Part shown: one piece after another, positions 1 through 41,720 of the stretch | Numbering within the stretch: the first letter of the stretch is position 1 | Layout: the number at the start of each line of letters is the position of its first letter | IMG/VR virus record: IMGVR_UViG_3300033145_000051 | Location: 1 to 41,720 of that record | Length of the DNA: 41,720 nucleotides | DNA from: a virus | Reading direction: 5' to 3' (one strand) | Translations under genes and position numbers: made by a program | Notes under the pieces: generated by a model | Seen by the model: the letters and a program-made list of their open reading frames with translations, nothing else | Databases searched by the model: none | What the model was told of the DNA's origin: nothing

Positions 1-41
1 AGGTGCTACTGGTCCTACAGGTCCTACAGAAGCTGGAGCCA
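1..41 (+). repeat. Terminal direct repeat (identical to 41680-41720)
   Basis: The first 41 bases are the same as the last 41. The same reading frame passes through. This indicates either a closed circular molecule or an assembly break within the collagen repeats. Confidence 0.85.
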
Positions 42-865
42 CAGGAGCAACAGGACCTACAGGAGCAGGAACTACAGGAGCAACAGGACCTACAGGAGCA
101 ACAGGACCTACAGGAGCAACAGGTACTGAATATCCCTGGGAAGGTGAGTGGAGTTCAGGAGTATATGCAGTTAATGATTGTGTTGAACATAATGGTTCGG
201 GATATGTATGTACTCAAATAACTTCAAATGAAGAACCAGGAGTTGATACTGATTATTGGGATTTATTAGTTGAAAAAGGTCCTACAGGACCAACAGGTGC
301 TACAGGTCCTACAGAAGCTGGTGCTACAGGACCAACAGGACCAACAGGAGCTACAGGTGCTACAGGTGCTACAGGACCAACAGGTCCTCAAGGAACTGCT
401 GGAACTCAAGGTGGTAATTTAAGTGAAGATATTGTACTTAATGGATATGATATTCAACTTAAAATAGAGCCTGGAACAAATGAAACTTCCAGTGGACTTA
501 TATGGAAGGATGCTACAGTAGACACTAATGCAGAAGGAATTGGAGCACCTCTATTTATGGCTGCTGATGGACACTTTGATACAGCAGATGCAGATGCTTC
601 TACTACAAGCCCATGTGTGGCTTTGGCTTTAGAAACATCAACAGGTACAAAAGATGTGTTATTATTCGGAGTGATGAGACACGATGGGTGGAATTGGACT
701 GTTGGTCCAGGTAAAGCAAGTATTATATATGTTAGTACAACCGTTGGAACTTTAACTCAAACAAAACCTAGTGGAACAGATGATGTAATTCAGCCAGTAG
801 GATACGCATTGACGGATGATGTAATATTCTTCAATCCATCTATGATGTACTTTACTCATACATAA
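2..865 (+). CDS. Collagen-like fibre protein, C-terminal part (continues from window end)
   Basis: This open frame enters from base 2 with no start codon and runs to a TAA at 865. It begins with Gly-X-Thr triplets (GAT, GPT), then a globular insert (about nt 125-280) with a tyrosine/tryptophan pattern like CBM5/12 carbohydrate-binding modules ([16 protein letters not shown] then DYWDLL). A second collagen block follows (about nt 278-400), then a C-terminal beta-rich domain that is probably the trimer-forming cap. Bases 1-41 equal the last 41 bases of the window and the codon phase matches, so this is the 3' part of the gene starting at 40448; joined, the protein would have 698 residues. It is probably a virion fibre or host-binding protein. 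The interruption PTEAGATG breaks the triplet register here as it does elsewhere in the protein. Confidence 0.85.
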
Positions 866-866
866 T

Positions 867-2711
867 ATGGAAACAAGTATAAATAAAGACATAACTCTTA
901 AAGAGGGACAATTTAAGTCTTCTGGGTTATCTTATCTTTCCATTTGTCCAGAAGATGGTGATAGTGGTGGTTTCAAATTTCAGGATAATAATAAATATAT
1001 TGAGTTTACACCTGTCAGTATGGGTTTTGGAGTTGGTGGTAAAGATTTTTTAATAAAGCCTTCTAAAGGAGAATGTGTATATGGTGGTACAGGTTTTGAT
1101 GGTAAAAATAGACTAGCCAAAGATACAGGTGTTTCATATAAAGATATTTTAGGTGTTGGTTTAAATATCAATATTCTCCCATTGAAAACTTTATGGAGAA
1201 AGACTATTTCTATAAAAACAATAGATTGTTTAGGTGTTATACCAGAAAATGCCAAGTTTTTAGAGGTGGTTTTCTCAATAGGTACAAATTTTGACATCTC
1301 AGAAGGTCATACAGTATTAGAATCAGATATTAGGATAGGTGAAAGAACCTGTATTAGAAAAACAAAGGTTTGGGATAGTACTGGCAATATGGAATTTATA
1401 CAAGGTGTTATAGATAGAGATGGAGATGAGATAACTTTAACAAAGTATATTCCAGTAAAGTTTTTGGAGAAGGCTGTTTATCCTGTTTATTCAGATGTAG
1501 ATTTATCTTATGGTACTGCCCTTGAACACAGCACAAACCTAAATACACAAACAAATGCTATTGCCGCTATAGATACTGATAAATTTGTGGTATTTTTTGG
1601 TTCTAGTGCCGCAGATACTGAGTGCAGGGTAGGAACTGTATCTGGTACAACTATAACTTATGGGACTCAAGTTGAAGTGTGGGGTGCAACACATGAGGGT
1701 GACAATGGTCTTGGAGTGTGTTCTATAGGCACAAATAAGTTTTTATTAGCTTATACTGGTTCTGGGGCAGACGGGTTTGTTAGAGTAGGAACGGTGTCTA
1801 CTAGAGAGATAACATTAGGTCTTGCAGTGGAACATGAATCAGGTAATACACTTTACTCCAAGTGTGCTAAGTTGGATACTGATAAATTTGTTATAGCATA
1901 TGTTGACAACGGTAATAGTAACTATGGAAAGGTAACTATAGGAACTGTATCTGGTACAACTATTGATTCACGCACTAATGCCCAGACCTTTGCCACATCA
2001 ACAATAAAATATACCAATGTTTGTCAGTTAGATACGGACAAGTTTGTGGTTTGCTATATGGATGATGTAGATAGTGATAAACTCAAAGCTAGAGCAGCTA
2101 CGGTATCTAGTAACACAGCAAGTTTCGGTACGGTTGCTGAAATACTTGGAAGTTCCACACTTAGTTACGCTAATCCAGTATGTACACAGCTAGATACTGA
2201 TAAGTTTGTGGTTTGTTACACAGATTCTAATTTAAAGTTATACGCAAAGATAGGTACTGTCAGTGGAACTAATATAACATTTCATTCAGCTACTGAGTTA
2301 GCTACTGGGATTGGAATTGGTTTTGCTAACTTATCCGTTTGTAAAGTAGATTCCTCAAGGTTTTTAATAGCTTGTAAAAATTTTTCAGACTCACAGCAGG
2401 GTTCATCCATGCTTTGTTCCTTTTCTGAAACCACTGTAACCGCTGGGTCATTTGAAGATTTCTATTCTGGTACAATTTATGAAAATGCGAGGCAAAGTGT
2501 AGATGTTTGTTTAATAAGTACCGACAAAGTGGCTATAGCATATGGTGACGATGACAATTATGATGATGGGTACACAGTTATAGGGGATGTCTCATCTGCT
2601 ATTAGTGGTCCACTAGGTGTCAAAACAATTAACGATCTTGCTATAGCATCAGTTAAAACAATAAATGATACTGCTATTGCTAGTGTAAAAACTTTAATGG
2701 AGGCTTCATAA
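867..2711 (+). CDS. Virion fibre protein with beta-propeller-like repeats
   Basis: Predicted protein of 614 residues, two bases after the collagen-like gene. Residues from about 200 onward are a series of roughly 50-residue repeats with the core LDTDKFVVCY followed by a GTVSGT strand, typical of bladed beta-propeller or WD-like beta repeats. The C terminus has short repeats of the type VKTINDxAIAS, a motif I associate with phage and surface fibre proteins, possibly used for anchoring. The N-terminal 200 residues contain a separate beta-rich domain that I do not recognise. Position between two other adhesin-like genes suggests a receptor- or glycan-binding virion fibre. Whether it sits on the head or tail is not shown by sequence. 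Confidence 0.7.
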   Translation: METSINKDITLKEGQFKSSGLSYLSICPEDGDSGGFKFQDNNKYIEFTPVSMGFGVGGKDFLIKPSKGECVYGGTGFDGKNRLAKDTGVSYKDILGVGLNINILPLKTLWRKTISIKTIDCLGVIPENAKFLEVVFSIGTNFDISEGHTVLESDIRIGERTCIRKTKVWDSTGNMEFIQGVIDRDGDEITLTKYIPVKFLEKAVYPVYSDVDLSYGTALEHSTNLNTQTNAIAAIDTDKFVVFFGSSAADTECRVGTVSGTTITYGTQVEVWGATHEGDNGLGVCSIGTNKFLLAYTGSGADGFVRVGTVSTREITLGLAVEHESGNTLYSKCAKLDTDKFVIAYVDNGNSNYGKVTIGTVSGTTIDSRTNAQTFATSTIKYTNVCQLDTDKFVVCYMDDVDSDKLKARAATVSSNTASFGTVAEILGSSTLSYANPVCTQLDTDKFVVCYTDSNLKLYAKIGTVSGTNITFHSATELATGIGIGFANLSVCKVDSSRFLIACKNFSDSQQGSSMLCSFSETTVTAGSFEDFYSGTIYENARQSVDVCLISTDKVAIAYGDDDNYDDGYTVIGDVSSAISGPLGVKTINDLAIASVKTINDTAIASVKTLMEAS

Positions 2712-2712
2712 T

Positions 2713-3795
2713 ATGGCTTTTAATAATGGGTATGAATACAGAAGGTCAATAACTATAGACCACGATAAAGTTATTGGTTCTAGTAACTTTAGTGATTTTG
2801 CCTTCTTAGTAAAATCAACCAATGTTGATTTTAAGGATTCTGCAAATAGTGGTAAGGTTGAAAATTCTAGTGGTTGGGATATTCGTTTTGAAACCTCTGG
2901 TGGTTCTAAGTTAGACCATGTCTTAGAAAAATACATTCCTTCTACAGGTGAGGTTATAGCTTGGGTTGAAATAGACTCCCTTTTGTATAATTCAGACCCA
3001 GTTATCTATATGTATTATGGAAAGAGTGGGTTAGAAGCAACAGAAGAAGCACCGTCTGGGGTTTGGGATTCTAGTTTTAAGTTAGTACAACTGATGAGAA
3101 TTGCTAGTGGACATCCGTTAGATGAGACTTTAAATGGTAATGATGTTACAAGTGAGGATATAACTGCATACCAACAGGCAGGAAAGAATGGGTATGCTTT
3201 AGACTTTGAAAGTACAAATACAGATTGGCTAGATATTGATAACTCTGCTTCTTTAAGCCCAACAAACATAACAATAGAGGCATTAGTTAAAATAGAGAGT
3301 TACCCTGGAACTTATCCGAGATTGGTTTCCAAAGATGGTACGGGTGGTGGTTCAGCACAACAGTATCAACTTGTTTTACACAACACTAACAGGTTATTTT
3401 TTCGTATAAAAGATGGTAGTACTTGGTATGGTGGGGATTTTGATGTAGGAGGGCTGAGTACAGGAATATGGCTTTATCTTGTTGGTACTTATGATGGTAC
3501 TACTTTAAAAGCCTATATAAATGGTGTAGCGGAAACTATTACGTTTGCTCATACAGGTACTATAAACTCAGGAACAGATAGCCTTGCTATTGGTAGTAAA
3601 GCTGATGACTTAGAAAATTCCTCTTATTTAATTGATGGTTTAGTAGAATTTATAAAGATACATAGTACAGCGAGAACTGCTGATTGGATTGCTACTAAAA
3701 ATAATGCCATAAATCCCTCTACCTTTTATACTTTAGGTAGCGAAGAAGAAGAAGAAGGTATTATCAGCCCATTTCCTAGTTTCAGGAGACCATGA
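2713..3795 (+). CDS. DUF2341 + LamG (concanavalin-like) fibre protein
   Basis: Predicted protein of 360 residues. The first about 110 residues look like DUF2341 (YRRSITIDHDKV, later VIYMYYGKSG), and residues about 150-340 look like a LamG/concanavalin A-like jelly roll (ITIEALVKIESYPGTY, LVGTYDGTTLKAYING, IDGLVEFIKIHSTART). These domains commonly bind carbohydrate. The C terminus is an acidic EEEEE stretch followed by SPFPSFRRP. The start is two bases after the upstream stop, so it is co-transcribed with the fibre genes. Its stop codon TGA also supplies the TG of an extended -10 promoter for the next gene. Likely an adhesin subunit of the virion. Confidence 0.75.
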   Translation: MAFNNGYEYRRSITIDHDKVIGSSNFSDFAFLVKSTNVDFKDSANSGKVENSSGWDIRFETSGGSKLDHVLEKYIPSTGEVIAWVEIDSLLYNSDPVIYMYYGKSGLEATEEAPSGVWDSSFKLVQLMRIASGHPLDETLNGNDVTSEDITAYQQAGKNGYALDFESTNTDWLDIDNSASLSPTNITIEALVKIESYPGTYPRLVSKDGTGGGSAQQYQLVLHNTNRLFFRIKDGSTWYGGDFDVGGLSTGIWLYLVGTYDGTTLKAYINGVAETITFAHTGTINSGTDSLAIGSKADDLENSSYLIDGLVEFIKIHSTARTADWIATKNNAINPSTFYTLGSEEEEEGIISPFPSFRRP

Positions 3796-3807
3796 TATAA
3801 TAATACT
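3773..3807 (+). promoter_or_regulatory. Extended -10 promoter giving a probable leaderless mRNA
   Basis: TGA-TATAAT lies at 3793-3801 (TGn plus a perfect -10 at 3796-3801). The -35 region (about 3772-3778, TTTCCT) is poor, as is usual for extended -10 promoters. A start seven bases downstream of the -10 falls at about 3808, which is the A of the next ATG. No SD lies before that ATG. Confidence 0.55.
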
Positions 3808-5223
3808 ATGACTCTAGCTGTCTGCATGATAGTAAAAAATGAAGAAGTCATGCTTGAGGATGCTCTTAAATCTATCCAAGATGTTGACGAGATTGTTATA
3901 TGTGATACTGGTTCTACCGATAAAACTATAGAGATTGCTAAAAAGTATACGGATAAGGTATTTACTGACTATACTTGGAACGATAACTTCGCAGAAGCTA
4001 GAAACCATGCTAATTCCAAATGTACTTCAGACTGGATATTAGTTATTGATGCTGATGAGACTTTAGAAGAAGGTGGTGTTGATAGGATTAGAAAAGAGAT
4101 AGAGAAAGCAGGCTCAAAGTGTATGGCTATAAACCTAGTGGTTAAAGGTAAGAATAGAAACAATAGATTTAACTTTCCCCGTCTTTATAGGAATTCCCCT
4201 GATGTTAAATGGTTAGGTGCTATACATAATCGTTTAAATGTTCAAGGCACTCATAATACAGATATTACTGTTACTTATGGATATTCTCCAGCACATAAGA
4301 ATGACCCTAATAGAGCTTTGAGAATACTGACTAAAGTCTGTAAAGAGAATCCTGACTGTGTTAGAGAGAAGTTTTATCTAGCCAGAGAGTATATTTATAA
4401 GAAAGATTGGAAAAAGGCTATTAAGTGGTATAAGAAATATATAAAGGTGAGTAAGTGGGCAGTAGAGAAATCAGAGGCATATTTTAGACTAGCTTACGCT
4501 TACTGGTACTCACAGCAAGGAGAGTTGGCTAGAGATGCTTGTTTACAGGCTTTAAAGATAAACACCAACTTTAGAGAAGCTATTGAGTTAATGGCTGAGA
4601 TGACTGGACCGATAAACAGAAAGAGATGGATAGAGTTTGCTGTAGGTGCTGATAATAGTAAAATCTTGTTTGATAGAAGTCCTACTTATAAGGGTTCTGA
4701 GTATTATGATAAGCTATTTGAAGAAAACACTGACATGAGTAGGTATAATGCTATATATGAAAAGATAGCAAATATGGTGGGAAAGAGAGATGTTTTAGAT
4801 ATTGGGTGTGGATTAGCTGAATTATCCACATTTTTAAAACCTGAACAGTATTGTGGTTTTGATTTTAGTGCAAAAACAATAAGCGGTCTAGCTGGTGATG
4901 TTTGGGTAGAAGATGCCACAAAGGTAGACTATACATCTTTTGGTAATTTTGATTATTTTATATGTACTGAAGTCCTAGAACACGCTGATGATTATGCAAT
5001 TATTACAAGGATACCTAGTGGTCAAAAGATAATATTCTCAGTGCCTTCATTTAAAGACCCAAGCCATGTTAGAATATTTACTGAAGCTATAATCAGAAGT
5101 AGGTACAGAGGACTAATAGATATAAAAACTATCACTCGGTTTAACTGGATTGATAAGAAATGGGTAGAAGGTAAAGAAGATACACCAGAGTATATCTTAC
5201 TTGTAGAAGGTGTAAAGATTTGA
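3808..5223 (+). CDS. GT2 glycosyltransferase-TPR-SAM methyltransferase fusion
   Basis: Predicted protein of 471 residues with three parts. Residues 1-150 are a GT-A/GT2 glycosyltransferase with the nucleotide-sugar entry motif (CMIVKNEE, DTGSTDKT) and a DAD metal-binding motif at 81-83. Residues about 185-270 are TPR-like helical repeats (YLAREYIYKKDWKKAIKWY). Residues about 320-470 are a class I methyltransferase with motif I VLDIGCGLAE and EVLEHADD. GT2-TPR proteins often glycosylate proteins or peptides, and the methyltransferase may cap the sugar. The gene directly follows the fibre genes, suggesting it modifies one of them. It overlaps the Com-like gene by four bases. No SD is present; see the promoter at 3793-3801. 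Confidence 0.82.
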   Translation: MTLAVCMIVKNEEVMLEDALKSIQDVDEIVICDTGSTDKTIEIAKKYTDKVFTDYTWNDNFAEARNHANSKCTSDWILVIDADETLEEGGVDRIRKEIEKAGSKCMAINLVVKGKNRNNRFNFPRLYRNSPDVKWLGAIHNRLNVQGTHNTDITVTYGYSPAHKNDPNRALRILTKVCKENPDCVREKFYLAREYIYKKDWKKAIKWYKKYIKVSKWAVEKSEAYFRLAYAYWYSQQGELARDACLQALKINTNFREAIELMAEMTGPINRKRWIEFAVGADNSKILFDRSPTYKGSEYYDKLFEENTDMSRYNAIYEKIANMVGKRDVLDIGCGLAELSTFLKPEQYCGFDFSAKTISGLAGDVWVEDATKVDYTSFGNFDYFICTEVLEHADDYAIITRIPSGQKIIFSVPSFKDPSHVRIFTEAIIRSRYRGLIDIKTITRFNWIDKKWVEGKEDTPEYILLVEGVKI

Positions 5224-5402
5224 ATACAGATATTAAATGTCCATATTGTGGCCAAACAGTATTAAAGAATGTTTCCTATTCCGTTAATACTACCTTCCAC
5301 GCTAAACATAAATGTAAGAGATGTAAGATGATATTTTCTATCACTTTAATGCCTCAAGTGACAAAAACTATTGACACTCAAGGGTCTAAAGTGATAAAAT
5401 AA
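5220..5402 (+). CDS. Com-like small zinc-ribbon protein
   Basis: Sixty-residue protein with two CxxC knuckles (C7/C10 and C32/C35, CPYC and CKRC). The size and spacing resemble the phage Mu Com family, RNA-binding translational activators of a DNA-modification gene. The likely start is TTG at 5220, overlapping the upstream TGA; an SD-like GAAGGTG lies about seven bases upstream. No in-frame ATG occurs before the first CxxC. Its 3' end contains the -35/-10 of the promoter that faces the capsid genes. It could be an RNA-binding regulator or just a structural zinc knuckle protein. Confidence 0.55.
   Translation: MNTDIKCPYCGQTVLKNVSYSVNTTFHAKHKCKRCKMIFSITLMPQVTKTIDTQGSKVIK
5371..5400 (+). promoter_or_regulatory. 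Sigma70-type promoter facing the capsid operon
   Basis: TTGACA at 5371-5376, an 18-base spacer ending in TGA, and TAAAAT at 5395-5400. Predicted start about 5407. It lies inside the 3' end of the Com-like gene and reads toward a hairpin-plus-U-run at 5476-5516, then the protease and capsid genes. Confidence 0.65.
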
Positions 5403-5475
5403 TAATACAGGCCTGAAAAGGTTTGTATTTATAATTGAATAAAAGCGTACAGCTTAACAGAGTCCTTATAAGAGG

Positions 5476-5516
5476 CTTAAAACCAGAGCATTTGCTTTGT
5501 TTTTAGGTCTTTTTTT
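5476..5516 (+). terminator. Intrinsic terminator or attenuator before the capsid operon
   Basis: A long imperfect stem (CTTAAAAC side at 5476-5489, GTTTTTAGG side at 5494-5507, loop ATTT, core AGC/GCT) is followed by TCTTTTTTT at 5508-5516. It lies about 70 bases after the predicted start of the 5371-5400 promoter, so it may terminate the upstream unit or act as an attenuator in the capsid leader. Confidence 0.6.
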
Positions 5517-5612
5517 GTTTCTTGGAGTAGATAGGGTTGATTTGCGTCTACTTATCTATTCCAACAAGTGAAAAAAGATAATAATAATTTACTCTTAAAG
5601 GAGGTTGATAGC

Positions 5613-6647
5613 GTGAGTGATAAATTGATAGCAAAAGCCTTTATTGAAAAATCCGATGCTAAAGATGGAGTTATACAGGCAGCTGTAGCTTCTGATGGCA
5701 TAGTAGATAGAGAAGGTGATTCAATAGACCCTGAAGGTTGGGATTTAAAGAACTTTGAAATGAATCCACAACTCTTATGGGGACATAATGTAAGGGAGTA
5801 TAGGGCACCAATAGGAAAGGTAGAACGAATTTGGTTTGAAGGTGAAGGCAATAGAAAGCGACTCATGTTCCAACCTAAGTTTGATTTAAAAGACCCTTTC
5901 GCTAAAGAGCTACATAGGAAAGTCAAAGATGGGTTTTTAAATGCTTTCTCAGTTGGTTTTATACCACTTGAGAGAAATGGTAATACAATTACTAGGTCGG
6001 AGTTACTAGAGATTTCTTTAGTAGCTGTTCCTGCTAATCCTAGAGCAAGGGTTGTTCTAAGAGAAGCTGGTATTAAGTCTTTAGAATGGGAAGAAGTTGC
6101 AGAAGAAAAAGCTGTAGTTCCTTTTAGAGCTTATGATACTTTACCCGACTCTGCTAGTTGGAATGCTAATGAGTCTAAGAAAAGAGTTAAGGAGTGGGCT
6201 GATGGGAATTTCAATAAGTATAAGAGAGCATTTACTTGGTATGACAAAGAAAGTATGGAGAAATTAAGGTCTTACAAATTACCACATCATGATATTAGAG
6301 GTGGAAAACTTGTTACTAATTGGAGAGGTGTAGCAGCTGCAATGGCTTCATTACTTGGAGCTAGAGGTGGTGCTAATGTACCTGATGAAGATAAGAAAGG
6401 TATATATAAACACTTAAAGAAACACTATGCACAGTTTGATAAGCCTATACCAGAATTTAGAATGGTTGAAGAACAAATACTTAATAAGTTTAGTGAGGAA
6501 ATAGAAGCTTCATTTGAGGAAGAATCTATGGCTTATCTAAAATACACACTAAGGTCGTTGAGAAACGAAGTTAGAGCAGAAAGAAAAGAAATGAAGAAAC
6601 AAGTAAGGGAGATAATTAAAAACAGAAAGCAGGTGAAAAATAAATAA
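5613..6647 (+). CDS. HK97-family prohead protease with C-terminal accessory domain
   Basis: Prohead maturation serine protease. Starting at GTG 5613 the protein has 344 residues; this start has AAAGGAGG eight bases upstream, much better than the GTG at 5568 in the same frame. The catalytic domain (1-150) shows WGHN with H58 and AFSVGF with S113, followed by the LEISLVAVPANPRA strand. Residues about 165-280 match an accessory domain often fused to these proteases (SYKLPHHDIRGGKL, GARGGANVPDEDK). The C terminus is basic and helical and may act in scaffolding. It processes the capsid protein encoded next, four bases downstream. Confidence 0.88.
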   Translation: MSDKLIAKAFIEKSDAKDGVIQAAVASDGIVDREGDSIDPEGWDLKNFEMNPQLLWGHNVREYRAPIGKVERIWFEGEGNRKRLMFQPKFDLKDPFAKELHRKVKDGFLNAFSVGFIPLERNGNTITRSELLEISLVAVPANPRARVVLREAGIKSLEWEEVAEEKAVVPFRAYDTLPDSASWNANESKKRVKEWADGNFNKYKRAFTWYDKESMEKLRSYKLPHHDIRGGKLVTNWRGVAAAMASLLGARGGANVPDEDKKGIYKHLKKHYAQFDKPIPEFRMVEEQILNKFSEEIEASFEEESMAYLKYTLRSLRNEVRAERKEMKKQVREIIKNRKQVKNK

Positions 6648-6650
6648 AAT

Positions 6651-7877
6651 ATGACAAAAGAAGAATTAAAAGCACTTATGAAAGAAATAGAAGCAGAGGA
6701 AGCAACAGAAGTGGTTGAAGAACCTAAAGTTGATGCCCCTGAAATAGAAGTTGTCCCCGCAGAAACAGAAAAACCTGCAGAGGTTGAAACTGTTGTTAGC
6801 GAAGAAGCAGTAGAAAAATTCGCAGACAGAGTTGTTTCAGCAATTAAGAATGCAAAAGGTCTTAATGATTCGGACACGCAAGAAATCAAAAGTAAGCTAT
6901 TTAGCAAGAGTTCTGGATTTGCAGGGATTAGATTCCCTTCAGATGTAAAGAATCTTTCTAAGGAAGATAAAATCGTTACCTTCTTCAAATCCCTTGTATT
7001 CTATAAGGAGGATGATGAAGCTAGGAGAGTATTTAAAGCTCTTAACGAAGGTACTGCCGCAGATGGTGGTTATCTAGTTCCTGAAGAACTAAAAGCTGAA
7101 ATTTGGAGAATCTTACCCGACTACTCAGTAATGAGAAAATTGGCAAGAATAATTCCTATGAGTACCGATTCCTTGAAGTTGAACTCTTTAGAAGCTAAAC
7201 CGGCAGCATACTGGACCGCAGAGTACGCATCTAAAACTACATCTTCAGCAGAATTTGGTCAGATTGAACTTACACCTTATAAATTAGTATGTTTACTACC
7301 TGTAACACAGGAGTTAATTGCTGATGCAAATATTGATATTGTAAGATTCATTATTGAATTATTTGCTGAGGTTATCGGAGCAACTGAGGACAAAGCTTAT
7401 TTCACAGGTAGTGGAACAGCCCAACCAACAGGATTGATGGGTTCGCTTGGTACAGCAGTAAATGGTGGTGGTGCAATAAACTTTGACCATATCATAGACC
7501 TTATTCATTCAGTTCCTCAAACAATCAGGAACTCTAAGAGGGCTGCATTCGTAGCACCTAATAACATGATTAAAGCTTTGAGAAGGATTAAAGATTCTAA
7601 CAATCTTTACATTTGGTCACCAGGGCAACCTGACAATGACATGGTAGAGAGATTGTATGGATACAGATTGTTTGAACAAAACGATTTGGCACACAATCAG
7701 CTAGTCTTTGGTGATTTCTCCTACTACATAATTGGTGATAGACAGCAACTAACTGTTATGACCACATTAGAAGGTGGAGACGCATGGAGGAGAGACTCTA
7801 TGGAAATCAAGACCAAGATTAGGGTTGACGGTGAAGTTATCTTAACTGGTGCGTTCGCTAAGTTGATAAACGGATAA
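6651..7877 (+). CDS. Major capsid protein, HK97 fold
   Basis: Predicted protein of 408 residues. Residues 1-105 are highly acidic and helical (ELKALMKEIEAEEATEVVEE), matching the delta/scaffold segment removed by the protease in HK97-like heads. The shell domain begins near GTAADGGYLVPEEL and continues through the N-arm, spine helix (ITVEL-type EVIGATEDKAYFTG) and GDRQQLTVMTT near the C terminus. No separate scaffold gene is present, consistent with the internal delta domain. The SD is weak (AGGTG about 13 bases upstream), so translation may be coupled to the protease gene. Confidence 0.9.
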   Translation: MTKEELKALMKEIEAEEATEVVEEPKVDAPEIEVVPAETEKPAEVETVVSEEAVEKFADRVVSAIKNAKGLNDSDTQEIKSKLFSKSSGFAGIRFPSDVKNLSKEDKIVTFFKSLVFYKEDDEARRVFKALNEGTAADGGYLVPEELKAEIWRILPDYSVMRKLARIIPMSTDSLKLNSLEAKPAAYWTAEYASKTTSSAEFGQIELTPYKLVCLLPVTQELIADANIDIVRFIIELFAEVIGATEDKAYFTGSGTAQPTGLMGSLGTAVNGGGAINFDHIIDLIHSVPQTIRNSKRAAFVAPNNMIKALRRIKDSNNLYIWSPGQPDNDMVERLYGYRLFEQNDLAHNQLVFGDFSYYIIGDRQQLTVMTTLEGGDAWRRDSMEIKTKIRVDGEVILTGAFAKLING

Positions 7878-8008
7878 ATTCTACTTTAAAGTAGAGATGC
7901 CATAAGGGTGGCTTGAGGAGGACTGCTACACGAATTAAATAAGGTAGTGGGAACTTCACCCTTCCCTTCGGGGTTGTGTCTATAACGTAGATACAAGTTT
8001 GGAGGTAT
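7878..8008 (+). other. Structured intergenic segment after capsid gene
   Basis: 131 bases without a gene. A 14-base palindrome CTACTTTAAAGTAG lies at 7881-7894. A UUCG-capped CCC/GGG hairpin with flanking CAC/GTG lies at 7957-7978. An SD (GGAGG at 8001-8005) serves the next ATG. No U-run follows, so it looks like an RNA processing or expression-tuning element rather than a terminator. Confidence 0.45.
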
Positions 8009-8179
8009 ATGCAAAGAGTAAAAATATTAAAAGATAATAAACTAGGTAACAAAGGTGATGTAATAGTCGTGGGAAATAACATTGCTCATGGTCTTATTGA
8101 TAGCGGTAAAGCTAAATTATTTACTGGTAAGAATAAGATGATGGTTGCTAAAAGAAGGAAAGGATACAGAATTAAATAA
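8009..8179 (+). CDS. Small conserved-type head protein (56 aa)
   Basis: A short ORF with a good SD (GGAGG, three-base gap TAT before ATG). The 56-residue basic protein has the pattern NKGDVIVVGNNIAHGLIDSGKAK, a layout I associate with short ORFs that follow major capsid genes and carry a GDV...A..LI..GKA core. It overlaps the next gene as TAATG. The function is not known; it may be a small head protein or connector accessory. Confidence 0.65.
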   Translation: MQRVKILKDNKLGNKGDVIVVGNNIAHGLIDSGKAKLFTGKNKMMVAKRRKGYRIK

Positions 8180-8820
8180 TGGCTGTAGATAAAACATACG
8201 CCCTTACCACAAGGGATAGAGTAATAGACTTTTTAGAGTTGAAGAATTTATCTGCGACAGATAATACTGTTATAGATATATTTATTGAAACTTCAACAGA
8301 GTTTATTGAAAACTATTGCCAGAGAAGGTTTATGAAAACAACATATACTGATGAGGTATATGACGGTGATGGTTCTGAGTTTGTTAGATTAAAGCAATAC
8401 CCTGTTATATCAGGTGAAACATTTAGTCTATCAAGAAGAAACTCTGTTAGTAATGAAGACGACTGGTCATCCATAGATAGTGAAGATTACTTTGTAGATG
8501 AGGAATCTGGAATAGTTGAATATATAAAGGGAATGAGGTTCCAGAATTATCCTCAACATTATAAGATTACTTATACAGCAGGTTTTGATTTTGATAACGC
8601 TACTACATTCCTAGCAGATACTACTGCTGGTGATGTTGAATATGCCTGTTGGAAACTCTGTTCTGTAATGTGGAATAGAAGGAAAGCAGACCCCTCAGTA
8701 CAATCAGAGAAGCTAGGAAACTATGCTGTAACTTATCGCAAGTTTGTCAATGAGAATACGGAGATAGCTTCTATTCTTGATAAGTATGCGAGGGTAAGCA
8801 TGGGAGGTCTTAGAAACTGA
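8179..8820 (+). CDS. Head-tail connector, gp6-like
   Basis: Predicted protein of 213 residues resembling HK97 gp6/YqbG-type connector (adaptor) proteins. The N terminus has the expected helical bundle (TTRDRVIDFLELKNLSATD, ETSTEFIENYCQRRF), followed by the DEVYDGDGSEFVRLKQYPV strand region. Such proteins form the ring under the portal. The C-terminal half is a longer beta/helical segment than in minimal family members. Gene order (capsid, connector, closure, neck, terminator, tube) supports the call. ATG overlaps the upstream stop and the gene overlaps the next start by one base. Confidence 0.82.
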   Translation: MAVDKTYALTTRDRVIDFLELKNLSATDNTVIDIFIETSTEFIENYCQRRFMKTTYTDEVYDGDGSEFVRLKQYPVISGETFSLSRRNSVSNEDDWSSIDSEDYFVDEESGIVEYIKGMRFQNYPQHYKITYTAGFDFDNATTFLADTTAGDVEYACWKLCSVMWNRRKADPSVQSEKLGNYAVTYRKFVNENTEIASILDKYARVSMGGLRN

Positions 8821-9134
8821 TGGGAATTAGAAGGTTCTTTGATAAAGATATAGTGGTTAGAAGATACAAAACCGTTTCAGGTTATAAGAAGGCATTTATG
8901 GCTACAGCGACTGTAGATTGTGCTTTACAGCCACTAGACAGACAATCAGCTCAAGCTGTAGATATTCTTACAGATAAAGGATATTTTGCTTGGTTTGATG
9001 TTGATGAGGATATACAAGAAGGGGATAGAATAACAGACGAGAATGGAATCAATTATATCGTTAGAGAGATTGCTAAAATGGATTATGGTGCTAATCAGCA
9101 TCTGGAATGTTTAATAGAGGAATCAAATGAGTAA
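8820..9134 (+). CDS. Head closure / head-tail joining protein
   Basis: Predicted protein of 104 residues, mostly beta, with a small-barrel pattern (FDKDIVVRRYKTVSGYKKAF, LTDKGYFAWFDVDEDIQEGDRI) like SPP1 gp16 / HK97 gp7-type stoppers that close the connector. Position directly after the gp6-like gene and before the gp10-like gene fits this role. The start overlaps the upstream TGA as ATGA, and the end overlaps the next gene by eight bases. Confidence 0.75.
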   Translation: MGIRRFFDKDIVVRRYKTVSGYKKAFMATATVDCALQPLDRQSAQAVDILTDKGYFAWFDVDEDIQEGDRITDENGINYIVREIAKMDYGANQHLECLIEESNE

Positions 9135-9504
9135 ATTTACAATAACAGCAAGACCAACATTTAAAAGAGTAGGTAAAGCATTTAAAGATATAGCTGATGG
9201 GTTCAATTTCCAAAAAGAAATAGAACGATTCGCTTTTGGTATAGAAAGAGAATCAAAGATTAAGTCACCAGTAGATACAGGGCTTATGAGAGGCAGTATT
9301 GCAACTAATATAGGCAATTTAGAGGCTAGGATAGGTCCTCACACGTTTTATTCTATATTTGTGCATGAAGGTACCAGATTTATGAAAGGCAGACCATTTT
9401 TAAGATGGGGTGCTGATATTGCTGAAAGGAAACTATATGGTAGTAAGCCACCGTTTGTTACTCATGTAGAAACAACTATCAGAGATGGGTTAGGAGGATT
9501 ATGA
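9127..9504 (+). CDS. HK97 gp10-like neck/tail-completion protein
   Basis: Predicted protein of 125 residues with the hallmark IKSPVDTGLMRGSIATNI segment and the C-terminal HEGTRFMKGRPFLRWG motif of the HK97 gp10 family (tail completion or neck proteins). The helix FNFQKEIERFAFGIERESK fits the family N terminus. It overlaps both flanking genes by a few bases, so the connector block is translationally coupled. Confidence 0.85.
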   Translation: MSKFTITARPTFKRVGKAFKDIADGFNFQKEIERFAFGIERESKIKSPVDTGLMRGSIATNIGNLEARIGPHTFYSIFVHEGTRFMKGRPFLRWGADIAERKLYGSKPPFVTHVETTIRDGLGGL

Positions 9505-9947
9505 GCTTCAAAACTTTGAGACCACAAATAGCAGACTTGCTAGATAATAATACTAAACTGCAAGAGGTTTACTCATACCCTAAACTAGAGTTTGGGGGAT
9601 ACCCTGCTGGGTATGTTGTACCTAGCGACAACAGTGCAGATTATGAAACAAATACAGAGAATGTTAGAACCTACGCATTTTTAATAAGAATGTTCTATGA
9701 AACAAAGACAGGTGGAGTTGAAACAGCGTTTGAGGCTTTAGAGGAATTAGTAGACGAAGTTATAGATACATTTGACCAAGATGACCAAAAAGGGTCAACA
9801 ACGAGAACCATAGGTATAGATTTACCTGCTGGTTATACTTTTTTAAACATATTAGCTCACCCTAGTAATTGGGGAGAATTGCCAGATCAAGAATTATTGA
9901 TGGCTGAAATTACTGTAAAGGTGAGAGTTAGTAGAGATGTTAGTTAA
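9501..9947 (+). CDS. Tail terminator-like protein
   Basis: Predicted protein of 148 residues with alternating strand-helix pattern and the central FLIRMFYETKTGGVETAFE followed by a helix LEELVDEVIDTFDQDD, like tail terminator (gpU/Gp17-type) proteins that cap the tube at the head end. It has a strong SD (TAGGAGG) just before ATG. Assignment rests mainly on size, secondary-structure pattern and position directly before the tail tube gene. Confidence 0.65.
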   Translation: MSFKTLRPQIADLLDNNTKLQEVYSYPKLEFGGYPAGYVVPSDNSADYETNTENVRTYAFLIRMFYETKTGGVETAFEALEELVDEVIDTFDQDDQKGSTTRTIGIDLPAGYTFLNILAHPSNWGELPDQELLMAEITVKVRVSRDVS

Positions 9948-9971
9948 TTTTTTTGAAAGGTGGTGTAATGA

Positions 9972-10952
9972 ATGACCAAATATATAGGTAGAAGATTAAA
10001 ACTAGGGATAGCAAAAGAAGGTACAAGAGGTGCTGGTGCTACTCCTACATATTTAGTTCCTCACTTGTCTTTCTCTATTGATGATAAAGCAACTATTGCA
10101 AGAGAATCTGCAGGGATTGGTGTTATAGCCGATTCTGATGATACTTTTATCACAACAAGATGGGCTGGTGGAGATTTAGAGTCCGAAGTAAGAGATAGTT
10201 CTTTCGGGTTGTTTTTATACAACCTACTAGGAACTTGCTCAACTGCAGGACCTGCTGATGAGGCTTATACACACTCTTTTAGTGTGAGTGAGACAAATCA
10301 ACATCAGTCGTTAGCTTTGTTAGTTGAAGAACCAAATACAACTGAGATGTACAGCTTAACAATGATTGAATCAATGGAGATACTTGTAGAGCTTGATGAG
10401 ATAGTAAGATTTACTGCTTCATTCTTAGCTTTACCTGCTGTTGGTTCAGATGATACCGTTCCTGCTATAACAGCAGAGAATAAGTTCACTAAAAAGCATT
10501 TAGCTTTAAAGGTGGCTTCAGCATTGGGAGGTTTAGGTGCAGCGACAGCGACTTCTGTAAAGAGATTGAGACTATCTGTTAGTAAGAATCTTATGTTAGA
10601 TGACGTACTAGGTACAGCCTCACCAGAGGATATACTTAATAGACAATTAACAGTAGAAGGTGAAATTGAACTTAATTACGAAGACGAAACTTGGAAGACA
10701 TACTTTACCGCAGGTACTAAGAGAGCTATGGAAATTAAGTTGACAAACACTGATGCAACAATCGGTGCAGGTGCAACAAATCCTAGCTTAACAATTAGAA
10801 TGCCAAGAGTAGACTTCTTTGAATGGGAACCAGATTATGCTTTAGATGAGATAGTTTCACAAACACTGTCTTTCAGAGCTAATTATGATATTTCAGGTGG
10901 AAACAACGTAATTTCAACGTGTGATTTAGTTAATGAAGTAGTAAGTTACTAA
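9972..10952 (+). CDS. Major tail tube protein
   Basis: Predicted protein of 326 residues. The N terminus (LGIAKEGTRGAGATPTYLVP) and GDLESEVRDSSFGLFLYNLLG match tube proteins of the siphovirus type that carry an N-terminal strand-rich ring domain; the C-terminal third (VSQTLSFRANYDIS) completes the barrel. A second ATG four bases upstream (9968) is out of frame and ends quickly. The SD AAAGGTGGTG is present. It precedes the frameshifted chaperone and tape measure genes, the usual tail order. Confidence 0.82.
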   Translation: MTKYIGRRLKLGIAKEGTRGAGATPTYLVPHLSFSIDDKATIARESAGIGVIADSDDTFITTRWAGGDLESEVRDSSFGLFLYNLLGTCSTAGPADEAYTHSFSVSETNQHQSLALLVEEPNTTEMYSLTMIESMEILVELDEIVRFTASFLALPAVGSDDTVPAITAENKFTKKHLALKVASALGGLGAATATSVKRLRLSVSKNLMLDDVLGTASPEDILNRQLTVEGEIELNYEDETWKTYFTAGTKRAMEIKLTNTDATIGAGATNPSLTIRMPRVDFFEWEPDYALDEIVSQTLSFRANYDISGGNNVISTCDLVNEVVSY

Positions 10953-11296
10953 TGAGTAAATTTAAACTAGAAAAGACATTTAAACTAGACTTTCTGGGTA
11001 AAGGGTGGGAGAAATCTTATATCAAGTTTAAGGCTTTAACAGTAAAAGACTTTAAAAAGGTATTAGATTCTATCCCACTTAACATCCAAGAGTTAAAACA
11101 AGATGAGGTCTTAGGAGCTGTTGATGACGCTATTAAACTTTTAAGAGATAGTTTTGTCGAGGGTAAGGGACTTGGTGTAGATGGTAAACAGGTAGATATA
11201 TCTAAAGATGATTTAGAAGATTTACCGCCAGAGGTTATCACTAAAGCACTGGGTTTTTTATCGGCGGGGTCAGTAACGCCAGAATCTCAGCAATAA
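10952..11296 (+). CDS. Tail assembly chaperone, short (G) form
   Basis: Predicted protein of 114 residues, acidic and mostly helical, starting at the TAATG overlap with the tube gene. Position between tube and tape measure is diagnostic for the G chaperone. Codons 101-103 are GGT TTT TTA, placing the slippery heptamer T TTT TTA (11254-11260) exactly in frame, with G GGT TTT also possible. The zero-frame product ends a few residues later at TAA 11296. Confidence 0.8.
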   Translation: MSKFKLEKTFKLDFLGKGWEKSYIKFKALTVKDFKKVLDSIPLNIQELKQDEVLGAVDDAIKLLRDSFVEGKGLGVDGKQVDISKDDLEDLPPEVITKALGFLSAGSVTPESQQ

Positions 11297-11529
11297 AAGA
11301 TATCCTTAGAGGTTATGCAAAGAGGGCTAAATACAAAGATTTAGATGATGACCACAGGTGGGCTACGAAAGTAGTTACAGATTACGAGTACAGAAAAGCC
11401 TTTGGACTGACACAAAAGGAGTTTGAAGAAGAACCATTAGATGTCTATTGGAATAACTTGAATGTAATATCGTCTATTAACCAGATTGAGTCTGATAGTA
11501 TAAAAAAGGCAACAAAAAATGCAAAATAA
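10952..11529 (+). CDS. Tail assembly chaperone, frameshifted (GT) form
   Basis: A -1 shift at the T TTT TTA heptamer (11254-11260) moves ribosomes into an open frame that continues as IGGVSNARISAIKDILRG and ends at TAA 11527-11529, giving a product of about 192 residues. The extension has no good start of its own, ends 11 bases inside the tape measure gene and contains the T-type pattern FGLTQKEFEEEPLDVYW. This is the classic G/GT arrangement in which the long form binds the tape measure during tail assembly. Confidence 0.82.
11251..11260 (+). promoter_or_regulatory. -1 programmed frameshift site
   Basis: GGGTTTTTTA in zero frame reads ctG GGT TTT TTA. Both the G GGT TTT and T TTT TTA heptamers are correctly phased. 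A GC-rich stretch (TCGGCGGGG) follows directly and could slow the ribosome. Confidence 0.78.
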
Positions 11530-12955
11530 TATAGATATAAGTGTACTAATAAAATTAAAAGACCAACTTTCTGGTGGTATGAAGAAAATGGCAACTGGTT
11601 TTCAGAGTGCTGGAAGAACTTTGTCAAAGTCCTCTCAAAAGATAGATAGTGCTATAAGAGGGGTTAGTTTGGCCAATCTTGCTCTAGTTGCTGGGTTTGC
11701 CTATGCAACAAAGAGTATTGTGAGTGCTGCATCTGAGTACGAAAGGGCTATGTTGGGTATTACATCTGTTGCCGAATCGTTTAATATCAGTGCAAATGAG
11801 GCTACTATGGCTGCTCAAAGTCTTGCCACTGATGGTTTAATGTCTGTTAAGGATGCTGCTAATGGATTAAAGAACTTACTTGCTACAGGTTTTTCATTAC
11901 CCCAAGCGATTGAGTTAATGAACGCTTTTAAAGATTCTGCTGCATTTAATAGACAAGGTACATTAGAGTTTGGACAGGCTATAGTTGGAGCTACGCAAGG
12001 TTTAAAAAATCAGAACTCTATAATGGTAGACAACGCAGGTATTACTAAGAATCTTTCAAATATTTTAAAAGAGGCAGGGTTATCTGCTTCTGAACTAGGC
12101 AATGTTACGAGTGACGCTAGTGTGAGATTAGCTCTGTATAACGGTATTTTAAAAGAAGCGTCTATATTTAGTGGAGATGCTGCGAAAGCCTCTGAAACTT
12201 TTGATGGTAAAATGTCTGCTTTGAAAACAAGTGTTTTTAATTTGAAAGTAGCAATAGGAGAAGAACTATTGCCTGTAGTTACACAATTTGTTAGTGGGTT
12301 AATAGTTTTAACTGAAAAAGGAAATTTGGCGGTTGAGTGGTTAAAACAAAATCAAGACGCTGTTAGAATATTAGCTGGAATGATTGTAGGAGCATTAGTA
12401 CCAGCTATGTACTCTCTGGCTACTTCTATAATCGCTGTAGGTATAGCGTTAGCACCCCTTATCGCAGCAGGAGCAGGGTTTGCTTTACTCTATAATCTTT
12501 TAGATAGACTTGTAAAAGAAAAGACAGGGTTTTCATATTTTGAACAATTAACAGCACTAATACAAATTGTTTCTAATGCAGTTAGTAATTTAGTTAATTG
12601 GTTTCAGAAATTGTACGAAAAAGCCAAGTCTGCTTTGAATATGTCATCTAAGGCTAGTAGTGGTGGAGGTTCAAGTCATCAATTTGGAGGTATAGTTCCA
12701 GGCCCAATAGGAAAGCCTGTTCTAGCTACAGTTCATGGTGGAGAGGAAGTTATACCTACATTTAAACAAGGTGGTAGTGGTTCTTCTACAAGTAATGTTT
12801 CATTAAATGTTTATGTAGGGATGTTTGCAGGATCAGAGATAGAGAAAAGAAACATAGCCGAATCCTTATATAAGAAATTGGTTGAGATTTCAAGAAGCCA
12901 GAATAAAACTGTTGAGGAGTATTTTCAACCTGTAGGAGGAGGTATTTTAATATGA
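11519..12955 (+). CDS. Tape measure protein
   Basis: Predicted protein of 478 residues, short for this family, so the tail is expected to be short (of the order of 70 nm if the usual residue-to-length relation holds). The N terminus is amphipathic helix (VLIKLKDQLSGGMKKMATGF). Residues 40-250 match a TMP core (SAASEYERAMLGITSVAESF, GKMSALKTSVFNLKVAIGEE), residues about 280-330 are hydrophobic, and the C terminus has GGIVPGPIGKPVLATVHGGE, the common tape-measure ending. It begins inside the chaperone GT frame. Confidence 0.88.
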   Translation: MQNNIDISVLIKLKDQLSGGMKKMATGFQSAGRTLSKSSQKIDSAIRGVSLANLALVAGFAYATKSIVSAASEYERAMLGITSVAESFNISANEATMAAQSLATDGLMSVKDAANGLKNLLATGFSLPQAIELMNAFKDSAAFNRQGTLEFGQAIVGATQGLKNQNSIMVDNAGITKNLSNILKEAGLSASELGNVTSDASVRLALYNGILKEASIFSGDAAKASETFDGKMSALKTSVFNLKVAIGEELLPVVTQFVSGLIVLTEKGNLAVEWLKQNQDAVRILAGMIVGALVPAMYSLATSIIAVGIALAPLIAAGAGFALLYNLLDRLVKEKTGFSYFEQLTALIQIVSNAVSNLVNWFQKLYEKAKSALNMSSKASSGGGSSHQFGGIVPGPIGKPVLATVHGGEEVIPTFKQGGSGSSTSNVSLNVYVGMFAGSEIEKRNIAESLYKKLVEISRSQNKTVEEYFQPVGGGILI

Positions 12956-13296
12956 GCTATATAGTAAACGACTTAACATTACCAAGACCTGTTAAACTTA
13001 TTAGAAATCAAATAGAAGTAGGGGCTACTGTTCATACTTTATCAGGTGCTACTAAAAAGGATATTGTGAACAGAAAGGAACAGTTTGTCCTATCTTTTGA
13101 GATGCTAACACAGACAGAAGTGGCAAATATAATGACAGAATATGATAAACAAGATACAGTAGACTTTGAATCAACTGAAACTAATCTAGCAATCCCAAGT
13201 ACCGAGTGCCAAATGGAAATAAGTCAAAGAGCATACAATACTAAAGGTAACGAATATAGGGAAGACTTAGTTATTATTTTTACAGAGGTTTTATAG
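12952..13296 (+). CDS. Putative distal tail / tail-tip protein
   Basis: Predicted protein of 114 residues, beta-rich, right after the tape measure and overlapping it by four bases (ATGA). It has no signature I can name with confidence. The position and the strand pattern (KEQFVLSFEMLTQTEVANIM, MEISQRAYNTKGNEYRE) fit a small distal tail or tail-tip component that connects the tube to the next, larger protein. Confidence 0.55.
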   Translation: MSYIVNDLTLPRPVKLIRNQIEVGATVHTLSGATKKDIVNRKEQFVLSFEMLTQTEVANIMTEYDKQDTVDFESTETNLAIPSTECQMEISQRAYNTKGNEYREDLVIIFTEVL

Positions 13297-14876
13297 TGCT
13301 AGGTTCGGGCAAAAGTTCATTGGCAATATGGACTGCCTTTGATAATGCTGTAACCTCATGGTTCAGGGTTTTAAGGCATAGTTTAAAAATATCATGGAAG
13401 CGTGTTAAAGATGATACTGTTGCTTTTGCAACGGTAGGAACTTCAGTAGTAGGTGGGATTGATTTGATTCAAGGTCAAGAAACTGCTGTAACTGAGCCAG
13501 ATTATTATACATATTTTGATGAAACTGAGAATGCAGTAAGGATAGAATATGACAGACAGTTGATAGAACCCATAGGTGGCATTTCTATAGCTTTAATGGA
13601 CATTGTTTTAGATAATAGCACTTTAAGATTTACTCCTGATAAAAATGCAACAATAGGAACTGCTCTTATACCTAATAGACCTATAAATGCACATATAGGA
13701 TTAAGGATAGAGAGTAGGAATGTAACAATCCCTATATTTAAAGGGTTGACAAGAACTCCTAGAGAAAATAAAGGAAATAGAACTGTGTCAATAGGGTGTT
13801 TAGATTATGTCAAGTATTTAGACGAATATACTGTAGATGCTGGAACTTATACTGGTAAAAGGAGTGATGAGATTATTGAGGATATTTTAACTAGTGTTGG
13901 ATTTGGAGTCACTCAATTTGATTTAGAAACAGGACTTAACACGATAGGTTTTGCTTGGTTTGATAAAGATAAAACAGCGGGAGCTAGGATAAGACAAATC
14001 TGTGAAGCAGAGGATGCAATGTTCTATCAAGATGAGGAGGGTGTTTTAAGATTTGAAACTAGACGTGCCCCTCAATTTTTACCTTATGGTACAAAGGTTT
14101 GGAATATTGATCCTTCAGATATTATACTATGGGAAGATGATGAGTCTACTGTTTTAATAAATAAGTGTATTGTTAAAGCTAACCCAAGAGAAGTTCAGAC
14201 ATTACAAGTTATATGGACAGATGTTCAGGAAGAAGAAATAGAGGCAGGTGAGAGTATAACTGTATGGGCTAATCTTGAAGACCCTGCTTCTGCTATTACA
14301 ACTCCTGCAGACACAACAGATTATACAGCATTTACTGCAACAGGCGGTGGTGGTGCTGATATAACAAGTGATATATCTATCGTTACAAGTAAGTTTGCTC
14401 AAGATGCTAAATTAGTTATTACAAATAATAATGCTAGTAAGGCTTATATAAACTTCCTACAGTTAAGAGGGACTCCAGCAATAGTAGTAGGTGAGATTTT
14501 AGAAGTTAATGAGGATGCAAGTTCAATAAATAAATTTGATGAGAGTCAATTCATTATTCAGAATGATTTAATAGATACGTCTTCTTTCGCAGCGTATTTA
14601 GCAAAGGTTACAGTAGAAAAGTATTCTTCTCCTACAAGGAAAATTAAACTTACTATACAAGGACTGCCTCAGATTCAATTAAGAGATAGAATTCAAGTAA
14701 CAGACCAAGATTTAGGTACTTCTACTGACTACAGGTTAATGAGAATACAGGGTAGTTTCTCAGGTGGTTTATTCACACAAAAGCTGTACCTAAGAGAAAT
14801 AACTGCTACTGAAAGTGATGTGTGGGCTATAGTTGGTGTATCAACTGTTGGAGGAACTGATGTTGTTGGAATCTGA
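13296..14876 (+). CDS. Tail-tip hub / tail-associated protein
   Basis: Predicted protein of 526 residues from GTG 13296, which overlaps the upstream TAG (TAGTG). Its order after the tape measure and its internal layout (IGGISIALMDIVLDNSTLRF, RPINAHIGLRIESRNV, RIRQICEAEDAMFYQDEEG, FKGLTRTPRENKGNR) resemble baseplate-hub or Tal/gp27-like proteins with late-control-type folds. Two related peptides occur near each end: ATVGTSVVGGIDLI at about residue 45 and AIVGVSTVGGTDVVGI at the C terminus. No protease or lysozyme motif is visible. A promoter for the next unit starts eight bases after its stop. Confidence 0.6.
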   Translation: MLGSGKSSLAIWTAFDNAVTSWFRVLRHSLKISWKRVKDDTVAFATVGTSVVGGIDLIQGQETAVTEPDYYTYFDETENAVRIEYDRQLIEPIGGISIALMDIVLDNSTLRFTPDKNATIGTALIPNRPINAHIGLRIESRNVTIPIFKGLTRTPRENKGNRTVSIGCLDYVKYLDEYTVDAGTYTGKRSDEIIEDILTSVGFGVTQFDLETGLNTIGFAWFDKDKTAGARIRQICEAEDAMFYQDEEGVLRFETRRAPQFLPYGTKVWNIDPSDIILWEDDESTVLINKCIVKANPREVQTLQVIWTDVQEEEIEAGESITVWANLEDPASAITTPADTTDYTAFTATGGGGADITSDISIVTSKFAQDAKLVITNNNASKAYINFLQLRGTPAIVVGEILEVNEDASSINKFDESQFIIQNDLIDTSSFAAYLAKVTVEKYSSPTRKIKLTIQGLPQIQLRDRIQVTDQDLGTSTDYRLMRIQGSFSGGLFTQKLYLREITATESDVWAIVGVSTVGGTDVVGI

Positions 14877-14877
14877 A

Positions 14878-14918
14878 ATGTGGTATAATTATATATAGAC
14901 GCAGATTCAACCCTGCGT
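14878..14918 (+). promoter_or_regulatory. Extended -10 promoter with 5' hairpin (shared element, copy 1)
   Basis: AATGTGGTATAAT gives TGG plus a perfect -10 at 14884-14889. The predicted start is about 14896, immediately before hairpin ACGCAG (14899-14904) / CTGCGT (14913-14918). No SD lies before ATG 14926. The same box plus the AGACGCAGAT sequence recurs before the portal gene. Confidence 0.65.
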
Positions 14919-14925
14919 TATTTTT

Positions 14926-15420
14926 ATGGGTAAAAAGATATTAAGAAAAGTTTGTGCTTCAGAAGGTTCTAAGAAGCAGATAATAATTTCACTTGTTCCT
15001 GTAGATAGGGCTAATTGTGAATGTCAAGAGAAAATAGTAGAAATGAAGAAGAATCTAAAAGTTACTAAGTATGAGTGTCCTAGAGCTAAAGAAAAGGGAA
15101 TGAAGAAATATCTTATTACTTGTGGTGAATGTGGATCAAAGATAGCTTACGTTCATGCTAAAGATAGAAAACTATCCGATTGGTGTAATTTACACTATAT
15201 AACAGAGAATACGGGTTCAGAATGGAAAGGATGTATGGCGGTTAATATTTCTCCTATTGATGAGAAATTGGGTTTTGAATGTACTTGTGGACAGGATACT
15301 AGGGATTTTAGAGCTAATACTACACTGCCTTCAAAAATGGCAATGAGTATAGCTGAGGAGAATTTAATTGGTAAGGAATTTGGTAAAAGAAATTCTAAAT
15401 TTAAAGTAAAGGAGGTTTAA
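14926..15420 (+). CDS. Cysteine-rich zinc-ribbon protein, unknown role
   Basis: Predicted protein of 164 residues with many paired cysteines: NCECQEK, YECP, TCGECGSK, WCNLHY and ECTCGQD. These suggest two zinc ribbons. It is rich in lysine in the N-terminal half. I do not recognise a family. It is the first gene of a transcription unit with its own promoter and no SD, and it lies between tail-tip and adhesin genes. It could be a regulator or nucleic-acid-binding protein expressed with the late tail genes. Confidence 0.7.
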   Translation: MGKKILRKVCASEGSKKQIIISLVPVDRANCECQEKIVEMKKNLKVTKYECPRAKEKGMKKYLITCGECGSKIAYVHAKDRKLSDWCNLHYITENTGSEWKGCMAVNISPIDEKLGFECTCGQDTRDFRANTTLPSKMAMSIAEENLIGKEFGKRNSKFKVKEV

Positions 15421-15422
15421 AA

Positions 15423-16010
15423 ATGGCGGCAAACTTAGGGGCTACAACTTATACAGCAGTAACTTGGACAGCTGGAGATACAATCACAGAGGCTAAACTA
15501 GATAATATGGTGGCTAACGATCAGGCGTATGATTCTCATTCAGCACAAGGATTGCTTTTGAATAATACATATTCTTTTGCAGGTGAAATTGCAGCAACAG
15601 GTACATATCTGAATATCGCAAATGTAAATGCTTCGGATCAAATAGCGTTGGGAGAAGCAGATTATCACACGAAACACATGGCAGGTGTTTATCAAGCACC
15701 ACAGACTTATACACCAGCAGGTGCAGCAACATCTACACTAGACTTGAAAAAAGGTAATACACACGATATAACAATGCCCGCAGGCAATATAACTATTGCA
15801 GTTTCAAATGAAATAGCAGGTCAAATATTCTATGTATCTATTTTGCAAGACGGTACAGGTTCAAGAACTGTTACATGGTTTACAACGATTAAGTGGGCAG
15901 GTGGAGCAGCACCAACACTTACTACGACAGCAGATAAAAAAGATTTATTTGCTTTCAAGGTAACAGGAGTAGATACTTATGACGGTTTTATAGTAGGACA
16001 GAATATATAA
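15423..16010 (+). CDS. Tail fibre / receptor-binding-like protein
   Basis: Predicted protein of 195 residues with a strong SD (AAAGGAGG). The N terminus TWTAGDTITEAKLDNMVAND is a motif common in virion fibre proteins; the C-terminal 100 residues are beta-rich (KKGNTHDITMPAGNITIAV, GSRTVTWFTTIKWAGG) and look like a small trimeric tip domain. The stop overlaps the next ATG as TAATG, so it is coupled to the LamG adhesin gene. Confidence 0.72.
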   Translation: MAANLGATTYTAVTWTAGDTITEAKLDNMVANDQAYDSHSAQGLLLNNTYSFAGEIAATGTYLNIANVNASDQIALGEADYHTKHMAGVYQAPQTYTPAGAATSTLDLKKGNTHDITMPAGNITIAVSNEIAGQIFYVSILQDGTGSRTVTWFTTIKWAGGAAPTLTTTADKKDLFAFKVTGVDTYDGFIVGQNI

Positions 16011-16666
16011 TGGAGTTATATAAGACTGGTTTGATAGACGATGTTACTTTGAAAGGTTATTACAGATTTGAAGATAACACTGACGATTCCTCTGGTGAAG
16101 GGAATACTTTAGCTAATACTGCTGTAACGTACACCACTGGTAAATATGCAAAAGGTGCATTAAAAGATGCTGACCCTGATAAGCTTCAAATAAATAGTGA
16201 TTTTGGTTTGTCTACTGCAAGTGATTTTTCTGTCACCTTTTGGTGGCAACCTACAGTTGTTGGAGGAAGTAGTGATTGGAGAATATTTGTGTTGGAAATA
16301 GATAATGCTAGATATTATAGAGCAATACAAAGTTCTAGTACGACTATAACATTTGGAAATGCTGATGATAATATTTCATATGTATATCCTAGTAATTTGG
16401 AAACAAATAAATTCCACATGATAACTTGTGTTAAAAGTGGAACATCCATACATCTTTATTTTGATGGAGTATTAAGAGATACTGGAAATTATCAAACATC
16501 TTCTGCTGGCTCTACTGTGTTTTCTGTTTTCACTCAGTATGACCAGACCAATCCAACAAGGGGAGTGATAGATGATTTGGCTATTTTTAGTAAAGCGTTA
16601 TCACAATCTGAAATAGATAGATTATTTGCTGGAGATAGAGGGGCAGCAATTCTTTTAACATTATGA
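16010..16666 (+). CDS. LamG/concanavalin-like adhesin
   Basis: Predicted protein of 218 residues. It carries one LamG-like jelly-roll domain: GYYRFEDNTDDSSGEGNTLA at the N terminus, DFSVTFWWQP, HMITCVKSGTSIHLYFDG and GVIDDLAIFSKALSQSEIDR at the end. Such domains bind sugars. It follows the short fibre gene and precedes the lysis genes, a place where tail adhesins are typical. Confidence 0.8.
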   Translation: MELYKTGLIDDVTLKGYYRFEDNTDDSSGEGNTLANTAVTYTTGKYAKGALKDADPDKLQINSDFGLSTASDFSVTFWWQPTVVGGSSDWRIFVLEIDNARYYRAIQSSSTTITFGNADDNISYVYPSNLETNKFHMITCVKSGTSIHLYFDGVLRDTGNYQTSSAGSTVFSVFTQYDQTNPTRGVIDDLAIFSKALSQSEIDRLFAGDRGAAILLTL

Positions 16667-16902
16667 GTTTAATAGATGGAATTACAAAAGGAGAAATAAA
16701 GTTTTGGCTGGCTATTATAGGAGTTATTGTTAGTTTTACCATCGCTTTCACTACTTTAAAGATGACAGTTAGTGCTATGCAAGACAAAGGTGTTAAACTA
16801 AGAGCAGATATGATAATAGGAGATTCACGACTAGAAAGAAAGGTAGATATAATGATGGATAGACAAATAAAGATAATGGTAGAGCTTGGTATTGAACCAT
16901 GA
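16663..16902 (+). CDS. Small single-span membrane protein, lysis module
   Basis: Predicted protein of 79 residues with one transmembrane segment (about residues 12-31, FWLAIIGVIVSFTIAF) and a charged C-terminal helix. Start overlaps the upstream TGA and the gene overlaps the endolysin by four bases. Size and position resemble XhlA-like holin partners or spanin-like accessory proteins, but no family signature is certain. Confidence 0.65.
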   Translation: MSLIDGITKGEIKFWLAIIGVIVSFTIAFTTLKMTVSAMQDKGVKLRADMIIGDSRLERKVDIMMDRQIKIMVELGIEP

Positions 16903-17624
16903 TTAAATTAAGAAAGAACTTATTTGAAGACGATGGATATCTTACACAAGGATTCGGAGAACATCCCGATTGGTATGCTAGGTATGGTCTTCTGGGGCAT
17001 AATGGTATTGATTATGGTATTCCTAATGGTCGTGAGCTTTACTCATGTATATATGGTATGTGTACTGAACGAGCTTTTGATGAGTTTGGTTATGGGAACT
17101 ATGTAAAGATAGAGAATGACGGTTGTGGTGTTATTTATGCCCATCTTGAGAAGTTTAATATAAAGGTTGGAGATAAGATTGAAGCGGGAAAGATTGTTGG
17201 GTTCTCAGATAATACAGGTAACTCAACAGGTCCTCATTTACACTTCGGAGTATTTCCTAAACCTAGAGATAGAACTAATGGATATGCAGGATATATTGAC
17301 CCACTAGGAAAAGAGATTGAATGGGTAGATGTACTAGATGACCCATTTTTAAATACTGAAATAGATGATTTAAAACAAGAGATAGAAGAACTGAAGGAAA
17401 GTGTCAAACATTATAAGGAAAGTAGAGATGAGGCTCTAAAGGATGCTAAAAACAAACAAAAGGAAATAGACAATATCGGAAGTAAATTAGATAGGGCAAA
17501 AGAAGAAATAAAAGAGTTAGAGATTAGAGTTAGGGAACTTGTAGCATCTAGTAACTATACAATTTCAGAACATATAAACGCAATTATTAAAATTATTTTA
17601 GATAGATTGATGAAAGGGGTGTGA
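16899..17624 (+). CDS. M23 (LytM-type) endolysin with C-terminal coiled coil
   Basis: Predicted protein of 241 residues. The M23 zinc-metallopeptidase domain spans about 10-145, with GHNGIDYG (H34, D38), YAHLEKF (H82) and GPHLHFG (H113, H115), which provides the full metal/catalytic set. Family members cut peptide cross-bridges in peptidoglycan. Residues about 155-220 are a charged coiled coil (IDDLKQEIEELKESVKHYKE), not a usual cell-wall-binding domain. It starts by an ATGA overlap with the membrane-protein gene and is followed by a holin-like gene, so this is the lysis module. Confidence 0.88.
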   Translation: MIKLRKNLFEDDGYLTQGFGEHPDWYARYGLLGHNGIDYGIPNGRELYSCIYGMCTERAFDEFGYGNYVKIENDGCGVIYAHLEKFNIKVGDKIEAGKIVGFSDNTGNSTGPHLHFGVFPKPRDRTNGYAGYIDPLGKEIEWVDVLDDPFLNTEIDDLKQEIEELKESVKHYKESRDEALKDAKNKQKEIDNIGSKLDRAKEEIKELEIRVRELVASSNYTISEHINAIIKIILDRLMKGV

Positions 17625-17628
17625 GTGA

Positions 17629-17838
17629 ATGATAGAAAAGGTTAAGAAATTTATAAACAAATTACCTAAAGAGGTAAAAGTTTCAGCTTATATTTTAATC
17701 TCTTTTGGTATAGGAGAACTTATTAAATACCTAACACCACTAGAAATTGATAGTGCAGTTCTTACAGGTATTGTAAATATAGCATTAGTATTTTTGGCTC
17801 AATTTAAAGCTAGATTAGATGTTATAAGAAAGAAATAA
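17629..17838 (+). CDS. Holin-like small membrane protein
   Basis: Predicted protein of 69 residues with two hydrophobic segments (VSAYILISFGIGELIKYL and TGIVNIALVFLAQF) and a basic tail (RLDVIRKK), the usual layout of class II holins. It has its own SD (AAAGGGGTGTG) and lies five bases after the endolysin gene. A hairpin (17856-17873) lies after the stop. Confidence 0.72.
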   Translation: MIEKVKKFINKLPKEVKVSAYILISFGIGELIKYLTPLEIDSAVLTGIVNIALVFLAQFKARLDVIRKK

Positions 17839-17855
17839 ACTTTGAAAGTGGGGGT

Positions 17856-17903
17856 TTTACTTTAGGCAGTAAAGCCTCTTATTCAGGGTTTAAAATGAAG
17901 CCC
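17856..17903 (+). other. Two hairpins downstream of holin
   Basis: Hairpin TTTACT-TTAGGC-AGTAAA lies at 17856-17873. Hairpin GGGTTT-AAAATG-AAGCCC at 17886-17903 holds an ATG (17895) in its loop. There is no U-run, so these look like RNA-level control of the following small gene rather than terminators. Confidence 0.4.
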
Positions 17904-18088
17904 ATAAAAAAGGAGAGCAAAATCTTACAGGAGGCAACAAATGAACTTTACAGACTCAGGGAGGAGGGCAAGAAAGTTGAGACGCAAATCGTTCTTGCGA
18001 AGGACAAATTCCGAGATTTGTACACACCAACAGAAAAAGAATAAAGATGTAACTTTGCATAAGTATGCAGAGAAAAAAGATAAGTAGG
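17895..18088 (+). pseudogene. Degenerate copy of the 58-aa gene at 18121
   Basis: The block 17909-18088 is a diverged tandem copy of the gene at 18121. The SD block AAAGGAGAGCAAAAT is kept, but the aligned start codon is ATC (17922-17924) instead of ATG. The reading frame ILQEATNELYRLREEGKK parallels LQEAINELYRLYRLRDEG but stops at TAA 18042-18044. Removing one base there restores KDVTLHKYAEKKDK, matching TTLHTYAEKKGD in the intact copy. A 49-residue form from ATG 17895 remains possible, but its start lies in a hairpin loop. Confidence 0.6.
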
Positions 18089-18107
18089 TCTGGAAAATAA
18101 GCAGACC
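18087..18107 (+). other. Hairpin directly upstream of an SD
   Basis: GGTCTG (18087-18092) pairs with CAGACC (18102-18107), ending at the SD AAAGGAGAG of the next gene. The upstream degenerate copy has a hairpin in the same place relative to its SD. Confidence 0.45.
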
Positions 18108-18120
18108 AAAGGAGAGTAAA

Positions 18121-18297
18121 ATGTTACAGGAAGCAATAAATGAGTTATACAGGCTCTACAGATTGCGTGACGAGGGGAAGGAAGTACAAGTACAAATTGT
18201 TATGGCCGAAGACAAACTTCGTAACCTTTGCTTATTAGAAGTAATGGCAAAGGAAAACACAACTCTGCACACTTATGCAGAAAAGAAAGGTGACTAA
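18121..18297 (+). CDS. Small charged protein, intact tandem paralogue (58 aa)
   Basis: A 58-residue ORF with strong SD (AAAGGAGAGTAAAATG), starting LQEAINELYRLYRLRDEGKE and ending HTYAEKKGD. It is helical and charged; I do not recognise a family. The same translation-initiation block (AAAGGAGAGTAAAATG) is used at 22560. It lies one base before the phosphoesterase start, so the two are probably co-translated. Confidence 0.6.
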   Translation: MLQEAINELYRLYRLRDEGKEVQVQIVMAEDKLRNLCLLEVMAKENTTLHTYAEKKGD

Positions 18298-18298
18298 A

Positions 18299-19327
18299 AT
18301 GACTAAAGCTATTGCTCCAAAGAACGTTGAAAATCCAGAGAAAATTATTAAACGCTTAAAGGCTCAAGGGCGAACCCAGAAAAGAATTATCAAACAGTAC
18401 GAAGATGAGGGAAACCTAACTGATAAGATTTTGGCGGTGGTAACAGACTCCATTGAGAGTATTCCACCTATCAAGTTACCTAAAGTCAGTGTCTACGAAG
18501 ATGCTGTAGGTGAGGAGGTAGCAGTATTACTGTTCTCGGACAGTCATATCGGGAAGCAGACAAAATCCTATAACCACAAGGTCTTTGCAAAAAGACTTGA
18601 AATATTACGAGATTCAATGATGAGTATCGTGGAAGCACACCGAAGTATCCGACCTATTAAGAAATTGGTCATTGTTATGAATGGGGATATTATAGATGCC
18701 GAAAGTATCTACCCCGCACAAGCAATAGACCACATATCAGCCAAGATAATAGACCAAGTATTTAGTATTGGTCTACCAAAGCTGACAGAGTTTCTGTATT
18801 CCTGTTTGGAGAACTTTGAGGAAGTAGAAATCTACTGCCAAAAAGGAAATCATGGAAAGCTGAATGCTTCTAAATGGTCAAGTTCTAAATCAACGAACTG
18901 GGACTTTGTAATGTATAAAGCCCTAGAAGCAGCAACAAAACTGCAACCAAGAATTAAGTGGCATATAAATGTAAAAGATTGGAAGTCTACATTCAAAATA
19001 CAGGGGCATGGGTTTCTTGCTTGTCATGGTGACATGATAAGAATGTATTATTCCCTCCCGGACTATGGATTTAGCAGACAATCTTTGAGATGGGCTAATG
19101 CTTTCAGAAATAAAATCAAGCTAACCCATTTCTTATTCAGCCACTTCCACTCAATCAACACAGGTAAACGTTTCAATAATATCGTCTACTACTGCAACGG
19201 AAGTTTCATCACTGATGACCCTTTCGGCGAAGAACATCTCGGTGTCGCATCTGTACCTGAACAACTTTTCTTTTTTGTACATAAGAAGTTCGGAGTTACT
19301 GGTCGATACGCTATCTCTCTGGTATAG
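18299..19327 (+). CDS. Calcineurin-like metallophosphoesterase
   Basis: Predicted protein of 342 residues from ATG 18299, chosen over ATG 18275 because AAAGGTG lies at the right distance and it avoids overlap with the upstream gene. It carries the metallophosphatase motif set: DSH (81-83), NGD with D130, GNHGK (183-187), HGD and SHFHS near the C terminus. The N-terminal 60 residues are basic and could contact DNA. Phage members of this family are often found near replication genes, but the substrate cannot be read from sequence. A terminator follows the stop. Confidence 0.85.
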   Translation: MTKAIAPKNVENPEKIIKRLKAQGRTQKRIIKQYEDEGNLTDKILAVVTDSIESIPPIKLPKVSVYEDAVGEEVAVLLFSDSHIGKQTKSYNHKVFAKRLEILRDSMMSIVEAHRSIRPIKKLVIVMNGDIIDAESIYPAQAIDHISAKIIDQVFSIGLPKLTEFLYSCLENFEEVEIYCQKGNHGKLNASKWSSSKSTNWDFVMYKALEAATKLQPRIKWHINVKDWKSTFKIQGHGFLACHGDMIRMYYSLPDYGFSRQSLRWANAFRNKIKLTHFLFSHFHSINTGKRFNNIVYYCNGSFITDDPFGEEHLGVASVPEQLFFFVHKKFGVTGRYAISLV

Positions 19328-19344
19328 AAGGAGGTGATCTCTCT

Positions 19345-19376
19345 AGCCCCTCAAAACAAAATTGGGGGGCTTTTTC
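19345..19376 (+). terminator. Rho-independent terminator
   Basis: AGCCCC (19345-19350) pairs with GGGGCT (19366-19371), loop about 15 bases, then TTTTT. It ends the lysis-phosphoesterase transcription unit. Confidence 0.85.
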
Positions 19377-19469
19377 TATCACTCCCCCGACCATTATAAG
19401 CACTTCCCTACCCACTCTGGTTATACCTACAATGAATAATCAATTCCCGCAACATATTGCGACCTGTAT

Positions 19470-19483
19470 TTCCCGTACGGGAA
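19470..19483 (+). promoter_or_regulatory. Operator-like palindrome
   Basis: TTCCCGTACGGGAA is a perfect 14-base palindrome. A second half-site, AATTCCCG, lies at 19442-19449, and a small hairpin CGCAA-CATA-TTGCG (19448-19461) sits between them. It could be the binding site for a dimeric regulator such as the XRE protein at 23236. Confidence 0.4.
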
Positions 19484-19565
19484 TTATTCAACTTTACACC
19501 TATCGCATTTCGGGAAATTATAGGGATAAAAAGAGAGAGTGGGGGAGGGATGGGTGAGGTAATTA

Positions 19566-19574
19566 TGTTATACT
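19566..19574 (+). promoter_or_regulatory. Extended -10 promoter (candidate)
   Basis: TGT followed by TATACT (19569-19574). No good -35. Predicted start about 19581, reading into hairpins TCGAGA/TCTCGA (19587-19609) and the UUCG hairpin at 19646-19671. Confidence 0.4.
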
Positions 19575-19645
19575 AAATATGGTATATCGAGAGGTATTTT
19601 ATATCTCGACAAATTATAAAATGCGAGTTAAGCCTCTTGTGAACC

Positions 19646-19671
19646 TACGCCTCTGCTTCGGCTGGGGCGTA
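19646..19671 (+). other. UUCG-capped hairpin
   Basis: TACGCC pairs with GGCGTA, continuing through TC/GG and GC/GC with one T-T mismatch, capped by a TTCG tetraloop. It is very stable for A+T-rich DNA and has no U-run after it. Confidence 0.55.
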
Positions 19672-19706
19672 CTTAATCATATAATTGAAAAGAGCCAAGA
19701 AAAATC

Positions 19707-19735
19707 TTGACTCTAATTCAGATGTGATGTATAAT
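19707..19735 (+). promoter_or_regulatory. Sigma70-type promoter
   Basis: TTGACT at 19707-19712, a 17-base spacer and TATAAT at 19730-19735. Predicted start about 19742. The -35 overlaps the 3' arm of a hairpin (19691-19714). Confidence 0.65.
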
Positions 19736-19741
19736 TCACAC

Positions 19742-19814
19742 TACCCTAATATGTATATATTATACCAAAATCTATCAGACAACGCAATAGAGTGCCAGTA
19801 ATGGTACTTTTTTT
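19742..19814 (+). ncRNA. Possible short RNA (about 70 nt) between promoter and terminator
   Basis: A consensus promoter lies directly upstream, and an intrinsic terminator (AGTGCCA-GTAA-TGGTACT plus seven T at 19791-19814) ends it. No ORF lies inside. It could be a free small RNA or the attenuated leader of the downstream early genes. Confidence 0.5.
19791..19814 (+). terminator. Intrinsic terminator of the short RNA
   Basis: AGTGCCA (19791-19797) pairs with TGGTACT (19802-19808) with one G-T pair and a GTAA loop, followed by a T run to 19814. Confidence 0.65.
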
Positions 19815-19909
19815 ATTGGTTGAATGTAGTTTAGAAACTGGGTAGGTTTTTAGACTACATTTAGTCAATAAGACTAAGGGTAGCCACCTGAATGGCTTAC
19901 GGATTCAGG
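19815..19909 (+). other. Mutually exclusive hairpins, attenuator-like
   Basis: ATTG plus AATGTAGT (19815-19830) can pair with ACTACATT plus CAAT (19854-19869). The 3' arm can instead form TTAGTC-AATAA-GACTAA (19861-19877). Downstream, AGCCA/TGGCT (19882-19897) competes with CCTGAAT/ATTCAGG (19887-19909). Two competing pairs in a row resemble a switchable leader. Confidence 0.4.
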
Positions 19910-20067
19910 CCACACCTAAACCTAAACCAAACGCTAACGAATAAGTTTACCTCAGTCGAAACTCGACTAGGAATATAATAGGCTAATAAGCGGAGGGTAG
20001 GGAAGGGAGGATACATCCAAATACAAAAACACACACACCCTGGGGGCTATAAGGGGTAAGAGGAAAT

Positions 20068-20238
20068 ATGGTAGAAACAAGATTACTTTTAAAAAAAGCT
20101 AAGACAGGAAAAGAAATGGCAGAGATTATGTTGAAACATTTCCGTTCCCAACCCTATTATAAGAAATCCCTTGTTGATAAAAAAGTTGGCGATTTTTCAA
20201 TGTTTGATGGATTAGCTCTTGACGATGTATCCGTCTAG
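20068..20238 (+). CDS. Small hypothetical protein (56 aa)
   Basis: ATG preceded by an SD (AAGAGGAAAT). The 56-residue protein starts with a basic helix (RLLLKKAKTGKEMAEIMLKH), has an aromatic middle (FRSQPYYKK) and an acidic C terminus (LDDVSV). I do not recognise a family. It is the only convincing gene inside the 1-kb structured region and may be the first early gene or a DNA/RNA-binding control peptide. Confidence 0.5.
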   Translation: MVETRLLLKKAKTGKEMAEIMLKHFRSQPYYKKSLVDKKVGDFSMFDGLALDDVSV

Positions 20239-20254
20239 GTGTAATCTATTATGT

Positions 20255-20341
20255 GTAGATGTTTGATTCGATATGCTTGGCGGTAGGAACGAAAGTTTAA
20301 AACCCTACAAGAGTGCGAGGCATACCGCACCAGACATCTAC
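20255..20341 (+). ncRNA. Structured RNA with closing stem, GNRA hairpin and possible pseudoknot
   Basis: Outer stem GTAGATGT (20255-20262) / ACATCTAC (20334-20341). Inside is hairpin GTAGG-AAC-[GAAA]-GTT-CCTAC (20283-20308) with a GNRA tetraloop and a one-sided bulge. A second hairpin is GTGCG (20313-20317) / CGCAC (20326-20330). The loop of that hairpin contains GCATA (20320-20324), complementary to TATGC at 20272-20276, giving a pseudoknot. It is not a tRNA (no T-loop sequence or CCA). It ends exactly where the TTGACA of the next promoter begins. It does not match a riboswitch or ribozyme class that I can name. Confidence 0.55.
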
Positions 20342-20369
20342 TTGACAATTATTTTTTTTAGTCTATAAT
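20342..20369 (+). promoter_or_regulatory. Strong sigma70-type promoter of the early operon
   Basis: TTGACA at 20342-20347, a 16-base T-rich spacer and TATAAT at 20364-20369. Predicted start about 20376, 30 bases before ATG 20406. Confidence 0.75.
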
Positions 20370-20405
20370 TCTATACATAGTAGATATTTAATGAAGGGAA
20401 CAAAA

Positions 20406-20582
20406 ATGACTTCAACAGAAAAACTCGCAAAGCTCTACAGAAAGCAAGGCAAAGAAGAACTCGCCAACGCAGTAGAGGAATTTTCCAAATCGGTTACTAA
20501 ATTTAATAGTCTTATAGATGACCATTGTGAATGTGGTGGTATAAAAATGCCTGAATCAGACTTTTGTAAGGATTGTATATGA
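20406..20582 (+). CDS. Small helical protein with C-terminal cysteine knuckle
   Basis: From ATG 20406 (58 residues) there is an SD (AAGGGAA) at proper spacing; the ATG at 20391 lies in the SD region itself and is less likely. The N-terminal helices (TSTEKLAKLYRKQGKEELAN) are followed by CECGG...FCKDC, a four-cysteine zinc knuckle. First gene after the strong promoter. Family not recognised; likely a small regulatory or nucleic-acid-binding protein. Confidence 0.65.
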   Translation: MTSTEKLAKLYRKQGKEELANAVEEFSKSVTKFNSLIDDHCECGGIKMPESDFCKDCI

Positions 20583-21046
20583 TACCAATTATAAAGAAGC
20601 CCGAAGTAAAATTAACTAAACTAAATATATTAGTAATAGGGATTTCTATAGGAGTTGTATTAGGAATATTATTAGGAATTAAAGAACCTATTAAGGAACC
20701 CACTCAGGAAATTAAGTCCTCTGAGCAAGTGGAAACGATTGCAAAGTCGTCTTGGGTGGGTAAGGCTTCCTATTACTCAAGAGAAGGTTGTGTAGGATGT
20801 CATCCGGATTTAATAATGGCAAATGGAGAACCCTTGAATGATAACGCTTTCACAGTTGCTTTCAACGATTTACCTTTGGGTTCGTTTGTAACAGTAAAGA
20901 ATTTGAAGAACGACCAATTTGTAACAGCACAAGTGACCGATACAGGTGGATTCAATGAGTTGGGTAGAATTATAGACTTAACAATAGCAGTAAGAGATGC
21001 GATTGATTGTAACGATTTATGTGATGTAGAGGTAACTGAATTATGA
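20579..21046 (+). CDS. Membrane-anchored RlpA-like double-psi beta-barrel protein
   Basis: From ATG 20579 (SD AAGGA six bases upstream) the protein has 155 residues; the TTG at 20573 lies in the same frame but has no SD. A transmembrane segment (about 15-34, LNILVIGISIGVVLGILLGI) is followed by a linker and an RlpA/expansin-like double-psi barrel: WVGKASYYSREGCVGC, NDLPLGSFVTVKN, AQVTDTGGF with the conserved Asp and GRIIDLT. RlpA relatives bind or cut denuded peptidoglycan. Extra cysteines (GCVGC, CNDLC) suggest disulphides. In an early operon it may remodel the cell wall or block superinfection. Confidence 0.78.
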   Translation: MIPIIKKPEVKLTKLNILVIGISIGVVLGILLGIKEPIKEPTQEIKSSEQVETIAKSSWVGKASYYSREGCVGCHPDLIMANGEPLNDNAFTVAFNDLPLGSFVTVKNLKNDQFVTAQVTDTGGFNELGRIIDLTIAVRDAIDCNDLCDVEVTEL

Positions 21047-21195
21047 ACCTAGATAGATACTGTCATATTTGTGGAGGGTATATAAGTCTGAAACAGTATA
21101 TGTATTGTAAAAAACACAAAATGAAACCCACTTGTTGGGATTGTCAGAAAGGTAAAAAGTTAGTAAGTAAGGAGGTGTTAAAGAATGAGTTTTAG
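21043..21195 (+). CDS. Small zinc-ribbon protein (50 aa)
   Basis: A 50-residue ORF overlapping the RlpA-like stop (ATGA) and running 11 bases into the SSB-like gene. Cysteine layout CHIC ... CKKH ... CWDC suggests one zinc ribbon. No separate SD is obvious, so it probably depends on coupling. Unknown function. Confidence 0.55.
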   Translation: MNLDRYCHICGGYISLKQYMYCKKHKMKPTCWDCQKGKKLVSKEVLKNEF

Positions 21196-21751
21196 ACCAG
21201 AAGGACACGAAAAGTTTACTGCAAGTAATTATATGAAGTTTGAGGATGGCCCTAATAAGATTAGGATTCTATCAGAACCTGTTAATGGCTATGTATATTG
21301 GGTATCAGCAGATGGAAAGATAGTTCCTAGAAATACATTATCAGGACCTGGTGGTAAGCCAGTAAGATTAAGATTTAATGCTAAATTTAGTCATGAACAA
21401 ATCTCAGCAATGAGGATGTTTGCTGCTATGGTTGTATGGAACTATAACATTGAGAAAGTACAGGTACTAGAAGTAAAGCAATCTAGTATTATGTACGCTT
21501 TAGACGGGCTATATGATTCAAAAGCATGGGGAGATGTTACAGGTTACGATATTGTTATTACAAGGACAAGAACTGGACCAAAGCCTAAAGATGTTGAGTA
21601 TAGCGTTTTGCCAGAACCAAAGGCTAAAGTATCTAAAGAGATATTAGAGGCTTATGATGGGAAAATAAATCTTGAGGCATTGTTTGAAGGTGAAGACCCT
21701 TTTAGTAATGAGAATACAGAGAAGGTAGATTTAGACGAGATAGATTTATAG
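21185..21751 (+). CDS. Single-stranded DNA-binding-like protein
   Basis: Predicted protein of 188 residues with strong SD (TAAGGAGGTG). The N terminus NYMKFEDGPNKIRILSEPVN followed by GYVYWV matches phage SSB-like/gp32-like OB-fold proteins. The tail after about 160 is strongly acidic (GEDPFSNENTEKVDLDEIDL), the usual partner-binding tip of SSBs. This is the only recognisable replication protein in the genome. A long hairpin follows its stop. Confidence 0.75.
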   Translation: MSFRPEGHEKFTASNYMKFEDGPNKIRILSEPVNGYVYWVSADGKIVPRNTLSGPGGKPVRLRFNAKFSHEQISAMRMFAAMVVWNYNIEKVQVLEVKQSSIMYALDGLYDSKAWGDVTGYDIVITRTRTGPKPKDVEYSVLPEPKAKVSKEILEAYDGKINLEALFEGEDPFSNENTEKVDLDEIDL

Positions 21752-21752
21752 C

Positions 21753-21799
21753 CTGATTGGTGGGGGTTGTCGGTTGTTCCCTTCACCCCTACCGATTAG
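21753..21799 (+). other. 15-bp intergenic hairpin after SSB-like gene
   Basis: CTGATTGGTGGGGGT (21753-21767) pairs throughout with ACCCCTACCGATTAG (21785-21799), with three G-T pairs and a 17-base loop. It lies two bases after the SSB stop and four bases before the next ATG (21803), which lacks an SD. No U-run, so it is likely an mRNA stabiliser, processing site or translation block. Confidence 0.6.
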
Positions 21800-21802
21800 A
21801 TT

Positions 21803-22309
21803 ATGAATAAAGAAATATGTCCACATTGTGGATCGACAATAAGTCCTAGAAAGGAAAATCTCTCTAGGGGGATAATAAAAACTCTAATTAAGTTTAGAGG
21901 TGCTGTAGTAATCAAGGGTGAGAATAAAGTACATCCTAGAAAAGAAATGGAGTTATCTAAGAGTGAGTACAATAACTTTCAAAAGCTAAGATACCACGCA
22001 TTGATAGCCAAGTGTAAAAAAGAGGGTACAGGGTATTGGTTATTAACAAGACGTGGAGGTCAATTTCTAAATGGGTTGATAGAGATACCTAAGACTGTTC
22101 ATATTTTAAATAATAGAATAGTTGGTAAAGAGGATAATTTAGTTTCGATAAAAGATGTTATGAAGGATAGGGGAGTTCCTTACTTTCCAGAGATACATGA
22201 TATTGAGTATGTTAGTGGGCATGAGTTTGATGACAAGCCTACCGAGAAACCTTATAAAATGGTTATAGGAGAAGACAATATAGCGAGGAAGGTATATGAA
22301 ACAAAATAA
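21803..22309 (+). CDS. Zinc-ribbon + winged-helix-like protein, unknown role
   Basis: Predicted protein of 168 residues. An N-terminal CPHCGSTI zinc knuckle is followed by a helical region with a wing-like pattern (KLRYHALIAKCKKEGTGYWL then LTRRGGQFLNG), typical of winged-helix DNA-binding domains. The C-terminal part (YVSGHEFDDKP, MVIGEDNIARKV) is not recognised. It sits directly after the SSB-like gene and may be a replication or transcription accessory protein. Its start follows the long hairpin and lacks an SD. Confidence 0.65.
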   Translation: MNKEICPHCGSTISPRKENLSRGIIKTLIKFRGAVVIKGENKVHPRKEMELSKSEYNNFQKLRYHALIAKCKKEGTGYWLLTRRGGQFLNGLIEIPKTVHILNNRIVGKEDNLVSIKDVMKDRGVPYFPEIHDIEYVSGHEFDDKPTEKPYKMVIGEDNIARKVYETK

Positions 22310-22391
22310 AATATACATCATTCTAGGCATACATACAGTCTTAATAGCTTACTTAATGTATTTATATTTTTTAGGAGGTGTTATTAAGTGA
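22296..22391 (+). CDS. Tiny single-span membrane peptide (31 aa)
   Basis: ATG with a good SD (GAGGAAGG) within the end of the upstream gene. The 31-residue product is almost entirely a transmembrane helix (IYIILGIHTVLIAYLMYLYF). The stop overlaps the next GTG start. The role is unknown; immunity, exclusion or lysis-control peptides of this size are known in phages. Confidence 0.5.
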   Translation: MKQNKIYIILGIHTVLIAYLMYLYFLGGVIK

Positions 22392-22546
22392 ATAAAACAA
22401 TAGGAACAATATTACTATGTTCATGGCTACCCTTTATATTGGCTTTAGCCTTTCCAGAACTAGAAGATGGGTTTTATATGATAACTGGTCTTATATGGAT
22501 GGTGTTTGGAACTTGGGCTGGTATTTTATTAGTCAGAGAAAAATAA
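22388..22546 (+). CDS. Small two-span membrane protein (52 aa)
   Basis: GTG start with strong SD (TTTAGGAGGTG). Two hydrophobic segments (ILLCSWLPFILALAF and TGLIWMVFGTWAGILL) and a basic end. It overlaps the preceding tiny peptide gene by four bases. Unknown function; the pair could act together in the membrane. Confidence 0.6.
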   Translation: MNKTIGTILLCSWLPFILALAFPELEDGFYMITGLIWMVFGTWAGILLVREK

Positions 22547-22559
22547 AAAGGAGAGTAAA

Positions 22560-22676
22560 ATGTGCAACCACGAATACGAATATATAAAGTATGTGGTACG
22601 AAATGAAGTAGTTTACTATCAATACAAATGTAAACTATGCAACAAAATAAAGGAAGTAGAAGCAGTAATCAAGTAA
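22560..22676 (+). CDS. Small zinc-knuckle peptide (38 aa)
   Basis: ATG within the initiation block AAAGGAGAGTAAAATG, the same block used at 18108-18123. The 38-residue product has CNHEYEY and CKLCNK, consistent with a CxH...CxxC zinc site. Unknown function. Confidence 0.55.
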   Translation: MCNHEYEYIKYVVRNEVVYYQYKCKLCNKIKEVEAVIK

Positions 22677-22681
22677 CTAAT

Positions 22682-22710
22682 TAGGGCGAAAGCTAAAAAG
22701 CCTAGCCCTA
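22682..22710 (+). other. Hairpin upstream of SD
   Basis: TAGGGC (22682-22687) pairs with GCCCTA (22705-22710), with an inner GCT/AGC stem. The SD AGGAGG of the next gene follows within eight bases. Confidence 0.45.
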
Positions 22711-22727
22711 CATTATAGGAGGAATAT

Positions 22728-22928
22728 ATGAACTTCATAAAAACAATGGAAGATAAAATAAAAGAGAAAAAGATAAGAAAGTTTTTGCACGACAATGACT
22801 GGTATCGTTGTAATAAAGGACATTTTCACCACTACGATAACTTCTATCTTGATGGTAAGAAACTAACTCATAAACAAGCATACGAGGTTGGTTTAAAGTT
22901 ATTTGATAAGGAGTGTCCAAATGAATAA
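22728..22928 (+). CDS. Small hypothetical protein (66 aa)
   Basis: Predicted protein of 66 residues after a hairpin and strong SD (AGGAGG). The N terminus is a basic helix (MEDKIKEKKIRKFLHDNDWY), the middle is rich in histidine, cysteine and tyrosine (CNKGHFHHYDNFYLDG), and LTHKQAYEVGLKL forms a C-terminal helix. No family recognised. It overlaps the next start by eight bases. Confidence 0.6.
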   Translation: MNFIKTMEDKIKEKKIRKFLHDNDWYRCNKGHFHHYDNFYLDGKKLTHKQAYEVGLKLFDKECPNE

Positions 22929-23220
22929 GCTAAAAGAGAAGTTTGAAGAAAACAGAAGTAATGATGTGGTGTTAAAGAGAAAGGAAGTGGTTGGCTGGTT
23001 AATATCAGACTTTGATGCAGAACAAATAAAGAACTGGATAACCAAAGTCTACACCCCAGCGTTATTGGAGGAGATAAGAAAAGAAATGAGTAAGTCATAT
23101 TATGAAATGAGTGAAGGTAAAGATACTAAATATTGGCTAGATAAAATAGACAATAAAATAAACTCAATACAGGAGGATAAACCAGGACGTGGGATAAGTC
23201 AGTTCTCCAAAAGTGCATAG
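22921..23220 (+). CDS. Hypothetical helical protein (99 aa)
   Basis: From ATG 22921, with SD AAGGAG nine bases upstream; a TTG 18 bases earlier is in frame but less likely. The 99-residue protein is charged and helical (LKEKFEENRSNDVVLKRKEV, AEQIKNWITKVYTPALLEEI, MSKSYYEMSEGKDTKYWLDK). It lies directly before the XRE regulator. No family recognised. Confidence 0.6.
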   Translation: MNKLKEKFEENRSNDVVLKRKEVVGWLISDFDAEQIKNWITKVYTPALLEEIRKEMSKSYYEMSEGKDTKYWLDKIDNKINSIQEDKPGRGISQFSKSA

Positions 23221-23235
23221 ATTTGGACTAATATT

Positions 23236-23430
23236 ATGAAAAAATATATAGATATATTAAAAAACATAGGAATAGAAATGAAGAAATATCGAGTTGAAAA
23301 TAGGATAACCCAACAGGGGTTAAGTAGAATATTAGGCGTGAGTAATAAGACTATTTCCTGTTACGAGAGGGGAAAATTAACACCACACTTAAAAACAGTT
23401 ATTAAATTTCTGGAGGTTATAAATGATTAA
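23236..23430 (+). CDS. XRE/Cro-CI-type HTH regulator
   Basis: Predicted protein of 64 residues with a complete HTH_3 domain: MKKYRVENRITQQGLSRILG, then VSNKTISCYERGKLTPHL. The small size (no C-terminal oligomerisation domain) is like Cro. It is on the same strand as everything else, with no opposing repressor gene nearby, so a lysis-lysogeny switch is not evident. Candidate operators include the palindrome at 19470-19483. It overlaps a tiny membrane ORF. Confidence 0.78.
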   Translation: MKKYIDILKNIGIEMKKYRVENRITQQGLSRILGVSNKTISCYERGKLTPHLKTVIKFLEVIND

Positions 23431-23506
23431 ACTAATAACATTAGGATTTATGTTAGGTATGATAGGTATTTTTGGGTTTCTTGTACTTATGAAATATGGA
23501 CTATGA
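23423..23506 (+). CDS. Tiny membrane peptide (27 aa)
   Basis: ATG with SD (CTGGAGG) overlapping the end of the XRE gene, and its stop overlaps the next ATG (ATGA). The product is one hydrophobic helix (LITLGFMLGMIGIFGFLVLM). It may be a real peptide or mainly a translational coupler into the glycosylation cassette. Confidence 0.45.
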   Translation: MIKLITLGFMLGMIGIFGFLVLMKYGL

Positions 23507-24390
23507 AAATATATATTGGAGGAATTAACAACATAAAAGGTAAAATTGGTGGTGGGCATTCGTTCACTAGGAACTTTTTGGCAACCTGTAGTGATGTTGT
23601 AGACACTTTAGAGGAGTGCGATGTTTTCTTTATAACAGGAGCAACTCTAGTGCCTAGAAGTGAGTTTGAGAGGGCTATAAGTCTAGGTAAGAAGATAGCC
23701 TTTAGGGTTGATGGTGTTCCAGAGGATTGGCGTAATAGAGGTACAGGGTGGAGTAGATTGCGTGATTACGCTAAAAGGTCGGATTTAGTTATCTATCAAT
23801 CTGATTTTATTAGCAGAACAATAGGTAGACTGCTAGGTGTTCTAGGATACACAATCTACAACGGAATTAACACCTCAGTATTTAAAGTTGATGGGGAGAA
23901 GTTACCTAAGTTTGGTGAACCATCCCTTTTATACTGTAACTACAGGAAGGGTGAACATAATAAAAGAGTTGAAGAAGCTATTGAGAGATTTAGGTACTAT
24001 AAGATTGATAATCCTGAAGCTACAATGACTTTTGTTGGAAACTTTAGCAAACAACAGTATTTGTGGGATAAGGTTAATTGGGAGTTTGGAATGTTAGATT
24101 TAGAGAGAAATAAAGATTGGCAGTATCTAGGAATAGTATCAGATAGGGAGAAACTTGCTACTATAATGAGAAGTTGTGATTATATAGCTTTCCCTTCATT
24201 TGCTGACCCTTGCCCTAATACTTTAATTGAGGCCCTAGCTTGTGGATGTAAACCGCTTTGGATTAACGATTATGGTGGTCAACATGATGTAGTTAAACTT
24301 TGGGAAGTAGGTTTTGATTGGTCAAAGGAAAGAATGGTTAAGCAGTATTTAGATTTATTTAAGGGGGTGCTTTTGAATGAAAGTAAGTAA
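23503..24390 (+). CDS. GT-B glycosyltransferase (GT4-like)
   Basis: Predicted protein of 295 residues; first gene of the sugar cassette. It has an N-terminal sugar-acceptor half with FRVDGVPEDW and a C-terminal nucleotide-sugar half with the GT4 signature region FPSFADPCPNTLIEALACGC, where the second Glu contacts the donor. NGINTSVF between the domains is typical of family 4. It transfers a sugar from a nucleotide-sugar donor; the acceptor is unknown. It overlaps the tiny membrane peptide gene by four bases. Confidence 0.82.
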   Translation: MKIYIGGINNIKGKIGGGHSFTRNFLATCSDVVDTLEECDVFFITGATLVPRSEFERAISLGKKIAFRVDGVPEDWRNRGTGWSRLRDYAKRSDLVIYQSDFISRTIGRLLGVLGYTIYNGINTSVFKVDGEKLPKFGEPSLLYCNYRKGEHNKRVEEAIERFRYYKIDNPEATMTFVGNFSKQQYLWDKVNWEFGMLDLERNKDWQYLGIVSDREKLATIMRSCDYIAFPSFADPCPNTLIEALACGCKPLWINDYGGQHDVVKLWEVGFDWSKERMVKQYLDLFKGVLLNESK

Positions 24391-24526
24391 CAGAAAACAT
24401 GATTTACCCTTGTTGGAGTTGTTAATATATTATATAATTAACATATTCACTTTCGGCTCGTTTTATTTATTTAAGATAGTTATTAAAAAAGCCATACTGG
24501 AGGCTAAAGATGATACCACTAATTAA
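24377..24526 (+). CDS. Small membrane protein (49 aa)
   Basis: ATG with SD (AAGGGGGTG) overlapping the end of the glycosyltransferase gene; the end overlaps the aminotransferase start. One long hydrophobic segment (LLELLIYYIINIFTFGSFYL) and a basic C terminus. It could anchor a glycosylation complex at the membrane or serve as a coupling ORF. No family recognised. Confidence 0.45.
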   Translation: MKVSNRKHDLPLLELLIYYIINIFTFGSFYLFKIVIKKAILEAKDDTTN

Positions 24527-25502
24527 ACTTCCTCTTAATGAGGATGATGCCCAAGCGGTAGCAGATGTAGTAAGGTCTAAAATGATTGGGCTTGGCAATC
24601 TTGTATTTGAATTTGAGGAGAAACTAGCAAAGTTTGCTGGTAGTAAGTATGCTGTTGCAGTTGATAGTTGTACTTCAGCGTTGTTCTTATCACTAGATTA
24701 CTTTCATAGAATTACCCAATGGACAATGGAAAGACAGACTGGCGTTGTAGGTATTCCGTCAATGACAGTTCCTTTGGTCGCTAATGCCATTCAAGAAGCG
24801 GGTTTGGTTGCTGTATTTACAGATGATGTAGATTGGGTAGGTACTCATTATAATTTGTATGGAACTAATATCTGGGATTCAGCACATGAGCTTTATAGAG
24901 GTTGTTTTAAGCAGTATCCTAAAGATGCTGTTGTTTGTCTATCCTTTTATCCTACTAAACCTCTTGGCTCTGCTGATGGTGGTGCAATACTTACTAATGA
25001 TAAGAAGATGTATGAGTGGTTAAAGAGTGCTTCTACTTATGGTAGGAATCAAGGTAAGAAGTATAGGGATAGTTGGGATTATGAAGTTATTATGATTGGG
25101 TATAAAAGACATTATACAAATCTTCAGGCGGCTTTGTGTATGAGCCAGTTAGAAAGATTAGACGAGACTAACGCAGATAAAGAAGTAGTTAGAAATTTCT
25201 ACAATAAATCATTCAGATACAATAATGAGAGTGATTATTTATACAGAATTTGGGTTAAAGATAGAAATAAATTTATTAAATCTATGAAGGATAAAGGTAT
25301 AGCTTGTGGTGTACATTATAAACCAATGCACATGATGGAGGCATACGAAGATACTCCTGTAATTGGGAGTAAAGAGAAGTTAGAGAAAGCATATAAGCAT
25401 ACAGTTAGTATTCCGTTTTATGCTGATATGACCCATGAGGATATTCTTAATGTTACTAATGCTGTAATTTCTTCAGGTCAACTAATGTTTAATTATGAGT
25501 AA
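24510..25502 (+). CDS. DegT/DnrJ/EryC1/StrS-family sugar aminotransferase
   Basis: Predicted protein of 330 residues. These PLP enzymes add an amino group to a keto sugar on a nucleotide carrier (3- or 4-amino sugars). The family hallmarks are visible: IKLPLNEDDAQAV and GLGNLVFEFEEKLAKFAG at the N terminus, VDSCTSALFLSL, WDSAH with the PLP-contacting D123, and the PLP lysine K150 in SFYPTKPLGSADGG. It implies an amino sugar in the glycan. It overlaps the next methyltransferase by eight bases. Confidence 0.88.
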   Translation: MIPLIKLPLNEDDAQAVADVVRSKMIGLGNLVFEFEEKLAKFAGSKYAVAVDSCTSALFLSLDYFHRITQWTMERQTGVVGIPSMTVPLVANAIQEAGLVAVFTDDVDWVGTHYNLYGTNIWDSAHELYRGCFKQYPKDAVVCLSFYPTKPLGSADGGAILTNDKKMYEWLKSASTYGRNQGKKYRDSWDYEVIMIGYKRHYTNLQAALCMSQLERLDETNADKEVVRNFYNKSFRYNNESDYLYRIWVKDRNKFIKSMKDKGIACGVHYKPMHMMEAYEDTPVIGSKEKLEKAYKHTVSIPFYADMTHEDILNVTNAVISSGQLMFNYE

Positions 25503-26088
25503 AAGCAGAGAACAATTAAATATATGGCTAAAGAAAATAGATGTAACAGGAAAAACTGTATTAGATATGGGTGCAGGTAGACCGAGAGCTTGGTTGTTTC
25601 CCATTGAATTAGATGGAAGCAAGGGTAGTCCTAAAATAAGTGGTACGCCTAAAGAATATAAGACCGCCGATATAGATGAGCAATGGGGGTGTGATTTCCA
25701 AGTTGATTTAAACAAACCTTTCATAGAGGAACAGGTAGAGGAAATGAAGGCTGATTACGTTTTCTGTATGGAAACAATGGAACATATTTGGAATCCTATT
25801 CAAACGATAAAAAGTTTATCACTTATTACAAATGAAAAGCTATTTATATCAGTACCATTCATATATCCTATACATGATATTCACGATTATCTGAGATATA
25901 CACTTCAGTATTTCCAGCGTGTACTCCCTAGATACGGTTTCAAAACCGTTAATATTAAGAGAAGAACAAGTGAAACTATACGAGATTGGTATAAGACTGA
26001 AGGTATGAGAATGAGTAAAGTAACCTTGAAGCAGGGTTATGGAGATAATATAAGGGATATTGGGTATATGGTGGAGGCTATAAAATGA
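25495..26088 (+). CDS. SAM-dependent methyltransferase (class I)
   Basis: Predicted protein of 197 residues. Motif I TVLDMGAGRPRAW binds SAM and CMETMEHIWNP resembles the post-IV region of small-molecule methyltransferases. It lies between the aminotransferase and another methyltransferase, so a sugar O- or N-methyltransferase is the simplest guess. It overlaps both neighbours by a few bases. Confidence 0.75.
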   Translation: MSKSREQLNIWLKKIDVTGKTVLDMGAGRPRAWLFPIELDGSKGSPKISGTPKEYKTADIDEQWGCDFQVDLNKPFIEEQVEEMKADYVFCMETMEHIWNPIQTIKSLSLITNEKLFISVPFIYPIHDIHDYLRYTLQYFQRVLPRYGFKTVNIKRRTSETIRDWYKTEGMRMSKVTLKQGYGDNIRDIGYMVEAIK

Positions 26089-26546
26089 CTGCTATAAGTG
26101 ATTATAGAAAAACTTTAAAAGACTTGATTAAGGAATATGATGTAAAAGATGTATTAGAGATAGGGGTGGAGAAAGGTATATCTACCAAAGTATTTTGTGA
26201 TAATGGTTGTCATGTAGTTGGGGTTGATGTAGAACAAACATCTTTTGAACATGATAACTTCTACTTTTATAAAGGTGATTCTAACAGATATTTAGTTGGA
26301 AATGATGGTATATATGACCTTATATTTCTTGATGGGTTTTACACTTATGATAGGTTAGAGAAAGATGTTCCTTTATGTTGGGAAGCATTAAAAGAGGGTG
26401 GGATACTTGTCTTTAACGAGTATATAGACTTCGCTAATCATAGGGGTAGTGAGGTTGAAAGGTTTGTACATAATTGGGCTAATGTAAATATGCGACCATT
26501 TACTGTATATCCTTTAAGGAACGGCTTTGCCGTATTTTTGAAATGA
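26085..26546 (+). CDS. SAM-dependent methyltransferase (class I, short)
   Basis: Predicted protein of 153 residues. VLEIGVEKGISTKVF is motif I, VVGVDVEQ motif II and YDLIFLDGFYTYDRLEKD the acidic loop seen in Methyltransf_24-type enzymes, followed by EALKEGGILVFNEY. Likely sugar O-methyltransferase by context. ATGA overlaps at both ends show tight coupling. Confidence 0.75.
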   Translation: MTAISDYRKTLKDLIKEYDVKDVLEIGVEKGISTKVFCDNGCHVVGVDVEQTSFEHDNFYFYKGDSNRYLVGNDGIYDLIFLDGFYTYDRLEKDVPLCWEALKEGGILVFNEYIDFANHRGSEVERFVHNWANVNMRPFTVYPLRNGFAVFLK

Positions 26547-27139
26547 TAGCAATAGTAACTGCTCATTCAGATAGAGATTTAAAAGAACAGATGTTTGAAA
26601 GTCTGGAGAAGAACACAGATAATAGACTCTTTAGACTATTTACTATGAATGGTATGAGGGATGGGGAAATGAGAACTGTTAATAGGTTGGTAAAGAATAT
26701 TGATGTTGAATGGGATTACCTTGTTAGGGCGGATGACGATTTATTCTTCAACGAGGGGTGGCTAGAAGCCATGCTGACAGCTTTGGCTAATAATCCTGAT
26801 GTAAAGTTACTTGGAGGGTGTAGGTATCCTACTCATAAAATACTGGAAGAACGAGAGGACATTTATATTATGGACATTTGTCCTGGCAATCATTGGATGC
26901 TAACTAGGGAAACTTGGGATAAGTATGGGCCTTTCTATGAGGACTTCACTGATATAGCTGAGGATGTAAGGTTCTGTGAAAAGTTGCAGAAAGACGGATT
27001 CAAAGTAGCTTGTCTAAAAAACCCTACATTTGTTGTTCATTGTGGTATTAGGAATACCAGAGGAAAGGGTAGAAGCCCTTATGTAGAAGGCTACAGTCAA
27101 GCGTTGGCTGATGCTACAGGGTGTGAAACTAATCTATGA
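26543..27139 (+). CDS. GT-A (GT2-like) glycosyltransferase
   Basis: Predicted protein of 198 residues with an N-terminal nucleotide-binding beta-alpha-beta unit (IAIVTAHSDRDLKEQMFESL), metal-binding RADDDLFF (D64-D66), and the acceptor-side NHWMLTRETWDKYG and EDVRFCEKLQKDG (likely catalytic base region ED). Short for GT2 but complete in the core. It overlaps both neighbours by four bases. Confidence 0.8.
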   Translation: MIAIVTAHSDRDLKEQMFESLEKNTDNRLFRLFTMNGMRDGEMRTVNRLVKNIDVEWDYLVRADDDLFFNEGWLEAMLTALANNPDVKLLGGCRYPTHKILEEREDIYIMDICPGNHWMLTRETWDKYGPFYEDFTDIAEDVRFCEKLQKDGFKVACLKNPTFVVHCGIRNTRGKGRSPYVEGYSQALADATGCETNL

Positions 27140-28017
27140 GAATAGCATACATAAACAATCATGAAGGAAAGCATAGAATAGATAAATTAGATGTAGGATT
27201 GAAGAAGCTAGGGCATAAGTTTGTTAGTGTAGGAGATGCTCAAGTTGTTTGGGTAGAGCATTTAGATGGGGAAGCAGAGGAGTATTCAAAGAAGAAATTA
27301 AATTGCCCTTTGGTTTTAAGATTGTCGGCAATGGAGTTATATAAGGGAGGCGTGAAAAGTATTAAGTGGAGTAATGTTTCTGCTCTGGTAGTTCATGGGG
27401 AACATTTAAAAGACTATTTTATAAAAGAGATAGGTGGGTTGCATAAAGATAAGATTCATGTAATACCTTTATGTATAGATACTGATAAGTTCAAGCTAAA
27501 AAGAGGGGAACAGAATAAGAAGGTAGCAATAGTTTCAGAAGTTCATTGGAGAAAGGGTGCAATGATAATTCCTCTAGTTATAGAGAACGCACCCGAAGGC
27601 TATCATTTCTATCATGTAGGGCCGATAATAAATAGAGATGCTATGAATTATATAAACTGGAGATTGACAAAAGTTGGGCTTCTAGGGTTCTATCACTACG
27701 AGGAAGTGAGTGATAATGTGAATAGGTGGTTAGAAGATAAGTCCTACTTTTTACATTGTTCAGGAACAGAGGGTATGCCCAGAGCAGTAGGGGAAGCAAT
27801 GAGTAAGGGGCTTAAACCTGCTATATTTAATTATAGAGGTGCAGAAGAACAATGGCCAAATGCGTTTGTATGGGATTATCTTGATGAGGTTGAGGGTATT
27901 CTTAATGATGAGTGTGAGCCTAAGAAGTATAGACAGTTTATGTTGGACAATTACTCTATAGATGTAATCGCTAGAAAGGTTGACAAATTATGCAAATCTT
28001 TGATGGAAGCAAAATAG
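27136..28017 (+). CDS. GT-B glycosyltransferase (GT4-like)
   Basis: Predicted protein of 293 residues. IPLCIDTDKFK marks the domain linker, VSEVHWRKGAM the start of the donor domain, and CSGTEGMPRAVGEAMSKGLK the E-x7-E donor-binding region. The N-terminal half is reduced compared with full-length family members. It overlaps the following kinase-methyltransferase gene by 28 bases. Confidence 0.8.
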   Translation: MRIAYINNHEGKHRIDKLDVGLKKLGHKFVSVGDAQVVWVEHLDGEAEEYSKKKLNCPLVLRLSAMELYKGGVKSIKWSNVSALVVHGEHLKDYFIKEIGGLHKDKIHVIPLCIDTDKFKLKRGEQNKKVAIVSEVHWRKGAMIIPLVIENAPEGYHFYHVGPIINRDAMNYINWRLTKVGLLGFYHYEEVSDNVNRWLEDKSYFLHCSGTEGMPRAVGEAMSKGLKPAIFNYRGAEEQWPNAFVWDYLDEVEGILNDECEPKKYRQFMLDNYSIDVIARKVDKLCKSLMEAK

Positions 28018-29141
28018 AAGAAGCGTTTGAAAAAGGTAGAAACTTTGTAGAGCCTGATAATAGAGGCAAGACCTGTTTTGTATATAGGGGTAGTTTACTG
28101 CACGAAGTCGCAAAGTATTATGGTAGAGAGCCTAGTGATTTGTGTTTAAAGATATTCTTCACTCCATTGACAGGGGAGTTAGACAGTTATTATTGGGGCA
28201 GTAAGTGGAGAATATACTCAGAGGAAAGGACAGAAGAAATAGGTAGGATAAGTAAATTAACGGAAGCGGTAACAATTCAGAACTGGTTGTGGATGCAAGG
28301 GAAGGCCCCTCGTGTTTACAGTATATTTGCTGTAAATAGGGCTGGAAACCTCTATCCTGCAATGCTTACAGAGTATCTAAAAGGTGATGTTTATCATGGA
28401 GATGTACCTGCTAGAGTTGAAGAAATAGCGAAGAAGGATTTAATAGATTTCTGTATAAGACACGCACATAAAGAATTGGTAGGCCCTCATGATTTTATAG
28501 ATGGGAAGTTAATTGATCCACAAGGATTCGGGTTTACAGAGAATACCCATGACGCAGTTAAGAGTTATATAAGTAGAGTCGGAAAGTATGGTAAGACTCA
28601 TTACCAAGACATAGATGCGATAGGACTTACAGGTAAACCTAGAAATACAGGTAAACGAATTAAGGCTATGAAGCTAGATGAGATAGATTTTGAAGATAAA
28701 GATGTACTAGATGTGGGGTGTAATTCAGGAGCTTTCTGTATGTATGCTTCTAGCAGAGGAGCTAGGAGAGTGCTAGGTTTAGATTTACTAGACCAAGTTA
28801 AGGCAGCACAAACTTTGGCTTTCTATCTTGGGTATCATAATGTTGATTATAAATCTGTTGATTTAACTACCAAAGGTATGCCTTTTATGGGTGTGCTTGA
28901 ATTTGATATAACACTCTTTTTATCTATGAATATTCATGTGGGGTTTCCTAAATGGATTCCTGATATAACTAAAGAACTCATGGTATTTGAAGAAAATGCC
29001 AAGCAATCAAAGTTTAAACCTGAATATTGGAAAGAGGAATTAAGTAAGTGTTTTGATTCAGTTGAACAAATAGGAACTACTAATGACCAGAACCCCGAAT
29101 ACCATAAGCCTATCTTTTGGTGTAGAAAGGTGCTAGAATAA
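27990..29141 (+). CDS. Kinase-like + SAM methyltransferase fusion
   Basis: Predicted protein of 383 residues. The N-terminal half looks like a sugar/lipopolysaccharide kinase fold (FVYRGSLLHEVAKYYG, MLTEYLKGDVYHGDV, and HAHKELVGPHDFIDGKLIDP, which fits the catalytic and metal loops). From about residue 235 there is a class I methyltransferase (DVLDVGCNSGAFCMYASSRG, VLGLDLLDQ). This fusion may phosphorylate and methylate a sugar, as in capping of polysaccharide ends. It is followed ten bases later by a two-domain glycosyltransferase. Confidence 0.68.
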   Translation: MQIFDGSKIEEAFEKGRNFVEPDNRGKTCFVYRGSLLHEVAKYYGREPSDLCLKIFFTPLTGELDSYYWGSKWRIYSEERTEEIGRISKLTEAVTIQNWLWMQGKAPRVYSIFAVNRAGNLYPAMLTEYLKGDVYHGDVPARVEEIAKKDLIDFCIRHAHKELVGPHDFIDGKLIDPQGFGFTENTHDAVKSYISRVGKYGKTHYQDIDAIGLTGKPRNTGKRIKAMKLDEIDFEDKDVLDVGCNSGAFCMYASSRGARRVLGLDLLDQVKAAQTLAFYLGYHNVDYKSVDLTTKGMPFMGVLEFDITLFLSMNIHVGFPKWIPDITKELMVFEENAKQSKFKPEYWKEELSKCFDSVEQIGTTNDQNPEYHKPIFWCRKVLE

Positions 29142-29151
29142 TTATATTGCT
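29131..29151 (+). promoter_or_regulatory. Extended -10-like site before GT4-GT2 gene (weak)
   Basis: TGC-TAGAAT (29131-29139) spans the upstream stop. A start seven bases later would leave only about six bases before ATG 29152, which has no close SD. This resembles the arrangement at 3793-3808. Confidence 0.3.
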
Positions 29152-30729
29152 ATGAAGGTACTTATCATTTGTGATAAAAACAATTCTGCCATAGATCGAT
29201 TAGCACAAGTAATTAAGAAGTATACCCCTCATTTAGATATTAAGATTTTACCATTCCACCCTAAAAGACCTTCTGCCGACCAAGTTGCAGATGTTGTTGA
29301 GGCGTGGGATTCGGCTGATATTGTTCATGTTTCCTATTGGAAGTCTGGTGAGAAGTTTAAAGAGATGTTCCCTGAGAAGTGGGGAGAAAAGAGAAAGATA
29401 CTCTGGCATCACAACCCTTATGATATAGATAAGAAGGATTGGCAAGAAGATTATAAAAAGATTGTTGTTCATAACTCTACTATTCACTCAATGATTCCTT
29501 ATGCAAGACTAATTCCTCAATGTATTGATATTCACTATTGGAAGTTCAATGATAATTTTACAGATAGTACAACTGTAAGTATGGTCATTGGAAGGATTGA
29601 AGGTAAGAAAGGTGCAAGGGAAGTAGCTCAGGCTTGTAAGGAACTAGGTTATAAATTTGTTCTTGTTGGGAGAATTTCTAAAAGAGATTACTTTAATCAG
29701 ATAATGGAGATTAACCCTGATACAGAATTTAGGGAGAATATTTCTGATGAGGAACTTAGGGAAACTTATTATGAATCTGCTGTCCATGTTTGTAATAGTG
29801 TCGATAATTTTGAATCTGGCACTATGCCCATTCTTGAGGCTATGTCGTGTGGAACTCCCGTACTTACTAGAAATATTGGTCATGTCCCCGATTTGTACAA
29901 CGGGGATAATATGGTTGTTCGCAATGGTGATACTTCTGATGTTGAGGACTTAAAGGCAGAACTCAAAGAAATGATGGAGAATAGAGATTATTTAGAAAAG
30001 ATTAGACAAAAAGCGTGGGAAACAGTTAAAAATAGACAACCTGAGAAAATGGCTAGAATGTTTAGTACTTTATATTATCAGGTGTGTGGTGGAAAAGACC
30101 ATCTTGTTTCTATAATAGTTCCTACATTTGACAGACCTAAAGTTTTAATACAATGCTTGGCTCAATTAGTAGCACAAGATTATCCTAATATAGAAATTAT
30201 TGTCGCAGATAGTGGTAACAAGAGTTCAGAGAAGGTAGTTAAGACATTTAAGGAGAAAACCGATATACCTTTTAAGTATATTAGATTTGAAAATCATGAC
30301 GAGTATACGTTAGCAAAGGCAAGAAATCTAGGAATTATAGAAGCAGAAGGTGATTTTATAATGTTTTGTGATGAGAGAATGGGTGTAGCTTTAAACGCTG
30401 TATCTAATTTTATAAATAGTTATGATGCAGAAGGTATATGGTTATATGGAATGAAGGATGATGTAACTAAAGGATTTGTTGAGAACTTTAGTTTTGTTAG
30501 GAAATCTATCCTTGTAAGATATGGAATGTTCAACGAGAGAATAGATTGCTATGGTGGTATGAGTCAAGATGTTAGAACAAGATATAGTAGGAATGGTATT
30601 ACTTTCCAACTTATCCCTGAAGTACAAGCTAAAAGCCTTGCTAAATCAAGTAATAGATTTGGCAGAAAGCCCGAAAAGGTACGGGCTAAACTGCTGTTAT
30701 GGAAATTATATGGCACTATTAGGTGGTAG
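29152..30729 (+). CDS. Bifunctional glycosyltransferase (GT4 + GT2)
   Basis: Predicted protein of 525 residues. Residues 1-310 form a GT-B enzyme (IPQCIDIHYWKF linker, VIGRIEGKKGAREVAQACKE, ESGTMPILEAMSCGTPVL donor site). From about residue 316 a GT-A domain begins (VSIIVPTFDRPKVLIQC, VADSGNKSSEK, EGDFIMFCDERMG in the metal-site position). Two transferases in one chain suggest successive sugar additions. The end overlaps a small zinc-knuckle ORF. Confidence 0.82.
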   Translation: MKVLIICDKNNSAIDRLAQVIKKYTPHLDIKILPFHPKRPSADQVADVVEAWDSADIVHVSYWKSGEKFKEMFPEKWGEKRKILWHHNPYDIDKKDWQEDYKKIVVHNSTIHSMIPYARLIPQCIDIHYWKFNDNFTDSTTVSMVIGRIEGKKGAREVAQACKELGYKFVLVGRISKRDYFNQIMEINPDTEFRENISDEELRETYYESAVHVCNSVDNFESGTMPILEAMSCGTPVLTRNIGHVPDLYNGDNMVVRNGDTSDVEDLKAELKEMMENRDYLEKIRQKAWETVKNRQPEKMARMFSTLYYQVCGGKDHLVSIIVPTFDRPKVLIQCLAQLVAQDYPNIEIIVADSGNKSSEKVVKTFKEKTDIPFKYIRFENHDEYTLAKARNLGIIEAEGDFIMFCDERMGVALNAVSNFINSYDAEGIWLYGMKDDVTKGFVENFSFVRKSILVRYGMFNERIDCYGGMSQDVRTRYSRNGITFQLIPEVQAKSLAKSSNRFGRKPEKVRAKLLLWKLYGTIRW

Positions 30730-30862
30730 TTCTACCAAAAGAAAAGTCTTTACCATGTGTAAGGTAGAGAAAAGAATACATACTTTCAAAGATGACGACC
30801 AAAAGATATACGGAGATAAGCGTCAGAGATGTAAGTATTGTGGCGAACTTTTGAAGAAATAA
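30710..30862 (+). CDS. Small zinc-knuckle protein (about 50 aa)
   Basis: A frame that ends at 30862 with RQRCKYCGELLKK, a CxxC knuckle; an upstream MCKVEKRIHTFKDDD supplies another Cys/His. Starts at ATG 30710 (50 residues, overlapping the upstream gene by 20) or ATG 30755 (35 residues) are both possible; neither has a strong SD. An even longer frame upstream is a shadow of the glycosyltransferase. Unknown role. Confidence 0.45.
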   Translation: MALLGGSSTKRKVFTMCKVEKRIHTFKDDDQKIYGDKRQRCKYCGELLKK

Positions 30863-31885
30863 ATGACAAAAAAATATAAGAAGAAACTTAAAGTGGTGGG
30901 CGTAGCATGGCATACGGGACACCAGGCAGAACTATTTAAACTCCCTTTTATAGAGAGTTATGATTTGGTTACTAATCCATATAGGAAGTGGGCAACTGTT
31001 CACAGACCCCTCTCTGATAAATGTAATATGATTCCTTTTTATACTCCTGGTAAATATGATTTGGCTATTCTCCATGTGGATCAACAGTCCATTTATAATC
31101 CTGAAAAAGGAGATAGAATTTCAAAAGGCAGAATATATAAAGAGTTAAACGAAACTATAACAGACATTCCAAAGGTAGTTATAAATCACATGACTCCGTT
31201 TCATGATAAATATACTTCTGAACAGACTGTTTCAATAATAAAGAATATGATTGGTGATAACCACATGGTTGTTAATTCTCATGATGCGAGGAAACAATGG
31301 GGATTCGGACATACCATTATTCATGGAATGGAAGTAGACGAGTGGTGGGATTTACCCAAAGAACCTAGATGTATAATATCTCTATCTCCTGGTGGAATGG
31401 AGAATGCTTATAGGAGAATCTTTCCAAGAACAGTTATTAGGTTATTAAAAGAAATGGGTGTACCTATTATATGGATTGGTGTTGATAAGAAGTTTAAGAA
31501 TTTTGATGAGTATAGGGATTTTATAGGTAGGAGTCTTGTATATTTTCACCCTGCTTGGCAGTCACCTATGCCTCGTGCTAGAACTGAGGCTATGTTATCA
31601 GGCTGTTGTATTGTAACAACTCCTTATCAAGATGCTGATACATTTATAATAGATGGTGTTAATGGCTTTCTAACAAGCAAAGCTAGAATAAAAGACCCTA
31701 GAGTTATGGACAGTCCTGAATATACAGCTAATCTAATTAAAAGATTGATTATAGACGAACCAGATTTAGCTGTTAAAATTGGACAAGAAGGTAAAAAGTT
31801 TGCTCGTAATAAATTTAATAAGGAGAATTTTACTAAGCAATGGGAAGAATATCTCATTGGATTAGGAATATTAGAATATGCCTGA
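30863..31885 (+). CDS. GT-B glycosyltransferase (GT4-like)
   Basis: Predicted protein of 340 residues. The N-terminal half contains VVGVAWHTGHQAELFKLPF and INHMTPFHDKY; the donor half has SLSPGGMENAYRRIFPRTV, FHPAWQSPMPRARTEAMLSG (GT4 donor-binding region) and DTFIIDGVNGFL. The acceptor is unknown. ATG directly follows the upstream TAA. It overlaps the next small gene by eight bases. Confidence 0.82.
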   Translation: MTKKYKKKLKVVGVAWHTGHQAELFKLPFIESYDLVTNPYRKWATVHRPLSDKCNMIPFYTPGKYDLAILHVDQQSIYNPEKGDRISKGRIYKELNETITDIPKVVINHMTPFHDKYTSEQTVSIIKNMIGDNHMVVNSHDARKQWGFGHTIIHGMEVDEWWDLPKEPRCIISLSPGGMENAYRRIFPRTVIRLLKEMGVPIIWIGVDKKFKNFDEYRDFIGRSLVYFHPAWQSPMPRARTEAMLSGCCIVTTPYQDADTFIIDGVNGFLTSKARIKDPRVMDSPEYTANLIKRLIIDEPDLAVKIGQEGKKFARNKFNKENFTKQWEEYLIGLGILEYA

Positions 31886-32135
31886 AATAGAAGAAATCCT
31901 AAATGATAAGGAAATAGAGGCTAAAAAGTTACTAAAGATGCGAACCTCTGCGTTGCAATCTAAAATTGGTGCTGAGGTAGAAAAAGATGTTAGGGAGTAT
32001 ATCAAATCCAAAGAGTTAGATATAGAACCCTCTGATACTAATGATACAAAATTACTCAATCGTGAGAAACAGATAGAGTTTGAAACAATAATTATAGATA
32101 TTATTGATAAAAGACTTAAAAAGTTAAATGACTGA
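31878..32135 (+). CDS. Small coiled-coil protein (85 aa)
   Basis: Predicted protein of 85 residues, nearly all helix and very charged (EEILNDKEIEAKKLLKMRTS, NREKQIEFETIIIDIIDKRL). It overlaps both neighbours. It resembles the 53-residue protein encoded next, so the two may be partners or diverged paralogues. No family recognised. Confidence 0.55.
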   Translation: MPEIEEILNDKEIEAKKLLKMRTSALQSKIGAEVEKDVREYIKSKELDIEPSDTNDTKLLNREKQIEFETIIIDIIDKRLKKLND

Positions 32136-32289
32136 TAAAGAGAGAAAGTTACTAAAAGTGTACGCTAGGAAGATAAAGACTGCTATAGGAGAAAGAGTAA
32201 AAGGGGATATATATAAAATGATTGAAAGACAAATTGATTCTGTAAGACTTAAAGTTATAGATGAGATTGTGAAAGAAGAAATGAAATGA
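32128..32289 (+). CDS. Small helical protein (53 aa)
   Basis: ATG within the overlap AAATGACTGA. The 53-residue product is basic and helical (KERKLLKVYARKIKTAIGER, IERQIDSVRLKVIDEIVKEE). It overlaps the next glycosyltransferase ATG by four bases. Similar in style to the preceding protein. Confidence 0.55.
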   Translation: MTDKERKLLKVYARKIKTAIGERVKGDIYKMIERQIDSVRLKVIDEIVKEEMK

Positions 32290-33140
32290 GAATTGGATTT
32301 GCTACTTTTGAGAAGCAGTCTAATAGACCCAAAGGAACCATAGGCTCTACAAGAATTAGAGCTAGATGGTTATATGATTCGTGGGAAGGGGCAGAGGAAT
32401 ATAAGATCGGTAAAGAATACGATGTAATGATATTCCAAAAGGTATATTGGGAAGCGATGATGACTCAATTCAAAGGGATAAAGATAATGGATTTATGCGA
32501 CCCAGATTGGACAGGTGGTAGAGATGTAATGAAATATTGTGCTTTGGCTGATGCTGTTGTTACCTCAACTCAGGCTTTGGCAGATTATATAAAGAGATTC
32601 GTGACTGTTCCAGTTCTATGTATACCTGATAGAATTGAAATGTCTGAACACGAGCCTTACATGAAGAAAACACATAACGATAAAGTGGAAAGTATTGTTT
32701 GGTGTGGGTATCTACATAATACAGCCTATTTAGATAATACATTAGACGAGCTTATTAGAAGGAATTTATCTTTGACAGTTATATCTAATAAGAATTACTA
32801 CCCTCCAAAGGGAAAGGAACTGCCTGTTACTTATGTAAAATATACTTATCCTGGCGTTCATGCAGAGATGTCAAGACACGATTTAGCACTATTGCCAGGA
32901 GATAGAGGTAAGGTAAACTATAGAGGACAATTCAAATCAAACAATAAAGTATTAACAGCGTGGGCGTTAGGTATGCCTGTAGTTCAGTTCCCCGAAGATT
33001 TTGATAGACTAATAACAAAGGAACAAAGAGAAATAGAAGTTAAGAAGAACTTAAAAGATATAAATGATAACTGGTTAGTTGAGAGGTCAGTACAAGAGTA
33101 TAAGGATTTAATAAATGAAATATCTAATAACAGGAAGTAA
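32286..33140 (+). CDS. GT-B glycosyltransferase-like protein
   Basis: Predicted protein of 284 residues. The N terminus GFATFEKQSNRPKGTIGSTR and RARWLYDSW, the middle ADAVVTSTQALADYIKRF, and the C-terminal LTAWALGMPVVQFPED fit GT4-like enzymes, although the E-x7-E donor motif is replaced (HDLALLPGD, SNNKVLTAWALG). It may be a divergent or reduced transferase. It overlaps the RmlD-like gene by 26 bases. Confidence 0.68.
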   Translation: MRIGFATFEKQSNRPKGTIGSTRIRARWLYDSWEGAEEYKIGKEYDVMIFQKVYWEAMMTQFKGIKIMDLCDPDWTGGRDVMKYCALADAVVTSTQALADYIKRFVTVPVLCIPDRIEMSEHEPYMKKTHNDKVESIVWCGYLHNTAYLDNTLDELIRRNLSLTVISNKNYYPPKGKELPVTYVKYTYPGVHAEMSRHDLALLPGDRGKVNYRGQFKSNNKVLTAWALGMPVVQFPEDFDRLITKEQREIEVKKNLKDINDNWLVERSVQEYKDLINEISNNRK

Positions 33141-33918
33141 AGGACAACTAGGCACTCACTTTAGAAAAGTTCTAGGAGTGGAAGGCTCTGATGTGGACAT
33201 AATGGATGTAGAAGCTCTTGATAAAGAATTTAATAGGATTAAACCAGATGTTGTTATAAATTGTGCCTCATATAATGATGTGCAAGGAGCAGAGAAAAAC
33301 CCTGAAGGTTGTAAAGTGAACTCTTTAGGGGTATTAAATATGACGAAAGTATGTAAGAAGTATAATTGTAATTTAGTACATTTCAGTACCAACCTTGTGT
33401 TTGATGGTAAAGATGCACCTTATAAAGAAGATGCTCAAACTAATCCAATAAATGCGTATGGAGAGAGTAAGTTAAGTGGTGATTTATTCGCTTTAGCATT
33501 TAAGTCTTTGATAATAAGAACATCTTGGTTATATGGAGACGGTGAAAGAAACTTCATATACAGGTTTATGAAAAGATACAAGGAAACAGGAAAGGCTATG
33601 GGTACAACAGATGATATAGCAACTCCTACATCTACTAGGTTAGTGGTTGAATTGACTTTAAAGGCTATAGATAAGGGGTTAAAGGGGATTTACAATATTG
33701 TTAATTCTGGTAGTGCTTCAAGATTTGATTGGGCAAAAGAATTGGTAGATGATGTAGAACCGGTACAAGTATCATTATTCAATTTGGTTGCAGACACTCC
33801 TTTAAATACTACACTAGATAATTCAAAAATAAGTAAAGCTCTAGGTGTAGAAATACCACATTGGAGAGAGGAATTAAAGAATGAAATCACAAAGAACAAA
33901 AGACATAAAAAAACTTGA
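33115..33918 (+). CDS. RmlD-like dTDP-4-dehydrorhamnose reductase
   Basis: Predicted protein of 267 residues, close to the usual family length. It is an extended SDR enzyme with GSKGQLG nucleotide-binding loop (G7/G10/G13), VHFSTNLVFDGKDAPYKED, the catalytic YGESKLSGD (Y-x3-K), and TSWLYGDGERNFI near the active site, all characteristic of RmlD, which makes dTDP-L-rhamnose. Other 4-keto sugar reductases share this fold. RmlA, B and C are not in the window, so the host must supply the precursor. It overlaps the HNH gene by 38 bases. Confidence 0.85.
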   Translation: MKYLITGSKGQLGTHFRKVLGVEGSDVDIMDVEALDKEFNRIKPDVVINCASYNDVQGAEKNPEGCKVNSLGVLNMTKVCKKYNCNLVHFSTNLVFDGKDAPYKEDAQTNPINAYGESKLSGDLFALAFKSLIIRTSWLYGDGERNFIYRFMKRYKETGKAMGTTDDIATPTSTRLVVELTLKAIDKGLKGIYNIVNSGSASRFDWAKELVDDVEPVQVSLFNLVADTPLNTTLDNSKISKALGVEIPHWREELKNEITKNKRHKKT

Positions 33919-34264
33919 CGACCTTTGTAAGAAGATAGTTAGAAAAAGAGACAAGATGCGTTGTCAACATTGTGGAAAGCGTGTGGATAAGTCAAATGCT
34001 CATTGTAGTCATGTAATCCCTAAGAGTAAGGGATACGCTTTAAGGTGGGAGTTAAAGAATCTAAAGTTGCTCTGTTTTCATTGCCATATCAACTGGTGGC
34101 ACAAGAATATAGCAGAAGCATGGATGTGGTTTCAATATGAGTTTCCTTACAGGGCTGATTATTTGATGGAACATAAGGATGATTTGATTTTTAGTAAGGA
34201 CAGGAAAGAGTTTATGAGTAATAAATTAGAGGAATTGGAGGAAGAATGGAAGAAATTAAAATAA
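33881..34264 (+). CDS. NinG/HNH-like nuclease-type protein
   Basis: Predicted protein of 127 residues with CQHCGKRVDKS zinc knuckle, AHCSHVIPKSKG (the H-N-H first motif), WELKNLKLLCFHCHINWWHK (second zinc knuckle), and a coiled C terminus. This matches the NinG/Rap and HNH family layout (Holliday-junction or nick processing). It sits between the sugar cassette and the packaging genes. It could be a packaging-linked HNH endonuclease or a recombination factor. Confidence 0.7.
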   Translation: MKSQRTKDIKKLDDLCKKIVRKRDKMRCQHCGKRVDKSNAHCSHVIPKSKGYALRWELKNLKLLCFHCHINWWHKNIAEAWMWFQYEFPYRADYLMEHKDDLIFSKDRKEFMSNKLEELEEEWKKLK

Positions 34265-34416
34265 TGAGTGATGGCTTTAAAGTGTATGGGCCTAAAGTTG
34301 ACGGAAGTTATACTTTAACCTTTAGTATAGGGGAGTATGAGAAGAACAAAATAGCTCAGTTGATTGCTAGTCATGGTGAAGAAACAAACATGATTTTAAA
34401 AATTACAGAAGAATAG
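34246..34416 (+). CDS. Small hypothetical protein (56 aa)
   Basis: ATG with SD GGAGG (34237-34241) within the end of the HNH gene. The 56-residue product has a beta-hairpin-like middle (FKVYGPKVDGSYTLTFSIGE) and a helix (YEKNKIAQLIASHGEE). It ends one base before the small-terminase ATG. No family recognised. Confidence 0.6.
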   Translation: MEEIKIMSDGFKVYGPKVDGSYTLTFSIGEYEKNKIAQLIASHGEETNMILKITEE

Positions 34417-34417
34417 T

Positions 34418-34843
34418 ATGAGTGAACAAACTTCAAAACAAGTTTATGATAAACCTAGAAATCCTACTGGAAAGGGTGGGTTTAAAGACAATCCACAGAA
34501 TATTAGTCGTGATGGTAGGCCTAGAAATGAACAAAGATTTGGTTACTGGTTGCAGTTTTTTAAAAATCTAACTAACGAACAATTTATAAACTATACTAAT
34601 GACAAACCCGAAGCTCAGATGTTTATGGCTGAGTCTATCGCTTATGAACGGGTAAAGAAGTCAAAGAAGAACCTACCAGAATACAAGGAAGTTGCTGATA
34701 GAACAGAAGGTAGAGCCAAGCAGACATTTGAACACGAAGGTCAAATTGTAGAAAATGTTATTGTAAGGATTATAAAAGATGCAACTGAACTTGAACTCAA
34801 CGGTAGTGTTCCAAAAGACCTACCAGAGCCAAAAGAGAATTAA
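34418..34843 (+). CDS. Small-terminase-like / DUF5681-like DNA-binding protein
   Basis: Predicted protein of 141 residues. The N terminus (GKGGFKDNPQNISRDGRPR) resembles the basic glycine/proline-rich start of DUF5681-type phage proteins that stand in for small terminase subunits. The middle is helical (FGYWLQFFKNLTNEQFINYT, EYKEVADRTEGRAKQTFEHE). It lies immediately before the terminase region. Its last 65 bases overlap, in another frame, a remnant of the terL start (34779-34841). Confidence 0.6.
   Translation: MSEQTSKQVYDKPRNPTGKGGFKDNPQNISRDGRPRNEQRFGYWLQFFKNLTNEQFINYTNDKPEAQMFMAESIAYERVKKSKKNLPEYKEVADRTEGRAKQTFEHEGQIVENVIVRIIKDATELELNGSVPKDLPEPKEN
34779..34841 (+). pseudogene. Duplicated terL N-terminus remnant upstream of GIY-YIG gene
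   Basis: In the frame starting at ATG 34779 the codons encode MQLNLNSTVVFQKTYQSQKR, closely matching MELNLNSTVVFQKNYVCNKR at the real terL start (35432). Of 15 shared residues after the start, only five keep the same codon. It now reads in frame into the GIY-YIG gene. It is probably the original terL start, separated by endonuclease-gene insertion. Confidence 0.7.
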
Positions 34844-34844
34844 A

Positions 34845-35441
34845 ATGGTTATATATCAGATAAGGAGTAAGATAAATAATAAAGTTTATATAGGAAGTGC
34901 TATCAAGTGGTCGGATAGAAGGGCAAAGCATTTACGAGATTTAAGGGGAAATAAACACCATTCTAAACATTTACAGAATCACTATAATAAGTATGGTGAA
35001 AGTGATTTAATATTTGAGGTACTTGAAGAAGTAAGTAACTGCAATTTATTAGAGAGAGAACAATACTGGTTAGATAAGGTAAGACCTTTTGAAAAGACTA
35101 GGGGATTTAATATATGTAAAGATGCTAGAAGTAGAAAAGGATTAAAGAGTAGTGAAGCAACTAAAAGAAGGATAAGTGTCGCCAAAAAGGGACAGGGAGT
35201 TGGTAGAAAGAGAAGTGTAGAAACTAGGGAGAAGATAGCAAAGTCGGTATCTGGTAAAAGAAATTGGAATTATGGTAGAGATAGTGAGTTAAATGTGAGT
35301 GCCAAATTGAACTGGTTGCTAGTGGATAAAATGAGGGATTTGTATAAAAGTGGCAATTACAGTTATAAAGATTTGACTGAGGTATTTGATATAAGTAAAT
35401 CCCAAGTTGCCAGAGTAATAAATAGGCAATCGTGGAGCTAA
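34845..35441 (+). CDS. GIY-YIG homing endonuclease inserted before terL
   Basis: From ATG 34845 the protein has 198 residues. The N-terminal GIY-YIG nuclease domain has VIYQIRSKINNKVYIGS, an arginine-rich helix (RRAKHLRDLR) and LLEREQYWLD with the catalytic Glu. C-terminal parts are NUMOD3-like DNA-binding motifs (SRKGLKSSEATKRRIS, KRSVETREKIAKSVSGK) and a final HTH (YKDLTEVFDISKSQVARVI). The frame is open upstream to 34779, so a fusion with the terL remnant could also be made. It stops ten bases inside the terL start, leaving no room for a self-splicing intron core. Confidence 0.82.
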   Translation: MVIYQIRSKINNKVYIGSAIKWSDRRAKHLRDLRGNKHHSKHLQNHYNKYGESDLIFEVLEEVSNCNLLEREQYWLDKVRPFEKTRGFNICKDARSRKGLKSSEATKRRISVAKKGQGVGRKRSVETREKIAKSVSGKRNWNYGRDSELNVSAKLNWLLVDKMRDLYKSGNYSYKDLTEVFDISKSQVARVINRQSWS

Positions 35442-36586
35442 ATCTTAATTCCACAGTAGTATTCCAGAAGAACTATGTATGTAATAAGCGTATTTGCGTT
35501 AACCAGGGAGGCACAGGAAGCTCTAAAACATACTCTCTAGCACAGCTTATGATAGTGAAGGCTATGCAAGTAACTGGCAAGACTTTCTCTATAGTTAGAA
35601 ATAATATGCCTTCGCTTCGTGCTACAGCTATGAGAGACTTCTTCACTATTCTAAGAGAGCAGGGCTTATATACAGAAGATAACCACAGTAAGACAACAAA
35701 TATCTATACCCTACATGGTAATGAGATAGAGTTCTTTGGTCTTGACCAACCACAGAAGGTTAGAAGTAGAAGGCGAGACTACCTGTGGATGAATGAGAGT
35801 AATGAGTTCACATTAGAAGCCTTTAGACAGCTTAATATGCGTACTAATACTCAGGTGTTCATGGACTTTAACCCTTCGGATGAGTTCCATTGGATTTATG
35901 ACCATGTATTAACGAGAGATGATTGCGAACTTATCATATCCACATATCTTGATAATCCTTTCTTGCCTAGAGAAGTAGTAAAAGAGATTGAGAGATTCAA
36001 GGCATTAGACTTAAACTATTGGAATATTTATGGTCTTGGAATGAGAGGCGTAAGACAAGCTAGAATATTCACCAACTATGAATTGATAGATAAGATGCCT
36101 GAAGGTGGGGAGAGGATGTATGGATTAGACTTCGGGTTTAATCACCCTACAGTATTAACGGAGGTTGTAATGAAGGATGATGATATTTATGTCAATGAGC
36201 TTATATATGAGAGTCACATGACCACACCTGAACTTATAGCCAAGTTTAAAGATTTAGGAGTATCACAAGATGATTATATGTACCCTGATTCAGAAGACCC
36301 CTCAAGGATAAAAGAGCTAGAAGATGCTGGTTATAATGTAATAGCTGCTACTAAGGGTAAAGATAGTGTTAGAGCAGGTATAAATGAGATAAAGAGTAGA
36401 AAGCTGTATGTTACCAAGTCCTCTGCTAATGGTATAAAAGAACTACAGACATACTCGTGGAAGGTTAAAGGTGATATGATATTAGATGAGCCAGTAAAGG
36501 TTAGGGATGACTTCGTAGATTCATTTAGGTATGCGGTACATTCGTTTTTGGATGATGAGAATAAGTTAGGATTTTATATAGGATGA
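35432..36586 (+). CDS. terL: Terminase large subunit (PBSX/Terminase_3-like)
   Basis: Predicted protein of 384 residues from GTG 35432. The ATPase domain has Walker A-like GGTGSSKT (26-33) and a Walker B-region DYLWMNESNE (116-125). The nuclease domain has YGLDFGFNHP, YPDSEDPSRIKEL and DDFVDSFRYA, supplying acidic metal ligands. It packages DNA through the portal. The start region has no strong SD and lies at the end of the GIY-YIG gene; its first 21 codons look recoded relative to the upstream remnant. The end overlaps the methyltransferase by four bases. Confidence 0.9.
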   Translation: MELNLNSTVVFQKNYVCNKRICVNQGGTGSSKTYSLAQLMIVKAMQVTGKTFSIVRNNMPSLRATAMRDFFTILREQGLYTEDNHSKTTNIYTLHGNEIEFFGLDQPQKVRSRRRDYLWMNESNEFTLEAFRQLNMRTNTQVFMDFNPSDEFHWIYDHVLTRDDCELIISTYLDNPFLPREVVKEIERFKALDLNYWNIYGLGMRGVRQARIFTNYELIDKMPEGGERMYGLDFGFNHPTVLTEVVMKDDDIYVNELIYESHMTTPELIAKFKDLGVSQDDYMYPDSEDPSRIKELEDAGYNVIAATKGKDSVRAGINEIKSRKLYVTKSSANGIKELQTYSWKVKGDMILDEPVKVRDDFVDSFRYAVHSFLDDENKLGFYIG

Positions 36587-37173
36587 AAATATTAAACTTG
36601 TATGCAGGAATAGGCGGGAATAGGAAGTTATGGAAAGGGGATGTTACTGCTGTTGAGACGAGAGAGGATATAGCGAATGTGTATAAAGACCATTTCCCTG
36701 ATGATGAAGTAATAATTGCAGACGCACATCAGTATTTACTTGAGAATTTTGATAAGTTTGACTTCATTTGGAGTAGCCCACCTTGTCAAAGCCACTCAAG
36801 TTTCAGACAGAATATATGTGTAAGGTACAGGGGAACTAAACCAATGTACCCTGATATGAGGTTATGGCAGGAAATACTATTTCTACAAGCCAACCATAAG
36901 GGTAAATGGGTAGTAGAGAATGTTAAACCCTACTACAAACCACTAATAGAACCGACTGCTGTATTGCAGAGACATTACTTTTGGGCAAACTTTGATATAC
37001 CAGAAAAAGAATTCAAGAAGGATAAGATAAGAACAGCACAAATACCTCAATTACAAAAGCAACATGGTTTTAATCTAGATAATTACAAGATTAGTGGTAA
37101 GAGACAGGTGTTAAGAAATTGTGTATTGCCAGAGTTAGGTAAGCACATACTCGATTCCTCTATTGAACATTGA
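36583..37173 (+). CDS. Compact DNA cytosine-C5 methyltransferase
   Basis: Predicted protein of 196 residues, about half to two-thirds of the usual length. Motif I ILNLYAGIGGNRKLW, motif IV SSPPCQSHS with catalytic C68, motif VI VVENVKPYY and a motif IX-X-like RNCVLPELGKHIL are all present, so the small size comes from a minimal target-recognition region. It likely modifies phage DNA against host restriction. No restriction partner is adjacent. Located between terL and the portal. Confidence 0.85.
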   Translation: MKILNLYAGIGGNRKLWKGDVTAVETREDIANVYKDHFPDDEVIIADAHQYLLENFDKFDFIWSSPPCQSHSSFRQNICVRYRGTKPMYPDMRLWQEILFLQANHKGKWVVENVKPYYKPLIEPTAVLQRHYFWANFDIPEKEFKKDKIRTAQIPQLQKQHGFNLDNYKISGKRQVLRNCVLPELGKHILDSSIEH

Positions 37174-37224
37174 CCGAACATTCATAAATGTGGTATAATG
37201 TTAATACAGACGCAGATGCGTCTA
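37170..37224 (+). promoter_or_regulatory. Promoter with 5' hairpin (shared element, copy 2)
   Basis: TTGACC at 37170-37175, an 18-base spacer ending in TGG, and TATAAT at 37194-37199. Predicted start about 37206. The RNA begins with hairpin AGACGC-AGAT-GCGTCT (37208-37223), followed by a T/A-rich stretch and ATG 37234 without an SD. It shares the AATGTGGTATAAT box and AGACGCAGAT with 14878-14918. Confidence 0.75.
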
Positions 37225-37233
37225 TTTTATTTT

Positions 37234-39638
37234 ATGGCTAAACTTAAAAGGCCTGCACAAAGGCCACCTTATATAATAAACTTGCCTGTACCTCCTGCAC
37301 CAAACACGAGGAACTACTTAAATGCTTATACTAGCTTTGTTTACTCTTGTATTACAGCTATAAGCTCTGAAGTATCTGCTATTGATATTAAACTCTATAA
37401 GAAGGTAAACAAAGGGGCTGATATAAAAGAAGAAACAGAACACGAAGTATTATCCCTCTTACAATATGTTAATGACTTTATGACCTTTAGCCAGTTAATA
37501 GATATTACTCAAACATATAAAGAATTAACAGGTGAGGCATACTGGGCTAAGATAAGGGATGGTGGAGGTAGAATTTTAGAATTATGGCCTCTAAGACCTG
37601 ATTGGGTGAAAATAGTGCCATCAGAGAACAACTTTATAAAAGGATATAAGTATTGTCCAGGTGGTAATGAAATCAATGCTGTTTACTTTGATGCTAAAGA
37701 CATTGTTCAATTCAAGAGTTTAAACCCTAAAGATGCCTATAGAGGAATGGGTGTAGTTAAAGCTGTAGCACAAGCCATTGATATAAATGAGTTTAGTGCT
37801 GATTGGATTAGACAATTCTTTTACAACTCTGCTGTTCCTGGACTTATTTTAACTACAGACAAGAAATTGAAAGATGCTGAGATTAAGAGATTCTTGACAG
37901 AGTGGCGTACCAAGTTCCAAAGAAGACAGAATGCTCACAAGATTGCTTTCTTATCAGGTGGGTTTAAAGTTGAGAAGATTACTCAGACACCGGGAGATAT
38001 GCAATTCCTTGAACAGAGGAAGTTTGTTAGAGATGAAATATTAGCAGCGTTCAGAGTTCCTTTGTCTGCTTTAGGTATAACAGAAGATGTTAATAGGGCT
38101 AATGCAGAAGCTACAATAAGACAGTTTGTTGAAAGAGTTATTAAACCTAAGATGGTACAGATTGTATCTACTCTAAATGAGTTCTTATTGTCTGAATGGG
38201 AAGATGGCGATTTATTCCTAGACTTTAAAGACCCAACACCTGCTGATAGAGAACTAGACCTAAAAGTATATGAGAGTGGATTAACAAGTGGGTGGCTAAC
38301 TACTAATGAAGTAAGAGATATGGAGAATCTTGAGCCTGTTGAGGGTGGGGATACTATTTACAAGCCATTTACATTACAACCTCTTAATGCTGTAAGTGAG
38401 AGGGTACAAGCGTTCTTTGGTAAAAAGAGTGAGAAGTCAGATGGATTTATTAAAATGGAAGTTGAAAGGAATGGTAGTGTTAGGAAGTTTACTGCACCTA
38501 TACCACATAAGAGATTAAGGAAATTAAGAGAAGAAGCGTTTAAAAAAGGTATGAAGCATGATTTGAAGAAATTGCTAGTTACTTATCTAAAGGAAGAACA
38601 AGACAAAGAAGTAAAGATAAAAGAGGGAATACTTAGTAAAGATAAGAAAGAGGCTTATTGGAAGGCAATGATTGTTAAGACAGATATTCAAGAACGACAA
38701 ATGATGGAGTTGCTTACACAGTTGTTTAAAGAGCAGGAGAAGGAAGTATTAAACAATCTTGAATTAGTAAAGTATATGAGAAAAGACTATCGTAAGGGCA
38801 AGGTTGACGAGTTTGTCTTTAATCTAGGAACTATGGTAGGAAGGTGGAAATCTATATTTGAGCCTTTTATTAAAGCTGTTATTGTTGAGAGTGGGATGGA
38901 TACATTTGATTTCTTAGGTAGTAGACAGAACATTGATGTATCAACCAGTAGAGTAAGAGCCTTCTTAGAAACTCGTGGATTAGAATTTATAAAAAGCGTA
39001 AATGAGGTTACTTTAGAAAAGATAAGAAAGACCTTAATAGAGGGTGTTAATTCAGAAGAAGGCATACCACAGCTTAAAGATAGGATTTTAGATGTTTATT
39101 CCTCTGCAACAGTAAGTAGAGCTAAAACAATAGCAAGGACAGAAGTAATGAGAGCAACTAACTTTGCATCTGTTGAAGCATACAAACAATCTAAGTTCGT
39201 GTCAGGTAAAGAATGGCTAACAGCATTAGATGAAAGAACTTGTGAGATTTGTTTGCCCTTAGATGGTGTTGTTGTTCCTTTAAATAAGAGTTTTAATACA
39301 AGTGTTGGTGATTTAGATTCACCACCTGCTCATCCTAATTGCAGATGCACTACAATTCCTGTGATAGCTTCTAAGAGTGTTAAGCCTGAGAAGAAAGTTA
39401 CTGTTGAGAAGGTAATGAAGAAGATGAAAGAGAAAGAACAGTCAAACAAGTTAAAAGAGGAAAAGAAAGCTGTTGTAGAAGAAATTATAAAAGCTAGGGA
39501 AGAAGCAGAAGATATTATAACTAATGCTGTTGAAAAGGGAGAAGTAATAAAAGACAAGGCTGTTGAAGAAGCTAGAGAGGTAGAAAAGAAAACACTTAAT
39601 CTGTTAGAGAAGGTAAAAGGTAAGTTAAGGAGTTTTAA

Positions 39639-39642
<4 letters not shown>
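37234..39642 (+). CDS. Portal protein fused to MuF-like minor capsid domain
   Basis: Predicted protein of 802 residues from ATG 37234; the earlier ATG at 37198 lies inside the -10 box and is rejected. Residues 1-400 are an HK97-type portal (RNYLNAYTSFVYSCITAISS, YRGMGVVKAVAQAIDINEFS, FRVPLSALGITEDVNRANAE). Residues about 440-700 include the MuF-type domain RAKTIARTEVMRATNFASVE, DERTCEICLPLDG and PPAHPNCRCTTIPV. The C-terminal 80 residues are coiled coil. In most phages portal and MuF are separate genes, so this is a fusion. Confidence 0.88.

Positions 39643-41720
<2,078 letters not shown>

Follow-up and report, generated by a model that had tools for sequence, protein, structure and literature searches.

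Genes of the fibre module and the sugar cassette

The window analysed here is the whole stretch of 41,720 nucleotides that makes up positions 1 to 41,720 of the IMG/VR virus record IMGVR_UViG_3300033145_000051. It carries a structural module with a collagen-like fibre gene that runs across the contig ends and, at 23503-33918, a sugar cassette; sugar-attaching enzymes take up about a quarter of the phage genome. The features considered are the following.

40448..41720, + strand: collagen-like fibre, 5′ part (Pfam Collagen, E 6e-26; in-frame join, triplet counts)
1..865, + strand: collagen-like fibre, 3′ part with the C-terminal domain, continuing from 40448
867..2711, + strand: structural-module protein, alternative candidate glycosyltransferase substrate (last ~35 aa conserved in relatives)
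2713..3795, + strand: LamG/concanavalin-A-like virion protein (Pfam Laminin_G_3, 5e-19; PHROG virion structural protein)
3808..5223, + strand: putative GT2-TPR protein glycosyltransferase fused to a SAM methyltransferase (GmaR and SunS sequence matches; SunS fold match)
23503..24390, + strand: GT4 glycosyltransferase (Pfam E 4e-12)
24510..25502, + strand: DegT/PseC-like sugar aminotransferase (Pfam E 4e-46; PLP-lysine motif SFYPTK)
25495..26088, + strand: probable SAM methyltransferase, weak (Pfam E 3e-4, under cut-off; motif VLDMGAG)
26085..26546, + strand: Methyltransf_24 methyltransferase (Pfam E 1e-9)
26543..27139, + strand: GT2/GT21-like glycosyltransferase (Pfam E 1e-5; RADDD motif)
27136..28017, + strand: GT4-like protein, weak (Pfam E 6e-4, under cut-off; PHROG glycosyltransferase 1e-4)
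27990..29141, + strand: protein with a C-terminal SAM methyltransferase (FtsJ 2e-5; motif VLDVGCNSG)
29152..30729, + strand: bifunctional GT4-GT2 glycosyltransferase (Pfam E 1e-18 and 8e-18)
30863..31885, + strand: GT4-like protein, weak (Pfam E 3e-5, under cut-off)
32286..33140, + strand: GT4-like protein, very weak (Pfam E 3e-3, under cut-off; PHROG glycosyltransferase 5e-5)
33115..33918, + strand: RmlD-like NDP-sugar reductase (Pfam E 9e-61; GxxGxxG and YxxxK motifs)

The fibre gene was reconstructed across a 41-nt terminal repeat (1-41 is identical to 41680-41720), through which 40448-41679 and 1-865 form one frame encoding a protein of 698 aa. The join was independently supported by a syntenic relative (L003), in which the homologue is uninterrupted (4182-5864). 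Counting runs of at least five only, the fibre contains 91 GXY triplets, including 36 GPT and 26 GAT, and Thr occupies the Y position in 76 of them, in agreement with the first-pass annotation, which had described a collagen-like protein from 40448 through the join to 865 with mostly Thr at Y.

In the cassette, Pfam and NCBIfam searches recovered the gene list proposed earlier (six glycosyltransferase (GT)-like genes, one of them bifunctional, a DegT aminotransferase, an RmlD-like reductase and three methyltransferases), with several weak assignments falling under curated cut-offs, namely three GT4 matches (27136, 30863 and 32286, with E from 3e-3 to 3e-5) and one methyltransferase (25495). 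The aminotransferase also matched NCBIfam PseC (1e-43, under cut-off) and PDB 2fn6 (E 3e-24), and the RmlD-like protein matched PDB 1vl0 (E 3e-35). For the 27990-29141 protein the methyltransferase half stood, whereas the kinase-like N-terminus was dropped, as it had no family match and its alignment-free structure model gave a pLDDT of 34. The description of the genes as nearly all overlapping was slightly overstated, since overlaps occur at 7 of the 11 cassette junctions. No membrane segments were predicted in the cassette proteins and no Wzx-type flippase (PF01943) was matched. RmlA (PF00483) and RmlC (PF00908) had no match in the phage, and RmlB was absent, the sole PF16363 match being the RmlD gene itself. 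Codon usage of cassette and backbone was alike (r 0.92) and GC3 was also similar; the cassette therefore does not look newly arrived, and a recent acquisition is unsupported. No match to the cassette turned up in the phage collection by near-DNA search. On the circular map, the cassette is about 6.5 kb from the fibre start and 18 kb from the GT gene at 3808.

A protein glycosyltransferase-like gene in the fibre module

The GT gene at 3808-5223, in the fibre module, was missing from the first-pass annotation.

Its product matched Pfam GT2 (E 7e-20) as well as TPR models, and its closest solved relatives by sequence were protein or peptide GTs, namely GmaR, SunS and ThuS. The nearest was GmaR (E 2e-26), the O-GlcNAc transferase from which flagellin receives GlcNAc (PMC9638930); SunS followed with E 9e-16. 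Against the SunS equivalog model (NCBIfam TIGR04195) the protein scored 57.7 bits, far under the curated cut-off of 350, indicating that it is SunS-related and no SunS orthologue. A structure model, with residues 1-280 mostly above pLDDT 90, was in agreement with the sequence matches: the closest fold to residues 1-266 was SunS (Z 24.0, 2.4 Å over 264 residues), ThuS gave Z 22.5, and the match spanned both the GT and the TPR parts, with 24.0 for SunS compared to 17.8 for the next family. The methyltransferase half was poorly modelled. Asp81 and Asp83 of the DxD motif were invariant among 30 homologues. A profile search of the genome contigs with the GT2-TPR alignment returned one weak match only. 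Together, sequence and model point to a putative initiating O-glycosyltransferase. This GT, which lies outside the coordinates considered earlier, is the strongest piece of evidence in the analysis.

The GT gene sits in the structural module and is kept in relatives, at 7171-8052 in L003 and at 1121-2002 in L006. The L003 contig (also G001), ~80% identical to the window, retains the GT (70%) together with a Thr-rich fibre, in which GPT mostly became GAT while Y is still Thr in 66 of 70 triplets; the C-terminal domains of the two fibres are 91% identical. This comparison covers the fibre module, as the relative contig stops before the cassette region, and the missing cassette there consequently says nothing on co-inheritance with the fibre. 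In both L003 and L006, the protein just upstream of the GT is conserved only in a Ser/Thr tail. The corresponding protein of the window (867-2711) is likewise conserved in its last ~35 aa only, which contain Ser/Thr in VKTIND..IASVKT repeats; this tail is an equally close candidate substrate, and here its protein does not directly adjoin the GT.

Recurrence of GT2-TPR and GXT-collagen genes in IMG/VR

Collagen loci were selected from IMG/VR only by GXT DNA (a run of five G[PA]T triplets), a criterion that favours Thr-rich collagens. Among the matches listed, 18 of the 120 GXT-collagen loci had a GmaR/SunS-type GT, and none of the 87 random loci did (Fisher p 6e-5, or p 0.018 when counted as 7 GT clusters); because the loci are partly related, the cluster-level value, which collapses GT-positive loci only, is the fairer figure. 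About 85% of the listed collagen loci had no such GT in view. Where a locus among those listed had a collagen ORF, the GT was on the collagen strand in 20 of 20 cases, at a median distance of 748 nt (permutation p 0.018, a modest proximity control inside collagen loci). The Y-position Thr fraction of the listed collagens was 0.72 with a GT and 0.61 without (p 0.006), in a sample already biased to Thr; a high share of Thr at Y is common also among the phage collagens that have no GT. Pfam GT2 (PF00535) was found in 16 of 50 collagen records compared to 4 of 50 random records (p 0.005), mostly longer records hand-picked from each set rather than drawn at random. On an unrelated contig (L093), genes for DegT, GT2, dehydratase, epimerase and GT2-TPR are directly followed by two collagen genes in a closely packed same-strand run.

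Possible glycosylation of the virion

We consider that there is about an even chance that this phage O-glycosylates its own virion in the cytosol, with the Thr-rich fibre as the likeliest substrate (or a neighbouring protein), the 3808 GT starting the glycan and the cassette probably extending it. In the host cytoplasm, the GT2 catalytic domain, the substrate-binding TPR domain and the fused methyltransferase of 3808-5223 would act in one protein that places a first sugar on Ser/Thr residues, either in the fibre chain before it folds or in a neighbouring structural protein. Soluble cassette enzymes would then extend and decorate it with GT4/GT2 chains and methyl groups, DegT making an amino sugar and RmlD finishing a 6-deoxy sugar from activated 4-keto-6-deoxy sugars drawn from the host. 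The lack of RmlA, RmlB and RmlC would require the sugars to be supplied from host precursors, and a cassette with neither membrane segments nor a flippase match fits the expectation for cytosolic protein glycosylation. The substrate, the sugar and the pathway role of the cassette are inferred, as are possible effects on adsorption, stability or shielding. The first-pass annotation had proposed a methylated amino-sugar/rhamnose glycan on the fibre, comparable to that of Bacillus BclA. Virion-protein glycosylation with the fibre as leading candidate gained support from the GmaR/SunS-type GT in the fibre module, the retention of GT and Thr-rich fibre in the relative and the GT enrichment beside GXT-collagens. 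This support does not extend to an action of the 23.5-33.9 kb cassette on the fibre, since the relatives' contigs do not reach into the cassette. The BclA-type rhamnose/anthrose glycan was demoted because RmlA, RmlB and RmlC are absent. A counter-example to fibre glycosylation is the recombinant E. coli prophage collagen EPclA, which was unglycosylated (PMC3368898).

The main rival places the action of the cassette on the host surface, where remodelling of a glycan (an O-chain, a teichoic acid or the capsule) would exclude other phages; the cassette would then be unrelated to the fibre, and the 3808 GT may separately modify the virion. Phage GT clusters are usually read in this way, including those located close to genes for tail fibres and collagens (pelagimyophages, PMC7029224). 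Enzymes of the DegT, RmlD and GT4 families typically serve in making surface polysaccharides, and the cassette lies several kb from the fibre module. Gtr-type serotype conversion, however, uses a membrane flippase/GtrA and a membrane GT, and neither membrane segments nor a PF01943 match was found for the cassette proteins; this absence is not decisive, since host pathways could supply those steps, and we hold host-surface modification to be rather unlikely. Coincidence of two variable-gene regions in one genome would agree with the scarcity of DegT (2 of the 50 collagen/GT-bearing records) and with single-sequence pattern scans of IMG/VR, in which DegT, RmlD and the 27990 methyltransferase protein all lacked relatives; the gene run of L093 and the backbone-like codon usage of the cassette speak against it. 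We hold chance association to be unlikely.

Glycosylation of the virion at a site other than the collagen seems to us somewhat improbable. The target of the 3808 GT would then be the C-terminal Ser/Thr tail described above, or else the capsid or the tail tube. The tail is the sole conserved part of the GT-adjoining protein in L003 and L006, and Mycobacterium phage capsid and tail-tube subunits are reported, in work cited in PMC12619734, to be glycosylated at their C-termini. Yet the tail is confined to this lineage, whereas the GT2-TPR and collagen pair recurs in unrelated phages, and the window's own tail protein is separated from the GT. Finally, the enzymes might glycosylate or hypermodify phage DNA, as is commonly assigned to phage GTs (PMC12619734), and a C5 DNA-methylase-like gene is present at 36583-37173. 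Searches with the thymidylate synthase/dCMP hydroxymethylase family (PF00303) nevertheless gave no match, the 3808 GT resembles protein GTs, and simple glucosylation needs no methyl or amino-sugar enzymes; we consider this explanation highly improbable.

Relation to known systems

The proposed virion glycosylation shares parts with several known systems. GmaR of Listeria also combines a GT2 domain with TPRs (PMC9638930), although its GT is fused to an antirepressor and that of 3808 to a methyltransferase. In C. difficile, the initiating GT gene directly follows the filament gene and precedes extension and methylation genes (PMC4441256); like these fliC-CD0240 type loci, the phage has a GT gene in the module of a filament-like substrate, with extension and methylation genes besides. 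Unlike both flagellin systems, it is phage-borne and its proposed substrate is a collagen-like fibre. The whole GT and TPR fold superposes on the peptide S-glycosyltransferases SunS and ThuS, and SunS, from prophage SPbeta, is also phage-linked; SunS acts on a small secreted peptide, whereas the partner of the 3808 GT is a virion module. Mycobacteriophages encode GTs that glycosylate virion proteins (Freeman et al. 2023, as cited in PMC12619734). The capsid and tail-tube proteins modified there differ from those considered here. To our knowledge, no collagen, aminotransferase or large cassette is part of that system. In Mimivirus, L230 modifies collagen and the fibril glycans contain 2-O-methyl-viosamine (PMC9614988), which resembles what is proposed for the phage, namely a collagen-like protein glycosylated by enzymes of the virus itself and a methylated amino sugar in the glycans of the virion; in contrast, L230 adds glucose on hydroxylysine, Mimivirus is a eukaryotic giant virus and the enzymes are unrelated. 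With the BclA exosporium of Bacillus the phage shares GXT collagen repeats; it also carries DegT-type aminotransferase and methyltransferase genes, which may or may not act on such a sugar. Of RmlABCD it has RmlD only, and the comparison with a rhamnose/anthrose glycan is a weak one.

The common explanations for GT clusters in phages are protection of the DNA and alteration of the host surface, and the recurrent GT2-TPR and GXT-collagen pair points to a third role, sugar-coated virion fibres. We suggest tentatively, as a generalization on balance doubtful, that tailed phages widely O-glycosylate Thr of GXT collagen-like fibres through GmaR/SunS-type GTs, and that some add a full cassette to produce a methylated amino-sugar 'glyco-collagen' that would stabilise the triple helix without hydroxyproline and mask or tune the virion. 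If true, this would bear on the stabilisation of hydroxyproline-free phage collagens, on virion adsorption or evasion of recognition and on the extent of wrong 'O-antigen' annotation in phages, and would provide candidate enzymes for glycosylation of recombinant collagens. Among the loci with GT2-TPR genes, L008 carries one in a structural module without collagen, and in L042 the GPT-collagen gene and the GT2-TPR gene overlap by 4 nt.

A glycosyltransferase gene in the module of a collagen-like fibre

The window, a single 41,720-base IMG/VR virus record, has a terminal repeat of 41 nt. Its major genes all lie on the + strand, and it carries genes for terminase, portal, protease, capsid, tail tube and tape measure as well as fibre-like genes. 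Joining 40448-41679 to 1-865 in frame yielded a 698-aa fibre with 91 GXY triplets in runs of at least five, of which 76 carry Thr at Y, GPT and GAT predominating. This bore out the first-pass annotation, which had placed a collagen-like protein with mainly Thr at Y across the contig ends. Because the end-joining repeat sits within the collagen repeats, the exact repeat number is uncertain. The fibre gene of a syntenic relative is uninterrupted, and its N-terminus, C-terminal domain (91% identity) and flanking genes match those of the window. Two features bear on glycosylation:

3808-5223, +, protein with GT2, TPR and methyltransferase domains, in the fibre module, unlisted in the first-pass annotation
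23503-33918, +, cassette of six glycosyltransferase (GT)-like genes (one with two GT domains), a DegT aminotransferase, an RmlD-like reductase and three methyltransferase genes

By sequence, the nearest solved relatives of the 3808-5223 protein were GmaR (E 2e-26) and SunS. A structure search with its AlphaFold model, in which residues 1-280 are mostly above pLDDT 90, placed SunS at the top (Z 24.0, 2.4 Å over 264 residues), followed by ThuS and then by other GTs and TPR proteins at Z of 17.8 or less. Its SunS family score, 57.7 bits, falls well short of the cut-off of 350; the protein is a relative of SunS and not an orthologue. GmaR modifies flagellin with GlcNAc, and the study describing it proposes recognition of this substrate by the TPR region (PMC9638930). 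Virion glycosylation is the best reading of the 3808-5223 gene, whose activity is predicted, and the collagen fibre is its leading but unproven substrate.

Co-occurrence of the GT type with phage collagens

We compared 120 IMG/VR stretches, among the matches listed for a DNA pattern of five consecutive G[PA]T triplets, with 87 control stretches drawn with a random 15-mer, using a GT-type HMM trained only on sequences from an independent GT scan. The HMM matched 18 of these 120 collagen loci and none of the 87 controls (p 6e-5 by Fisher's test; p 0.0014 when the GT-positive loci are grouped into 12 clusters and 0.018 for 7), the collagen loci being partly interrelated; 85% of them, among the matches listed, have no such GT in view. 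Pfam GT2 was present in 16/50 collagen records versus 4/50 controls (p 0.005). Where a locus has a collagen ORF, each of its GTs (20 in total, GT2 and GT4) is encoded on the same strand as the collagen, at a median distance of 748 nt (permutation p 0.018). Thr at Y was 0.72 in collagens with such a GT versus 0.61 in those without (p 0.006), in a sample that is Thr-biased by design. A 51% identical GT2-TPR gene (locus L008, 2911-3777) lies inside a structural-type gene run without collagen, and therefore the GT type is not bound to collagen alone. Loci L009, within a 470-kb virus record, and L109 have collagen-like ORFs exceeding 2,700 aa near GT2-TPR genes.

The sugar cassette and its possible role

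Family matches confirmed the cassette gene content that had been described from sequence, with 3 of the 6 GTs (23503, 26543, 29152) passing the Pfam cut-off and the remaining three weak; a kinase-like domain proposed to be fused to a methyltransferase found no support. The cassette spans 10.4 of 41.7 kb, a quarter of the genome, and 7 of its 11 gene junctions overlap. Between it and the terminase lie two homing-type endonuclease genes (HNH, 33881-34264; GIY-YIG/NUMOD3, 34779-35441).

Because no membrane segment was predicted in any cassette protein and a family search found no Wzx-type flippase, glycosylation in the cytoplasm fits. Family searches of the phage found no RmlA, RmlB or RmlC. Of the earlier interpretation, virion glycosylation is supported by the GmaR/SunS-type GT in the fibre module, but the rhamnose/anthrose glycan is without support; 4-keto-6-deoxy sugars would be drawn from the host pool. 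We infer a role for the cassette in virion glycosylation. The layout most resembles that of flagellin glycosylation; in C. difficile, fliC is followed by the gene for the initiating GT, and other genes serve to lengthen and methylate the sugar (PMC4441256). Collagen chemistry is compatible with Thr glycosylation, a known means of stabilizing collagen (Bann et al. 2000, through PMC3368898); a recombinant E. coli prophage collagen was unglycosylated (PMC3368898). Among phages, the capsid and tail tube of mycobacteriophages are reportedly glycosylated (work cited in PMC12619734), and mimivirus is reported to have a GT for a viral collagen (PMC9614988). We found no report of a glycosylated tailed-phage collagen in the open-access literature, which is weak evidence of absence.

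On an unrelated 10.6-kb contig (L093), DegT, GT2, dehydratase-like, transketolase-like, epimerase-like and GT2-TPR genes lead directly into two collagen genes, tightly packed on one strand; but only 2 of 50 collagen/GT-bearing records contained DegT, which makes the aminotransferase a rare component. Locus L042 has a GT2-TPR gene with a 4-nt overlap with a GPT-collagen gene, and a further gene upstream, judged by eye only, is GT-like.

Relatives and a possible alternative substrate

A 25,487-bp relative (G001, also L003) is syntenic with the window from 35714 through the ends to 21540 at ~80% identity. It retains the fibre, with Thr at Y in 66/70 triplets and GAT now dominant, and a GT2-TPR protein 70% identical to that of 3808-5223 without the methyltransferase domain. 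Its contig stops short of the cassette region and is therefore neutral on the link between cassette and fibre. A third relative, the short contig L006, retains the GT and capsid genes. The products of L003 5866-7158 and L006 434-1108, both directly upstream of the GT, and of window 867-2711 are otherwise unrelated; their sole conserved part is a C-terminal Ser/Thr-containing repeat tail, VKTIND..IASVKT..DAS, seen in none of the other loci examined. This tail may be a GT target or a docking/attachment tag.

In L268 (MW202524.1, Podoviridae), genes named beta4glucosyltransferase, gtA and yqgM-like (1656-7307) come soon after the major capsid gene, a candidate for another virion glycosylation module. 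Elsewhere in the window, a C5 DNA-methylase-like gene (36583-37173; 196 aa versus a 324-position family model) lies between terminase and portal; its match is limited to the N-terminal third, and it is possibly truncated. A stretch of ~1 kb (19328-20390) has no listed ORF of at least 60 aa and a locally flat GC skew, and is a possible origin or packaging site; within it, 19564-19817 shares 79% identity with the relative.
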